Of a DNA stretch of 50,697 bases, positions 1-50,697 are shown piece by piece. The stretch is from IMG/VR virus record IMGVR_UViG_3300010885_011561, positions 1 through 50,697 of that record. One strand, 5' to 3'. This DNA is from a virus. The notes below the pieces were generated by a model. It had not been told where the DNA came from and made no database searches. It saw nothing but the letters and a program-made list of their open reading frames with translations. The position numbers and the translations under genes were made by a program. The stretch's first letter is position 1; each line of letters starts with the position of its first letter.

Positions 1-444
1 AGCAACTGCTTCCATGATAGCGGCTGTGATTGCTACTGGATCCATAACAACTTCTGGCTCTGCGGCAACAACTGCTTGAACTGCGGCTGAAACAATATCA
101 GCAACTTCTTCGTTGGCAACTGGAGCAGCTTCAACTTGAGCTGTAACAACATCAGCAACAATATCAGCGGCAGCTGGTACTTCGGCACTCGGAGAAAGAG
201 CAACTACTTCTTCAACTGCGGCTTGAATGCTTTCAACTGCTACTGCCACTGCGGCAACGATAGCGTCAACGTGTTCTTGGGTCTTAACTGCGATTAATTG
301 CTCAACTTGTACTTCAACTACTGATAGTCTTGCATCTAACTCTTCGATGCTTGTGGCACCGTCTGTATTAACTGATGTACCAGTTAGGGTTGCTAACTTG
401 GCTTCTACGGATACTAATCTTGCTGCTAAATCTTCTAATCTCAT
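1..444 (-). CDS. Ala/Val/Glu-rich coiled-coil protein, 3' end beyond the window
   Basis: An open frame of 148 codons starts at ATG 442-444 behind a GGAG ribosome binding site and continues off the left edge, so the C-terminus is missing. The first 30 residues (MRLEDLAARLVSVEAKLATL) and residues 42-60 have heptad-like spacing of Leu/Val and charged residues, which suggests a coiled coil. The rest is repetitive and acidic, rich in Ala, Val, Glu and Pro, with units resembling AADIVADVV and VADIVSAAV. I recognise no enzyme motif. A GTTAAATA late-type promoter box (492-499) and a leader hairpin (471-488) lie upstream, so it is probably a late or virion-associated protein. The function is unknown. 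Confidence 0.75.
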   Translation of the reverse strand, partial: MRLEDLAARLVSVEAKLATLTGTSVNTDGATSIEELDARLSVVEVQVEQLIAVKTQEHVDAIVAAVAVAVESIQAAVEEVVALSPSAEVPAAADIVADVVTAQVEAAPVANEEVADIVSAAVQAVVAAEPEVVMDPVAITAAIMEAVA

Positions 445-470
445 GTGTTGCTCCTTAAAGTGTTATGAGT

Positions 471-488
471 GTGTGCCACCCGGCACAC
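471..488 (-). other. Leader hairpin upstream of the truncated coiled-coil gene
   Basis: GTGTGCC pairs with GGCACAC across a four-base loop, a perfect 7 bp stem. It lies between the late-type promoter box and the ribosome binding site of the minus-strand gene. No U-run follows it, so it is not a terminator. It may stabilise the mRNA. Confidence 0.5.
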
Positions 489-491
489 TAT

Positions 492-499
492 TATTTAAC
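492..499 (-). promoter_or_regulatory. Putative late promoter box GTTAAATA
   Basis: It reads GTTAAATA on the minus strand, 48 nt upstream of the ATG at 444. It fits the TAAATA motif repeated in front of many genes here, which resembles the T4 late promoter TATAAATA. Confidence 0.4.
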
Positions 500-527
500 T
501 ATATAGATATTACATTAATATTACACA

Positions 528-1250
528 TTAACTCCAATATTTGTTATGATGTAGACTGTCCCAATACGCTTTATTATTTCGATTAACAAAATTCTTAACA
601 AGGTATTTGCCCATACCAAGATAACCCATCTTCTTGAATCTGCGACTGTCTTGTCCGCAGTGATGTCGTATAATCTTAAACTTTCGAGGACTGTATTTTT
701 TAGACAAAAAGTAATCTTCGCTCGTTAACAAGTTTTCAGGAAAGCCACCAAACTCTTCAAACTTGTCTCTACGTGTTAACATAAATGCACCAACAGCAAA
801 AGGACTAAAGAATTTTAGTGTATGATTAATTAGATTAAAGGCTGTAAATCCAATCTTTGCTCGCATGTCTCGATCATAGCATTTAATGTTCAATCCAACA
901 AGATCTAAATTTTTACGTTCAATTAATCTAACAGCATCGCGGATAACTGTATCCTTAAAGAAACGTACATCAGCATCAATGAATAGAATGTAGGGAGTAG
1001 TGACTAGTCTGGCACCATTGTTCTTGGCGATGCTGACAGGGCCACCGTCAACGATCTCTACATTCAACTTCCCCTTTGTTGCTTGAATAACTTCACGGGT
1101 ATTGTCAGTTGAACAGTCTGCTATGATAATTCTAGTACTGCCTATCATTTGATTGCGTAAGTGTAATAGAAGATAGGGAATATATTTTTCCTCATTCTTA
1201 CAAGGAATTACGATAGTAATCTTATCACTGAATATCATTGTTTCTTGCAT
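528..1250 (-). CDS. Family 2 (GT-A fold) glycosyltransferase
   Basis: This 240-residue protein starts with the nucleotide-sugar binding strand ITIVIPCKNEEKYIPYLL (about residues 11-28). It continues with IIIADCSTDNT (about 41-51) and the metal-binding DXD-type segment LFIDADVRF (about 89-97). This is the standard GT2 layout. The acceptor is not predictable; GT2 enzymes of this size often add a sugar to lipid-linked glycans or lipopolysaccharide at the inner face of the membrane. The start has an AGAAGG ribosome binding site. The gene follows the LpxH-like phosphoesterase by 21 nt and is probably co-transcribed with it, which points to envelope or glycan modification. I see no C-terminal membrane segments. 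Confidence 0.85.
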   Translation of the reverse strand: MQETMIFSDKITIVIPCKNEEKYIPYLLLHLRNQMIGSTRIIIADCSTDNTREVIQATKGKLNVEIVDGGPVSIAKNNGARLVTTPYILFIDADVRFFKDTVIRDAVRLIERKNLDLVGLNIKCYDRDMRAKIGFTAFNLINHTLKFFSPFAVGAFMLTRRDKFEEFGGFPENLLTSEDYFLSKKYSPRKFKIIRHHCGQDSRRFKKMGYLGMGKYLVKNFVNRNNKAYWDSLHHNKYWS

Positions 1251-1271
1251 TGGCCTTCTACCTTAAAATTA

Positions 1272-2153
1272 TTAAACTTTAACTGCCACTTCATTGACGC
1301 TAGAACTACTTCGCAACTCATCTGATCTTTGAATGTTAGTTCTATTCTTCCGGGTTGATCCTGAGGATTGTTTATGTGGACTGCTACTAGTATCAATAAC
1401 CACATTGTCTTTCTCCTGTGTCCATGTTATAATCTCCCAACGGCTGTCATGGTGCTCAACTAAGGCTGTGCATGATTCGACCCAGTCACCGTCATTCATA
1501 TAAGTAACGCCGTCAATTTCTTTGATTTCTGCATGATGAATGTGACCACATATTACACCATCAAATCCACGCTTCTTACAATAGCCTGCTAGATTCTTTT
1601 CAAACTTGAACATAAAGTCTACAGCTTTTTTAACTCGATGCTTAAGAAACTTGCTAATGCTAAAGTACCCAAAACCCATGCGATGACGTATCCAATTAAA
1701 CTTACTATTGAGAGCAAGGATAAAATCATATGCTTTATCTCCTAAAAATGCTATCCAAGGAGCTAGGCGTGTGATACCGTCAAATAAATCACCATGAGTA
1801 ACCAGATAATGTTTGCCGTCAGCACCTATATGTTCTATTTGATTATGTATTTCAACGAGTCCAAAACTGAACCCATAGGGTATCATAGGACGCAAGAATT
1901 CGTCATGATTTCCTGCAATATACACGACACGAGTGCCACGTTTAGCATGACCGAGAACACGACGGACCACATTAGTGTGACTTTGTTTCCATCTCCATTT
2001 GTTTTGTTGAATTTTCCAGGCATCGATTATATCTCCTACAAGGTATAAAGTATCACAGGAATTGTGTTTTAGAAAATTGTTTAACTTATCCGCTTGACAA
2101 TCTTTGGTTCCAAGATGCACGTCACTAACAAAGATCGAGCGGTATGTCTTCAT
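1272..2153 (-). CDS. LpxH-like calcineurin-fold metallophosphoesterase
   Basis: This 293-residue protein has all the metal-binding blocks of the UDP-2,3-diacylglucosamine diphosphatase-like branch: SDVHLG (D11, H13), GDIIDAW (D41), GNHDEF (N82, H83), THGDLFDG (H120) and GHIHHAE (H204, H206). Family members hydrolyse phosphate or pyrophosphate bonds with two metal ions; LpxH itself cuts UDP-diacylglucosamine in lipid A synthesis. Whether this one uses that substrate is inference. The frame opens with TTG at 2157-2159, but the ATG at 2151-2153 is the better start. The C-terminal 45 residues are Ser/Arg/Lys-rich and look disordered. It lies with a glycosyltransferase and a porin, which suggests a role in altering the host outer membrane. 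Confidence 0.8.
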   Translation of the reverse strand: MKTYRSIFVSDVHLGTKDCQADKLNNFLKHNSCDTLYLVGDIIDAWKIQQNKWRWKQSHTNVVRRVLGHAKRGTRVVYIAGNHDEFLRPMIPYGFSFGLVEIHNQIEHIGADGKHYLVTHGDLFDGITRLAPWIAFLGDKAYDFILALNSKFNWIRHRMGFGYFSISKFLKHRVKKAVDFMFKFEKNLAGYCKKRGFDGVICGHIHHAEIKEIDGVTYMNDGDWVESCTALVEHHDSRWEIITWTQEKDNVVIDTSSSPHKQSSGSTRKNRTNIQRSDELRSSSSVNEVAVKV

Positions 2154-2195
2154 AATCAAATATTTAACGAATATTCGATTACAGTAATGTTACAA

Positions 2196-2327
2196 TTACC
2201 TCACTGCCTCTGTATGTTTATGTTTCAAACTTTTTTTGAGAAGTTTCAACCATAGTTCTTTAACCTTGACAAGATTATGTTGAAATTCTGCCTTGTTAAG
2301 TTTCATTATTAATTTTTTAACTTTCAT
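2196..2327 (-). CDS. Small Lys-rich basic protein (43 aa)
   Basis: A 44-codon frame begins at ATG 2325-2327, seven bases after a near-perfect AGGAGG ribosome binding site, and ends with TAA at 2196. The product starts MKVKKLIMKLNKAEF and holds about 12 Lys plus several His/Arg, with Leu spaced as in an amphipathic helix (VKVKELWLKLLKKSLK). It has no signal peptide or Cys. It sits just after the porin terminator, with a GCTAAATA box upstream, so it probably starts a transcript that continues into the LpxH-like gene. The function is unknown; a nucleic-acid or membrane-binding peptide would fit the charge. Confidence 0.6.
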   Translation of the reverse strand: MKVKKLIMKLNKAEFQHNLVKVKELWLKLLKKSLKHKHTEAVR

Positions 2328-2348
2328 GGTTTAACCCTCCTGGAAAAA

Positions 2349-2356
2349 TATTTAGC
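2349..2356 (-). promoter_or_regulatory. Putative late promoter box GCTAAATA
   Basis: This box lies 22 nt upstream of the 43-residue basic protein and abuts the U-tract of the porin terminator. It would restart transcription for the small protein, the phosphoesterase and the glycosyltransferase. Confidence 0.45.
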
Positions 2357-2382
2357 CAAAAGAAAACCCGCCGAAGCGGGTT
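2354..2382 (-). terminator. Rho-independent terminator of the porin gene
   Basis: On the minus strand AACCCGC pairs with GCGGGTT around a TTCG tetraloop, followed by TTTCTTTT. It starts 18 nt after the porin stop codon. With the upstream sigma70-type promoter it makes the porin a free-standing transcription unit. Confidence 0.85.
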
Positions 2383-2400
2383 AATTCTATCTAATTAAAA

Positions 2401-3309
2401 TTAGAAAGCGTGTACTAAGCCAATGCCATATTGTTTGACATCGCTAGCTGTGCCGTTTGTATCAACACTACGCAAAGCTACCAATACACTGGTGCGCTTG
2501 CTGAAAGCATAGTTAACACCTACGTTATAAGCCTTGACATCACCGGTCTTCAAACCAGTTTTAATACCATAGCTTGCTTTGGCAGTAATTGCTGTTCCAG
2601 GAACAGGAGCAGATACTCCGTACAATTGACCTTTAGTTTCAACTGTGCCTACCTTGTCTTCGCTTTGGATTGTAGACAATGTTACACCAGCTACTTGACC
2701 ACTAACGGTTACTAGGTTGGTATAGTCATTGCCACTGGCAAAACGAGCAACAGCGGCAGTAACAGGACCTACAGTACCACCAAGGCTCCAAGAAATTGCT
2801 TCAGCGGCTGTTGGGCTTGTATAGAAACTACGATCATAAGATGCAGTAACTGGACCAACGTTAGTTCCCAAGAATACGCCATCACCAATTCGCTTGTCAC
2901 GAATGTTGATAACATCTGGAGAGATAGATGCGTATGTTGCGCCTTGGAATGGATCAGCATTTTTCATAGTGATATATTCGCTGTGCTCTTTACGACCTAG
3001 GTCAACGGAACCAAACTTGGAACCAAGACCAACTGTGGCTTGACGATCGCCAAGTTGAGTAGCTGTGCCTGCCTTTGGATCATCGGCTGCAACAGTAGTT
3101 TCAACTACTACTCTAGCAGATAAACCACCGTTGAGCTTTTCTTCAGCTTTGAAACCAATGCGGCTTGAGTCATTCACTAAAGAAGTAACTTCGGTGCTAC
3201 CTGTTTTTGTGTTGTCGCCGAATACGGCAATTCTACCATAGACAGTAACTTGGGCAGAGGCTGCAAAAGCGGAGACCGCAAGTACAGTTGCTAATACAAT
3301 TTTCTTCAT
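2401..3309 (-). CDS. Outer-membrane general porin (Burkholderiales type)
   Basis: This 302-residue protein has a clear signal peptide (MKKIVLATVLAVSAFAASA, cleavage before Q20). The mature start QVTVYGRI is typical of Gram-negative 16-strand porins. Alternating beta-strand segments follow, including SRIGFKAEEKLNGGLSARVV, and the chain ends YGIGLVHAF, whose terminal Phe is the outer-membrane assembly signal. Porins form trimeric channels for small solutes. It is slightly shorter than the usual 330-380 residues, so some loops are probably short. It has an AAAGGAAA ribosome binding site, its own sigma70-like promoter and its own terminator. A porin inside a phage structural genome is unusual. 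It could change host permeability, replace a receptor, or block superinfection; these roles are inference. Confidence 0.9.
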   Translation of the reverse strand: MKKIVLATVLAVSAFAASAQVTVYGRIAVFGDNTKTGSTEVTSLVNDSSRIGFKAEEKLNGGLSARVVVETTVAADDPKAGTATQLGDRQATVGLGSKFGSVDLGRKEHSEYITMKNADPFQGATYASISPDVINIRDKRIGDGVFLGTNVGPVTASYDRSFYTSPTAAEAISWSLGGTVGPVTAAVARFASGNDYTNLVTVSGQVAGVTLSTIQSEDKVGTVETKGQLYGVSAPVPGTAITAKASYGIKTGLKTGDVKAYNVGVNYAFSKRTSVLVALRSVDTNGTASDVKQYGIGLVHAF

Positions 3310-3321
3310 TTTTAATTTCCT

Positions 3322-3340
3322 TTAATAATGATCTTTTTAT
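3322..3340 (-). other. Inverted repeat in the porin mRNA leader
   Basis: ATGATC and GATCAT flank an A-rich loop in the porin 5' leader, just upstream of the ribosome binding site. It could be an RNA hairpin or a protein-binding site. Confidence 0.4.
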
Positions 3341-3351
3341 GATCATGAACT

Positions 3352-3380
3352 ATTATTTACTCATTAGGTATAAAGGTCAA
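3352..3380 (-). promoter_or_regulatory. Sigma70-type promoter of the porin gene
   Basis: TTGACC (3375-3380) and AATAAT (3352-3357) are separated by 17 nt on the minus strand, one mismatch from consensus in each box. The late-type motif AGTAAATA (3354-3361) overlaps the -10 region, so the gene may be read early and late. It directly follows the tmRNA terminator. Confidence 0.65.
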
Positions 3381-3381
3381 G

Positions 3382-3408
3382 AAAAAAGGCACCATTATGA
3401 TGCCTTTT
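3382..3408 (-). terminator. Rho-independent terminator of the tmRNA gene
   Basis: On the minus strand AAAAGGCA pairs with TGCCTTTT around a short loop, ending in a T-run. It lies just beyond the coding piece of the tmRNA and ends the transcript that probably starts upstream of the secreted protein and iscU. Confidence 0.85.
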
Positions 3409-3451
3409 CTGGTTATTTCTGTTACTAGGTATTTCCTACCCTAAGCCGAGT

Positions 3452-3484
3452 TTAGGCGGCTAAAGCGAACTGTTCGTCGTTTGC
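3452..3484 (-). other. tmRNA tag reading frame (ANDEQFALAA-stop)
   Basis: Ten codons starting with the GCA resume codon (3482-3484) encode ANDEQFALAA and end with TAA. The core ANDE and terminal ALAA match proteobacterial tags; the betaproteobacterial tag I recall is ANDERFALAA. The ALAA end is the ClpXP/ClpAP degron. Confidence 0.92.
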
Positions 3485-3592
3485 ATTTACGGTTTTTGTG
3501 TCTTTGGCCAGGAATCCCCAATCCTAACGGCTTCTACATTGCCGGACTGTCCATTTCAATACTTGTGACCCAATCGATCCTGTGTCAGGCCC

Positions 3593-3650
3593 ATCATAAA
3601 CATACTTCATGGATGAACCCACTTGTTACCTTGCGGCTAGAGTATGTTTA
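3593..3650 (-). other. Intervening segment removed from the permuted tmRNA precursor
   Basis: This 58 nt segment joins the 3' CCA of the acceptor piece to the 5' end of the coding piece. Its ends, TAAACATACT and AGTATGTTTA, pair perfectly, and two bases of the CCA extend the helix to 12 bp. In the precursor it would stack on the acceptor stem and is presumably excised to give two RNA pieces. Confidence 0.8.
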
Positions 3651-3723
3651 TGGTGGACCTGGCGGGCACTGCCCCCGCGTCTTGAATCCTTTTCTGTCAA
3701 CTTCATACAGTCTTAACTCTTAT

Positions 3724-4050
3724 TTACACTCTAAAACTTTCTCCACACCCACATTTGTCACGCTCATTAGGATTCTTAAATTCAAATCCTTCATTGAGTC
3801 CATTACGAGCCCAATCAACTGTAAGCCCTTGTAGGTATACCAAAGACTTTGCATCAACTAGTACTACAAAATCTGGTTGGGCAAAATTAGTTATTCCTTC
3901 TTCAGGCATATAGATATCAACATATTCCAACGTATAAGCAAGGCCACTACATCCTGTAGTTTTTACACCTAGCCGTATGCCAACACCTTGACCACGCTTA
4001 GCCAAAAGCTGTTTGATTTTCTTAGCGGCTATTTCTGTTACGGTAATCAT
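3724..4050 (-). CDS. iscA: A-type iron-sulphur carrier (IscA/HesB family)
   Basis: This 108-residue protein is full length for the family. It has the three conserved cysteines: C34 in TTGCSGL and C100/C102 in the C-terminal CGCGESF. A-type carriers receive Fe-S clusters or iron and pass them to apo-proteins in the cytoplasm. The start codon lies inside iscU (29 nt overlap, different frame), so translation is probably coupled. The acceptor piece of the tmRNA begins within about 10 nt of the stop. All key residues are present and it should be functional. ErpA would be an alternative name; the pairing with iscU favours IscA. Confidence 0.92.
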   Translation of the reverse strand: MITVTEIAAKKIKQLLAKRGQGVGIRLGVKTTGCSGLAYTLEYVDIYMPEEGITNFAQPDFVVLVDAKSLVYLQGLTVDWARNGLNEGFEFKNPNERDKCGCGESFRV

Positions 4051-4405
4051 CTACTGCCGCTTTGATAGCATCTTCTGCTAGAATCGAACAATGGATCTTA
4101 ACTGGCGGTAGGGCGAGCTCTTCAGCAATCTCTGAATTCTTAATCGCTCTCGCGGCGTTGAGCGACATTCCTTTAACCATTTCGGTGATGAGCGAGCTTG
4201 AAGCAATTGCTGAGCCGCAACCGTAAGTCTTAAATTTTGCGTCCGTAATAATACCATCTTTATCAACCTTTATTTGTAACCGCATAACATCACCGCAGGC
4301 AGGAGCACCAACCATGCCAGTACCAATGTTATCATCGTCTTTTCCAAACGATCCGACATTTCTGGGATTTTCATAATGGTCAATTACTTTATCAGAATAG
4401 GACAT
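4022..4405 (-). CDS. iscU: Iron-sulphur cluster scaffold IscU
   Basis: This 127-residue protein matches IscU closely in length. The cluster ligands are C37 (APACGDV, with D39), C63 (YGCGSA) and H105/C106 (IHCS). LPPVK at residues 99-103 is the motif the HscA chaperone recognises. IscU assembles [2Fe-2S] clusters using sulphur from IscS; no iscS, hscA or hscB is visible here, so it would depend on the host machinery. A longer upstream frame exists, but homology begins at MSYSDKVIDHYENP, whose ATG (4403-4405) overlaps the upstream stop as TAATG. It is coupled to the gene before it and to iscA after it. Confidence 0.94.
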   Translation of the reverse strand: MSYSDKVIDHYENPRNVGSFGKDDDNIGTGMVGAPACGDVMRLQIKVDKDGIITDAKFKTYGCGSAIASSSLITEMVKGMSLNAARAIKNSEIAEELALPPVKIHCSILAEDAIKAAVDDYRNRNSR

Positions 4406-4719
4406 TATTGTGTGCAACTTCTTTCGCGATAAATTTGACCGTCGGGTGTTTGTATCTCTTTCCATTCTGTACAAACAGGTTGACGCTGAATGATTACAGA
4501 CTGAGGTTGCTGTTGTATATACACTGGAGGTTGCTGTACAATCACTGTCTCTTGTTGACGATTGGCAATTGCCGCACCTACAACACCGCCGATGATCAAA
4601 GGTGCTACCCAACCACCACCTCCATAGTACCCACCGTGCGGTCTATGTCCGTGATGCCATTGGGCACTTGCTGTACCAACAGTGGCAAATAATGCTAATG
4701 CTAAAAGAACTTTTTTCAT
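4405..4719 (-). CDS. Secreted His/Gly-rich glycine-zipper protein
   Basis: This 104-residue protein has a signal peptide (MKKVLLALALFATVGTASA, cleavage before Q20). A His/Gly-rich stretch (HHGHRPHGGYYGGGG) follows, then a short hydrophobic glycine-zipper segment (APLIIGGVVGAAIA), a Gln/Val/Pro-rich linker and a C-terminal part with two Cys about 17 residues apart. It is probably periplasmic or outer-membrane associated. The His cluster could bind metal, which would suit its place before iscU, but this is inference. ATG 4717-4719 with GGAG seven bases upstream is the start; the in-frame TTG at 4731 is not. The stop overlaps the iscU start. Its signal peptide resembles that of the porin. Confidence 0.75.
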   Translation of the reverse strand: MKKVLLALALFATVGTASAQWHHGHRPHGGYYGGGGWVAPLIIGGVVGAAIANRQQETVIVQQPPVYIQQQPQSVIIQRQPVCTEWKEIQTPDGQIYRERSCTQ

Positions 4720-4726
4720 ATCTATC

Positions 4727-4835
4727 TCCAAATTTATGACGGAATCCGTAGGGCGTTATGGTGCCTCCGCCTAGCAATCAAGGGCCTTTCACCCTGACAA
4801 CCAGCTATGCTAGTTTACCCCTATTGGACATATAC
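4727..4835 (-). other. Structured 5' leader of the secreted protein-iscU-iscA operon
   Basis: This roughly 105 nt stretch between a TAAATA promoter box and the first gene can fold into nested helices on the minus strand. TAGGG/CCCTA closes the element. CTAGCA/TGCTAG encloses TCA-GGG/CCC-TTGA. A GGCG/CGCC hairpin and ACGG/CCGT follow. It has no open frame, no tRNA cloverleaf and no U-run. It may be a regulatory leader or a processing signal; I cannot match it to a known riboswitch class. Confidence 0.4.
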
Positions 4836-4843
4836 TATTTAAC
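4836..4843 (-). promoter_or_regulatory. Putative late promoter box GTTAAATA
   Basis: This box lies about 117 nt upstream of the secreted His/Gly-rich protein, just after the stop of the previous gene. It would start a transcript carrying the structured leader, the secreted protein, iscU, iscA and the tmRNA. Confidence 0.4.
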
Positions 4844-4846
4844 GCC

Positions 4847-5221
4847 TTAGCAGTCCTGCGGGTTGACAACTCCGGTTGATAATTGGCTGTTTTTAATCGT
4901 CCTCATAAGCTGACGATTACGCTCATCTTGTTCCTTACGCTCACGCTTTTTGTCATTGTTTCGATCAATGGTCATACGGTCGTATTCTCGTGCCCATTGG
5001 ACACCTCGAACCCAAACTTTAAGTTCGTCTAATGTGCCTCTAAACAGTTCTGCATCACGGGAATAAATTGGCAGGGCATCAGCATCTTTGGGTTTGATGC
5101 CTACTAAGTTATTAAAGTCATCACCGCCCCAACCCGTTTTAGGATCACAGAGCATGAAGCCAAGTTTATCAACTTCTTCTTCAAGGCGGCGAAGTGCTAA
5201 TACTGCTTGATATCCAGCCAT
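4847..5221 (-). CDS. Phage hypothetical protein with basic coiled-coil C-terminus
   Basis: This 124-residue protein has no recognised function. The N-terminus (MAGYQAVLALRRLEEEVDKLG) is helical. The middle carries DPKTGWGGDDF and Asp/Pro-rich segments. Residues 80-115 are a charged helix with many Lys/Arg/Glu (DRNNDKKRERKEQDERNRQL). The start follows the upstream stop immediately (TGACATG), with AAGGAA about ten bases before it. It is the last gene of a three-gene unit from the 5.97 kb promoter. Confidence 0.75.
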   Translation of the reverse strand: MAGYQAVLALRRLEEEVDKLGFMLCDPKTGWGGDDFNNLVGIKPKDADALPIYSRDAELFRGTLDELKVWVRGVQWAREYDRMTIDRNNDKKRERKEQDERNRQLMRTIKNSQLSTGVVNPQDC

Positions 5222-5222
5222 G

Positions 5223-5678
5223 TCATTGTTCCTTAGTTAGTTGACACATTAAAATAAAATGTTCGTAGGCCTTACGAACACTTTCGTGTTCCATAAGACT
5301 ATTCGCTTCTGCCATCATAGCTTTTACACCAGCTTCGGCAACTTCCCTAGCACTGGGAATTTCGATATAATAACGCTCATCGCCAAATGCTTTAGCTAGA
5401 TTATCCCAAGCCTTTCTTTGCTTTTCAGTAATAGGTTGTTTATGTGGTCGCATCTCGCTGGCTTTGACCATAGCTTGACTGATAACATCCTCTGCTATTC
5501 TACCTGCGGCAATCATAGCCGCATAGTTAGGATCAATATTGAACCGACGACTACTGCCTCCGGGATAACACATAACCAAGTGACTACCTTTTGGAAAACT
5601 ATCCATGTAGTCGTTGTCATATTCGGCAACAGGCTTGTACCGCCGACCAACTTTTTCATAGTAGACCTTCTTCGTCAT
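5223..5678 (-). CDS. Phage hypothetical protein (151 aa)
   Basis: No known motif is visible. The N-terminal third (KKVYYEKVGRRYKPVAEYDN) looks like beta-strand and is followed by a Gly/Pro stretch (SHLVMCYPGGSSRRF). The C-terminal half is helical (ITEKQRKAWDNLAKAFGDE). It overlaps the upstream Cys-motif gene by 23 nt and precedes the next gene by one base, so the three are one operon with coupled translation. Confidence 0.75.
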   Translation of the reverse strand: MTKKVYYEKVGRRYKPVAEYDNDYMDSFPKGSHLVMCYPGGSSRRFNIDPNYAAMIAAGRIAEDVISQAMVKASEMRPHKQPITEKQRKAWDNLAKAFGDERYYIEIPSAREVAEAGVKAMMAEANSLMEHESVRKAYEHFILMCQLTKEQ

Positions 5679-5949
5679 TTTTCAATCCATTACTGTGTTT
5701 GTCTGTAGTCTTTTCCAAATCTTGAAAAAGTCGTTTTTCTTGCTGTGTTAACTCTTTAAAAGTTTTACGAGGATTGCTACACATTACACATTTTGGATTA
5801 CCACAATTCATAGCATGACGTTTGGCAAACTTATGTGGCTCTGTTACAGGAACACCAAATTCTTTGGCAATCTTAGTCTGCTTCTTAACAGCATTTTCGT
5901 CTTTTTGGAGACGCTTGCTGTGCTTGAACTTATCTTGTTCTGTGCTCAT
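5656..5949 (-). CDS. Small phage protein with CX4CX2C motif
   Basis: This 97-residue, very basic protein has three cysteines in NCGNPKCVMCSNPRKTF (C49, C54, C57) with H45 close by, a likely zinc site or small nucleic-acid binding knuckle. Both flanks are Lys-rich and helical. Similar NPKCVxCxNPRK proteins recur in phages of aquatic bacteria, from general knowledge. It is the first gene after a near-consensus sigma70-type promoter and has an AGAGG ribosome binding site, so it is probably expressed early. Confidence 0.75.
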   Translation of the reverse strand: MSTEQDKFKHSKRLQKDENAVKKQTKIAKEFGVPVTEPHKFAKRHAMNCGNPKCVMCSNPRKTFKELTQQEKRLFQDLEKTTDKHSNGLKNDEEGLL

Positions 5950-5967
5950 TTGCTACCTCTTATGTAT

Positions 5968-5996
5968 AGTATAGCTTAAAATTGGAATGTTGTCAA
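5968..5996 (-). promoter_or_regulatory. Sigma70-type promoter for the 5949-4847 operon
   Basis: A perfect TTGACA (5991-5996) and TATACT (5968-5973) are 17 nt apart on the minus strand, 19 nt upstream of the ATG. The -35 box overlaps the end of the upstream gene. This is one of the best promoters in the window. Confidence 0.8.
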
Positions 5997-7048
5997 GCTG
6001 TTTTTACAGCACAGATGACTATGGGTATTTTAATTGTTGGCAACGAAAATTTTATTCCAAACAAACTTAAAAACAGATCTAATAATTTTACTACTAGATT
6101 AATAAATTTTAACACTAGATTCATTACGATGTTATTGATCCATGACAGTGTGTCCATTAATAACTTTTGAAGATCAATACACGGCTGTACAACTGTTGGA
6201 TTAATTTCAGTAAAGACTTCCGGCTTGCCTATGATGGGAATCTTAAATTGTTTGAAAGCTTCTACCATTTGGGCACAGGTCGGAACTTTTACATTAAAAA
6301 TCTTAGAGGCTAGTTCTCTAAGCCATGCCTCTATATCTTCTAGTGTTGGTATTTTTGCAAGATACATTAGAATAGCTTTTAATACATCTTCGACAAGTTT
6401 TTCCCAGATAATTGAAAATTTAAATGTGTAAGGGGGCGTGGCCAAATCATAGAGTTTCAAACCTGTTTGAATTAACTCAATGATCTTTTTTATCGAGTTG
6501 AATACAAATCCCCATAAGCTGTTTATTATTTTATCAACAAGCATTTCTAGTTCGTGCTGTGGATCAACAAACCCTTCCATGAACGGATATGGTATTCTTA
6601 AAAATTCTAATATCTTAATTAACTTTGCTTTTGAGTTGTTATACAATTCAGTTATTTTTGCTATTAGTCTATCTCGAAAGTCTGCGGCAAACAAATCTGT
6701 CAAGTAAAGGTCTAATACAGGTATTTTTAGATCTAATACACCTAAACCAAATTTCTTCAAAGCTTCAAAAATCTTATATAGAAAATCCCATATGGGTTTC
6801 AAAATAGACTGCATCAAATAATTGTATAGCCTAGAAATAGCGTTCTTAATATCTGTAATAGGATTGATAATTCCTAGTGTTAAGCACTCTAAGCCTAATA
6901 ATGGTATACTAACACTAACTACCGACAACGTGGGATCCTTTGGATATGCAGCCTGAATAGAGTCGTATAAAGACTGCATGGTAAATCCATTCTTAAGATC
7001 GATTTCTATATCGACCGGGATTCGTGTATGTTTGTCGATAGTAAACAT
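5993..7048 (-). CDS. Amphipathic-helix-rich phage protein, probably virion-associated
   Basis: This 351-residue protein is almost wholly long amphipathic helices rich in Ile, Leu, Lys and Phe, such as ILKPIWDFLYKIFEALKKFG and LSWINNIVMNLVLKFINLVV. Short Pro-bounded repeats appear (LKIPVLDLYL, FKIPIIGKP, IKIPIVICA). There is no signal peptide and no uninterrupted membrane segment in the first half; the last 70 residues are the most hydrophobic. I do not recognise a family. Proteins of this composition in phages are often ejected or membrane-interacting virion components, which is inference. The start follows the upstream stop closely (TAATATG). Confidence 0.7.
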   Translation of the reverse strand: MFTIDKHTRIPVDIEIDLKNGFTMQSLYDSIQAAYPKDPTLSVVSVSIPLLGLECLTLGIINPITDIKNAISRLYNYLMQSILKPIWDFLYKIFEALKKFGLGVLDLKIPVLDLYLTDLFAADFRDRLIAKITELYNNSKAKLIKILEFLRIPYPFMEGFVDPQHELEMLVDKIINSLWGFVFNSIKKIIELIQTGLKLYDLATPPYTFKFSIIWEKLVEDVLKAILMYLAKIPTLEDIEAWLRELASKIFNVKVPTCAQMVEAFKQFKIPIIGKPEVFTEINPTVVQPCIDLQKLLMDTLSWINNIVMNLVLKFINLVVKLLDLFLSLFGIKFSLPTIKIPIVICAVKTA

Positions 7049-7049
7049 A

Positions 7050-7337
7050 TTAAACTAATGCAATACCTGTAGTGCCTTGCACATACTGATCGGCTGCACT
7101 CTTTTCAGCCATTACCATAACAATGATATGGATGTGTTTGATGAACACTGTGTCACTGCCACCCAAGAACATGAAAGGCATCATGCCCAGACCATCGTTG
7201 CCAATGGTTACACTCTTAGGTCTATCTAACCTAACATGCTCAGATGTATCGTCATCAAGACGTGCAATAATCTCTTCTCCAGAGATTAATTTAATACTTA
7301 CTATGTCGCCGGTGGCGGCGGGTTTTTGAATTAACAT
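7050..7337 (-). CDS. Small Sm/Hfq-like beta-barrel protein
   Basis: This 95-residue protein has five predicted beta-strands in the order of an Sm fold: GDIVSIKLISGEEIIARL, then HVRLDRPKSVTI, MPFMFLGG and VFIKHIHIIVMVMA. The SGEEIIARL...DD layout resembles Sm motif 1. It could bind RNA or form rings, but the assignment is by pattern only. I chose ATG 7335-7337 because GAGGAA lies seven bases upstream; the longer frame starting at 7382 lies inside the previous gene. The upstream stop is one base before the start. Confidence 0.65.
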   Translation of the reverse strand: MLIQKPAATGDIVSIKLISGEEIIARLDDDTSEHVRLDRPKSVTIGNDGLGMMPFMFLGGSDTVFIKHIHIIVMVMAEKSAADQYVQGTTGIALV

Positions 7338-7338
7338 T

Positions 7339-7767
7339 TTATTCCTCGTTTTCTTTTTTAGGTATTTCGCATAATGCTTCAAGCGTTTTATAATGCTCGT
7401 AGGCTTTTTTAAGAGCTGCGAAGTGCTCTAGTTTTGCAGGGTCCGGCACAAGTATGGCCAGCCGGTTTGAAATAGTTTCCATAAACTCTGAGATATTCCG
7501 GCCGTTTATCATGACCTTGCCTTCGAACTCTGCATCACCGGAGACTTTTAAACCGGAAGTTGGATTTACATTACCGCTCCAGTTTACATTGCTCCAGCTA
7601 GTTCCATTAAGGCCACTGGTTAAAAAACTTCCGGAACTACCAGCTGTAATAGTTGGTATTGATGAACCATAAGAATAGGAATTAATAGATGATGTAGACA
7701 TGTTACCATAGTCTATGGTAATAGTATCGCAGGAATTATTGGATATTTCTAGTGTATCGTTATCCAT
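7339..7767 (-). CDS. Phage structural-type protein with C-terminal helix
   Basis: The N-terminal half of this 142-residue protein is low complexity (Ser, Thr, Gly, Asn, Tyr). The centre carries LKVSGDAEFEGKVMINGRNI, a strand-turn pattern seen in fibre neck and baseplate-associated proteins. The C-terminus is helical (RLAILVPDPAKLEHF, ALKKAYEHYKTLEALC). I infer a minor virion protein; the exact role is unknown. It overlaps the glutaredoxin gene by 8 nt. Confidence 0.65.
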   Translation of the reverse strand: MDNDTLEISNNSCDTITIDYGNMSTSSINSYSYGSSIPTITAGSSGSFLTSGLNGTSWSNVNWSGNVNPTSGLKVSGDAEFEGKVMINGRNISEFMETISNRLAILVPDPAKLEHFAALKKAYEHYKTLEALCEIPKKENEE

Positions 7768-7984
7768 TTAGGTGTGCCTTTAACTCATTAAATCCGCCGA
7801 TTAACTCCCCGTCGATAAAAATTTGAGGAACGGTACGAGCATTAGGAACTGCTTCTAGTAATTCTTCTTTAGAATATCCATCGCCAATTTTCTTTTCTTC
7901 AAATGGGATTTCTTTTTGACCCAACAATGCTTTTGCTTGGTCGCAATATGGGCAATGGTACTTAGACCAAATAATTGCTTTCAT
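7760..7984 (-). CDS. Glutaredoxin
   Basis: This 74-residue protein has the CPYC redox site (C11, C14), the TVPQIF cis-proline loop and the GGFNEL glutathione-binding segment. It probably supplies electrons to the ribonucleotide reductase encoded just upstream, as phage glutaredoxins do. Start ATG 7982-7984 has AAGGAAAC before it; the longer frame to 8032 reads back into nrdB. It lies 10 nt after nrdB. Confidence 0.93.
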   Translation of the reverse strand: MKAIIWSKYHCPYCDQAKALLGQKEIPFEEKKIGDGYSKEELLEAVPNARTVPQIFIDGELIGGFNELKAHLNG

Positions 7985-7994
7985 TTTTGTTTCC

Positions 7995-9095
7995 TTATAA
8001 ATCCGGTAATTCTTCGTAGCTAACTGAATCACTCATAACACCAATAACATAATTAGTGCTTTCGTTTTCTTGTAATGCTGTCTGTTTCTTGTTGATGTTA
8101 ACGTGCTTGTTAAACCAAGGAATAGGACTCATCTTTGGATGGTCGGCTAGGTATTTAATTCCTATTTCTTTCAAACGGGTAAATGCAGTATAGTCAACAA
8201 AGTCTTTTAAGATACTAGCATTTAATCCTATAACTACACCCTTCTTGAACAAATACTCAGCCCAGTCTTTTTCTTCTTGAATAACTTCTAAGTACATAGC
8301 ATATACTTCTTCTTCGCATTCTTTTTCAATTTCGATAAAGTCTGGATCGTCTTTGGTTACATTGTTGATCAACCAACCGGTCCACTCTGCATGAAGAAGC
8401 TCGTCTTGTAGAATTAAACTAATAATATTTCCGTTACCAATATAGATCTTATTTTCTACCATGGCCAATGATGTGGCAAAACTAACCATGAAGCGTAAGG
8501 CTTCGAGGGCGTAGGAGGCATGTAAAGCAAGCCATATGGCTCGTTTGTGAACATGGAGGTCAACGTCTTCACCCAATTCTTTACGGCTGTTGAGAATGTG
8601 TAGATCCTCATAGTAACGACCAATGTTAGCAGCCATACCAGCAATTTCAGCAGTGTCGTGAATCTTGTTAAACTCATCTTTAGGTACTCCGTAGACGTTA
8701 CGAATAATGTGACTATAGCTTTTGCTGTGAATACTTGTTTCGAAGAAACTCCATGTAAGTGTTAATGCTTCAAGTTCGGGGATTGAACAAACTGGGCCAA
8801 ATACTTGGAAGGGCGCACGACCCTGAATAGAATCCAAAGCAGTCTGGCGAAGTAGATTACTGGTAAAGATATGTTTAACAGCTTCGCTGGATTCTTTGTG
8901 ATCCATTTTGTCTTTGGTTAGACTGATCTCTTCCGGTACCCAGAAAAAGCCTCGTGCTAGTTCTTCGTACTTTTGTATCTTGGGATACTTAACTTCCTCA
9001 AAACGTTGTACTGTTACAGGCCCAGCAGGGTCTAGAAACATTGTACGTTTAAGATAATTTGTTGGCTTACTAAAATCGTATTGTGCTTTTGACAT
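7995..9095 (-). CDS. nrdB: Class Ia ribonucleotide reductase beta subunit
   Basis: This 366-residue protein matches R2 in length and motifs: D88 in LDSIQGR, E119 and H123 in FFETSIHSKSY, radical Tyr Y127, a helix with EALRF, and DELLHAEW carrying the second Glu and His metal ligands. The diiron-tyrosyl centre starts the radical used by NrdA to make deoxynucleotides. Spacing from D88 to E119 and from H123 to Y127 matches E. coli R2, but E119 to H123 is one residue longer. The C-terminal tail (SVSYEELPDL) is the usual NrdA-docking peptide type. It lies downstream of nrdA with two genes between. Confidence 0.96.
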   Translation of the reverse strand: MSKAQYDFSKPTNYLKRTMFLDPAGPVTVQRFEEVKYPKIQKYEELARGFFWVPEEISLTKDKMDHKESSEAVKHIFTSNLLRQTALDSIQGRAPFQVFGPVCSIPELEALTLTWSFFETSIHSKSYSHIIRNVYGVPKDEFNKIHDTAEIAGMAANIGRYYEDLHILNSRKELGEDVDLHVHKRAIWLALHASYALEALRFMVSFATSLAMVENKIYIGNGNIISLILQDELLHAEWTGWLINNVTKDDPDFIEIEKECEEEVYAMYLEVIQEEKDWAEYLFKKGVVIGLNASILKDFVDYTAFTRLKEIGIKYLADHPKMSPIPWFNKHVNINKKQTALQENESTNYVIGVMSDSVSYEELPDL

Positions 9096-9101
9096 GGTAT
9101 A

Positions 9102-9557
9102 TTACTGCGTCGGAGTATCTTGTTCTGTCGCAGGAGTTGATACAACTGGTACTATACCTGAAGTTATTTCTTCCCAGCCTTCTAATTCTTCGGACCAACT
9201 ATATACTTTTCCGTCACTAGGATACGGCACACTAGGTTCCCAACCGCAGACTGTTTCATTGAATATCCAACCAGTAGGATGTGGCAATGATTGTGTATGT
9301 GCAATCAATGCAGATTTTTCTTCGTCACTGATATCTACTAGAGTGTAAACATCTCTAACAATGCCATCATCGCACAACTGATAAGAATTTTCTACACGAG
9401 CATATGGACCGGGAACTGGGGCATTTACACGTTCGAATAATTTTAATGTGGCTGGAAGATTCTTAGGATCAAATTCTGGATCCAATTGCATTAGGTTATC
9501 TTCTAAGAGGGGATGATCTACAATTTTATCATCGATATATTTTATATATAATTTCAT
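9102..9557 (-). CDS. Phage hypothetical protein, Trp-rich tail-type
   Basis: This 151-residue protein starts with beta-rich MKLYIKYIDDKIVDHPLLED and has a Trp/Pro-rich centre (GWIFNETVCGWEPSVPYPSD, then YSWSEELEGWEEI). This W-NE-W-P-DG-Y-W pattern recurs in virion proteins of aquatic T4-like phages, from general knowledge. The Pro/Thr tail looks flexible. It lies between the aldolase-fold gene and nrdB, with an AAGGAAAT ribosome binding site. A structural role is inferred; it is not a nucleotide-metabolism enzyme. Confidence 0.65.
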   Translation of the reverse strand: MKLYIKYIDDKIVDHPLLEDNLMQLDPEFDPKNLPATLKLFERVNAPVPGPYARVENSYQLCDDGIVRDVYTLVDISDEEKSALIAHTQSLPHPTGWIFNETVCGWEPSVPYPSDGKVYSWSEELEGWEEITSGIVPVVSTPATEQDTPTQ

Positions 9558-9574
9558 GTTATTTCCTTAATAAT

Positions 9575-10225
9575 TTAATATTTTCCACTTGCAAGTACTA
9601 TCTTGCAAATATGTTCTAATCTTTCTATATGCTCGTAGGCCCGCCACGGACTTGTGTCAATAGCAACTACTCCATGTCCTTTAATGCCCACAATGTCGTA
9701 GGCGATATTGCCGGCTTTATCTAATTGTAACATCGTGTGGCACTGGTCTGCAAGCTCTTGACTAGTAGGAGGTACATCGCCTACATTAGGTGCTACCTTA
9801 GTATAACGATTCAATTCTGGAAACGCATCGCTAATGGTACTTAAATCAATACCGGCATGCATGGCTGCAATACAGTAAGTAGGGTGAACGTGTACAACTA
9901 CCCTAACATCATCTTTATGTTGCCCCATTTCTTTTTGCAGGCCAAAGTGTAATGGTAGTTCTCCGCTGGGCTTTAGATTGCTACTAATCTCAGTATACTC
10001 TAATTCTTTGGTTATATGATATAACCGAGGAGGTTGATCATAGTAGCCTTTCTCAATGCCAATCTTTTTAAACTGATCAGGCTGTAGCGTTTGCTTGCGT
10101 ACACCACTGGGAGTAATGTAAAAATGGTCACGGTCGTGATGTCGTATGCTTACATTACCATCACGGCTGGTAATCCAATTGCGCTTATACGCATCTAACA
10201 TTACATCACATATAGTTTCTAACAT
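9575..10225 (-). CDS. Class II aldolase/adducin-fold enzyme
   Basis: This 216-residue protein has the full motif set of the family: DGNVSIR (phosphate and substrate loop), ITPSG, KPSGELPLH with catalytic E89, HVHPTY with zinc ligands H112 and H114, and GIKGHGVV with H184. Members cleave or dehydrate sugar phosphates, for example fuculose-phosphate aldolase, ribulose-phosphate 4-epimerase or methylthioribulose-phosphate dehydratase. Substrate cannot be fixed from sequence. It sits between nrdA and nrdB, so it may feed host sugar-phosphate pools during replication, which is inference. All active-site residues are intact. Confidence 0.88.
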   Translation of the reverse strand: MLETICDVMLDAYKRNWITSRDGNVSIRHHDRDHFYITPSGVRKQTLQPDQFKKIGIEKGYYDQPPRLYHITKELEYTEISSNLKPSGELPLHFGLQKEMGQHKDDVRVVVHVHPTYCIAAMHAGIDLSTISDAFPELNRYTKVAPNVGDVPPTSQELADQCHTMLQLDKAGNIAYDIVGIKGHGVVAIDTSPWRAYEHIERLEHICKIVLASGKY

Positions 10226-10240
10226 TAATCTATTCTCAAT

Positions 10241-12571
10241 TTATAACTTACACGCTTCGCAGTCGTCATCTAATTCTTCATAGACTGTTACAGGTGAAAG
10301 AGTAATTGCACTACTTGTATTTGTCATATCAGCTTTGGCGCCAACTTTATTAATTAGACTATAATAGATAGTTTTTATACCCCATTTATAGGCTAACATC
10401 AAATTCTTAGCAATCACTGTTCCAGGTACCTTGCCACCATCAAAATGTGCAGGATTGTAAAACGTATTAGTACTCAAACTTTGATCAATATACGCTGCCA
10501 ATACTGCTGAGGTTTTTAAATACCCGTCGCAGTCCTTTTGATCCCACATTAACTGATAACGATTCTTCAGACGCTTGTATTCTGGTACTACCTGTACAAA
10601 CGACCCGGCTTTTGATTCCTTAACACTAATCAATTCCATGGGCATTTCAATACCATTAGTACTATTTAATACAACACTGCTAGACTCGACCGGAGCAACG
10701 GCCATTAATGTAGCATTGCGGATACCATACTTTTTCATGTTTTCACGAAGTGGTTCCCAATCTATGCTAGGAGTAAAGTCAGTTAATTCGTTAACACCTG
10801 CTTTACGGCGTTCCCAGGGGAATACACCTTTGCCATAATAAGTGTACTGACTACGTCCGCATGGGCCACGCTCGCGGGCCAGCTCGACACTCATCTCAGT
10901 TAGGTAGTAGGCTTGATGTTCCATCCATCGTTTAACTTCTGCCAGTGCATCTGCTTCTCCGTATTTGTAACTTTTACGAGCATGCCAGTAGGCTAAGTTG
11001 GTAATACCAACTCCCAGCGGTTCAAAGTCTGTGTTGGCTAATTTGCTTTGAATTGACAAGAAGTCTTGATAGTTCAGTAAGTTGCTAAGACTGCGTACAA
11101 GTACACGGCAGGCTTTACGCATTTCTTGTGGGTTACGGAACGCACCCCAGTTTATTGAGCCAAGAGTGCAAAGAGCAATGCGTCCCTCTGGATCTTCAAT
11201 TCTTTGGAAAGGGCGGGTGGGTAAAAGTATCTCTTGGCATAGGTTTGATTGATATATTGGATCCACGGTTGTATCAAACGAACCTTGGTTGATGACATTG
11301 TCAATATTGACAAGATATATGCGCCCAGTATCAGTTCTCTCTTTAAGAATTCCATTTTTGAATATCTCATCCGCCGATACAACTTTCTTTTTCTTTGTCT
11401 TATCTTGCTCATATTGTAGATACAACTTTTCAAACTCTCGACTATCTCTGTAGTAGGCTTCGTATAGATCTGGAACTTCTGCTGGATCAAACAAACTCAT
11501 TGTTTCACCACGCTTGTAACGATTCCAGAACATAGCGTTAACTACTACTGAGTAATCCATTTGTCTAACACGAGTTTCTTCAGTACCTTGATTGTTCTTT
11601 AAAACAATAAGGTCTTCAAATTGATAATGCCAAACGGGAAATGTAACTGTGCAACTGGCATTGCGTATACCACCTTGCGAGCATGATCTTAAATCAGCAA
11701 ACCATTTCTTCAAGAATGGTATCATACCCGTGTGTTTGATTTCACCGTTGCGAATTGGGGCGCCTAAGGGTCGGATTCTGCCTATTTCTAGACCAATTCC
11801 GGCTCTTTTTGACGCATATTTGGCCATCATTTCCCCGGCCGCGAAAATACTGTCCAAAGTATCATCCGAACTAATGAGAACACAAGAACTAAATTGTTTT
11901 GTAGTTGTCCCAAGCCCTGCCAACACAGGCGTAGCCAATGTGAAATGACCGTCACTAGCGCATTCATAATATTCCTTAACTAATTTTAATCTTGTTTCTT
12001 TTGTCTCAGAATGAAATGCTGTTGCTGCCGCAATAGCATATCTGATTTGTGGTGTTTCGTAGATTGTGCCATTAGCACGATTTTGTACTAGGTATTTTTC
12101 GCAGAGTTGTGCAATTGCCGCAAATGTATAGGTTTCGTCTTTGTCGTGATCGATGATTAGATCAATGATGTTCCATTCATCTTCTGTGTACCAATCGAGT
12201 AGTTCTTTGGTATACATGCCCGATTCTATATTCTTTTTAACAATGTTATATAGTTTAGGAGGATCGTATTCTCCGTATACTTCTTTTCTTAGCATACTAA
12301 CACGCTGGCGGCCTGCTACGTATTGATAGTTAACATTGTTGATTTCTGGATTTTCGGTTTCGTCTATTAGATTAACCATAGCCTTGAGTAATAGCTCGTC
12401 TATGGTTTGAGTTGACATACCATCGTGTAATTCTATCTGTGCTTTGATTTCAATCATACTAGGACTGACGCTGTCAATGCCTTTGCAAGCATGTGCAACC
12501 TGTCTCTGTATTTTAGAAATGTCTAAAGGAACGCGAGTTCCATCTCTCTTGATCACGTTGATCATTGTCAT
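10241..12571 (-). CDS. nrdA: Class Ia ribonucleotide reductase alpha subunit
   Basis: This 776-residue protein is full length. An ATP-cone occupies residues 4 to about 90 (INVIKRDGTRVPLDISKIQR). The active-site disulphide pair is C230 (SSCVLI) and C468 (ALCTLGS). The thiyl-radical loop is NLCQEI with N443, C445 and E447. The radical-transfer tyrosines lie in IYYSLI. The C-terminus DCEACKL carries the swinging Cys pair re-reduced by glutaredoxin. It makes deoxynucleoside diphosphates for phage DNA synthesis. The ATP-cone suggests allosteric dATP control is retained. GAAGG precedes the start. No intron, intein or split is present, unlike several other phage nrdA genes. Confidence 0.97.
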   Translation of the reverse strand: MTMINVIKRDGTRVPLDISKIQRQVAHACKGIDSVSPSMIEIKAQIELHDGMSTQTIDELLLKAMVNLIDETENPEINNVNYQYVAGRQRVSMLRKEVYGEYDPPKLYNIVKKNIESGMYTKELLDWYTEDEWNIIDLIIDHDKDETYTFAAIAQLCEKYLVQNRANGTIYETPQIRYAIAAATAFHSETKETRLKLVKEYYECASDGHFTLATPVLAGLGTTTKQFSSCVLISSDDTLDSIFAAGEMMAKYASKRAGIGLEIGRIRPLGAPIRNGEIKHTGMIPFLKKWFADLRSCSQGGIRNASCTVTFPVWHYQFEDLIVLKNNQGTEETRVRQMDYSVVVNAMFWNRYKRGETMSLFDPAEVPDLYEAYYRDSREFEKLYLQYEQDKTKKKKVVSADEIFKNGILKERTDTGRIYLVNIDNVINQGSFDTTVDPIYQSNLCQEILLPTRPFQRIEDPEGRIALCTLGSINWGAFRNPQEMRKACRVLVRSLSNLLNYQDFLSIQSKLANTDFEPLGVGITNLAYWHARKSYKYGEADALAEVKRWMEHQAYYLTEMSVELARERGPCGRSQYTYYGKGVFPWERRKAGVNELTDFTPSIDWEPLRENMKKYGIRNATLMAVAPVESSSVVLNSTNGIEMPMELISVKESKAGSFVQVVPEYKRLKNRYQLMWDQKDCDGYLKTSAVLAAYIDQSLSTNTFYNPAHFDGGKVPGTVIAKNLMLAYKWGIKTIYYSLINKVGAKADMTNTSSAITLSPVTVYEELDDDCEACKL

Positions 12572-12601
12572 GTATGGCCTTCTTAAATGTGTCGAGGAAG
12601 A

Positions 12602-12609
12602 TATTTACC
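12602..12609 (-). promoter_or_regulatory. Putative promoter box GGTAAATA upstream of nrdA
   Basis: It lies 31 nt upstream of the nrdA start, overlapping the end of the previous gene. It fits the window-wide TAAATA motif; I see no good sigma70 pair here. Confidence 0.35.
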
Positions 12610-13036
12610 TAGAGGTATCCAGTTCAATTAGATTTTCAAGCAAAAACGAATCTGGTATATTTTCCAGTGTTACAGGGCCATTATCACTATAGTTAATAGC
12701 CCATCCTTCAACACATACAATATTATACTGCTTAGAACCCGAGTTGTCTACATAAGTTTTAACCTCTATTACAGAATTATTAAATTTATTTGTCAATTTC
12801 AGAGTCCAAGCAATCATAATAGATTTGGTAAAATCGTCATATTTGTTATCCACAATGATTTCCCAAGGGCTAGGCCAACTAGCTTTATGGTACGGATCTA
12901 TTTTATTGTTGTATGGAATATAAGGAGCCTGTTTCCAAAATTCCCATGCATCCTCAAAGGGAGTATTGCTGTCATTTAATTGGGCTCGGTGCTCGGCCCA
13001 CAATGACAATCTATTATCAATGCTTTGATTGAACAT
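12605..13036 (-). CDS. Phage hypothetical protein (143 aa)
   Basis: This mixed alpha/beta protein carries WAEHRAQLND, FWKQAPYIPYNNKIDPY and WPSPWEIIVDNKYDDFTKSI. The pattern of aromatic residues around PYN-IDPY and WPxPWE is familiar from aquatic T4-like phages, but no function is known to me. The C-terminal half alternates strands (VIEVKTYVDNSGSKQYNIVC). The start lies four bases after the stop of the beta-helix fibre gene, so the two are co-expressed and it may be a tail or baseplate-associated protein. Confidence 0.7.
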   Translation of the reverse strand: MFNQSIDNRLSLWAEHRAQLNDSNTPFEDAWEFWKQAPYIPYNNKIDPYHKASWPSPWEIIVDNKYDDFTKSIMIAWTLKLTNKFNNSVIEVKTYVDNSGSKQYNIVCVEGWAINYSDNGPVTLENIPDSFLLENLIELDTSR

Positions 13037-13039
13037 TAA

Positions 13040-15052
13040 TTAATGTAAAATGTTTACGCTATATTCTATTGATGCTGCTGACGCAGTTGAGGTTGATGCA
13101 TTTTTAGCGTACAATACTGCGTAATTTTTAGCTGAATGAGTTTCGTAATCAACATTTAGTACAATCGGAACTGACACAGATCTTGCCAATATAAAACTTG
13201 TACCTGTATTAAAATTTATAAGGGGAGTTGATTGAGTTTCAAATACTGCAATATTTCCACTACTAGTAGTAAACGAAGTAATCAACCCTGCATTATTGTC
13301 ATTGTTAGGGTCAACAATAAACCATGTTTGATCTGTCAAAGTTGGATTGCCCGAGAAAGGTAATCCTCCTGCTACATTAACAAATGCAGGATGGTTAACA
13401 TAGTTAACTACAAGTTGTGTTGAACTAGGTACAATAGTGGCAGTAGTAGCTGTAGTAACAGCATTGTCAATAATCTCATCATTGGCTGTAAAATTATATG
13501 TATCAGTTAATGAAGTAAAATTATCACTTGCTATGTTAATAATTATATTTCCTTTTCTGGATACAAAACTATTATGTAGCTGATATCTTACTGTTACCAT
13601 TTGGTCTGCTTTTGTTAATGGAATTTTTGTTAAAGGAGTTAGACCATTATTAGTAGTAGTTGCAGAAGAAATATATGTAGACAGTGTTGTGCTATCATCA
13701 ATAGTTACTCTACCAGTTACCAGCGGGTTGTAATAAAAATTTAAATCAGTGTTGCTATCTGCAATTGTTCTTCTATGGAAATAGTCGTTAATAGTTTTAT
13801 TACCTTCGGTATAGAAAGAAATAATTGGTGTTGAATTAGATGATGTGGTATTACTAGTATCGTCTAAATTAACACCGTTACCTACTTGTACAAAATAATT
13901 GTTTTCACTAAGATGTGATGTTCTGTTAGTGCTTGTTCCTACCCAGATACCTTCTCTAATAATACTCTTAAATCTATTATTTGAAAATATTCCGTTTGTT
14001 GGACCGAGAAGCATGTCAGTAGCATATGATGAAACACCCCTATCTAAGTTACTTAAAATACTGTTAGTTAACACTGGACGAACAACTGTACCTGTACATA
14101 CTATTCCAGTGTATAAGCTATCGAATCTGCATCTATTAATTTGAATATTTTCGCATAGGTTAACATCACCGGTTTCAATGCCGCCGCCTTTACCGCGAAC
14201 AGAAATCCCAATGCCGGCAAGTACCATTCCGTAAGTAGTTGTAGTTGCAACATCGCTGGCAGTCTTAAAAAACACATCTTGTATTTTAGCATCTAACACA
14301 TTGTCTAGTGCTAACAATGCTTTTGTTGTGGCAGTGGTTTGAGGGTTGAGATACTGTAATGTCATATTTTCAATACAGATTTCTCTTGAACGTTTTACGC
14401 CATCACTCATGCCGGCAGTCCAGTCATTGCCCTGTGCATCTACAGTTTTGAACATACTAACAGTACCAGTTGTTAATGATAGGGTTGTTATTTCTTGTCC
14501 TTCACCTACTAGACTTGTATAAGGCGGTAAATTGATTGTAGACGATACAAGATAATTTCCTGCAGGAATTATTAGCTTACGTCTTGCATCGGCTCTCTGC
14601 CACGAACTGTAAGTACTGTTATTAAAAAGATCTTGAATGGCGGCAGTTAATGTAGCAGTAATATCTACGGGAGTATGGGATATTAATAGACCAAATGGAA
14701 GATAATCTGTTAGGCTTACAGAATTATCTAATTTTACAGAAATAGATGATGTATTTGCATGAATGTGAGTATCTGATACTCGATACTTATAGGTCCCTGT
14801 ACTTGCTACTGTGCTAGTGCTTAGGAAGCTTCTTATTGTAGTCCCTAAATGTTCAATAATATTTTCTTGATCTTGTTCTGTTAAGATCCTTGAATTATTG
14901 TCGTCCCTGGCACCTTCGCTGATGCGTTTACCAATGTAGAGATGTTCTGTATCTTCCGCCCATCCAAATTCGCCCGGATCTAGTTGGGGGATGCCTGTTA
15001 CATTTTCTTCGCCTCTACGGACTTGAATTTTTGCTATTTCTAAAATCGCCAT
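13040..15052 (-). CDS. Tail fibre or spike with Mtd-like N-terminus and beta-helix
   Basis: In this 670-residue protein, residues 1-50 (IQVRRGE, LDPGEFGWAEDTEHLYIG) match the small N-terminal domain found on phage tropism determinants and fibres. Residues about 150-400 contain LIIPAGNYLVSS, LVGEGQEITTL and repeated IENMTL/INRCRFDSL-type turns, the hallmark of a right-handed pectate-lyase-like beta-helix. The remainder is beta-rich and Thr/Ser-rich. Such proteins bind or depolymerise surface glycans. Catalytic residues cannot be assigned, so binding versus cleavage is open. A GATAAATA box and AAGGAT ribosome binding site precede the start. Confidence 0.8.
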   Translation of the reverse strand: MAILEIAKIQVRRGEENVTGIPQLDPGEFGWAEDTEHLYIGKRISEGARDDNNSRILTEQDQENIIEHLGTTIRSFLSTSTVASTGTYKYRVSDTHIHANTSSISVKLDNSVSLTDYLPFGLLISHTPVDITATLTAAIQDLFNNSTYSSWQRADARRKLIIPAGNYLVSSTINLPPYTSLVGEGQEITTLSLTTGTVSMFKTVDAQGNDWTAGMSDGVKRSREICIENMTLQYLNPQTTATTKALLALDNVLDAKIQDVFFKTASDVATTTTYGMVLAGIGISVRGKGGGIETGDVNLCENIQINRCRFDSLYTGIVCTGTVVRPVLTNSILSNLDRGVSSYATDMLLGPTNGIFSNNRFKSIIREGIWVGTSTNRTSHLSENNYFVQVGNGVNLDDTSNTTSSNSTPIISFYTEGNKTINDYFHRRTIADSNTDLNFYYNPLVTGRVTIDDSTTLSTYISSATTTNNGLTPLTKIPLTKADQMVTVRYQLHNSFVSRKGNIIINIASDNFTSLTDTYNFTANDEIIDNAVTTATTATIVPSSTQLVVNYVNHPAFVNVAGGLPFSGNPTLTDQTWFIVDPNNDNNAGLITSFTTSSGNIAVFETQSTPLINFNTGTSFILARSVSVPIVLNVDYETHSAKNYAVLYAKNASTSTASAASIEYSVNILH

Positions 15053-15072
15053 GGAAATATCCTTGTATGGGA

Positions 15073-15080
15073 TATTTATC
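15073..15080 (-). promoter_or_regulatory. Putative late promoter box GATAAATA
   Basis: It lies 21 nt upstream of the beta-helix fibre start and 28 nt after the nuclease stop. It separates a late structural gene from an early-type upstream gene. Confidence 0.5.
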
Positions 15081-15107
15081 TTTTATCGAGCTGGTAACTG
15101 CTTGAGG

Positions 15108-15806
15108 TTATTTCTGTAGACTGTAATATTCTTCAACTTTGCCTAGCCACTGGTCTTGATACTTGTTAAAGTTGTTGGGCGTTAGGTCAAACTGTTGATA
15201 TTGAAAGTCTCTGCTACACATAAAAATAACACCACGACGCATATCTGTGCCGTAGACTTCATTATGTGCTAACATATAGGCCATTAGCTGTAAGTAGTAA
15301 TCCTCTACCCACTCAGCTTTCTTAGGCTTATTAGTCTGCTTGTGGTCTGCGATTGCAGGCTGACCTTCAAACACACCTACTAGGTCAGTGGTGCCGCTGT
15401 ACAGTCCCGGGAAGTAAAGACTTTGTTCCATGGCCCAAACTTCGTCCATTTTACTTAGGCCGTTTTGAATAATGATATCAGCCATTGCATTAGCCTGTAC
15501 ATGAACAGGATTGTTGCCCGGTTGCCGTTGTTCACCAATTAAGAAGCGTTCTAAGTTAGAATGCATTGCAGTACCCACGCCTGCAGCCTCTTTGGTAATT
15601 TGTGCGGCATTGGCTTCTCCTACTCGTTTCCTCCATTCGTTAAGTGCTGTCATATCTTTGGTAGCGCCAAGGATAGTGGTTACACTAGGAAGGCTTTCTC
15701 CGTCTGGAGTTTGATAAACACGTTTGCGTGTAACAGGATCATTTACCTGGACACAGTTTTTATATTGGAATCGTTCAACGAACGGAGGAGGAGTATATGT
15801 TGTCAT
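15108..15806 (-). CDS. PD-(D/E)XK exonuclease (MGME1/Cas4-like)
   Basis: This 232-residue protein carries the RecB-type nuclease core: GTAMHSNLERF (H82), E127, GTTDLVG with D141, IADHKQTNK with D154 and K156, and QLMAYM with Q173. No iron-sulphur Cys cluster is present, so it is closer to mitochondrial-genome-maintenance exonuclease 1 and phage relatives than to Cas4 or AddB. It probably processes single-strand ends during recombination or replication. It has its own strong sigma70-type promoter, which suits early expression among late structural genes. Confidence 0.85.
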   Translation of the reverse strand: MTTYTPPPFVERFQYKNCVQVNDPVTRKRVYQTPDGESLPSVTTILGATKDMTALNEWRKRVGEANAAQITKEAAGVGTAMHSNLERFLIGEQRQPGNNPVHVQANAMADIIIQNGLSKMDEVWAMEQSLYFPGLYSGTTDLVGVFEGQPAIADHKQTNKPKKAEWVEDYYLQLMAYMLAHNEVYGTDMRRGVIFMCSRDFQYQQFDLTPNNFNKYQDQWLGKVEEYYSLQK

Positions 15807-15813
15807 AAACTTA

Positions 15814-15842
15814 ATTATAACAACCTATATCAAGGAAGTCAA
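15814..15842 (-). promoter_or_regulatory. Sigma70-type promoter of the nuclease gene
   Basis: TTGACT (15837-15842) and a perfect TATAAT (15814-15819) are 17 nt apart on the minus strand, eight bases before the ATG. The initiation point would fall almost at the start codon, so the transcript would be leaderless or nearly so. Confidence 0.7.
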
Positions 15843-16183
15843 ATATTTGGCGTTAAATTCTTAGAATTTGCCGATGCCATTTTGTCCACACTAGGACCTG
15901 TGGGTTTTTTAACTGCGGCATCTTTTTCATCACTGGGTACTTTAGTGTTTAATACAACAGTACCATTATCTAAAATGTCTTGGATTACATCGCCAGTTGG
16001 ATCAACATTATTTTTTAATGCAATTAATCCGTCGGGTGTGCTTATACCTAATCCAAAAGGCCGCAGGACATTCATTACAACTGGAAAAGGCAGTTCTGAT
16101 GCCTGCCCTTCCTTATCTGCTAGTCCTTGGAGAACTGCTAGAACATCTCTAGCACTTCCCTGATCTACTTCAAATAATCTCAT
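15839..16183 (-). CDS. Phage hypothetical protein (114 aa)
   Basis: The N-terminal half is helical and contains MRLFEVDQGSARDVLAVL and LPFPVVMNVLRPFGLGISTP; the C-terminal 30 residues are polar and probably disordered. I do not recognise a family. Its start overlaps the stop of the upstream 445-residue protein as TAATG, so the two are translated together and probably act together in the virion. The -35 of the nuclease promoter lies at its 3' end. Confidence 0.7.
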   Translation of the reverse strand: MRLFEVDQGSARDVLAVLQGLADKEGQASELPFPVVMNVLRPFGLGISTPDGLIALKNNVDPTGDVIQDILDNGTVVLNTKVPSDEKDAAVKKPTGPSVDKMASANSKNLTPNI

Positions 16184-17520
16184 TACTTGGCTAGTTTAGA
16201 CATAATGCTGTGTGACTCAGCTAGTCTGCGAGCAAACTGGCTTTCACGCATAGCACGGCCACTAGTCTCTGGACCACCTGCGGCAGCGTCGGCAGCACCG
16301 AACTCGTCACCCATGTCTGGATTCATAGCATCTGGACCTGCGGTATCCATACCTGGCTCTGGAGGCATGTCCATACCTTGGTCCATACCTGGTTCCATGC
16401 CCATTGGTTCTTCGGGAGCAGCTTCACCTGCCAATGTAGCAACAGCATTAGATACTGCTTCACGTTGTTGTGTTAGCACATCTAATGTAGCACTTAGTGC
16501 TGGACCAACTGCTTGTTTAAATTGTTCTGCTTCGGCAGCTCCGAAGTCCGCTTTGATTGCGTCTGCTAGTTCAATCATTGTCTTTGTTTGATATTGACCG
16601 ACACGTTGCATCCAGCTAGTGTAATCGTTAACGATATCGCCTGCGGCTGTAATAGCTTTGGCTTTACCTTCTTCGTCTTCTGCTAACAAGAACTGCAAGC
16701 TCTCATTTACAAATTTAACGTTGTGTTTGAATTGACTTTCTTTCATAGGCTTTTTATCTTTTGCTTTGGCTTCTTTTTCTGCGGCTGAACCATCATAGCC
16801 TTTACCTTTAACGGCTGTACCTGGATGGGTCTTGCCACTCTTGTCTGTCCAAGGCTTGTCAGTCTTAGTAGCTTCTTCTTTGACTTTCTTGTCTTTGCCG
16901 CCTTTAGCATCTTTGCCTAACCGTCCAGCAATGACATCGCCTTTGGTTACTTTATCGTAAGGTTTAGCATTATTGGCTAAGTTGCCATCGCCTTTGCCTT
17001 CCCACATGCTACTGCACTCTTTGCAGTCACAATCTTTAGGGTGTGCTTTAGCTTCTTTGACATTGTCAGAGGTTGCTTTAGCAATAGCTTTCTTCTTAGG
17101 TACACCACCTGCTACCATACGAGCAACTTGTACGTCGTCGACGTTACTCTTGCCGTCACCAGTTTGGTCTGTACCTTTAGCTTTCTTAGTGTACTTAGGT
17201 GCTTTGACGCCTTTCTTGGCCTCGCTTAATTGGTCCATTTTGTCACGTAGTTTTTTGATGTCTTCGCCTAGCATTTCTTTAATCCTTGTGTTTAGCAACT
17301 CTAACATTGCTTTGTCTTTTTGGTATGTTTCGTTAGTTAGTAAGTCGTTAATACCTGCAGACCCTTCCTGTTGAAAAATACGTGTACGTAATTTGTTACG
17401 AATATCTTCTAGTTGCTCACGGTCATACTTTTCTAAGTTGACACGAGATCCGAACTGTTTTTCTAGATTCTCTTGTAACTGAGAACTTGTAATTGATTTG
17501 TTAAATTCAGTGGTTTTCAT
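16183..17520 (-). CDS. Large low-complexity phage protein, possible head or internal protein
   Basis: In this 445-residue protein, residues 1-105 are helical (LEKYDREQLEDIRNKLRTR). The centre is a long Lys/Gly/Asp/Ala-rich region with DCDCKECSS (three Cys) and repeated PxYTKKAKGTDQTGDGKS-like segments. Residues 260-370 are helical again. Then comes a Met/Pro/Gly/Asp tract (PMGMEPGMDQGMDMPPEP) and a final ARRLAESHSIMSKLAK. ESQF motifs occur at two places. A TATAAATA box lies 25 nt upstream, so it is late and probably structural, perhaps a scaffold or internal head protein. No enzyme motif is seen. Confidence 0.6.
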   Translation of the reverse strand: MKTTEFNKSITSSQLQENLEKQFGSRVNLEKYDREQLEDIRNKLRTRIFQQEGSAGINDLLTNETYQKDKAMLELLNTRIKEMLGEDIKKLRDKMDQLSEAKKGVKAPKYTKKAKGTDQTGDGKSNVDDVQVARMVAGGVPKKKAIAKATSDNVKEAKAHPKDCDCKECSSMWEGKGDGNLANNAKPYDKVTKGDVIAGRLGKDAKGGKDKKVKEEATKTDKPWTDKSGKTHPGTAVKGKGYDGSAAEKEAKAKDKKPMKESQFKHNVKFVNESLQFLLAEDEEGKAKAITAAGDIVNDYTSWMQRVGQYQTKTMIELADAIKADFGAAEAEQFKQAVGPALSATLDVLTQQREAVSNAVATLAGEAAPEEPMGMEPGMDQGMDMPPEPGMDTAGPDAMNPDMGDEFGAADAAAGGPETSGRAMRESQFARRLAESHSIMSKLAK

Positions 17521-17544
17521 GTGAGTTCCAAAAGTGATTAATGT

Positions 17545-17552
17545 TATTTATA
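17545..17552 (-). promoter_or_regulatory. Late promoter box TATAAATA (exact T4 consensus)
   Basis: The exact T4 late -10 octamer lies 25 nt upstream of the 445-residue protein and overlaps the end of the preceding gene. Confidence 0.65.
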
Positions 17553-18015
17553 CGAGTTTTATCAGTTTTTCAAAACTCTTAACAATGTCACTTTTATAAT
17601 GTTCCTTTTTAGCACGGGCAATCATACATTTAGTCAGCCTTATATCAAAGTAATCCAGCGATTTTTCGTTGCTACGACGAACTGCTCGTTCGTGTAATGA
17701 TTCGTCAAAAAGGGCATATCCGTATTCTTGATCCTTTTTTAGAAGATCGTTGTCTAAGAATCTACCCAATGCTAGTCCGTTTGCCAATACCGCAGCAGTT
17801 TGTGGTAGATTGATTTGTTCTACTATAATATATCCGCTGTTGTTAATTATAGCATAGAATCCTTCAAGATTCTTAGTTATAGTAAAATTATCTAAGGTAA
17901 CTGATCCGTCTTTATTTTCTACAGGAATTACCAGCCCTTTTCTACGGAATTCTTTTTTCACTTCTATAGATACTTTGACTATTTTCTTATAGAGGTCATC
18001 AGTTACTGGTTTCAT
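17548..18015 (-). CDS. Phage hypothetical protein (155 aa)
   Basis: The N-terminal part has strands (GSVTLDNFTITKNLEGFYAI, GYIIVEQINL). The C-terminal part is helical with a conserved-looking core: QTAAVLANGLALGRFLDNDL, YGYALFDESLHERAVRR and FEKLIKLV. The pattern is familiar from T4-like phages of aquatic bacteria but has no assigned role. It overlaps the upstream gene by 17 nt. Confidence 0.7.
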   Translation of the reverse strand: MKPVTDDLYKKIVKVSIEVKKEFRRKGLVIPVENKDGSVTLDNFTITKNLEGFYAIINNSGYIIVEQINLPQTAAVLANGLALGRFLDNDLLKKDQEYGYALFDESLHERAVRRSNEKSLDYFDIRLTKCMIARAKKEHYKSDIVKSFEKLIKLV

Positions 18016-18208
18016 TTATATTCTTACTTAATGTGCTATTATCTTTACTTATAGAGTAAACGCCTTTACGGACTAAAGATTGAGCTACCCATACATCATG
18101 ATCGTCTAGGCTGCTTAATCTAACATTGTTGTCATGTCGAGATATAAATTGTTGTTCTTCGTTGGTGATAGCAACGCCTACACCAGATAGTAGTTGATGT
18201 ATTTTCAT
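17999..18208 (-). CDS. Small phage hypothetical protein (69 aa)
   Basis: This polar protein begins MKIHQLLSGVGVAITNEEQ and contains LDDHDVWVAQSLVRKGVY, a helix-strand unit. The start overlaps the upstream stop (ATGA) and its end overlaps the next gene by 17 nt, so it is a real member of the compact operon. The function is unknown. Confidence 0.65.
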   Translation of the reverse strand: MKIHQLLSGVGVAITNEEQQFISRHDNNVRLSSLDDHDVWVAQSLVRKGVYSISKDNSTLSKNINETSN

Positions 18209-18774
18209 TTTGGTAAACTATTTGCTATGTTTGTTAAATCTTTAGGATCAACTGTTACGTCACCAACTTTAGGAATCCGTAGTCTTAAACCTTGTTGTCC
18301 TGCTTGAGAAGGAAGAACTTCCACTTGACCCACTTCGGGATACGCAAACTTTGTTCCAGGACGAATACCTTTTAAGTTTGCTTGAATTTGTTGTTGAGAT
18401 AAGTTTTTAGCCTGAGCATCATTTGAAGTAGGTTGTTGTGTAGGAGCAGTTGATGATCCTGCACTTGTAATTTTATCTACAGCAACTTTTTCTGCTTTGT
18501 TAGCAACGGAAGTACCAACCCGTCCCGCACCTCTTGCAATAGCTCCTCCTGCATCAGCGACTGCGGTACCAATACCTCTTACTGCGGAACTGCCTAGTGC
18601 AGCGGCACCTGCATCTACGGCAGCAGATCCTAGCGCACCAATACCTCTTACTGCGGCACCACCTAATGCGGCGGCACCTCTAGCGGCTGTTGCTAGACCT
18701 GTACCAATGGCACCAATTAACGGAAGCACTTCGTCAATCTGTTGCCTTTCGCAGATTATCTCATTAATTTTCAT
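18205..18774 (-). CDS. Ala/Gly-rich phage protein (189 aa)
   Basis: After MKINEIICERQQIDEVLP comes a hydrophobic Ala/Gly-rich region (residues 20-95). It contains imperfect repeats of the type RGAAALGGAAVRGIGALG and could insert in a membrane or form a long glycine-zipper helix. The C-terminal 60 residues are a small beta-domain (PEVGQVEVLPSQAGQQGLRL). The short MKIxEI head recurs on several neighbouring proteins. An ejected or membrane-active virion protein is possible but unproven. Confidence 0.65.
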   Translation of the reverse strand: MKINEIICERQQIDEVLPLIGAIGTGLATAARGAAALGGAAVRGIGALGSAAVDAGAAALGSSAVRGIGTAVADAGGAIARGAGRVGTSVANKAEKVAVDKITSAGSSTAPTQQPTSNDAQAKNLSQQQIQANLKGIRPGTKFAYPEVGQVEVLPSQAGQQGLRLRIPKVGDVTVDPKDLTNIANSLPK

Positions 18775-18775
18775 A

Positions 18776-19009
18776 TCAGTTTTTTGTTAATAGTACAACC
18801 ATTACACTAAGTACACTCGCAACAACTGTACCAGCAGTACCAATAAGAACCTTAGTCATTGAAGCATTGCTGTCTTCAATTATCTTTTGTAAACCGCCAA
18901 CCTTGGATTCGATGCTGGTCAATCTTTGTTCTAAACTATCATAGCGCAGGGCGCATAGCTCTACGTGTGATTCTAAATTTGTTTTTTCTATGTCAGTGGG
19001 TGACGACAT
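18776..19009 (-). CDS. Coiled-coil protein with C-terminal membrane segment
   Basis: This 77-residue protein has a heptad coiled coil (LEQRLTSIESKVGGLQKIIE, about residues 25-46) followed by one membrane helix (VLIGTAGTVVASVLSVMVVLL) and a Lys-Asn end. This layout is that of XhlA-type haemolysin-like or holin-associated phage proteins, which help lysis by acting at the inner membrane. No second lysis gene is next to it, so the role is tentative. It has a good AGGAG ribosome binding site. Confidence 0.65.
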   Translation of the reverse strand: MSSPTDIEKTNLESHVELCALRYDSLEQRLTSIESKVGGLQKIIEDSNASMTKVLIGTAGTVVASVLSVMVVLLTKN

Positions 19010-19056
19010 TATACACTCCTGGGGTTATGTTAACTAACGCGGATGCCTATGGTGCC

Positions 19057-19485
19057 TTAAATTGCGCCTTGGAGTGCCTTGATGATTGTATTTTTATATT
19101 GACTATCTTTGCAATCAAAGATAGCCTTGTCGATATTTATCGTTTCTAATAAGTTTTTTACCACCGGTACCTCATGCAAGTCGCCTACAAGTTCTCCAAT
19201 AGTATCGCCGTGTTCATCTTCCCAAACTCCTACACGATCCGGAGTAATTCTAAATGTCCATACAGTTTGCTTGCCTTTGTAGACTGTGCCAAAGTTTAGA
19301 GATTTAAGATCTTTAGTTTCTGACTGCGGAGGAGTATCGTATTGCACTACGGATCTAATTTCGATGCACTGCATGAGTGTAATGAAGTTTCTATTTTGGT
19401 CAAGCTGTTGCTGTGTACCTTGATTAAGTCTAGTCACTTTTGTGTTAGTGATATCGACAAGAGTTTGTATTTCAATTATTTGCAT
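19057..19485 (-). CDS. Phage hypothetical protein (142 aa)
   Basis: It begins MQIIEIQTLVDITNTKVTRL, has a polar helix (NQGTQQQLDQNRNFITLMQC) and then beta-strands with TVWTFRITPDRVGVWEDEHG. The pattern is common in aquatic T4-like phages; no function is known to me. I use ATG 19483-19485 because AGGT lies five bases upstream; the longer frame has no such site and overlaps the promoter. A TATAAATA box is 18 nt upstream. Confidence 0.7.
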   Translation of the reverse strand: MQIIEIQTLVDITNTKVTRLNQGTQQQLDQNRNFITLMQCIEIRSVVQYDTPPQSETKDLKSLNFGTVYKGKQTVWTFRITPDRVGVWEDEHGDTIGELVGDLHEVPVVKNLLETINIDKAIFDCKDSQYKNTIIKALQGAI

Positions 19486-19502
19486 AAAGTACCTATATAA
19501 CT

Positions 19503-19510
19503 TATTTATA
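19503..19510 (-). promoter_or_regulatory. Late promoter box TATAAATA (exact T4 consensus)
   Basis: It lies 18 nt upstream of the 142-residue protein and right after the terminator of the preceding unit. Terminator then promoter in about 40 nt makes a clean boundary. Confidence 0.65.
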
Positions 19511-19511
19511 G

Positions 19512-19542
19512 TCAAAAGAAAAGGGACTTAAAAAAGTCCCTT
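19512..19542 (-). terminator. Rho-independent terminator of the 132-residue structural gene
   Basis: On the minus strand AAGGGACTT pairs with AAGTCCCTT around TTTT, followed by TTCTTTT. The stem is a perfect 9 bp. It starts about 20 nt after the stop codon at 19563. Confidence 0.85.
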
Positions 19543-19562
19543 GTCCTATAGTTAAAAAACTA

Positions 19563-19961
19563 TTAAGCTAATACGCCAGCAGCTAAACCGCTGATATCTG
19601 TAACAGTGATTGTGTCACCGAAAGTAGATGTAGCAGTGATAGCAAAGTCAACAGCAGCAGCAACGCTTGAATCTGTGTTAGCAGAAACATATGGGTTAGC
19701 TGTAGAGCTGTCAATAGCAACTACGAATTGACCATTAGCACGGGTGCCGATGTAAACAATAGTAGCCATTTGTTGGATTGCACGAACTGCAACTGCGAAG
19801 CCACCTTCAGCAGTGATGTTGCCGTTACCGTCAACTGTGTCAGCAGTGAAACCACTGCTAGAGTCAGCAATCTTCAAGAATGTCATTGGGTAGCCACCGT
19901 GTAGGGTAGCTGGGGCAACTACGCCCCCGTGAATTTTAGTAATACCGTTAGAAACAGCCAT
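19563..19961 (-). CDS. Probable abundant virion protein (132 aa)
   Basis: This small beta-rich, Ala/Gly/Thr-rich, Cys-free protein begins MAVSNGITKIHGGVVAPATL. FAVAVRAIQQMATIVYIG forms the centre and ITVTDISGLAAGVLA the end. It has a strong AGGAGAT ribosome binding site, an ACTAAATA late box 53 nt upstream and a dedicated terminator, the signature of a highly expressed single-gene unit. A head-decoration or other abundant structural protein is likely; identity is not established. Confidence 0.65.
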   Translation of the reverse strand: MAVSNGITKIHGGVVAPATLHGGYPMTFLKIADSSSGFTADTVDGNGNITAEGGFAVAVRAIQQMATIVYIGTRANGQFVVAIDSSTANPYVSANTDSSVAAAVDFAITATSTFGDTITVTDISGLAAGVLA

Positions 19962-20013
19962 TTTATATCTCCTAATCTTTTTTGTAAGTTTCCCTATGAA
20001 ACTTTAGTGTAAG

Positions 20014-20021
20014 TATTTAGT
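20014..20021 (-). promoter_or_regulatory. Putative late promoter box ACTAAATA
   Basis: It lies 53 nt upstream of the 132-residue structural gene, in the only non-coding gap between it and the 99-residue gene. Confidence 0.5.
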
Positions 20022-20060
20022 CTTTTGGCAAAAAAATACTTAATATGGGTGTAAAATGAA

Positions 20061-20360
20061 TCAATCATCGTCCTTGAGATCGCCTTCTATGAGCCTAAGA
20101 TTGCGAACAGTTTCTTTGTTATCACGCAGTCTACGTATGCTACGTACAAATTTACTTGAATCACCACCCTTGATACTGTTGATTAATCTGCGTTCTAACT
20201 CGTAGGCTTCTTCTGGATTGAAGTTTTCTTTGATTAAAGACAGCAAATTTATAGCACTATCAATGACATGCGTAGCTCGGGCTTCGATAACTGCTTCCCC
20301 ATTCTTCTTTTCAGATATGGAGTTTAGTTCTTCTAACAGGCTGCGGGTTGCTCGTTTCAA
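20061..20360 (-). CDS. Conserved-type phage hypothetical protein (99 aa)
   Basis: This wholly helical, highly charged protein starts KRATRSLLEELNSISEKK. It has a centre AINLLSLIKENFNPEEAYEL and a basic C-terminal helix (SSKFVRSIRRLRDNKETVRN). The pattern is familiar from T4-like phages of aquatic bacteria without a known role. It is the first minus-strand gene at a divergent promoter region, with ACTAAATA 19 nt upstream. Confidence 0.75.
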   Translation of the reverse strand: MKRATRSLLEELNSISEKKNGEAVIEARATHVIDSAINLLSLIKENFNPEEAYELERRLINSIKGGDSSKFVRSIRRLRDNKETVRNLRLIEGDLKDDD

Positions 20361-20378
20361 GATTGTATTCCTTTGTGT

Positions 20379-20386
20379 TATTTAGT
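20379..20386 (-). promoter_or_regulatory. Putative late promoter box ACTAAATA
   Basis: It lies 19 nt upstream of the 99-residue gene and forms the minus-strand side of the divergent promoter region. Confidence 0.5.
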
Positions 20387-20420
20387 TCTAGTATAACACA
20401 CTCTTTGGTAAAATAAAACC

Positions 20421-20449
20421 TTGTAAATTGTGCGGTCGCAATATATAAT
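20421..20449 (+). promoter_or_regulatory. Sigma70-type promoter of the plus-strand tiny-gene island
   Basis: TTGTAA (20421-20426) and a perfect TATAAT (20444-20449) are 17 nt apart. The spacer holds an imperfect dyad (ATTG and CAAT around GCG/CGC) that could be an operator. Confidence 0.7.
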
Positions 20450-20450
20450 A

Positions 20451-20458
20451 GATAAATA
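20451..20458 (+). promoter_or_regulatory. Putative late promoter box GATAAATA (plus strand)
   Basis: It lies directly downstream of the sigma70 -10 box, so the tiny-gene island could be read both early and late. Confidence 0.35.
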
Positions 20459-20505
20459 ACTCAGTAGTAACCATGAGTGACTACAGTTTAACACACAGGA
20501 AAAAT

Positions 20506-20682
20506 ATGAAATACATATCAGAAAAAATGTTATCTATCTTGGAACGTCTATCCGAAATGTTTCCAGGTAGTTCATACCAAAGCCGCTTAGAAGCATATCT
20601 AAGCACCAAAGGCATTACCGATGCCGCACAGTTGGAAAATTACATCCGACATTTTAATTCTCAAAAGGAAAACTATCTATGA
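20506..20682 (+). CDS. Small helical protein (58 aa), first gene of the plus-strand island
   Basis: I choose ATG 20506 because CAGGAAA lies just upstream; the in-frame ATG at 20473 has no ribosome binding site. The product is MKYISEKMLSILERLSEMFP followed by SRLEAYLSTKGITDAAQLEN and a short helix. The S-EAYL---I-D--QLE-YIR pattern loosely recalls DUF3563 proteins of betaproteobacteria, a weak resemblance made by eye. It overlaps the next gene by ATGA. Confidence 0.65.
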   Translation: MKYISEKMLSILERLSEMFPGSSYQSRLEAYLSTKGITDAAQLENYIRHFNSQKENYL

Positions 20683-20777
20683 AAAACTTTTTTAACACTA
20701 TATTCGAAAGCCTGGTTGCATGGGGCGAAGCTATTGCGGAATACCGTAAGAGTAAAGCATCTCATCACTACTATTGA
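20679..20777 (+). CDS. Tiny protein (32 aa), second gene of the island
   Basis: ATG 20679 overlaps the previous stop (ATGA), with AAGGAAAA upstream. The 32-residue product is an amphipathic helix (MKNFFNTIFESLVAWGEAIA) with a basic, aromatic tail ending SHHYY. Short helical proteins with an MKNFF-type start are common in betaproteobacteria, so a host origin is possible. The function is unknown. Confidence 0.6.
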   Translation: MKNFFNTIFESLVAWGEAIAEYRKSKASHHYY

Positions 20778-20779
20778 TT

Positions 20780-20857
20780 ATGGAATTAGCTGCTATTCAA
20801 ATTATGCTATTTGGGGTGATAATTCTTGTGTATATGGCAGAAGAGTTTAATAAATGA
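20780..20857 (+). CDS. Tiny single-membrane-segment protein (25 aa)
   Basis: The 25-residue product is essentially one membrane helix (AAIQIMLFGVIILVYM) with an acidic end (AEEFNK). It starts two bases after the previous stop and overlaps the next start by ATGA. There is no clear ribosome binding site, so translation probably depends on coupling. The size and hydropathy resemble small membrane regulators. Confidence 0.5.
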   Translation: MELAAIQIMLFGVIILVYMAEEFNK

Positions 20858-20955
20858 ACTACTTAGACATACTGATTACGTTACTACGTTGGAAAGATGC
20901 AGGATGGGAAGTACATCCTATTAATCTACAAGACGAGTTTCACGGTTGGGTTTAA
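20854..20955 (+). CDS. Tiny protein (33 aa), fourth gene of the island
   Basis: ATG 20854 overlaps the stop of the membrane peptide gene. The product is MNYLDILITLLRWKDAGWEV followed by HPINLQDEFHGWV; it has three Trp and an amphipathic N-terminal helix. AGAAGAG lies upstream. No family is recognised. It ends 14 nt before the next sigma70-type promoter. Confidence 0.5.
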   Translation: MNYLDILITLLRWKDAGWEVHPINLQDEFHGWV

Positions 20956-20968
20956 ATCACCATATCGC

Positions 20969-20997
20969 TTTACAGACACTACTATTGTCTGTATAAT
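20969..20997 (+). promoter_or_regulatory. Sigma70-type promoter with spacer dyad
   Basis: TTTACA (20969-20974) and a perfect TATAAT (20992-20997) are 17 nt apart. An inverted repeat ACAGAC (20972-20977)/GTCTGT (20987-20992) overlaps both boxes and fills the spacer, as expected for a repressor operator. AATAAATA (20995-21002) overlaps the -10. Confidence 0.75.
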
Positions 20998-21032
20998 AAA
21001 TACATTACACATATACACACAAGGAGAATAAT

Positions 21033-21308
21033 ATGTTCACACCAGATTTCTACATTGATTTATTTCAATCATCAAAGCGTCAGTTAACTAACCAAGTTTA
21101 CAAAGACGATACCCTTAACAAAGCCTGCAATTCATTTATCGACGCTCAAACAGCGTTTGCTAAAATGATGGTTAAAAATTACATTGATTTATCCGCACAT
21201 TCTGCGGATGCTATCAGTAAAGTTTTGTTCCCTAAAACGGAAGAAACAGTCAAGTCCAAGACTGCTAAAAAATCAGACAATACAGACATTAACACACAAG
21301 GAGAATAA
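21033..21308 (+). CDS. Small helical protein, weakly phasin-like
   Basis: This 91-residue protein starts MFTPDFYIDLFQSSKRQLTN and has a long amphipathic helix (CNSFIDAQTAFAKMMVKNYI) and a Lys/Thr/Asp tail. The MFT--F---F----- start and the Ala/Lys helix recall phasins, which coat polyhydroxyalkanoate granules, but the chain is short and the resemblance is only by eye. It has a strong AAGGAG ribosome binding site and a strong sigma70-type promoter, so it is probably an abundant early protein. It shares its leader sequence with the next gene. Confidence 0.65.
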   Translation: MFTPDFYIDLFQSSKRQLTNQVYKDDTLNKACNSFIDAQTAFAKMMVKNYIDLSAHSADAISKVLFPKTEETVKSKTAKKSDNTDINTQGE

Positions 21309-21309
21309 T

Positions 21310-21582
21310 ATGTCAAACACATTTAAAGTACCCGCAGTACCAGAAGTAAAATTCAACAAGAATGGATACGAAATCCGTACGGACATCTTGGGCATGGCTA
21401 AAAGCCTAGTACAAGACGACTTCCATGCTAAATTCCAAGGATGGGAAATGACTGCTACTCGTGACGAGAAGACTGGTCAAATTGTTAGTACAGTAGCAAT
21501 GCCAACTTTTCCAGGACTTGATAAAGTTCTAGAGACAGCAGAAAAAATGTATTCATTTGTCAACGCTGGTACTAAAAAATAA
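21310..21582 (+). CDS. Conserved-type phage protein (90 aa)
   Basis: The product contains NGYEIRTDILGMAKSLVQDD, FQGWEMTATRDEKTG and MPTFPGLDKVLETAEKMY, a pattern I associate with T4-like phages of aquatic bacteria, without a known function. It has mixed alpha/beta composition and no Cys. ATG 21310 follows AAGGAG, in a 22 nt leader identical to that of the preceding gene. It is followed by a bidirectional terminator. Confidence 0.75.
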   Translation: MSNTFKVPAVPEVKFNKNGYEIRTDILGMAKSLVQDDFHAKFQGWEMTATRDEKTGQIVSTVAMPTFPGLDKVLETAEKMYSFVNAGTKK

Positions 21583-21623
21583 TATAATAAAAATAATATT
21601 AGGGCATAGCCCAACTATAAAAT

Positions 21624-21650
21624 AAAAAAGGACCTTCGGGTCCTTTTTTT
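21624..21650. terminator. Bidirectional Rho-independent terminator
   Basis: A perfect 11 bp stem with a TTCG loop has A-run and T-run flanks and works in both directions. It ends the plus-strand island and the minus-strand metallopeptidase unit. A smaller GGGC/GCCC hairpin lies just before it (21602-21612). Confidence 0.9.
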
Positions 21651-22053
21651 ATAGTGGCTTGCTTTTTAAGTATTCTGGATATCGTTTATTGAAGTGTCGC
21701 ATAATAATGCCAGCAGTAGCATTAGCTTCATTTTCTTCGTTGCTACCTGTCTCGCCACTGTCATCATTTAACTCATCCTGCATATCCTGCTTGTAATGAG
21801 TTAGTTCGTGTGCTACTGTGCGTAAGATATCATTAGGATGACGCCCAGTTAGAGCAACTTGCAATGTGCGTTCACTGTTTGAATAAACACCAAATGTAGG
21901 TTGATCTGCATCACCCACGCTGGTTACAAAGGTCATTTTAGGTAGGCTGTCTAACTTTAAGACTTCCATGGCCAATGGCAGAAACTTCTTAAACATTTCC
22001 ACAACTGTGGCATTTTCAGCCGCACCTTCAACAATAAACTGACTTGCTCTCAT
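21649..22053 (-). CDS. Small HEXXH zinc metallopeptidase
   Basis: This 134-residue protein has VAHELTHYKQD with H82, E83 and H86, and a downstream SNEENEANATAG segment with a candidate third ligand (E107 or E109). It is small for a protease and has no signal peptide, so it acts in the cytoplasm or inside the virion. The N-terminus MRASQFIVEGA resembles heads of other small virion-type proteins here, so it may be packaged or act in head maturation; this is inference. Confidence 0.8.
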   Translation of the reverse strand: MRASQFIVEGAAENATVVEMFKKFLPLAMEVLKLDSLPKMTFVTSVGDADQPTFGVYSNSERTLQVALTGRHPNDILRTVAHELTHYKQDMQDELNDDSGETGSNEENEANATAGIIMRHFNKRYPEYLKSKPL

Positions 22054-22061
22054 AGCTGTAT

Positions 22062-22502
22062 TTAGCGTCGAATAAAGTGATAATCTCCGTCGGGTCCGTT
22101 GTTGCTAAAAATGCCGTTGCAGTCAAAGCCCTGCTCTGCCATATAAGCAATAACTTCGTCTCTTAAAGGAGCACCTTTATTATACTCCACAACCTGTAGT
22201 TCTAGGATAACGTGCTTTACATCTTTTAGTGTTTCTACAGCACCTTTAAGTACATCGAGTTCTGCGCCCTGTACATCCATTTTAACAAGATCCGGCTTGG
22301 GGAATCTTTTAAGGTTTGATACAGCATCAACAGTAACAGTTTTTAACTTACGCTTATGAGTATCGTTGAAGTAATTTACAGTGTCCGGATTGACTACTTC
22401 ATTTTCTTTATAATAGCTGTTACCGCCCGGGTGTACATCGTTTTGATAGAACTCAACTTCTTTACCAGTTTCGTTGCTAAGTACACCTATGTGGTATTTC
22501 AT
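22062..22502 (-). CDS. C-terminal part of a split FkbM-family methyltransferase
   Basis: This 146-residue frame carries the FkbM C-terminal half: DLVKMDVQGAELDVLKGA and HVILELQVVEYNKGAPLRDE. It lacks the glycine-rich S-adenosylmethionine motif I, which sits at the end of the upstream polyprotein (PKVIYDIGACVLHW) in the same frame. One TAA (22509-22511) separates the two. The ATG at 22500-22502 follows the TAA by six bases with no ribosome binding site. FkbM enzymes O-methylate sugars. It may be made by reinitiation, by readthrough, or not at all if the TAA is a recent mutation or assembly error. Confidence 0.8.
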   Translation of the reverse strand: MKYHIGVLSNETGKEVEFYQNDVHPGGNSYYKENEVVNPDTVNYFNDTHKRKLKTVTVDAVSNLKRFPKPDLVKMDVQGAELDVLKGAVETLKDVKHVILELQVVEYNKGAPLRDEVIAYMAEQGFDCNGIFSNNGPDGDYHFIRR

Positions 22503-22508
22503 TTTGCG

Positions 22509-25454
22509 TTATTGATACAAGAACTCCGTACTATCCATGGCTTCGAATGCTACAATTTCTGCCTCAGGCCAGATACGAGAAGCTTCGTTGGTCCAGTGTA
22601 GTACACAGGCTCCGATGTCGTATATTACTTTAGGCTCTACTCCGGATCCTTTTAGTTTAGCAAGATAGTCTACATGACTTCTAGGAATTAGGCGTTGACT
22701 TCCTAGTTCTCTCAACCTTGTTTGAATATCAACTACAGGAGTAGTAGGAGGATTTACTATAGCAGGACTACTGATGCTAGGAATGTTATTATCGACATTA
22801 AAAGTAAAACTACCAGTGTGCTGGCATTGGATAGTTGTATCTGCCCAAATTCTAAACCCTTTGTCTAATGCTTTACGGCAAAAGTCAACATCTTCCGAAA
22901 CAGTGTCTTTGTGATTGATAGCACTATAATATTTAAACTGCGGGTAACCTATAGATTTGAATACTTCTGCTTTAACTAAAACGCAACCAAACCCGCAGCC
23001 TGCAATTTCGACTAAGCCGTGTCCTTTAATTTTGCCGTAGGGTATATTAGTAACACCCCCGTGTTCGTTGTGTTCGTATACTTCGAGTATGTGTAGTCCA
23101 GGCTTGCGTTGAATATACAACCCGCTTACAGCATCTAGATCATGTGCTAGTAGTTTCTTTAGTGTGTCGGGAGCAAAAGCAATATCGCTGTCTACACTGA
23201 ATAGGTAGTCAAATCCATTGACTACCCAATCTGCTATCAAGTTACGAACTTGATCTATATTGTATCCGTAGAAGAATTGAAATGTAGTTTCGTATCCTTC
23301 TGGTACTTCTAAATCATAGATGGCCTTGAATGTATCAGGCTCTATGTTACGGGCTGTAGGGATTCCTATCAGTATCTTTTTTTTTGATGGATTCATTTTC
23401 TTTACAATTATTTGTGCGTTTTGATTTTGCTCAATGGCATTGACTTTATAATCATTGAGCGGGTTAATATCATTGTAGTTATATACAATGTCTTGTAGGC
23501 ATTTGACTTTATCGGGATCAGCGGCTTCTATTAACGCATAGAAGACACTGCCATCTCCACCTGCCTTAAACCATTCTCCTTGTTCATTTTGGAACAAGCT
23601 GTCTGCAATGTCGTTGAGCAGGTATTTTCTAAATGTGCGTAGATGTGTGTAAGGTAAGATCCAGTTAAAGTGATGATTTCTATAATCACGAGCTTGTTTA
23701 ACATGCTCAGGATATGGTTGACTGATTAATGGAATGTTATCTACCATGCTCCAGCATGATCCATAGGTAAACTCTGTAGTACCATCATACAGGGCATTGT
23801 ACTGACTAAAGATAGTATTGTCGTTTACTAGACTATCATCACCATCTAACAACATAATAATAGAGTTGTTGTTGGTTAGGCTGCGAATGCGTTCAATTTG
23901 ATTGCGTACTGCACCTTGATTTTCTGTGTTAACAGCTAATAAAAACTTATCTTGTACTTCCTTGGGCAATGCAGACACTGCGGCTTTTACCACTTTTACT
24001 GTGTTGTCTGTAGAGCAGTCGTCAATTAGAATATGTACATAGTTGTCATAATCTTGACCGGCTACACTTTGTATACATTTAGTGATGTAAGTGGCACAGT
24101 TATAGAATGGACTGATAATAACAATAGGTTGTTCGTTACCTGTTTTATAATTTTCAAGTTCAATAGTGTTATGAAACTTGCGATTCCATATCTTGTGTAC
24201 TCTACGATTAATTTTAGTAACTGCACGATATTCATCTCGTGATAGATATAGGCCCAGTTTCTTAACCATCAACTGTTTCCACTGCAGGGCAACTGTATCC
24301 CAACCTGCTAGGTCTTTGACAATGTTACAGTAGTATTGTTTTTGTTGATGTAGGTACTTGTTGTGATATGCTTCAACTGTTGTTTTAACAAACTTTTCAA
24401 CTTGTTCAGGTACATTAATATCAGGAAATAGGCCGTTGGGTTCTATGGCATAGTCAATATGATAGCAAGCACCTTCTAGGGCAATTTCTTCAAGGGCACC
24501 AAATCTGCAGGTAATAGCGGGTGTGTTATACAACAGGCTTTCTAATGTGCTAATCCCGAACGTTTCGGGAAATGCCGCAGGGTACAACATAAAGTTTGCC
24601 AGTGTGAGTATGTCGGCAATTTCACGCTGTGAAATAACTCCCGTAAACTCTACACCTAGTTTAGCCAACGCAGGATCTGCAGCCATGGCACGCCAATCTT
24701 TTTCTTGTTGATCAGGTTCACTGCCTGTACTGAATCTATAATAGCCACCTATGATCTTTAACTTGGCAGTAGGGATGTGTCTTTTAACGTGTGGCCAAAT
24801 GTACTTGACTAACGGAATCATACCTTTAGTCACTGATGCATTATAAACAAACAGGTCAGGATCTTTAGCTTTAATATCTACTTCTGTTTTGAAGTTTCGG
24901 GCACCGTTGCGTGTGATAAAAAACTTGTTCTTTAATACTTCAAAGTTGCGTCTGCGTCCGTGATTACAGTTAGCAACATAGGTCAAGTGGAAATCACTTA
25001 ATGTAAAAATATCTGTAATACGATTGCTGACAGCAAGTTCTTCAATTAGGTTATCACCAAGGCAGAAAGTATCGTGCATCCATAACGCACGAACTTTTGC
25101 TTTAGATAGCACCCTGTTGTATAGATCCATGTTCTGGAACGGAGTGGATCTAATATCGTTTAACTTGGGATAATCTTTAGCGTCTGTAAATGGAATTACT
25201 GTGCGTGAACTTACAACAATATCAAACTCATGATCTAGAGCAAGGTCAGTGAGTGGGCGATATGTAACATTATCATAGACTCCCGGACGGGCATGATCAA
25301 TACCACAGTTGTTGAATACAGTTACCGTAAATCCAATTTGGGCAAGTTCTCTGCCCATCAGTGTTACAGCACTTTCGCTGCCGCCTAATCCTTGTTTGTC
25401 TACAGTAGTACCATCATAGGGTATGCCGATAATATCGATAATAGCAAGCTTCAT
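22509..25454 (-). CDS. Multidomain glycosyltransferase polyprotein with FkbM N-terminal half
   Basis: This 981-residue protein has four blocks. Residues 1-400 form a GT4-like transferase (GLGGSESAVTLMGREL, LYPAAFPETFGISTLES). Residues about 440-680 form a GT2 domain (IVIISPFYNCATYI, IDDCSTDNT, LLDGDDS). Residues about 695-900 form a second GT-A type domain (KKKILIGIPTARN, FSVDSDIAF, SEDVDFC). Residues about 940-981 are the S-adenosylmethionine-binding start of an FkbM methyltransferase, cut off at TAA. It would build and cap a short glycan. It lies next to the giant adhesin and has a sigma70-type promoter. No membrane segments are seen. Confidence 0.88.
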   Translation of the reverse strand: MKLAIIDIIGIPYDGTTVDKQGLGGSESAVTLMGRELAQIGFTVTVFNNCGIDHARPGVYDNVTYRPLTDLALDHEFDIVVSSRTVIPFTDAKDYPKLNDIRSTPFQNMDLYNRVLSKAKVRALWMHDTFCLGDNLIEELAVSNRITDIFTLSDFHLTYVANCNHGRRRNFEVLKNKFFITRNGARNFKTEVDIKAKDPDLFVYNASVTKGMIPLVKYIWPHVKRHIPTAKLKIIGGYYRFSTGSEPDQQEKDWRAMAADPALAKLGVEFTGVISQREIADILTLANFMLYPAAFPETFGISTLESLLYNTPAITCRFGALEEIALEGACYHIDYAIEPNGLFPDINVPEQVEKFVKTTVEAYHNKYLHQQKQYYCNIVKDLAGWDTVALQWKQLMVKKLGLYLSRDEYRAVTKINRRVHKIWNRKFHNTIELENYKTGNEQPIVIISPFYNCATYITKCIQSVAGQDYDNYVHILIDDCSTDNTVKVVKAAVSALPKEVQDKFLLAVNTENQGAVRNQIERIRSLTNNNSIIMLLDGDDSLVNDNTIFSQYNALYDGTTEFTYGSCWSMVDNIPLISQPYPEHVKQARDYRNHHFNWILPYTHLRTFRKYLLNDIADSLFQNEQGEWFKAGGDGSVFYALIEAADPDKVKCLQDIVYNYNDINPLNDYKVNAIEQNQNAQIIVKKMNPSKKKILIGIPTARNIEPDTFKAIYDLEVPEGYETTFQFFYGYNIDQVRNLIADWVVNGFDYLFSVDSDIAFAPDTLKKLLAHDLDAVSGLYIQRKPGLHILEVYEHNEHGGVTNIPYGKIKGHGLVEIAGCGFGCVLVKAEVFKSIGYPQFKYYSAINHKDTVSEDVDFCRKALDKGFRIWADTTIQCQHTGSFTFNVDNNIPSISSPAIVNPPTTPVVDIQTRLRELGSQRLIPRSHVDYLAKLKGSGVEPKVIYDIGACVLHWTNEASRIWPEAEIVAFEAMDSTEFLYQ

Positions 25455-25461
25455 GCTATTA

Positions 25462-25489
25462 ATTATACACTCTTTGACCTAATAGTCAA
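25462..25489 (-). promoter_or_regulatory. Sigma70-type promoter of the glycosyltransferase polyprotein
   Basis: TTGACT (25484-25489) and TATAAT (25462-25467) are 16 nt apart on the minus strand, just upstream of the ATG at 25454. The -35 lies inside a perfect inverted repeat (25472-25491). Confidence 0.7.
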
Positions 25490-25491
25490 AG
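25472..25491. promoter_or_regulatory. Perfect 7 bp inverted repeat over the -35 box (operator candidate)
   Basis: CTTTGAC and GTCAAAG flank a 6 nt spacer. It follows the giant gene's stop but has no U-run, so a terminator is unlikely. It covers the -35 of the polyprotein promoter, the usual place for a repressor site. Confidence 0.5.
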
Positions 25492-25499
25492 ATATTGGA

Positions 25500-28400
25500 T
25501 TATATCCAATACGCAGTCTGCGATGTTAGGTTTGTACCTGTAGTTGATCCGTCGACATAGAAGTTTTCCGAACCTATCAAGCTGTTGGTAATAGATTTAC
25601 CACCACCTGCTGTTCCGGAGTTGGTATAGAAGGATTTAATTACAACTGCATCATCGGCTATGTAATTGGTAATTACTAGTTGATCTGGTCTATCAATTCC
25701 TACACTCTTAGGATAACGCATGTAATTGGTTACTATTACTTGAGATTCCCAATTAACCATTGGTCCACCGATCAATGAACTTCTAGTCGGTAATGATGTT
25801 GCAGTTACCACAGCAGTAACCGCTGAGGTATTAGTAGCAGGGAATGCTCGGCCTGCTCCGTAAATAACACGAACAGCTCCTTTACCACCACTACCACTAG
25901 CACTAGGCCAGCTAGTACCCGGGCCACCACCGCCTCCGCCATAATCACCGCCGTAGCCGTCACTATTTCCACTTTCACCATAGCTGTTTGCAGGGTTCTC
26001 GCCTGACCGGCCTCGAGTACCTCCTGAGCCGCCTGCACCACCACCACCGTTGCCTGCACTAGTGCTGAATACTTGACCACTACTACCGTGCCACCATCCT
26101 GAGGCTGTTTCTCCACGACCGTAGATACCTACGCCGCCTCCAGCACCACTACCGTATGTACTTGAGTAATAACCACCGCCTGCGGCACCACCACTGTTTA
26201 GTCCCGGTAATCCTTGTGCGTTACCGCCTGTACCTGAGTAGCCACCAGCACCACCACCACCTGCGTAGTTAGTAGCATTACCACCAGCGCCACCGCCATC
26301 GCCTACATATCCGCCACCGTATCCGTTGGCATTAGGCCCTGAAGTGTTAGCACCAGAGGTTGCATTACCACCACCATACCCTGCTACAGTAGTTAGATTA
26401 ATAAAATAACTGTTTCCGCCTGCACCACCGTTTTTAACTCCGCCTGCGCCAACTTGTACGGTGTATGACTGACCAGGAGTAACTGCAATGTTATTTTTCC
26501 AACCAAGGCCGGCACCAGCACCTGAGGCCTGAGCCCAGCTATTATAACCTGCACCACCACCACCAATTGCTACAACACTAACTGATGTAACACCCAATGG
26601 AGCAGTCCAACTGTATGTACCCGGGGTGGTAAATTCAGCATCTCCCTGGAACGGGTAAGAACCAAGAGTGCTAGTAGTAATCGAAGTTATAGTTCCTGCA
26701 AACGGAGTTGTTCCACCGTATGCATAAACTTTAATTTGTTCTGAACTATCAACACTGGCAACAACTAATGAATTACCGCCAACTGATCCTACTGTACCAG
26801 TACTTCCGCTAGTTGTTGTTATTGTAATTATTGTACCGCTACCTGCACTTGCAACTATACCAGATGTACCACGTAGTCCGGTAATGTTAAAGAACCACGA
26901 TGACCCTGTTAATGTAGTAACAGCGGCTATCTTAATAGATGGTAAAATTTCACCGGTAGCATACACTGAGTTAATAATACCAGTAACAGGTGTTATTGAT
27001 CCATAAGATAAACAAGTTATTGAATTAGTATTAACTGCTGTTACATAGGTAACATTAGCTGGATTACCAGGAGCCCCTGCATTACCTATTCTTCCTATAG
27101 AAGAAATTATAGTACCTGTAGTAAATTCTCTAAGAGATGTTAGTCCAGTAATATCAAATGTCCAAGGGCCTGAGCCAAATACTGTTCCTACAGTAGCTAT
27201 TCCATTAGGATCGTTAGTTAATACTATAGGAGTTCGTGTAATGCGTGTAGTTGGTGTAATTGTAAATGCATTTATAGAACCGGTACTAGTTGATCTTATA
27301 TATGTTGAAGTTGCCGCAACAGCTATAATTGTTGTTGATGTAGATATTACCGGGCCTCTGATTAAATTCGTCGGAGTTGGAACAAACCATTGTTTCTTTC
27401 CATAATTTGTATTAGCATTTACAGTATATACTGTAAAGGGTTGAGTTGTTTCATCACCAGTTAACCTACCTTCTACATAAGGACTATTAGTAGTGAATGT
27501 TGCCCAATTAACGTTATTACCATATCCTTTGCCGTCGATGCCTATTCTCTGAGAAACTCCTGTAAGTGTTTCAGTGTCAAATGATTTGTATGTAAATGAA
27601 GACCCAGCTGTCTTACTTCCTATAACAACTCTACTTCCCATATCATCTGGATAGACTATGGTCGCTGTATAATTAGATGCAGGGAATGCACCAACTGCTG
27701 TACTTAACAATAACGTACTTAAAGATATTACAGGAGTGTTAACTGGTGTAATTGTTACAGCATTCGTTGAATTATCAATAAATGTTGAACTTCTGCATAT
27801 TATTAACACGGTATTTGTAATGTTTCCCGGCTCAACTGTTGGAGTTTGGAAATTACCAGTGTATACTGCTGTTCCTTTAACAATACGTAGATTTGAAATA
27901 TTTCCTCTAAAATAACTACCATCGCCGTTATAGTTAGCGTAGTAAGTTCCGATGAATAATGTACCACTAGCACCTGTACCAGCACTAAAACTAGCAGTTG
28001 AGTATACTGAACTTCCGTTCACATACATACTAAAGTTACTACCAGATCTCACGGCAGCAATATGTGTCCAAGCATTTAACGGAATTTGGCTAGCACTGGA
28101 AGTATAGGCATTGGCCCAAGCCCAATTTCCGCTATTAGTTTGCCAGGTTAAACTTCTGTCAGTATTGATTTGCCATAACCAGAAAGTTGCGCTGCCACCA
28201 GTACCTAATGTTAATATAGTGTTGTTACCGTTGGAAGTGACATAGACCCAACATTCAACAGTAAAATCACCACCTGCTCCTAGATTATAGTTAGCAGTTG
28301 ATGGTGTAGTTAGATATTGGTTTGTACCATTAAATGCTACTTGATATGATGCGGCCGGACCACTAGTAGATGTTACTGTACCAGAAGTAGAAACAGCAGA

Positions 28401-31400
28401 GATAGCTCCAGCAGTTACCGTAGTATTAACGGTATTGTTGATGATAGCAAGTTGTCTGTTATTAATAACGTAGTTAACATACGATGTACCTGTTCCAACA
28501 TTTCCGAGGTTTCCTCCTACTGTGGTAGCTGTGATTATTGCACCACCAAAGAATGCATTGGTTCCAGTTAATCCAGAGATTGTATATGACCACGGTCCAG
28601 TAACTGTTGATGTACTACCGAACGGATTTTCTATAGAAATAACAGGAGTGCCCACTACAGTTGTAGTTGCAGTGTACGCAGATCTATCAATAAATGTATT
28701 AGTCTGACATACTAGCAAACTTGTAAATGTGCCTGTTGAGATAGCTGCAATGTTAGTGCTAGCTGTTTGTGTAATCGACAACGGAGATGTTGGAGGAGTA
28801 AAGTTACCTGTATAAACTGCTAGATTTTTTACCATTCTAAAGTTAGATATGTATCCAGTAAAGTATTCAGTGTAGCCGCGAGCCTGGCCAATCACTAATG
28901 GTTCTGTATTATCTGAGCCTAGTCCGATTGTTACGGAATATCGTGATACTCCGTTTACATAGATATTCAAAGTAGACCCCGTGTAGACCCATGCACAATG
29001 ACTCCATACATTAGAAGTTAGTGTGTACCCTGACTCGTAATTAGTTCCATTGTAGAAACTAATAACACCTGTGCTTACTCTTAAATATCCTTCATAGGAT
29101 GTAGTGCCGCTACCGCTTACCCGTTTGGCAAAAATTGTATTGTAAATTGAGTAATCGCCAGCTGGTCTTAACCAGCATTCAGCAGTCCATGCAGTATTGG
29201 CTGCGGCTAGATTAAATTGTGTAGAACTAGGATATTGTAGATAACTTGAAAACGCTGGGCTAAAACTTACACTATAAGATGTAGTGTTAGATAATTGATT
29301 TGTACCTATTACTTTTTCAATGTACGGGCTAGTAGGTTCTATTTCACCTGTGGCATAAATTCCAGTGATGCTACCAGCAAGAGGAATCTTAGATCCAAAA
29401 CTAGTAATGCAAGTCATAGCAGTACTGCTGGTAACTCCAGTGACTGTTACTTGATTACCTAGGCCAAAACTTCCAGCAACAGACAGTGCAAATATAATAG
29501 TACCTGTGGTAAATCCGCTGGTAGATCTCATACCATCGATGGTAAATGCCCATGTCGATGTAGTAACTGTGGTAATATTAGTAATATTCCCGGGATTGAC
29601 TCCTGTTTCAAACATCGGTACAACAGCGTTACGCATAGATGTTGTAGAATAAGTAGAAATTACAAGTTTAGGTTCTGTAGTTTCGTTACCAAAATAGTTT
29701 ACAGGGCGATTAAGAGTGTTTACAGCAACAGTGGCAACAATATTATCCCAGTTTTCCTGTCGACCTACATTAGGACCAAATCTTACTATACTGTAGTCTG
29801 CAGTACCTAGGCCATAAGCAAGAGTACCTTGCCATGCTACATTGTTTACCCTAATATTGCTGAACCCGGCGAATGTAGCACTTTGAGAATAATAACTGCT
29901 GTCAATGTATACAGTTTTACCCGTACCATATAATATTGAGAATAACAATGTAGTACCGTTATAATGCTTAATGTACCCATCTGCAGTATATACTATATAA
30001 AATTTCTTAGCTGGATCCCAAGCTGGTCCAGTTTGTATTTCAGTACCATTGTGGTGTACGGAATATGAGTTATATTGAAATGGATATGAAGTATAATCTA
30101 AACTAGTGTAACTTGCATTAGTGGTTGGATCTTCGTTCCAACCTATCATAGCATAGCTAGCGTTGTTGTCGCCGGCAGCAGCTTGTTTGAAGAATTCAAG
30201 AGTACACGGAGCAGTAAATCCAGCAGCAGTATATGCTTGATTGTCCCAACTATTAGAACCACTGGTCTTAAAGATATTTACATCTGTGGTTCCATTGCCT
30301 GTCACTGACAGGTTACCGTTAGGAGCAGTAAAGGTCAATGTTTGATAAACACCTGTATTAACTGATATCACTGCCCCTGAAGTAGTTACATTGCTAATAA
30401 CTCCAGCAACGGGCGGAGTATTTGATCCTGTAGAAACAGCAACGATTTGACTGATATTATTAATAAAGGTAACATAAACTGTACCTGTACCAAACCTGCC
30501 AGTACCACCTGAAGATGTAGTAGCAACGATTACAGAACCTAGCTGCATCATAGTAGTAGCTGTTAGATTAGATACTGTAAAGGTCCAGACATTTGAGCTT
30601 ACTGTAGTAATATTGCTGATTACAGGACCAAATTCAACTGCTCCAGTGGGCTGTATGTAAGCAACATTACCCACAGTAGGAGAAACATCTCCGCTTCTAG
30701 CAATACATACCATTTCTGTGCTGCTTGTAACACTTAATACTCTAACTGTATTATTTGAGCCAAAGCTACCAGTTAACGCACTTGATGTAATTACTAAACC
30801 TGCTGAAAACTCAGCAGTTGTATTCATGTCTGATAATGTAAAAGTCCATGGTCCTGGTGCACCAGGAACGCCTAGATTAGGAACAATATAGCCCGATGGT
30901 CCTGCAAATTGTACGGTTCCGGCGACTGTTGTGTTAGTTGTTGTATTGGTCCAACTATATATTCTATAACCTCCTGTGACAGCCACTGTTGGATTACCTG
31001 TGACTGCCCAGGCAGGTGCATAAGAACTAGGATAACGAATCATAGCAATACCAGAACCACCACGATTGTTAATGCCACCACCGCCATTACCTGTACCAAG
31101 GGCGCCTGCTGTTGACGGAGTTCCGCTACTAGTCCATCCCCAACCACCTCCACCCTGAGCATAAGTTACTGTTACACCGGAGAAATTAGAACTAAACCCA
31201 GTTCCTCCTGCGCCACCGTTCCACGGACCGCTTGCATCCGAACCAGAACCATTGCCACCTGCACCAGTAAAGCCACCACCACCGCCACCGGAGTGTGCGC
31301 TTCCAGAATACCAACCTCCGCTGCCGCCACTGTTACCTTGACCAATTGTACCACCACCGCCGCCAGCTCCGCCTTGTTGGAATTGATAGCTAGGGCTAGC

Positions 31401-34400
31401 TGGGCTTCCACCACCTCCACCACTTGCGCCACCACCACCAGAGTTCCCAGGAACACCTGTACCAACATTATTAGCACCACCGTATCCACCACCTAGAACA
31501 GTAGTTTGTTCAAATGATGATCCAAATCCTGCTTGTCCTGCGGCACCACCAGCACCTGCTTGTAGGTTGTATCTATATTCTGCAGTTACAGAACTAGTAC
31601 CTGTTGTAATACCACCAGCGCCGCCGCCGCCAACTTGTGATCCACCACCACCACCGACAATAAAGTATTCAAAGGTTGTTGGAGCAGCAGGACTTGAAGT
31701 AGGAGTATAAGTTCCTCCTGCTACAGTAATACCATTGGTATATCCATCAATAGGAGCAACCGTTCCTCCTGTAGCAACAGCAACAATACTTGTGCTGTTA
31801 GTAGCAGTATAGAAATAAACTGTGTTACCTGTTCCGGTATTCCCTGCACCTGGGCTAACGGTAATAATTGTACCGTAGGTCAATGAGGAAACAGTGGCAG
31901 ATGAAACATTGTATATTCCAAGTGCCCAAGTAGTTGTTGTTAGCTGTGTAGTACTGTAAATTGTAGCTGATGAACCTAATACAGGACTAGGGCTAATATT
32001 TTTAATTGTTCCTAGATTGTTAGGTAACCCGGATGTGGACTGCAATATTGAAGTAAAGTTTCTTTTTTTAGAATAAGATGTAGCACTGGATACAGGAACT
32101 ACCGCTACGAATGCTGACTGGACACCTTGATATCCTAGATCTTGTAAAGGAGTTGGAATAAGGCCATCGGCGGTGTAATTTACAATTGTATTACCACCTG
32201 TGGCGTTTTGTGACCCGAGATAGCGTATAATAACAACACCTGACCCGCCTGCACCCGAAAGACCGTAATGTCCCATACCACCGCCACCGCCACCTGTATT
32301 AGGGGCGCCAGCGCCGCCGGTGGCGTTTGGATCTCCGCTAGCAGAACCGTTGCCTCCAGCAACACCAGTCCAAGTAGAACCACCTCCAATACCACTAACG
32401 CCGGCTGTATTGGCAGCTCCGCCACCACCGCCACCTAAACCACCGTTGCCTGGACGAGTACCATTTGTGTAAAGGCCTCCACCACCACCGCCACCATAAT
32501 AAACAGGGGTTCCTGCAAATGAGCTGATTGTTCCTGTGCCGCCATCACCACCACGATTAATTGCATCACTACTATTGCCGCCTAGGCCTCCTGCACCGCC
32601 TCCACCAGCACCAGCAGTCATTGTCCGTGGTCTTGATCCAATTGCAGATCCACCTGCGAATCCTTGTCCAGCAATTCCAGTACCGCCACTGCCAGTGCCT
32701 CCTTCAAATCCACCGCTACCACCACCTGATCCACCTGCCCGGCCAGCATTCTGAGGGTAAACACCTCCACCACCACCGCCAGTGGCACTAACACCAAAGG
32801 CAGAGGATGCTTGGCCATCATTTCCTACAGATGATACGCTGGATGAAATTGAGCCTACGGAGGCACCACCTGCGCCAACAGTAATAGTATAAGGTGTACC
32901 GGATACAACTGCAAAACTTGAGGTACTTCGTACGCCACCAGCTCCACCGCCTCCACCTACATAACTTCCGCCTGATCCTCCACCACCTACTACAAGAAAG
33001 TCTACAGTTCCCGAAAAAGATGGAGTAAATGTGCTAGTACCTACAGCAGTGAATATATGTGCAGTATAGGTAGTTACACTTGGGACATATGTTCCACCCG
33101 GAGCACTGATAGAGTCAATTGGTCCCAGAGCAGGAGCACTACTTCCACCGTAAGCTGTGGCAATAATACTAGTAGCACTAAAAATTGAATATACAGTTAC
33201 CGTACTTCCTACTGCAAATCGTCCAGTCTGTCCTGAACTAGTATTTGCTATAATTATTGAACTAGTTGTCAGCGAAGAAACTGTAGCAGAAGGAATGTTA
33301 TAAATTCTGAAGATCCAGGTTGAAGAATTTATTTGAGTAGATCTATAAATGTATGTACCTGTGGTGCTACTATTAATAACTCTAGTATCGCTAGGAGCAC
33401 TTTCATAATCACTTGAATTTGTTATGTCAGTGGGTACATGAATATAAGTTTTAATTGTTGATCTAGCCAAAGAATTTGCATTTACTAATAATTGGAAAGG
33501 AATTGTATTTTGAATTTTAACCGCTGGATTTGATATTCCCAATAATCTCTTTCTTGGTATAGAGTCACCACCGATATTGTCGTCATAGCTAGTTGGGTCT
33601 AATATTAAAACTGCTGAAACAGTGGTTAATGTACCAGCATTAGTAGCAGGGAATGCTCGACCAGTACCCCAGATAATACGAACAGCACCAACACCTCCAA
33701 ATCCACCACCGTAGCTGGTACCAGAACCTCCACCACCACCGCCATGATCTCCACCTGTTATTCCTCTATATGAGCTTTCGCCCGAATTTTCACCACCTCG
33801 GCCATTACCGCCACCCGATCCACCACCCCCACCTAAATATTGTCCACGAGCCACACCATCTGCGCCACGACCATATACGCCAACACCGCCACCGGCTGGT
33901 ACACCATATGTACTTGAATAATACCCACCAGCCGCGCCCGCGCCCGATCCTGTAGGAGCCGCAGTACCACCACTTGATCCAGAATCAGCACCATTGCCTG
34001 AATAGCCGCCAGCACCTGCACCAGCAGAAGTCCAAGATCCTTGATAAGCACCGTTACCACCACGTCCGCCACCGTCGCCAACCCAGCCGCCACCGTAGCC
34101 ATTGGCTGTTGCTGTGGCATTTGCTCCGCCCTGACCGCCACCATAGCCTGCTACTGTAGCCAAGCTAATAAAATAACTATTTCCGCCCTCTGATCCAGCA
34201 GTAGAGGCATTGGCATTACTTACACCTCGTCCACCAACTACAACTGTATATGAATTCCCCGGTGTAACTGCAATGTTATTTTTCCATCCAAGACCACCAC
34301 CTCCACCTCCACCTGAACTCCATTGGTAGCCACCACCTCCACCACCACCTATGGCTACAACATTAACTGATGTAACACCAGGTGGTGCAACCCATGTAAA

Positions 34401-37400
34401 TGTTCCTGTTGTGAAATAAGCAATATCGCCACTTGATGCAACAGTACCTGTTGATCCTGTAAATGTAGGAGTACCAATGAATCCTAGAGTTGGCGTTCCG
34501 CCTGTAATTTCTGCTGTAATTTGTGTAAAACTGTCAACAGCAATTACTTTTGCAGTAGTTCCTGTACCTAGACTGCCTGTTATTGAAGTAGCAGTGAATA
34601 TGTAACCGAGAACAAGACCATTAGTTCCTTTGATATTAACAATAGTAGTTTGCCAACCTGTACTGCCAGTGTTAATTGCACTTATTCTCGGATTTGTGTT
34701 AATAGCACCGGTAGGGTATATTGCAGTAACACGACCACTTACCGGAGGAGTTGAATATGATGCATTTGCCCAAGCAATGCAGTTAAGTGTGTTGGTAACT
34801 GTATCAACACTATCAATATAAACTGTGTTAGTTGGTCCAAAAGTTCCGCCAAGTGGTTGTGCAGAAATTACAGTGTTTGTATTAAATCCGACTACCGTAG
34901 TTCCTGTGATTGCAAATGACCAGGGATTTTGTATAGGTGCTCTAAATGTAGGAACAACAAGTCCTGTTGTTCCGTTAAAAACAAATGTTCCATCTAAGGT
35001 AAATGTGTGTACTGTGTAACCACTAGTCGAAGTAATTGTCCCACCACTGCTAGTTTGAGCACCTTTATAACGGACAATAACAATACCTGAGCCGCCTTGA
35101 CCTGAACCACTGCCCCATCCACCGTTAGCTGCCCAATAACTTCCACCGCCACCACCACCACCTGTATTAGGTATAGCGTTAGGTGTGCTACTACCTGTAG
35201 TAACTGCGTTAACTGACTGTGCCGGATAGCTGTTATAGGCATACTGTGTAGTCTGTCCTTCACCACGACCACCGCCGGCATAGCCGTCACCTGCTCGTTC
35301 ACTGCTGTTGCCGCCACCCCCACCACCACCAGCGTAATAAACTACCGAACCGGAAATATCAAATGCACGGCCTTGTCCGCCATCACCACCAGGAGCACTA
35401 CCTGAACCAGCAACACCTGCGCTGCCTGCTCCACCTCCGCCTGCACCTGTATAACCTACGCCACTTCCGCCTCCAGCAAAACCGTAACCAGTTGCTCCAC
35501 CAATACTAGTTTGTGTGGCAGTGTTTATTGATGTAGTTTGATTCCAAGCTGCACCACCACCAGATCCGCCTGCCATATTAGTAGCTGTTGGTGTTACTCC
35601 AGTACTTCCGCCACCTCCACCACCTTGGGCAATATATGTTGTACCAAAGGAACTGTTGCCGCCTCTGTTACCCATACCAATAGTTGAATTACCAATTAAA
35701 GTTCCACCTTGGCCAATTACAACTGCAAAACTACCTGTTGTTATTGTAAGACCAGTTCCATAAAGAACACCACCACCACCACCACCTCCATTAGCGTTAG
35801 TAGTATTATGATTACCACCAGATCCACCGCCACCGACAACTAACAAATCAACGGCATAACTTAATGGCGGAATATATGTTTGTCCTGCTAGTGAGATGCT
35901 AGAAATAGTACCGTTTGCTGGCGCAACAGATCCGCCTGTAGCAACAAATACAACATAACCTATAGTAGATGTAGAATACACCCATACTGTATTTCCAGTA
36001 CCAAAATCACCTACGAGGCCGGATGCTGTAACTACAGTACCGTATGATAATGAGGAAATCTGACTTGTAGGTAGATTTTCAATGGCAAATGCCCAGTTAG
36101 AAGTACTTGCTACAGAGACTCCGTATATGTTAGGCAAGCTGCTAGCAATGCTAGTTACCGTACCTATAAAACCCAGACCCCCTGGATAAGAAGTCAAAGA
36201 TAGAGGCCAAGATAATGTGCCTGTGCTAAAATACCGTGAGTTAGTAGCTAGGGTTGATTCTACAACTGTGTTATATCTTAAAGAACCATAACCTGTTTTT
36301 TGTATAGTTGTACGCTGTAGTACCAGTCTTCGTTTATCATCAATTAACACTGGTATGATTTTAGGAACAACGTTTTGTGTGTAAGCGTAAGGATTTGAAT
36401 TAATTAAATTTGTTGGATACAGAACAGAAGGGCCGCCGACAGATCGATTCTTAAATGAAGTTGTTGCAACGACACTTATTGTATTACCTTGATCAGCAGT
36501 TAATGTAGCAGGAAAAGCCCGATTAGAACCCCAGATAATACGAACAGCGCCTTGGCCACCTGGACCACCACCATAGCTGGTACCAGATCCGCCACCACCG
36601 CCACCAAATGCACCACCTGCAATAATCTGAGAGCCACTTTGTCCAGAGCCCTCACCTCCACGACCTGCTTGGCCGCCTGAGCCACCTCCGCCACCATAAT
36701 AAGATGAACTACCAACACCATCTGCACCACGGCCATATATACCAACACCACCGCCTGCTGGTACACCGTATGTACTTGAATAATATCCAGATGCAGCACC
36801 GGCACCTGATCCTGCTGGAGCATTGTATGCAGTAAAGTATCCACCACCGTTGTCAGCACCATTGCCTGAATAACCACCAGCACCAGCACCACCTACGTTC
36901 CATGATCCTTGATATGCACCATTACCACCACGGCCGCCACCGTCGCCGAAGTAACCACCACCATATCCGCCTGCGGCAGCGGTAGAGTTTGGTCCACCTT
37001 GACCACCACCATAACCAGCTACGGTTCCGGTTGATATAAAATATGATGTGCCGCCTGCGGCACCTGCGTTAGTTGCATTAAGAGTAGAGGGGCCTGCGGT
37101 ACCGACTACAACTGTATATGAATTTCCCGGTGTAACTGCAATGTTATTTTTCCATCCAAGTCCACCACCACCACCACCACCTGAACTCCATTGGTAGCCA
37201 CCACCGCCACCACCACCTACTGCTACAACGTTAACTGATGTAATACCTGTTGGGGCTATCCATGAAAATGTACCAGTAGCTGTAAATTCTGCTTGTCCTA
37301 CTTGCGGGAATGTTGCTGTTGCACCAGTAGCTGTAAAGTTTGTCACAACACCTGCAATAGGAACACTAGTACCAGATGTAACATAGGCTACTAGAGATGT

Positions 37401-39437
37401 GTATCCAGTAATTGATTGAACTATTACTGTATTCCCTGCACCAAAACTACCACTACCGGTAGTCGCAGTAATAACAGATCCTGGATTCCCAGCAGTCAAT
37501 CCGCTGGTGCTTTTCAGACCACTGACTGTAAATGTATACGGAGAACTAGCACTAACATTGGTTATCAAAACGCTGGCTAGTGATTCACCTGTGGGATAAA
37601 CTGAGTTAACAATACCAAGTTTTGGAGAAGTATACCCAAAAGATATACCGCTAATTGAGCTAGACGCAGAATTGACACTGGTAATGTAAATTAAACTACT
37701 TTCAGACCCTAATGTACCAATGTTAGGTACAAACGAAATGACATCACCTACATTATATCCAACAGTTGATGATAGATTAGTTACCGTAAAGGTCCACCCT
37801 GTAGGTATAGGATCTCTAAATGTTGGGAAAGTAAGACCACCACTACCAACAATTAAGGATGATAAACCGGTTGCGGTAAATGCATGTACGGTGTCGCCAC
37901 CAACTGTGGTAACTGTTCCACCTGTGGCACGTTGACTGCCTGCATATCGAACAACAACAATACCCGAGCCACCGTCACCGCCTTTGTTATTAGAATTATA
38001 GTGAGAGCCACCACCGCCACCGCCACCAGTGTTGCGTCCTGCATTACCGCCTGGTACGTTAGTTTGACTACCAGTGCCGCCCGCTGTGGCATTGTCACCA
38101 GAATTAAGTCCAGTGCCGCCAAGTCCAGTGCTGCCACCACGAGGAGCACCACCACCGCCACCACCATTGCCGCCGTTACCACCAAAGTTACTATATCCAG
38201 CACCACCACCTCCACCTGCCCAAAAGTAGGCCGACCCTAAAATGCTATTAGAAATACCTACGCCACCATGGCCAATTTCACTACCAGTTTGTGATGCTGC
38301 TGCACCTGCGCCACCACCGCCTCCTGGATACCAGGTAACACCACTGCCTGCTCCGTTATTACCTTGGCCAGCTGTTCCTGACCCTGCTGTTCCACCATAA
38401 CTGCTACTAGACATACGGCCGCCAGAGCCACCGCCGCCAGAGCCACCACTGCCCGCTGGATAACTTGGCGAATCGTGTTTACTCGCACCACCTCCACCGC
38501 CAAGTGCAGTGAATCCAAGTGCAATTGTTGAACTACCATTTGTACCAGCTGGACCCGAAGTCCCTGCAGGAGCACCAGCGCCGCCGGCGCCAACTGTTAT
38601 AGGATATGTGCCAGTTGCTAATATCAAGCCACTGCCGGCTATATATCCGCCAGCACCGCCGCCACCACCCATGTCAGATCCACCACCTCCACCACCACCT
38701 ACTATTAGGTATGTTGCAGAAAGAGGAGCAACTGGCGCAACATAAAAGGTTTGCCCTGTATTTGTTATCCCAGTAATAGTTCCATTTACCGGCGCACTAG
38801 TTCCTGTAGTAGCAACAACAATGATATTGCTGGAATTAATTGCATACACATAAGCAATATTTCCAATTCCAAAATTACCAGTACTGTTTGATGATGTATT
38901 AACAGTGATAATTGAATTAACTGATAACCCCAAAGTTTGCGCCGAAGGTAACTGTTCAATTGCAAATGCCCAAGTCGCAGTGGTTAACAACGAGACTCCG
39001 TATATATTAGGTTGTCCCGGTATGTCAGTGAAAGTGTTAACTGTAGCAACCCCTCCAACAAGCATGTTTATAGGTATTCTAATAGGATTAGAACCTCGAA
39101 CAAAAAGACTGGCGGTATTGACACTATTAACCTGTGTTGAGGTGCCGGCCCGTAGAACTGATTGTCCAGTTACTAAAATTGCATTATTAGTATTTGTACC
39201 GGACAATATTGTTCTAGTAGACGGAGTTGCAATGACCAAGGGTGTAATAAAACTATTAAAGTTTTCCCCCCAAACTGGTCTATTATTAAATTCAAAGACT
39301 CTATCTTTGAAATAATAAAACCTAGTTTGCTGTTCCGCTGTCCTAATACTATACTGGGCAATTACAGTTACAGAAGCTCCAACGACCGTGGTGTTGAAGT
39401 TCTTCTTTGAGCCAGTAATATCAATTACTTGAGCCAT
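25500..39437 (-). CDS. Giant Gly-rich modular tail adhesin (4,645 aa)
   Basis: One uninterrupted 13.9 kb frame. I count seven Gly-rich modules of two types. Type A (near residues 240-500, 1196-1460, 2140-2410, 2590-2800) runs from FLVVGGGGSGG to GSGIVVVRY. Type B (near 716-986, 1666-1930, 4262-4536) runs from GVTSVNVVAIGGGG to GAVRIIWGxGRAFPATN. About 14 copies of a 75-residue beta-repeat link them. Residues about 3026-3212 look like a SPRY or concanavalin-like domain, and two LamG-type lectin domains (CWLRP and ECWVY segments) lie near 3382-3546 and 3692-3882. There is no signal peptide. It is probably a tail fibre whose Gly-rich and lectin modules contact host sugars, by analogy with Gly-rich phage adhesins. 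Confidence 0.85.
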   Translation of the reverse strand: MAQVIDITGSKKNFNTTVVGASVTVIAQYSIRTAEQQTRFYYFKDRVFEFNNRPVWGENFNSFITPLVIATPSTRTILSGTNTNNAILVTGQSVLRAGTSTQVNSVNTASLFVRGSNPIRIPINMLVGGVATVNTFTDIPGQPNIYGVSLLTTATWAFAIEQLPSAQTLGLSVNSIITVNTSSNSTGNFGIGNIAYVYAINSSNIIVVATTGTSAPVNGTITGITNTGQTFYVAPVAPLSATYLIVGGGGGGGSDMGGGGGAGGYIAGSGLILATGTYPITVGAGGAGAPAGTSGPAGTNGSSTIALGFTALGGGGGASKHDSPSYPAGSGGSGGGGSGGRMSSSSYGGTAGSGTAGQGNNGAGSGVTWYPGGGGGAGAAASQTGSEIGHGGVGISNSILGSAYFWAGGGGGAGYSNFGGNGGNGGGGGGAPRGGSTGLGGTGLNSGDNATAGGTGSQTNVPGGNAGRNTGGGGGGGSHYNSNNKGGDGGSGIVVVRYAGSQRATGGTVTTVGGDTVHAFTATGLSSLIVGSGGLTFPTFRDPIPTGWTFTVTNLSSTVGYNVGDVISFVPNIGTLGSESSLIYITSVNSASSSISGISFGYTSPKLGIVNSVYPTGESLASVLITNVSASSPYTFTVSGLKSTSGLTAGNPGSVITATTGSGSFGAGNTVIVQSITGYTSLVAYVTSGTSVPIAGVVTNFTATGATATFPQVGQAEFTATGTFSWIAPTGITSVNVVAVGGGGGGGYQWSSGGGGGGGLGWKNNIAVTPGNSYTVVVGTAGPSTLNATNAGAAGGTSYFISTGTVAGYGGGQGGPNSTAAAGGYGGGYFGDGGGRGGNGAYQGSWNVGGAGAGGYSGNGADNGGGYFTAYNAPAGSGAGAASGYYSSTYGVPAGGGVGIYGRGADGVGSSSYYGGGGGSGGQAGRGGEGSGQSGSQIIAGGAFGGGGGGSGTSYGGGPGGQGAVRIIWGSNRAFPATLTADQGNTISVVATTSFKNRSVGGPSVLYPTNLINSNPYAYTQNVVPKIIPVLIDDKRRLVLQRTTIQKTGYGSLRYNTVVESTLATNSRYFSTGTLSWPLSLTSYPGGLGFIGTVTSIASSLPNIYGVSVASTSNWAFAIENLPTSQISSLSYGTVVTASGLVGDFGTGNTVWVYSTSTIGYVVFVATGGSVAPANGTISSISLAGQTYIPPLSYAVDLLVVGGGGSGGNHNTTNANGGGGGGGVLYGTGLTITTGSFAVVIGQGGTLIGNSTIGMGNRGGNSSFGTTYIAQGGGGGGSTGVTPTATNMAGGSGGGAAWNQTTSINTATQTSIGGATGYGFAGGGSGVGYTGAGGGGAGSAGVAGSGSAPGGDGGQGRAFDISGSVVYYAGGGGGGGNSSERAGDGYAGGGRGEGQTTQYAYNSYPAQSVNAVTTGSSTPNAIPNTGGGGGGGSYWAANGGWGSGSGQGGSGIVIVRYKGAQTSSGGTITSTSGYTVHTFTLDGTFVFNGTTGLVVPTFRAPIQNPWSFAITGTTVVGFNTNTVISAQPLGGTFGPTNTVYIDSVDTVTNTLNCIAWANASYSTPPVSGRVTAIYPTGAINTNPRISAINTGSTGWQTTIVNIKGTNGLVLGYIFTATSITGSLGTGTTAKVIAVDSFTQITAEITGGTPTLGFIGTPTFTGSTGTVASSGDIAYFTTGTFTWVAPPGVTSVNVVAIGGGGGGGYQWSSGGGGGGGLGWKNNIAVTPGNSYTVVVGGRGVSNANASTAGSEGGNSYFISLATVAGYGGGQGGANATATANGYGGGWVGDGGGRGGNGAYQGSWTSAGAGAGGYSGNGADSGSSGGTAAPTGSGAGAAGGYYSSTYGVPAGGGVGVYGRGADGVARGQYLGGGGGSGGGNGRGGENSGESSYRGITGGDHGGGGGGSGTSYGGGFGGVGAVRIIWGTGRAFPATNAGTLTTVSAVLILDPTSYDDNIGGDSIPRKRLLGISNPAVKIQNTIPFQLLVNANSLARSTIKTYIHVPTDITNSSDYESAPSDTRVINSSTTGTYIYRSTQINSSTWIFRIYNIPSATVSSLTTSSIIIANTSSGQTGRFAVGSTVTVYSIFSATSIIATAYGGSSAPALGPIDSISAPGGTYVPSVTTYTAHIFTAVGTSTFTPSFSGTVDFLVVGGGGSGGSYVGGGGGAGGVRSTSSFAVVSGTPYTITVGAGGASVGSISSSVSSVGNDGQASSAFGVSATGGGGGGVYPQNAGRAGGSGGGSGGFEGGTGSGGTGIAGQGFAGGSAIGSRPRTMTAGAGGGGAGGLGGNSSDAINRGGDGGTGTISSFAGTPVYYGGGGGGGLYTNGTRPGNGGLGGGGGGAANTAGVSGIGGGSTWTGVAGGNGSASGDPNATGGAGAPNTGGGGGGMGHYGLSGAGGSGVVIIRYLGSQNATGGNTIVNYTADGLIPTPLQDLGYQGVQSAFVAVVPVSSATSYSKKRNFTSILQSTSGLPNNLGTIKNISPSPVLGSSATIYSTTQLTTTTWALGIYNVSSATVSSLTYGTIITVSPGAGNTGTGNTVYFYTATNSTSIVAVATGGTVAPIDGYTNGITVAGGTYTPTSSPAAPTTFEYFIVGGGGGSQVGGGGAGGITTGTSSVTAEYRYNLQAGAGGAAGQAGFGSSFEQTTVLGGGYGGANNVGTGVPGNSGGGGASGGGGGSPASPSYQFQQGGAGGGGGTIGQGNSGGSGGWYSGSAHSGGGGGGFTGAGGNGSGSDASGPWNGGAGGTGFSSNFSGVTVTYAQGGGGWGWTSSGTPSTAGALGTGNGGGGINNRGGSGIAMIRYPSSYAPAWAVTGNPTVAVTGGYRIYSWTNTTTNTTVAGTVQFAGPSGYIVPNLGVPGAPGPWTFTLSDMNTTAEFSAGLVITSSALTGSFGSNNTVRVLSVTSSTEMVCIARSGDVSPTVGNVAYIQPTGAVEFGPVISNITTVSSNVWTFTVSNLTATTMMQLGSVIVATTSSGGTGRFGTGTVYVTFINNISQIVAVSTGSNTPPVAGVISNVTTSGAVISVNTGVYQTLTFTAPNGNLSVTGNGTTDVNIFKTSGSNSWDNQAYTAAGFTAPCTLEFFKQAAAGDNNASYAMIGWNEDPTTNASYTSLDYTSYPFQYNSYSVHHNGTEIQTGPAWDPAKKFYIVYTADGYIKHYNGTTLLFSILYGTGKTVYIDSSYYSQSATFAGFSNIRVNNVAWQGTLAYGLGTADYSIVRFGPNVGRQENWDNIVATVAVNTLNRPVNYFGNETTEPKLVISTYSTTSMRNAVVPMFETGVNPGNITNITTVTTSTWAFTIDGMRSTSGFTTGTIIFALSVAGSFGLGNQVTVTGVTSSTAMTCITSFGSKIPLAGSITGIYATGEIEPTSPYIEKVIGTNQLSNTTSYSVSFSPAFSSYLQYPSSTQFNLAAANTAWTAECWLRPAGDYSIYNTIFAKRVSGSGTTSYEGYLRVSTGVISFYNGTNYESGYTLTSNVWSHCAWVYTGSTLNIYVNGVSRYSVTIGLGSDNTEPLVIGQARGYTEYFTGYISNFRMVKNLAVYTGNFTPPTSPLSITQTASTNIAAISTGTFTSLLVCQTNTFIDRSAYTATTTVVGTPVISIENPFGSTSTVTGPWSYTISGLTGTNAFFGGAIITATTVGGNLGNVGTGTSYVNYVINNRQLAIINNTVNTTVTAGAISAVSTSGTVTSTSGPAASYQVAFNGTNQYLTTPSTANYNLGAGGDFTVECWVYVTSNGNNTILTLGTGGSATFWLWQINTDRSLTWQTNSGNWAWANAYTSSASQIPLNAWTHIAAVRSGSNFSMYVNGSSVYSTASFSAGTGASGTLFIGTYYANYNGDGSYFRGNISNLRIVKGTAVYTGNFQTPTVEPGNITNTVLIICRSSTFIDNSTNAVTITPVNTPVISLSTLLLSTAVGAFPASNYTATIVYPDDMGSRVVIGSKTAGSSFTYKSFDTETLTGVSQRIGIDGKGYGNNVNWATFTTNSPYVEGRLTGDETTQPFTVYTVNANTNYGKKQWFVPTPTNLIRGPVISTSTTIIAVAATSTYIRSTSTGSINAFTITPTTRITRTPIVLTNDPNGIATVGTVFGSGPWTFDITGLTSLREFTTGTIISSIGRIGNAGAPGNPANVTYVTAVNTNSITCLSYGSITPVTGIINSVYATGEILPSIKIAAVTTLTGSSWFFNITGLRGTSGIVASAGSGTIITITTTSGSTGTVGSVGGNSLVVASVDSSEQIKVYAYGGTTPFAGTITSITTSTLGSYPFQGDAEFTTPGTYSWTAPLGVTSVSVVAIGGGGAGYNSWAQASGAGAGLGWKNNIAVTPGQSYTVQVGAGGVKNGGAGGNSYFINLTTVAGYGGGNATSGANTSGPNANGYGGGYVGDGGGAGGNATNYAGGGGAGGYSGTGGNAQGLPGLNSGGAAGGGYYSSTYGSGAGGGVGIYGRGETASGWWHGSSGQVFSTSAGNGGGGAGGSGGTRGRSGENPANSYGESGNSDGYGGDYGGGGGGPGTSWPSASGSGGKGAVRVIYGAGRAFPATNTSAVTAVVTATSLPTRSSLIGGPMVNWESQVIVTNYMRYPKSVGIDRPDQLVITNYIADDAVVIKSFYTNSGTAGGGKSITNSLIGSENFYVDGSTTGTNLTSQTAYWI
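25840..26640 (-). repeat. Type B Gly-rich module, copy 3
   Basis: This segment shares long nearly identical DNA stretches with 33640-34440 and 36500-37290, for example the stretch encoding LGWKNNIAVTPG and the end GRAFPATN. Boundaries are approximate. Confidence 0.7.
33640..34440 (-). repeat. Type B Gly-rich module, copy 2
   Basis: This is nearly identical at DNA level to copy 1 (36500-37290) over the segments encoding GGGYQWSSGGGGGGGLGWKN and GAYQGSW. Boundaries are approximate. Confidence 0.75.
36500..37290 (-). repeat. Type B Gly-rich module, copy 1
   Basis: This is the first of three copies; it also shares YYSSTYGVPAGGGVG and YGRGADGV segments with copy 2. Boundaries are approximate. 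Confidence 0.75.
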
Positions 39438-39454
39438 TGACCTATATCACTCTA

Positions 39455-41182
39455 TTAAATGTCAACGCTAGCAATAATGTTGTTTACACCACCACCTGTA
39501 ATAGTTAAGTTAACCACTGTACTTGCACTTGCACTGGTAGTAACTGTCAAGTTCTTAGTACTATTTGTAGTAAAGAGCATTGTACCGCCGTCAATGGCCA
39601 AGTTTACAGATGTAGAAATTCTTAAACCATCTGAACCGTAGGCATCCACTGTACAGCTTGTAGAAATATTACTTCCTGTGAATGTAAAACTACTACTTGC
39701 CATGACAACGTTAATTGTAACTGGGATTGTAGGTGTAATCATATGCACTACTCCGTTGGCTTTTTCACGGCTAAATCCCCAAATTCTGTTAGTTTGATCT
39801 AGGCCAACCATACGGAATTCATACGGATATGTTCCAGTCGGAGCCCAACCTGTGCTTTCGTTGAAGCTGAAGAACTTCATCTGTAAGGTTACAGGAACCA
39901 TTAACTGTGTACCTGTCGCATTGATAGGCATAAAATCTCGGGGAATATCATTAACTGTTGGGAATGTGTATGAACTGTGATAGGTTAATACATCATCACC
40001 TGTACCTGAACCAACGGTATATGTCATCATAGTACGTTTCTGTGCAGTACTCCAACGACTTGGACCACTGTTAGCATATGCATACTTGTCAGTTAACCAG
40101 AATGTAATATAGTTTACACCGTTGACTGTAAACTGATAAGGTTTCATGTGCCAGCTGTAGTAATTATAAGTTGATGTACCTTCAGTGGTGTACATAGTTG
40201 AATATGTAGCATAGGTATTTGCACCCGAATAGGTCATTGTACAGTTAGTAGCTGTCACTGATCCGTCAGCTGGATTCCATACATAACGAATCGGAGCCAA
40301 TATACTGCTTGCGTCATAATGACTGCTGTATAGTACGCGGCGAGTTGAACTCTGGCGTCTAATGTTACTTGGCCAAGATTTTGGACTAGTTCTTGCAGTG
40401 TTAGCCCTATAACTACTTGAAATTACATCTGTTCTAGCAAAAGTAGTAGGATGAATTTTATAAAAAAAGTATTGACTGTATTGACTATTATAATCTGATA
40501 CTCCCACGGCTGTGATAAATCCTTGATCATCAACGCCCATAAAGAAATTACGGCAATGGGTGCCAGGAGTGTCTACTGTACTGTAGGAAGTCACAGAAGT
40601 TTCATACTGGTTATTGTAACACCAATAGTCACCGTTAGAACCACCTATGCATAAACCCCACATTCTTTGATTAGAAACATCTTCATAACAATAGTGTGTT
40701 ATTTGGTTAGCGGCATTTGAGAATGAGGCTGCACCCGATCCAGCAGTGATATCAGTGGTTGCGTACAAGAAATTATATTGGTTAGTACTTCCCTTAACGT
40801 TGTTACCACCGTGACTATAATGAGAGTTAGTTAGTATCTTGTTATTAATGGTCTTCCACATTCTTTTAACTGGGTAGTAAGCCCAGTCAAGGCTTACATT
40901 GTAAGTACTCTCCATGTTATTGTCAAAGTAGACACTGGTATCAGTGTCTGCCCAACATTGAACAGTGCCTTTTTCTAGATACAAGATTCCCCAGGCATCA
41001 TCAGCATAGCCTGAAGTGAACTGGTCGTTGTAATTAAAATTCCAGTTTTTTTGGAATAACGGAGCCAATGTTGTAGTATCATGACCAGCTGTACCAATAA
41101 AAAGTCTATTATTAGCAAGTACCGGATCTTCAAATAAAGGATAGTATTGCGCGGGTAGTCGTTTAACGTGTATTTCAGCCAT
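39455..41182 (-). CDS. Tail-associated structural protein (575 aa)
   Basis: The first 450 residues are beta-rich with many Tyr, Trp, Ser and Thr and recurring W/Y-turn units such as WGLCIGGSNGDYWCYNNQYE and FFMGVDDQGFITAVG. The spacing would suit a beta-propeller. Residues about 480-575 look like one or two Ig-like or invasin-type domains (ITPTIPVTINVVMASSSFTF, LTITGGGVNNIIASVDI). There is no signal peptide. It lies immediately before the giant adhesin, so it may connect that fibre to the tail or act as a second receptor-binding protein. The family is not recognised. Confidence 0.7.
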   Translation of the reverse strand: MAEIHVKRLPAQYYPLFEDPVLANNRLFIGTAGHDTTTLAPLFQKNWNFNYNDQFTSGYADDAWGILYLEKGTVQCWADTDTSVYFDNNMESTYNVSLDWAYYPVKRMWKTINNKILTNSHYSHGGNNVKGSTNQYNFLYATTDITAGSGAASFSNAANQITHYCYEDVSNQRMWGLCIGGSNGDYWCYNNQYETSVTSYSTVDTPGTHCRNFFMGVDDQGFITAVGVSDYNSQYSQYFFYKIHPTTFARTDVISSSYRANTARTSPKSWPSNIRRQSSTRRVLYSSHYDASSILAPIRYVWNPADGSVTATNCTMTYSGANTYATYSTMYTTEGTSTYNYYSWHMKPYQFTVNGVNYITFWLTDKYAYANSGPSRWSTAQKRTMMTYTVGSGTGDDVLTYHSSYTFPTVNDIPRDFMPINATGTQLMVPVTLQMKFFSFNESTGWAPTGTYPYEFRMVGLDQTNRIWGFSREKANGVVHMITPTIPVTINVVMASSSFTFTGSNISTSCTVDAYGSDGLRISTSVNLAIDGGTMLFTTNSTKNLTVTTSASASTVVNLTITGGGVNNIIASVDI

Positions 41183-41188
41183 TTTATA

Positions 41189-41389
41189 TTATTCCTCTGT
41201 ATTTTCTGTCGCAATGCCGAAACCGGCTTTTTCTTGCTTGTCCCACCAAGCTAACGCTTCTTCCTCACTATCCCACGGATTTTGAGACCCAGTGTCAGTG
41301 GGTTTGAATGGTTGGTGAATTAAATGACGCTCACCGTAGAAGACATCAAACCGACCTTCTGCGTATACTGTGCGAATGCTATTACTCAT
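41189..41389 (-). CDS. Small acidic protein between fibre genes (66 aa)
   Basis: The true start is ATG 41387-41389, as TGATAATG right after the upstream stop; the in-frame TTG at 41395 is not needed. The product contains IRTVYAEGRFDVFYGERHLI and NPWDSEEEALAWWDKQEKAG, a strand-helix unit with several Trp. Its place between two fibre genes suggests a fibre-assembly or hinge role. There is no known family. Confidence 0.6.
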   Translation of the reverse strand: MSNSIRTVYAEGRFDVFYGERHLIHQPFKPTDTGSQNPWDSEEEALAWWDKQEKAGFGIATENTEE

Positions 41390-41391
41390 TA

Positions 41392-44300
41392 TCAAAGATT
41401 CCTTGTAAATGTAAACGTAACTGTTAAATCTGTTCCAGGTACGCTGTTACCAATATTTACCACATCAACTGTAACGTAATCATTTATATTTAAATTCACT
41501 GTTGCAGTATTCAATGATGATATTGTAGTTGAACTATTTATGCTCAATGTCGCCGTAGATATATTATTAACCTTCACAGCAAGATTTAATGGTGTATTAC
41601 CCGACGGAGCAGATTCTACCCTAGCTCTAATGCTGGTAATTGTGCTGCTAACTGGTATATACCATTTTTCTGTTCCTGTATTTACAGTTAAAACACCAGG
41701 TTTTCTATAGTGTCTTTCTAGGACAGTACTGGCACCGCCTACTGCATTGTCGCCTTTTTCACCCTTGCTACCTGTATAGCCAGCCCGCCCTTCACTACCT
41801 GTATATCCCCCAGATCCAGTGTAACCAATCGGACCTGTATAGCCCATGTCACCTTTACTGCCTGTATAACCAATACTACCTGTAAAACCTGTTGCGCCAG
41901 CAGATCCACCTGTACCAGCAGCACCCTCCGGGCCTCGACTACCCGTATAACCTAGATCACCTTGACTACCAGTAAAGCCGGCAGCACCACGACTACCTGA
42001 GTATCCAACACTACCTGTAAATCCAACACTACCTGTGTATCCAGCACTACCTGTGTATCCCCGTGCTCCAACCGCTTGCCCGTTTTGATATATTGTTCCG
42101 GAATAATTAATGTCACCCTGCACATATAATCCACCGCCAATGCCAACTCCGCCGTAGGCTACTACTGCTGCACTCACAGTCGAAGTTGCTGTGGTTGTAT
42201 TATAGAATACAAATGTGCTGGTTGTGCTGGTTGTTAAACCCTGGGCTCCTTGAGCACCTGTAGCACCCGTAGCACCACGAGGACCTTGTCCACCTTGTTT
42301 ACTCTTTTCCAGTGCTACATAATCAATCCATGTTCTGTGGCTAACATTGCCACCACTGATGTGGTTTAATCTTAGAGTAACAACACCATTAGAAACATAA
42401 GGGGCAGAATCAATTATGCCTAGAGCTAATTGATACCATCCAGTTAATCCAGAATATACTGCAAATGTATCCCAGGCAACATTAGCATAGTTATATATGT
42501 CAATGTCGATTGTATGACCCGATGCCTGAGTATAATTAATGTTTAATACAACACGGTTAAATTCTGTAATGTTATCAAACCCAACATACGTAATATATCC
42601 AGGAGTAGTAGCAGCATCGTTGATACTGTAGAATCCAGAACTTGTCCCTGTGTTATAGTCATTGAATGTTCGAATATCTAGTACTGTACCAAAATTGTAT
42701 GTTCCGTAGGTAGTGGTAGTTCCCGCAATGGTTGCTAATCCTGTTTGTGATGTAGGATTATTAGTAATATAGGTTGCAGGATAGGTCACAGTTAACAAAT
42801 CGGCTGCTGTAATCACTGTCGATCCACTAACGTATAAACTACCTCCTACATATAAATTACCGCCAACTCCCCCACCACCTGCAACAATCAATGCTCCAGT
42901 AGTAGTCGATGTTGCTGTTGTGGCATCTGCTAATATTATGGAACCAGTTTTGAATGTTCCGTAGTTGGTACCAGTGAATGTTCCACTAGATTCATCACCG
43001 TTAGAATACCACTCTAAATAACCTGTATCGTTGGCTAAAACTAAGGCGGCATCTTTATCTTGTCCGGATTTGTAATAATGGTAGATAAAACCTATGTCTT
43101 TACCATCATCCACTGTCCAAGTGTGATCGGTTCCTGTACTACCTTGAGGAACGTGTATATTGAACAGGTTATCAGTATAATATGTATTTGTAGAATATAC
43201 GAAAGTACTTGTGCCAGCAAATGTAACATTGTTTAAGAATAATGCAGGTCCAGTGACAAACAAAGATTTGTCAATACCTACTCCACCTGCAACATATAAT
43301 GCATTATCTATTACACTAGAGGTACTCGATAGAGTAGATAGTATACTAACTCGTCCGCCTATGTTTACATCTTGACCTATACCTACACCACCTGTAACCA
43401 CTAAAGCACCAGTAGTAGTAGATACAGAATTAGTTGTTGTGTTTACAATTAAATTTTGAGATACTTCAGTTTGTCCAAGATTAGAAGTAATTCCACTTTG
43501 TGTGGTTAATACCTGTGCATCACCTAAGAATACACTACCTGCAACATATAAATTTTGTCCAATGCGTACATCTTTACCAATACCTACACCACCTACTACT
43601 TGTAAAGCCCCGGTAGTAGTTGAAGTAGCATTTGTAGTTGTGTTAACAATAAAATCTTGAGTAACCTGTGTTAGACCTTCAACGCTGGTAATTCTAGAAG
43701 AAGTAGTTAACACTTCTGCATTATTTAGATACGCAGTACCACCAACATACAAATCTCCTCGAATACCAGCACCACCTGCTACCTGCAATGCTCCAGTAAC
43801 TGTTGAAACAGCACTGGCAGTATTTGTTATTGTGAATATACCATCAAACGGACTTATTGTTGCGCCACCACCCATGGTAGCAGTACTATAACTTAATTCA
43901 CCAGTAGATGTATTGTAATAAACAATATAAGAAGTACTGGTAGTTCGAAGGCCGCCCACAAATAAACTGCCACCAATGCCAACTCCGCCTAGAACTTGTA
44001 AGGCGCCCGAGTTAGTTGATACAGAATTTGTTGTTGTATTAACCTTTAGTGTTTGGTTAATAATGGAGTCGCCTAAAACACTAGACAAACCACTCGAAGT
44101 AGTTAGGATTTCAGCGCCGTTTAGATAAGCAGTTCCGCCAACATGCAAGTTGCCCGCAACAACGGCTCCGCCTAAAATTCTTAGGGCATTTGGTTCATAG
44201 CTATATCTATTAGATAATGTTGATAGTATTGTAACACTATCTGTACCAACTGTTAAGATTTGTGACCAAGTTCTAACATTAGAACTTGTTGACCCAGTTA

Positions 44301-44436
44301 ATACCCCACCCTCAATAAAAGGAGAGCCTAGATCAGGTTCTGCTTGGCTAGGGTCTAAATAGTCATAGCGATCAACGGTAAGTTTATCACCGTGAAGCTT
44401 TTTTATCTTACCGCTGGTTAATCTACTTTTACTCAT
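41392..44436 (-). CDS. Tail fibre with tandem repeats and collagen-like segment (1,014 aa)
   Basis: Residues about 80-330 hold four to five tandem repeats of about 50-60 residues built on NTTTNSVSTTTGALQVVGG, VGIGxxLxVGG and a following LTTSSG stretch, a beta-rich shaft. A beta-sandwich-like domain lies near residues 550-690. Residues about 700-910 include collagen-like Gly-X-Y triplets with a GYTGSx hexapeptide. The C-terminal 110 residues form a beta head. It is probably a trimeric fibre. It overlaps the start-proximal gene by 8 nt. Confidence 0.8.
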   Translation of the reverse strand: MSKSRLTSGKIKKLHGDKLTVDRYDYLDPSQAEPDLGSPFIEGGVLTGSTSSNVRTWSQILTVGTDSVTILSTLSNRYSYEPNALRILGGAVVAGNLHVGGTAYLNGAEILTTSSGLSSVLGDSIINQTLKVNTTTNSVSTNSGALQVLGGVGIGGSLFVGGLRTTSTSYIVYYNTSTGELSYSTATMGGGATISPFDGIFTITNTASAVSTVTGALQVAGGAGIRGDLYVGGTAYLNNAEVLTTSSRITSVEGLTQVTQDFIVNTTTNATSTTTGALQVVGGVGIGKDVRIGQNLYVAGSVFLGDAQVLTTQSGITSNLGQTEVSQNLIVNTTTNSVSTTTGALVVTGGVGIGQDVNIGGRVSILSTLSSTSSVIDNALYVAGGVGIDKSLFVTGPALFLNNVTFAGTSTFVYSTNTYYTDNLFNIHVPQGSTGTDHTWTVDDGKDIGFIYHYYKSGQDKDAALVLANDTGYLEWYSNGDESSGTFTGTNYGTFKTGSIILADATTATSTTTGALIVAGGGGVGGNLYVGGSLYVSGSTVITAADLLTVTYPATYITNNPTSQTGLATIAGTTTTYGTYNFGTVLDIRTFNDYNTGTSSGFYSINDAATTPGYITYVGFDNITEFNRVVLNINYTQASGHTIDIDIYNYANVAWDTFAVYSGLTGWYQLALGIIDSAPYVSNGVVTLRLNHISGGNVSHRTWIDYVALEKSKQGGQGPRGATGATGAQGAQGLTTSTTSTFVFYNTTTATSTVSAAVVAYGGVGIGGGLYVQGDINYSGTIYQNGQAVGARGYTGSAGYTGSVGFTGSVGYSGSRGAAGFTGSQGDLGYTGSRGPEGAAGTGGSAGATGFTGSIGYTGSKGDMGYTGPIGYTGSGGYTGSEGRAGYTGSKGEKGDNAVGGASTVLERHYRKPGVLTVNTGTEKWYIPVSSTITSIRARVESAPSGNTPLNLAVKVNNISTATLSINSSTTISSLNTATVNLNINDYVTVDVVNIGNSVPGTDLTVTFTFTRNL

Positions 44437-44770
44437 TACTTGTTTCTAGAATACTTAATACTAGGTTAACACTGTTATTTGCACCTGCTCGAGCTGTAAT
44501 TGAAGCACCAGATTCAATAACTAACTTTCCAGTAGTTACTTCGGCTGCATCATTTACTGGTATTTCAAAATCTTTCAACATAATAAAATTAGTGTCATTT
44601 TTAACTAATGTAAATCTCACTGATACAGGTTCATTACCAATATTAGTGGCTTGTGCGCCAAGTACAATAGTAGTAATATTATCGGGGGTTGTATAAATTG
44701 TTGCAGTAGTTGTAGTTAATTCTACTGCTTTGGTCTTAAACGAATTTAATGGTAGGGCTGCGGTTGCCAT
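44429..44770 (-). CDS. Small beta-rich virion protein (113 aa)
   Basis: It begins MATAALPLNSFKTKAVELTT and has strands IVLGAQATNIGNEPVSVRFT and SITARAGANNSVNLVLSILE, an Ig-like beta-sandwich pattern of the sort found in small fibre-associated or baseplate proteins of aquatic T4-like phages. It lies four bases after the 1,051-residue fibre gene and overlaps the next gene by 8 nt. Confidence 0.7.
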   Translation of the reverse strand: MATAALPLNSFKTKAVELTTTTATIYTTPDNITTIVLGAQATNIGNEPVSVRFTLVKNDTNFIMLKDFEIPVNDAAEVTTGKLVIESGASITARAGANNSVNLVLSILETSNE

Positions 44771-44774
44771 GGTT

Positions 44775-47700
44775 TTATGATCCTATTGCTAATATGTACG
44801 GTGTCATAACCGCAAACAAACTCTTTGTGAACGTTCTTCCAGTGATTGTTCCTAAATTTCTATTTATGGTTAAATCATTACCGATACGGAAATCTCCGCG
44901 TTGGTCCGTGCCTGTAAAGTAAACCTTACCTCCGTTGATTTCTACTGCTTGGTTAGCACTAATGGGTTCTCCACCAAGGTATGGCAAGGCTGCATTAATA
45001 TTAACTCCTGCACCAATCCATTCAAACGAATGTCCTGACGAAGTAATCAAACTGTATTGATGGAAGGTTACAACAGTATTGTCATTAATTATACTTGGCA
45101 CAAATTCTTCTACTATAATAGTACTAGAATATCCATTTTCAACAATATTAGCAACAATATCTACAAGAGCCTGTGCTATTGCAGATTGCGTAGATGTTGC
45201 GGCAGTAACACTCGTATCCTGAGGTACAACTAGTTGTTGTTTTGGACTTATGTTATTATTAATAAGACAGTCATCTATAATTGTTTTAATAAAATAGTAT
45301 GCTGCTATTGTTGCAGGTTTTGTATCGTACGGGATTCTAAATACCGCGCCGTCATAGTAAGAATCGGCAGCATCAGCAGTTTGACTGTTACCTCCGTATA
45401 ATACATCGTAGGTCACGGCATCTACAATATAACCTACATCTCGCTTGCAGGTAGCAGTACTGTATACTAGTCCTACAAAACTGGTATTAACGTATGCCAC
45501 TGTTTCGGCTTGGATAAAACTTCTATTCAATAATAATAATTCATATGCATTAAAAATGCTGGTACTTGTATTAGGAGTTAATCCAATTGGAGTACGAGAC
45601 GGAGCTGCACTAGGTCCGGTATTAATTATGTCAGTGATCGTAGTTATTAAATTATTAACTAATCTAATTTCTGCCGAACCAGCTGTTCCGGTAGTGATTG
45701 CCTGCGGTACTAATGATTGGTAACGATTAGTCACTGTTGTGCCGGTGATAATTTTAGCAGAAATATCTTTAATAAAATTATAAGCAGCAGTAGTTTGAGG
45801 TATTTCATTTGTTATCCTAGAACCACTTTCACTATAGTTGTAATAATAAACTCCACTCATATAACTTTGTCTGTTACCAAGATGTAATAGATCAAAAGCT
45901 ACGCTGTCAACAATGTATCCCACATCTCTATAACACGTAGCAGTATCAAAAGTAAAATCTGGATATGTAGAATTAATCCAAGCTATTGTACTACTTTGTA
46001 TATTTGTTTTGTTATTCACTAGGGCATAGTATCCAGCTAATATACTAGGATTTGTGGTGGCATATGTATTTGGAACTATGCTATTAGAAATGCCGCCAGC
46101 GCCATTAGTTAACACCGCTATTATAATATTAAAATTATTAGTAACTGTTGATGCTACTGTTGCATTAGATTGGGCAGTAACATAAGCAACGGCAGTATTC
46201 CTTGCGTATGCAATTGCCGCAGTGGTAGTTGATAATTGATTAAAAATGTTATCAATATAATTATCTTGACTCCAATATTGTAATCCCGCAAACGTGCTCT
46301 GACTTGTGCCACCGTATAGTATGTCAAATGCTAGAGAATCAACAATGAATCCAGTATCTCTGTAACAGGATGTAGTGTTGTAAGTAAAATTACTGATGTA
46401 TGATACTGTTTCTTCTGCAATAAAACTTTTATTGTTTTGAAGGATAAGACTAGCGTTCACTGTAGCGGTAGTTGCACCAGTCGGCGGGGTATACAAGAAC
46501 GCAGGGGTTACACCTAATCCGTTTTGCATAATATTTAAAAATGTAGTAAACAAACTACCAACTCTAGAATATGGTTCTACTGGTCCATTTACTAATAATG
46601 CAAGTACTTTGACTTTTAAGAAATTTACAGCACTTACAGTTTGAGTCAATTGAGTAGTTACAACTGTTGTGCTAACAGCTCTGTAATAACTAGTAGCAGC
46701 TTTAATAGTTCTATAGTTAGTGTTTAATACCATGTCGTAGGCAACTGCATCTAAAATGTCCCCAACGTCTCTACTGCACTTAAATTGATTAAAATCAAAT
46801 CCCGGAAATGCTTCTAGTACATGTTTAATAGTTTCAACCTGGAGTCTGGTTCTTTCGTCAAGTATTGTCTGTCTAGCATTTCTAAATGTTGCAGATTCGG
46901 CAGTTAGACTAGGATATGTTATATCAGTATTGCCAGTTTTAAAATCTGTACTTGAATTAATAGTATAGTAATCACCATCGCCAAAACTTACAGCATCACC
47001 GATTCCGGGTTTTTGAGTTAAATTGTCAATAACAAATGTTTGACCATTTGTTGCTCCGTTGAGTTTACCTGAATAGTTTGCAGTGCTTACTCCGCTGGCA
47101 TAAAGAGCATAATTACCAAAGCTACTATTACTATTAGTGATAGAACAATTACCGCCAGATTCACATAAGAAACCTTTATCACAACAGATAGTAAACACAG
47201 AAACTAGCTGTGTATACCCACCATTAAGCATGTGTATACCAATACCACCTTGATTATACTGTGTATACGCATCAACAACCATAGATTTTGTACCCAGTGC
47301 GTGATTTCCGTCTACACGCATACCAGTTCCGTTGCTGGTCATTGATGTGCAGTTCTGTACGTATGGGCTGGTTGAAATAACACCTGCACTACCGTCCGGG
47401 TTAAATGCCACTGCGGCTGCAGGACTCACATGATCTTTGAATGTCATGTGTGCTAGGTAACAGCCGTTATTAATATAGAATAAATCTTGAGTAACATTCT
47501 GAGGTCTAACTGTCACAGATCTTAAATTATCACCTACAACAGAGACAAAATCCGGCACCGTTAATGGGTTATTTTCAGTATAATCACCACTTTTAACAAA
47601 GATTGTAGTTCCTCTAGTTGCGACTGCTAATGCTCCTTGAATAGTACGTTTACTTAAATTTAGAGCTGTACCTGAGTTGCTGTCATTACCACTTTCGCTG

Positions 47701-47930
47701 ACATATAACACATTGCTGACAGCCATGTTACCAATACTACCTGCATAGCCAGTACTACCGTTATATCCACGCAGACCACCGTAATCTAAGGCGTTCCACC
47801 TAGCGGCACCATCGCCAATTTTGAAAAGATTAGTATCTGTTTCGATACCCATTTCCGCGACAGCTAAAACGGGGTCAACAGTCGCCCATTCTTCAGCAGT
47901 ACCACGTCTAAATTGAATTTGAACAGCCAT
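44775..47930 (-). CDS. Fibre with Mtd-like head, beta-helix and four tandem repeats (1,051 aa)
   Basis: Residues 1-50 match the same small N-terminal domain as the 670-residue fibre (IQFRRGTAEEW, GDGAARWNAL), followed by a short collagen-like GYNGSTGYAGS. Residues about 75-330 form a right-handed beta-helix with SESGNDSNSGT and VPDFVSVVGD. From about 380 on, four repeats of about 100-150 residues each carry a RDVGYIVDSVAFDLL core, a helix and a tail ending in FIQAETVAYV. The core is known to me from cyanophage structural proteins. A TATAAATA box lies 29 nt upstream. Confidence 0.8.
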   Translation of the reverse strand: MAVQIQFRRGTAEEWATVDPVLAVAEMGIETDTNLFKIGDGAARWNALDYGGLRGYNGSTGYAGSIGNMAVSNVLYVSESGNDSNSGTALNLSKRTIQGALAVATRGTTIFVKSGDYTENNPLTVPDFVSVVGDNLRSVTVRPQNVTQDLFYINNGCYLAHMTFKDHVSPAAAVAFNPDGSAGVISTSPYVQNCTSMTSNGTGMRVDGNHALGTKSMVVDAYTQYNQGGIGIHMLNGGYTQLVSVFTICCDKGFLCESGGNCSITNSNSSFGNYALYASGVSTANYSGKLNGATNGQTFVIDNLTQKPGIGDAVSFGDGDYYTINSSTDFKTGNTDITYPSLTAESATFRNARQTILDERTRLQVETIKHVLEAFPGFDFNQFKCSRDVGDILDAVAYDMVLNTNYRTIKAATSYYRAVSTTVVTTQLTQTVSAVNFLKVKVLALLVNGPVEPYSRVGSLFTTFLNIMQNGLGVTPAFLYTPPTGATTATVNASLILQNNKSFIAEETVSYISNFTYNTTSCYRDTGFIVDSLAFDILYGGTSQSTFAGLQYWSQDNYIDNIFNQLSTTTAAIAYARNTAVAYVTAQSNATVASTVTNNFNIIIAVLTNGAGGISNSIVPNTYATTNPSILAGYYALVNNKTNIQSSTIAWINSTYPDFTFDTATCYRDVGYIVDSVAFDLLHLGNRQSYMSGVYYYNYSESGSRITNEIPQTTAAYNFIKDISAKIITGTTVTNRYQSLVPQAITTGTAGSAEIRLVNNLITTITDIINTGPSAAPSRTPIGLTPNTSTSIFNAYELLLLNRSFIQAETVAYVNTSFVGLVYSTATCKRDVGYIVDAVTYDVLYGGNSQTADAADSYYDGAVFRIPYDTKPATIAAYYFIKTIIDDCLINNNISPKQQLVVPQDTSVTAATSTQSAIAQALVDIVANIVENGYSSTIIVEEFVPSIINDNTVVTFHQYSLITSSGHSFEWIGAGVNINAALPYLGGEPISANQAVEINGGKVYFTGTDQRGDFRIGNDLTINRNLGTITGRTFTKSLFAVMTPYILAIGS

Positions 47931-47958
47931 GTTTAAGTATCTTTTTTATTTTATATCA

Positions 47959-47966
47959 TATTTATA
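47959..47966 (-). promoter_or_regulatory. Late promoter box TATAAATA (exact T4 consensus)
   Basis: It lies 29 nt upstream of the 1,051-residue fibre and overlaps the end of the collagen-like gene. Confidence 0.6.
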
Positions 47967-50697
47967 AGACTACGCCACCGCCGTCTATTGGGCTAATTCC
48001 ACCGTAAATAGTGTTGGGAATTCCACCATCTAAGTTAGGGCTTCCACCCGAGCCTCCTCCACCGCCCCCACCACTTCCAGAGTATCCTGCGCCTGCACTA
48101 CCTGTATATCCGCGGATTTGACCCACATCTAACCAATTAGGATTTAACCAAACGTGTAGATGCCCGTCATTTGCTGTTAGATATCCGTCTCCTATAGTTC
48201 CGCCATACGGGAACGGAAGTCCTGCACTAGATCCCACAAATCCAACAATGTTTAGACCCGAACCGGGATCACCTTTGCTACCTGTGTATCCAGCACCACT
48301 ACTACCTGTGTAGCCCTGTGGAATACTAAAGTTTAATACAGCATCGTATTCGGTGCCTGTGTTAGTTACGGTAGGACGCGAACCAGCCGTTGCTGTAGTT
48401 ACAACACCAATTGTAATAGTAGAAGTATTACCTTGGCTACCGGTGTAACCCAAAGCAGCATATGCTCCGTCAACACCTTTACTACCTGTAAAACCTGTGG
48501 CACCTAATGTTCCTGCACTACCCGAGTATCCTAAGCTACCTGTAAATCCTAAGCTACCTGAATAACCTATAGGTCCTCTAGATCCAGTATATCCTATGAT
48601 ACCTTGAAAACCTTGTTGTCCTTGACTACCTGTGTAACCTTGGAAACCTTGATCCCCCTGTAGTCCAGAGTCGCCTCGGCTACCGGTGTATCCTTGTGAA
48701 CCGTTATATCCCTGGCTTCCTATAAAACCTGTACTACCTGCAAATCCTCGACTACCAGTAAAACCTTCACTTCCTACAAATCCAGCAAAACCTCTACTAC
48801 CCGTAAATCCAGTAATACCAAAACTACCAGTATAACCCGTTGATCCAAAACTACCAGTAAAACCTATAACTCCCTGCGATCCAGTATAGCCAATAACACC
48901 TTGACTACCCGAATATCCCTGACTACCTGTCCAACCTGTAACACCTTGAATGCCCTGGCTACCGGAGTATCCAATGTCGCCGCGACTACCTGTAAACCCT
49001 CGATCACCCTGATCACCGGTTCTAGCAAATGTAACAATAACATCTAAATCATTAGTAAATGAATTTACACTGCCCGACAAATATACAACTGGTACATGGA
49101 AGTGATTAGGTGACGGAGTACCTTCTTCAGTATGTGATCCTACAATAGCAAATAATGCAAACTTAGTAGGATCTGTTTTTTGTGCTACAGAAAAGTGTCC
49201 CTTTATCTGCGAGGTAGAATCATCAATAGTATGTAGATATGTATAAACTGAATCACTAAGACTATCATTAAAATTTATATACAATACCGAAGTACTTGTT
49301 GAAAACGTTGCAGTATCAAATTCAATCCGACCCGACAAAGGATCGACTGCACCCGATGTATCTGTGCTAAACTTGTATTCAAAGGCTGCACCACCAAATC
49401 CGCCTTGATCACCTTTGCTACCCGAATAACCAATGTCACCTTGACTACCAGAGTAGCCGATATCACCCTGTGACCCTGCATAGCCTATGTCACCTTTGCT
49501 TCCGCTATATCCAATATCACCTTTACTACCGGTGTATCCTGAACTACCCGAAAAACCTATAACACCTTGACTACCTGAATAACCAATGTCACCTTTGCTA
49601 CCAGTGTATCCTCGAATACCGTCTGATCCAGCATCACCTTGAGCGCCCTTGCTACCGGTATAACCTTGACTACCGATATAGCCCACGCTACCTGAATAGC
49701 CAATACTACCTGTATAACCTAGGCTACCAACATAGCCTAGGCTACCAACATACCCCACACTGCCCGTATATCCCTGGCTACCTGTCCAACCTATACTACC
49801 TGTGTAACCTAGACTACCTGCATAACCAGTTTCACCTTGTATACCTTGCGATCCGTCGTAGCCTTGACTACCGGAGAACCCTATATTGCCTTTACTACCA
49901 ACAAAACCAGTCGATCCTTGACTACCAGTAAAACCTTGACTACCTGTATAGGCTCTAGAACCAGTATATCCAATCGCTCCAACATTACCGTCAGAACCTT
50001 TACTACCTGCATAACCTCTGCTACCAGTAAACCCTTGAACACCTTGATCGCCAGTATTACCGTCGGTACCTTTACTACCAGTGTAACCTTCACTGCCTAC
50101 ATAGCCAGTTTCACCACGGGTGCCGGTATATCCTTGACTACCTGTGTATCCCTGACTACCAGTATATCCACCTGGATCACCTTGAGGACCTGCACTACCC
50201 GAATAACCAAGACTACCAGTATAACCTACGGCTGCTGCGGCACCATCAATACCTCTGCTACCTACAAATCCTGTTAGTCCCCTAACACCCTGTGATCCTG
50301 TATATCCTGCACCACGACTACCTGTATAGCCGATTGGTACAGAAGCCGAAATTGTTAGTTGTTTAGGATTAGTGCCTGTATTAGTTTGTAAGGTAATATT
50401 ACTACCGGCAACTAACTTAATTGTATCTAGGCCCTGCGCTACCAGTGTTTCTTGTCCATCTACTTGCCAATACTTGAAAGTAGAGTTCATTCCAATTTTA
50501 ACAGTTCCAGTACTTAAACTAGTAACATCAAACCCTGCGTCGCTGTCAAATCTAATAGTACTAATGTTAGTTAATACATTAGAAATTGTGTTAGCGGCGT
50601 CTATTAAACTGACTGTGAGATTGGCAGAACTGCCTGCACTACCTGTATAACCCATGCCAGCAAAGGCACCCGGAATACCCTGTGATCCAGTGTAACC
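47962..50697 (-). CDS. Collagen-like tail fibre, 5' end beyond the window
   Basis: The frame stays open to the right edge; codons upstream of the first in-window ATG still read GYTGSQGIPGAFAG, so that ATG is internal. Two long collagen-like tracts of Gly-X-Y triplets, mostly the hexapeptide GYTGSx with x = Q, K, R, L or V, flank a globular beta-domain (near 48980-49400). A C-terminal domain contains GTEYDAVLNFSIPQG, HLHVWLNPNW and a Gly-rich end. It is probably a trimeric triple-helical fibre. Proline is scarce and Tyr or Phe often takes the X position. Confidence 0.85.
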   Translation of the reverse strand, partial: GYTGSQGIPGAFAGMGYTGSAGSSANLTVSLIDAANTISNVLTNISTIRFDSDAGFDVTSLSTGTVKIGMNSTFKYWQVDGQETLVAQGLDTIKLVAGSNITLQTNTGTNPKQLTISASVPIGYTGSRGAGYTGSQGVRGLTGFVGSRGIDGAAAAVGYTGSLGYSGSAGPQGDPGGYTGSQGYTGSQGYTGTRGETGYVGSEGYTGSKGTDGNTGDQGVQGFTGSRGYAGSKGSDGNVGAIGYTGSRAYTGSQGFTGSQGSTGFVGSKGNIGFSGSQGYDGSQGIQGETGYAGSLGYTGSIGWTGSQGYTGSVGYVGSLGYVGSLGYTGSIGYSGSVGYIGSQGYTGSKGAQGDAGSDGIRGYTGSKGDIGYSGSQGVIGFSGSSGYTGSKGDIGYSGSKGDIGYAGSQGDIGYSGSQGDIGYSGSKGDQGGFGGAAFEYKFSTDTSGAVDPLSGRIEFDTATFSTSTSVLYINFNDSLSDSVYTYLHTIDDSTSQIKGHFSVAQKTDPTKFALFAIVGSHTEEGTPSPNHFHVPVVYLSGSVNSFTNDLDVIVTFARTGDQGDRGFTGSRGDIGYSGSQGIQGVTGWTGSQGYSGSQGVIGYTGSQGVIGFTGSFGSTGYTGSFGITGFTGSRGFAGFVGSEGFTGSRGFAGSTGFIGSQGYNGSQGYTGSRGDSGLQGDQGFQGYTGSQGQQGFQGIIGYTGSRGPIGYSGSLGFTGSLGYSGSAGTLGATGFTGSKGVDGAYAALGYTGSQGNTSTITIGVVTTATAGSRPTVTNTGTEYDAVLNFSIPQGYTGSSGAGYTGSKGDPGSGLNIVGFVGSSAGLPFPYGGTIGDGYLTANDGHLHVWLNPNWLDVGQIRGYTGSAGAGYSGSGGGGGGGSGGSPNLDGGIPNTIYGGISPIDGGGVVL

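Follow-up and report, generated by a model that had tools for sequence, protein, structure and literature searches.

A repeated, likely beta-barrel domain of a giant adhesin-like viral protein recurs in unrelated phage proteins

Phage Ig-like and BACON domains provide a precedent for portable domains (PMC6949934). The Ig-like domains, in so far as the work of Fraser et al. 2006 is cited in that source, are small beta domains which are optional and occur in many unrelated virion proteins. BACON domains form tandem repeats in crAss-like phages, occur also in Bacteroidota and are tail-associated; the bacterial counterpart has been described as links between carbohydrate-binding domains (PMC6949934). 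Barrels related to the RIFT type have also been described in tail and neck proteins of phages (PMC10684548). The repeat unit described here resembles the Ig-like domains in size, in its predicted beta structure, in being optional and in the range of its carriers; it resembles the BACON repeats in its tandem arrangement, in its association with tails and in its occurrence in Bacteroidota.

The window, which is the whole stretch of DNA analysed, is the 50,697-base virus record IMGVR_UViG_3300010885_011561. The repeat units and the likely binding domains that follow them, referred to as heads, are located in a single adhesin-like protein. The features of this protein, in the order in which they are translated, are:

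25500-39437, minus strand: giant adhesin-like ORF, 4,645 amino acids, a single open frame with 14 units and 10 heads
38745-38990, minus strand: unit 1, class A, single, before Gly-rich head 1; held-out score 60.7 bits
38070-38738, minus strand: Gly-rich head 1; PF21722, 49.0 bits
37578-37811, minus strand: unit 2, first of a tandem pair; held-out 48.8 bits
37314-37556, minus strand: unit 3, second of the pair, before Gly-rich head 2; held-out 60.2 bits
36531-37283, minus strand: Gly-rich head 2; PF21722, 34.0 bits
35874-36113, minus strand: unit 4, class A, single, before Gly-rich head 3; held-out 62.7 bits
35064-35870, minus strand: Gly-rich head 3; PF21722, 75.3 bits
34698-34937, minus strand: unit 5, first of a pair; held-out 51.1 bits
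34446-34673, minus strand: unit 6, second of the pair, before Gly-rich head 4; held-out 31.7 bits
33669-34412, minus strand: Gly-rich head 4; PF21722, 28.4 bits
33087-33335, minus strand: unit 7, class A, single, before Gly-rich head 5; held-out 55.1 bits
32343-33050, minus strand: Gly-rich head 5; PF21722, 62.5 bits
31707-31946, minus strand: unit 8, class A, single, before Gly-rich head 6; held-out 56.9 bits
31038-31700, minus strand: Gly-rich head 6, approximate; by composition only (30-46% glycine), no Pfam match
30633-30863, minus strand: unit 9, first of a pair; held-out 65.8 bits
30366-30605, minus strand: unit 10, second of the pair, before the unnamed head; held-out 56.8 bits
29802-30365, minus strand: unnamed head; no Pfam match, SPRY-like by eye only, homologues in L003-L012
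29337-29570, minus strand: unit 11, single, before LamG head 1; held-out 72.8 bits; AlphaFold2 model over 29331-29603
28830-29243, minus strand: LamG head 1; PF13385, 68.4 bits
28371-28610, minus strand: unit 12, single, before LamG head 2; held-out 28.4 bits
27876-28331, minus strand: LamG head 2; PF13385, 79.2 bits
26943-27182, minus strand: unit 13, first of a pair; held-out 54.3 bits
26661-26912, minus strand: unit 14, second of the pair, before Gly-rich head 7; held-out 39.2 bits
25860-26630, minus strand: Gly-rich head 7; PF21722, 17.3 bits, below the curated cut-off of 24.3; 24-44% glycine

Directly downstream of the adhesin, a 981-residue protein with GT1- and GT2-type glycosyltransferase domains is encoded (22509-25454, minus strand), and two collagen-repeat fibre proteins are encoded upstream (41392-44436 and 47962-50655, minus strand). 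A 1,051-residue tail fibre (44775-47930, minus strand) has an N-terminal Mtd_N domain and a weak Phycobilisome match at residues 825-851. The genes for the small and large subunits of ribonucleotide reductase occupy 7995-12571 (minus strand). A permuted tmRNA gene is located at 3408-3760 (minus strand; Rfam tmRNA_permuted, 114.5 bits, with alpha_tmRNA scoring too); the tag given by ARAGORN is ANDEQFALAA, which looks to be of betaproteobacterial type.

The first-pass annotation had placed about 14 copies of a 75-residue repeat along the adhesin. An iterated profile run on the 4,645-residue protein recovered exactly 14 units at the same places, all in the one minus-strand ORF, and no fifteenth. 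Since the seeded copies match their own profile by construction, each copy was scored against a profile of the other 13, using 2,000 shuffled units per profile as control. The held-out units scored 28.4-72.8 bits (n=14), against a maximum of at most 15.5 bits for the shuffled sequences. The mean pairwise identity of the units is 31%; the copies are therefore old.

Column-by-column inspection confirmed the motif first recorded for the repeat (W-x-F-x-I ... P-x-x-G-x-I), the most constant positions being W18, G44, V54, P74 and G77 in the numbering of the copy at 29331-29603. The repeat itself stood, and only its length had to be changed, to about 75-85 residues: the strand just N-terminal of W-x-F-x-I is also part of the unit, giving a folding unit of about 80-85 residues.

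The units form ten blocks, six singles and four tandem pairs, and each of the ten lies directly N-terminal of a head, which is Gly-rich in seven cases, LamG in two and unnamed in one. The Pfam-matched stretch of the head starts 2-32 residues past the unit. Seven of the ten heads scored above the Pfam cut-off; one Gly-rich head scored below it, another was assigned by composition and one is unnamed. The Gly-rich (PF21722, Gly_rich_2) and LamG (PF13385, Laminin_G_3) domains were the only Pfam matches of the whole ORF; they are carried by the units as separate domains and are not the repeat. The unnamed head was also found, at 58-62% identity, in L004-L012, loci in which the profile detected no unit. 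As a whole, the protein matched phrog_2295 and phrog_4474. These were set aside as an identity for the repeat because isolated units match neither.

No domain with this pattern had been named in the first-pass annotation, and we found no clear, consistent match of the units in Pfam, PHROGs or PDB sequences. Scanned singly against Pfam, the 14 units gave scattered weak matches only; for 67 units, drawn from this protein and from related ones, the best E-value was 0.0014 and no family was common to more than five of the 67. The clear match to a Pfam repeat family that was looked for in these two scans did not arise. The units had no PHROG family in common, and searching all PDB sequences with a profile returned nothing convincing.

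The repeat had been described as a possible beta-repeat, with the suggestion that the fold of one unit be predicted. The AlphaFold2 model of a single unit (29331-29603, 67-row alignment) was all-beta, with a pLDDT of 93.9, a pTM of 0.85 and six predicted strands, at residues 5-14, 17-23, 35-41, 51-59, 62-68 and 77-88. The tandem pair of units 2 and 3 was modelled with a pLDDT of 86.5. A Foldseek search of the unit model against the PDB gave nothing at E below 0.001, the RIFT-type matches having E above 0.01. With VIA-align the best match was the dehydrogenase domain of SpNOX (8qq5, Z 7.8), followed by the lumazine protein LumP (3ddy, Z 7.4, 2.5 A over 74 residues); riboflavin synthase and the N-terminal F1/V1-ATPase barrel ranked only slightly lower. 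Ig-like folds were absent among the top fold matches listed, which were barrels; a matching Ig-type fold could lie outside the list. We take nearly all of the nearest matches to be six-stranded barrels of one general, RIFT-like type; for this reason the unit is likely a six-stranded beta-barrel. The Z-scores for RIFT-type barrels (7.0-7.8 over 70-83 residues) remained below 8 and, together with the Foldseek E-values, indicate a resemblance of fold only.

The conserved residues of the unit were compared with the predicted strands. The constant hydrophobic positions alternate within strands (W18, F20, I22; I37, A39; V52, V54, V57; and further I63, 65, 67; I79, I82) and the constant glycines and proline fall in turns (G34, G44, G47, G49, G70, P74, G77). 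No conserved outward polar or charged position was seen in the column-by-column alignment; the outward strand positions are variable and rich in Thr and Ser. The near-invariant W shares the alternating face of F20 and I22 and probably belongs to the core. Constant hydrophobic strand residues, Gly/Pro turns and the lack of a conserved polar surface are as expected of a scaffold.

A profile search of other phage proteins, proposed together with the first description of the repeat, found the unit in at least nine unrelated groups. Patterns back-translated from the alignment of all 14 units were too diverged, and alignments of subsets (A3, A4, A6, A7) were used instead. A tblastn search of annotated phages with single units gave nothing, possibly because of the low-complexity filter. 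With tandem units as queries, other phage contigs (L170-L172) yielded proteins of 400 residues with one unit each, which scored 47-53 bits against a profile free of any such sequence. Proteins of this type match phrog_2941 (head and packaging), and a relative in the podovirus record MW202484 sits between the portal gene and the tail genes. From gene order and length, these carriers appear to be T7-gp11-like, and 75 T7-gp11-like tail proteins carry the unit. The proteins of L258, L259 and L260 (75-77% identical in the best segments) and of MW202484 run across the insert site without the unit; in L234 and the truncated L257 no unit was matched.

In a wider search of viral contigs the unit was found in 195 places, including tail fibres, collagen-like fibres and small unnamed ORFs, usually as one copy per carrier outside the adhesin. 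When the units were masked, the carrier proteins fell into nine clusters, and hence into at least nine unrelated virus protein groups. The unit thus behaves as a promiscuous accessory domain, being present in several unrelated proteins and optional in the gp11-like ones. The types of protein that carry it suggest a location on the virion surface. In L267, L331 and L370 the unit occupies a fibre slot (DDKNIEL...GGGI.LKG) that in the cyanophages L343 (S-RIM44) and L344 (ACG-2014h) is taken by a different domain of about 65 residues. A second small insert (TATATG...GTGI..GATI type) occurs at residues about 85-165 of the 400-residue tail protein in L181-L260 and is absent from MW202484; it was considered as kin of the unit and treated as a separate family, given a profile-profile probability of 3.5% and no overlap after iteration. 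Divergent unit-like domains (23-26 bits), possibly a distant branch of the family, were seen in larger proteins of L353 and L411.

Among 84,980 prokaryote genomes a single relative was found. It is a tandem pair in a secreted adhesin-like protein of at least 2,679 residues with a signal-peptide-like start, from a metagenome-assembled genome titled Chryseobacterium gleum (Flavobacteriales). The first pattern scan had yielded no relatives in 154 pattern matches and the second yielded this one; both relied on a few short patterns, and the domain may therefore be present in further cellular genomes.

Relatives of the adhesin were found in L003 (3,053 residues, eight units) and L090 (six units across two ORFs); parts of a unit-bearing adhesin were found in L091, L092 and L014, and about 160 further loci have only Gly-rich or LamG parts in common with it. 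In the unit tree several units of the window, L003 and L090 pair with strong support. Unit 2 of L090 is the sister and nearest relative of window unit 10 (56%), yet the LamG head behind it is 77% identical to the head after window unit 12. Unit 6 of L003 is the sister and nearest relative of window unit 12, yet the head behind it is the unnamed one, 64% identical to the head after window unit 10. With different heads after orthologous units, L090 and L003 have complementary junctions. In AU tests the trees keeping a unit and its head together were rejected (p 0.004 and 0.0014), for clades picked after the first tree had been seen, the alternative of a unit inherited with its head following from the heads alone. 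Similarity switches at the unit end in L090; in L003 the first half of the unit resembles window unit 12 more closely, and the remainder is undecided. Complementary junctions are the expectation if heads were exchanged at or near unit borders, here seen in two metagenomic proteins only. From these two relatives we infer that heads may have been exchanged at unit borders, with recombination as the route.

We consider it fairly probable that the unit is a portable, self-folding barrel which serves as a spacer or joint before heads that are exchangeable at its borders. Each unit would be one instance of a previously undescribed six-stranded beta-barrel domain, about 80 residues long and able to fold independently, which phages would reuse as a building block of virion surface proteins. 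In the adhesin, a single unit or a tandem pair would act as a rigid spacer or joint holding each of the ten heads out along the chain. Since every unit is self-contained and homologous to the others, the loss, gain or exchange of a head at a unit border would leave the fold intact. Elsewhere in virion proteins a lone unit is an optional insert, seated in a loop. The first-pass annotation had also called the repeat a spacer; this agrees with the unit standing ahead of every head and with the lack of a conserved polar surface. The mechanical role itself is suggested by position, and the adhesin is presumed to be on the virion. Single copies in the middle of gp11-like proteins and small ORFs have no following head, so spacing heads cannot be the general role of the unit. 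More specifically, and only tentatively, the units could be joints for exchange in a modular adhesin, in which recombination at the unit borders would swap receptor-binding heads (Gly-rich, LamG and others).

The unit might instead be a binding domain in its own right. Weak surface binding has been proposed for phage Ig-like domains, and the unit could likewise bind weakly to surfaces, for example to glycans, avidity arising from its many copies. Such a role would suit the proteins that carry the unit optionally and have no heads, and also the secreted bacterial adhesin-like protein with its tandem pair, and diversified weak binding would fit the variable, Thr/Ser-rich outward strand positions. 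However, the surface lacks a conserved patch of aromatic or polar residues, the near-invariant W lying on the F20/I22 face and probably in the core, and almost every unit block adjoins a recognisable lectin-like or Gly-rich head. On these grounds we regard a binding role as unlikely.

Two other explanations concern the origin of the unit. Phage E1_FCCH-like domains (PF16190) are similar to it in size, and the Foldseek list includes the FCCH domains of Uba1 (2v31, TM 0.52, E 0.13) and of Uba6; the unit could be a divergent barrel of this kind, already annotated in phage proteins. However, PF16190 was matched by no unit in the 14- and 67-unit scans, a PF16190 search over 47 records gave only weak matches in three other records, none of them known unit carriers, and comparison of the unit with five phage FCCH-like repeats gave a profile-profile probability of 2.3%. 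Kinship by sequence is thus without support, and this explanation is very unlikely. The clean presence or absence of the unit in gp11-like genes could also point to an in-frame DNA element that is spreading recently. Against this, unit protein identity between unrelated carriers averages about 61%, whereas third-base agreement at conserved four-fold sites is 0.383, compared with 0.376 expected from composition. Protein identity at this level with saturated synonymous sites indicates that the domain is old and has been maintained by purifying selection on the protein. Recent mobility of the DNA was discarded on account of this saturation, and a spreading element is scarcely credible.

A domain that neither Pfam nor PHROGs models, recurring in at least nine unrelated phage protein groups, represents an annotation gap, and a profile of the unit would explain many "hypothetical" stretches in phage tail proteins. 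A barrel of about 80 residues that apparently folds by itself should be easy to express and study. If the units are head-exchange joints, they mark where natural changes of binding specificity should be sought, and phages would have a plug-in way of changing that specificity with one standard barrel as connector.

Compared with the systems described previously, the unit is a predicted six-stranded barrel with no named match, and no sequence relation to the phage Ig-like domains was found. The BACON domain has an Ig-like sandwich fold and is covered by Pfam, whereas the unit matches no Pfam model. The phage E1_FCCH-like domains show no significant sequence or profile relation to it. The RIFT-related six-stranded barrels of riboflavin synthase, ferredoxin reductase and the F1 N-terminal domain have the strand number predicted for the unit. 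The family appears undescribed in the libraries searched; the kind of domain it represents is already known from the Ig-like and BACON precedents.
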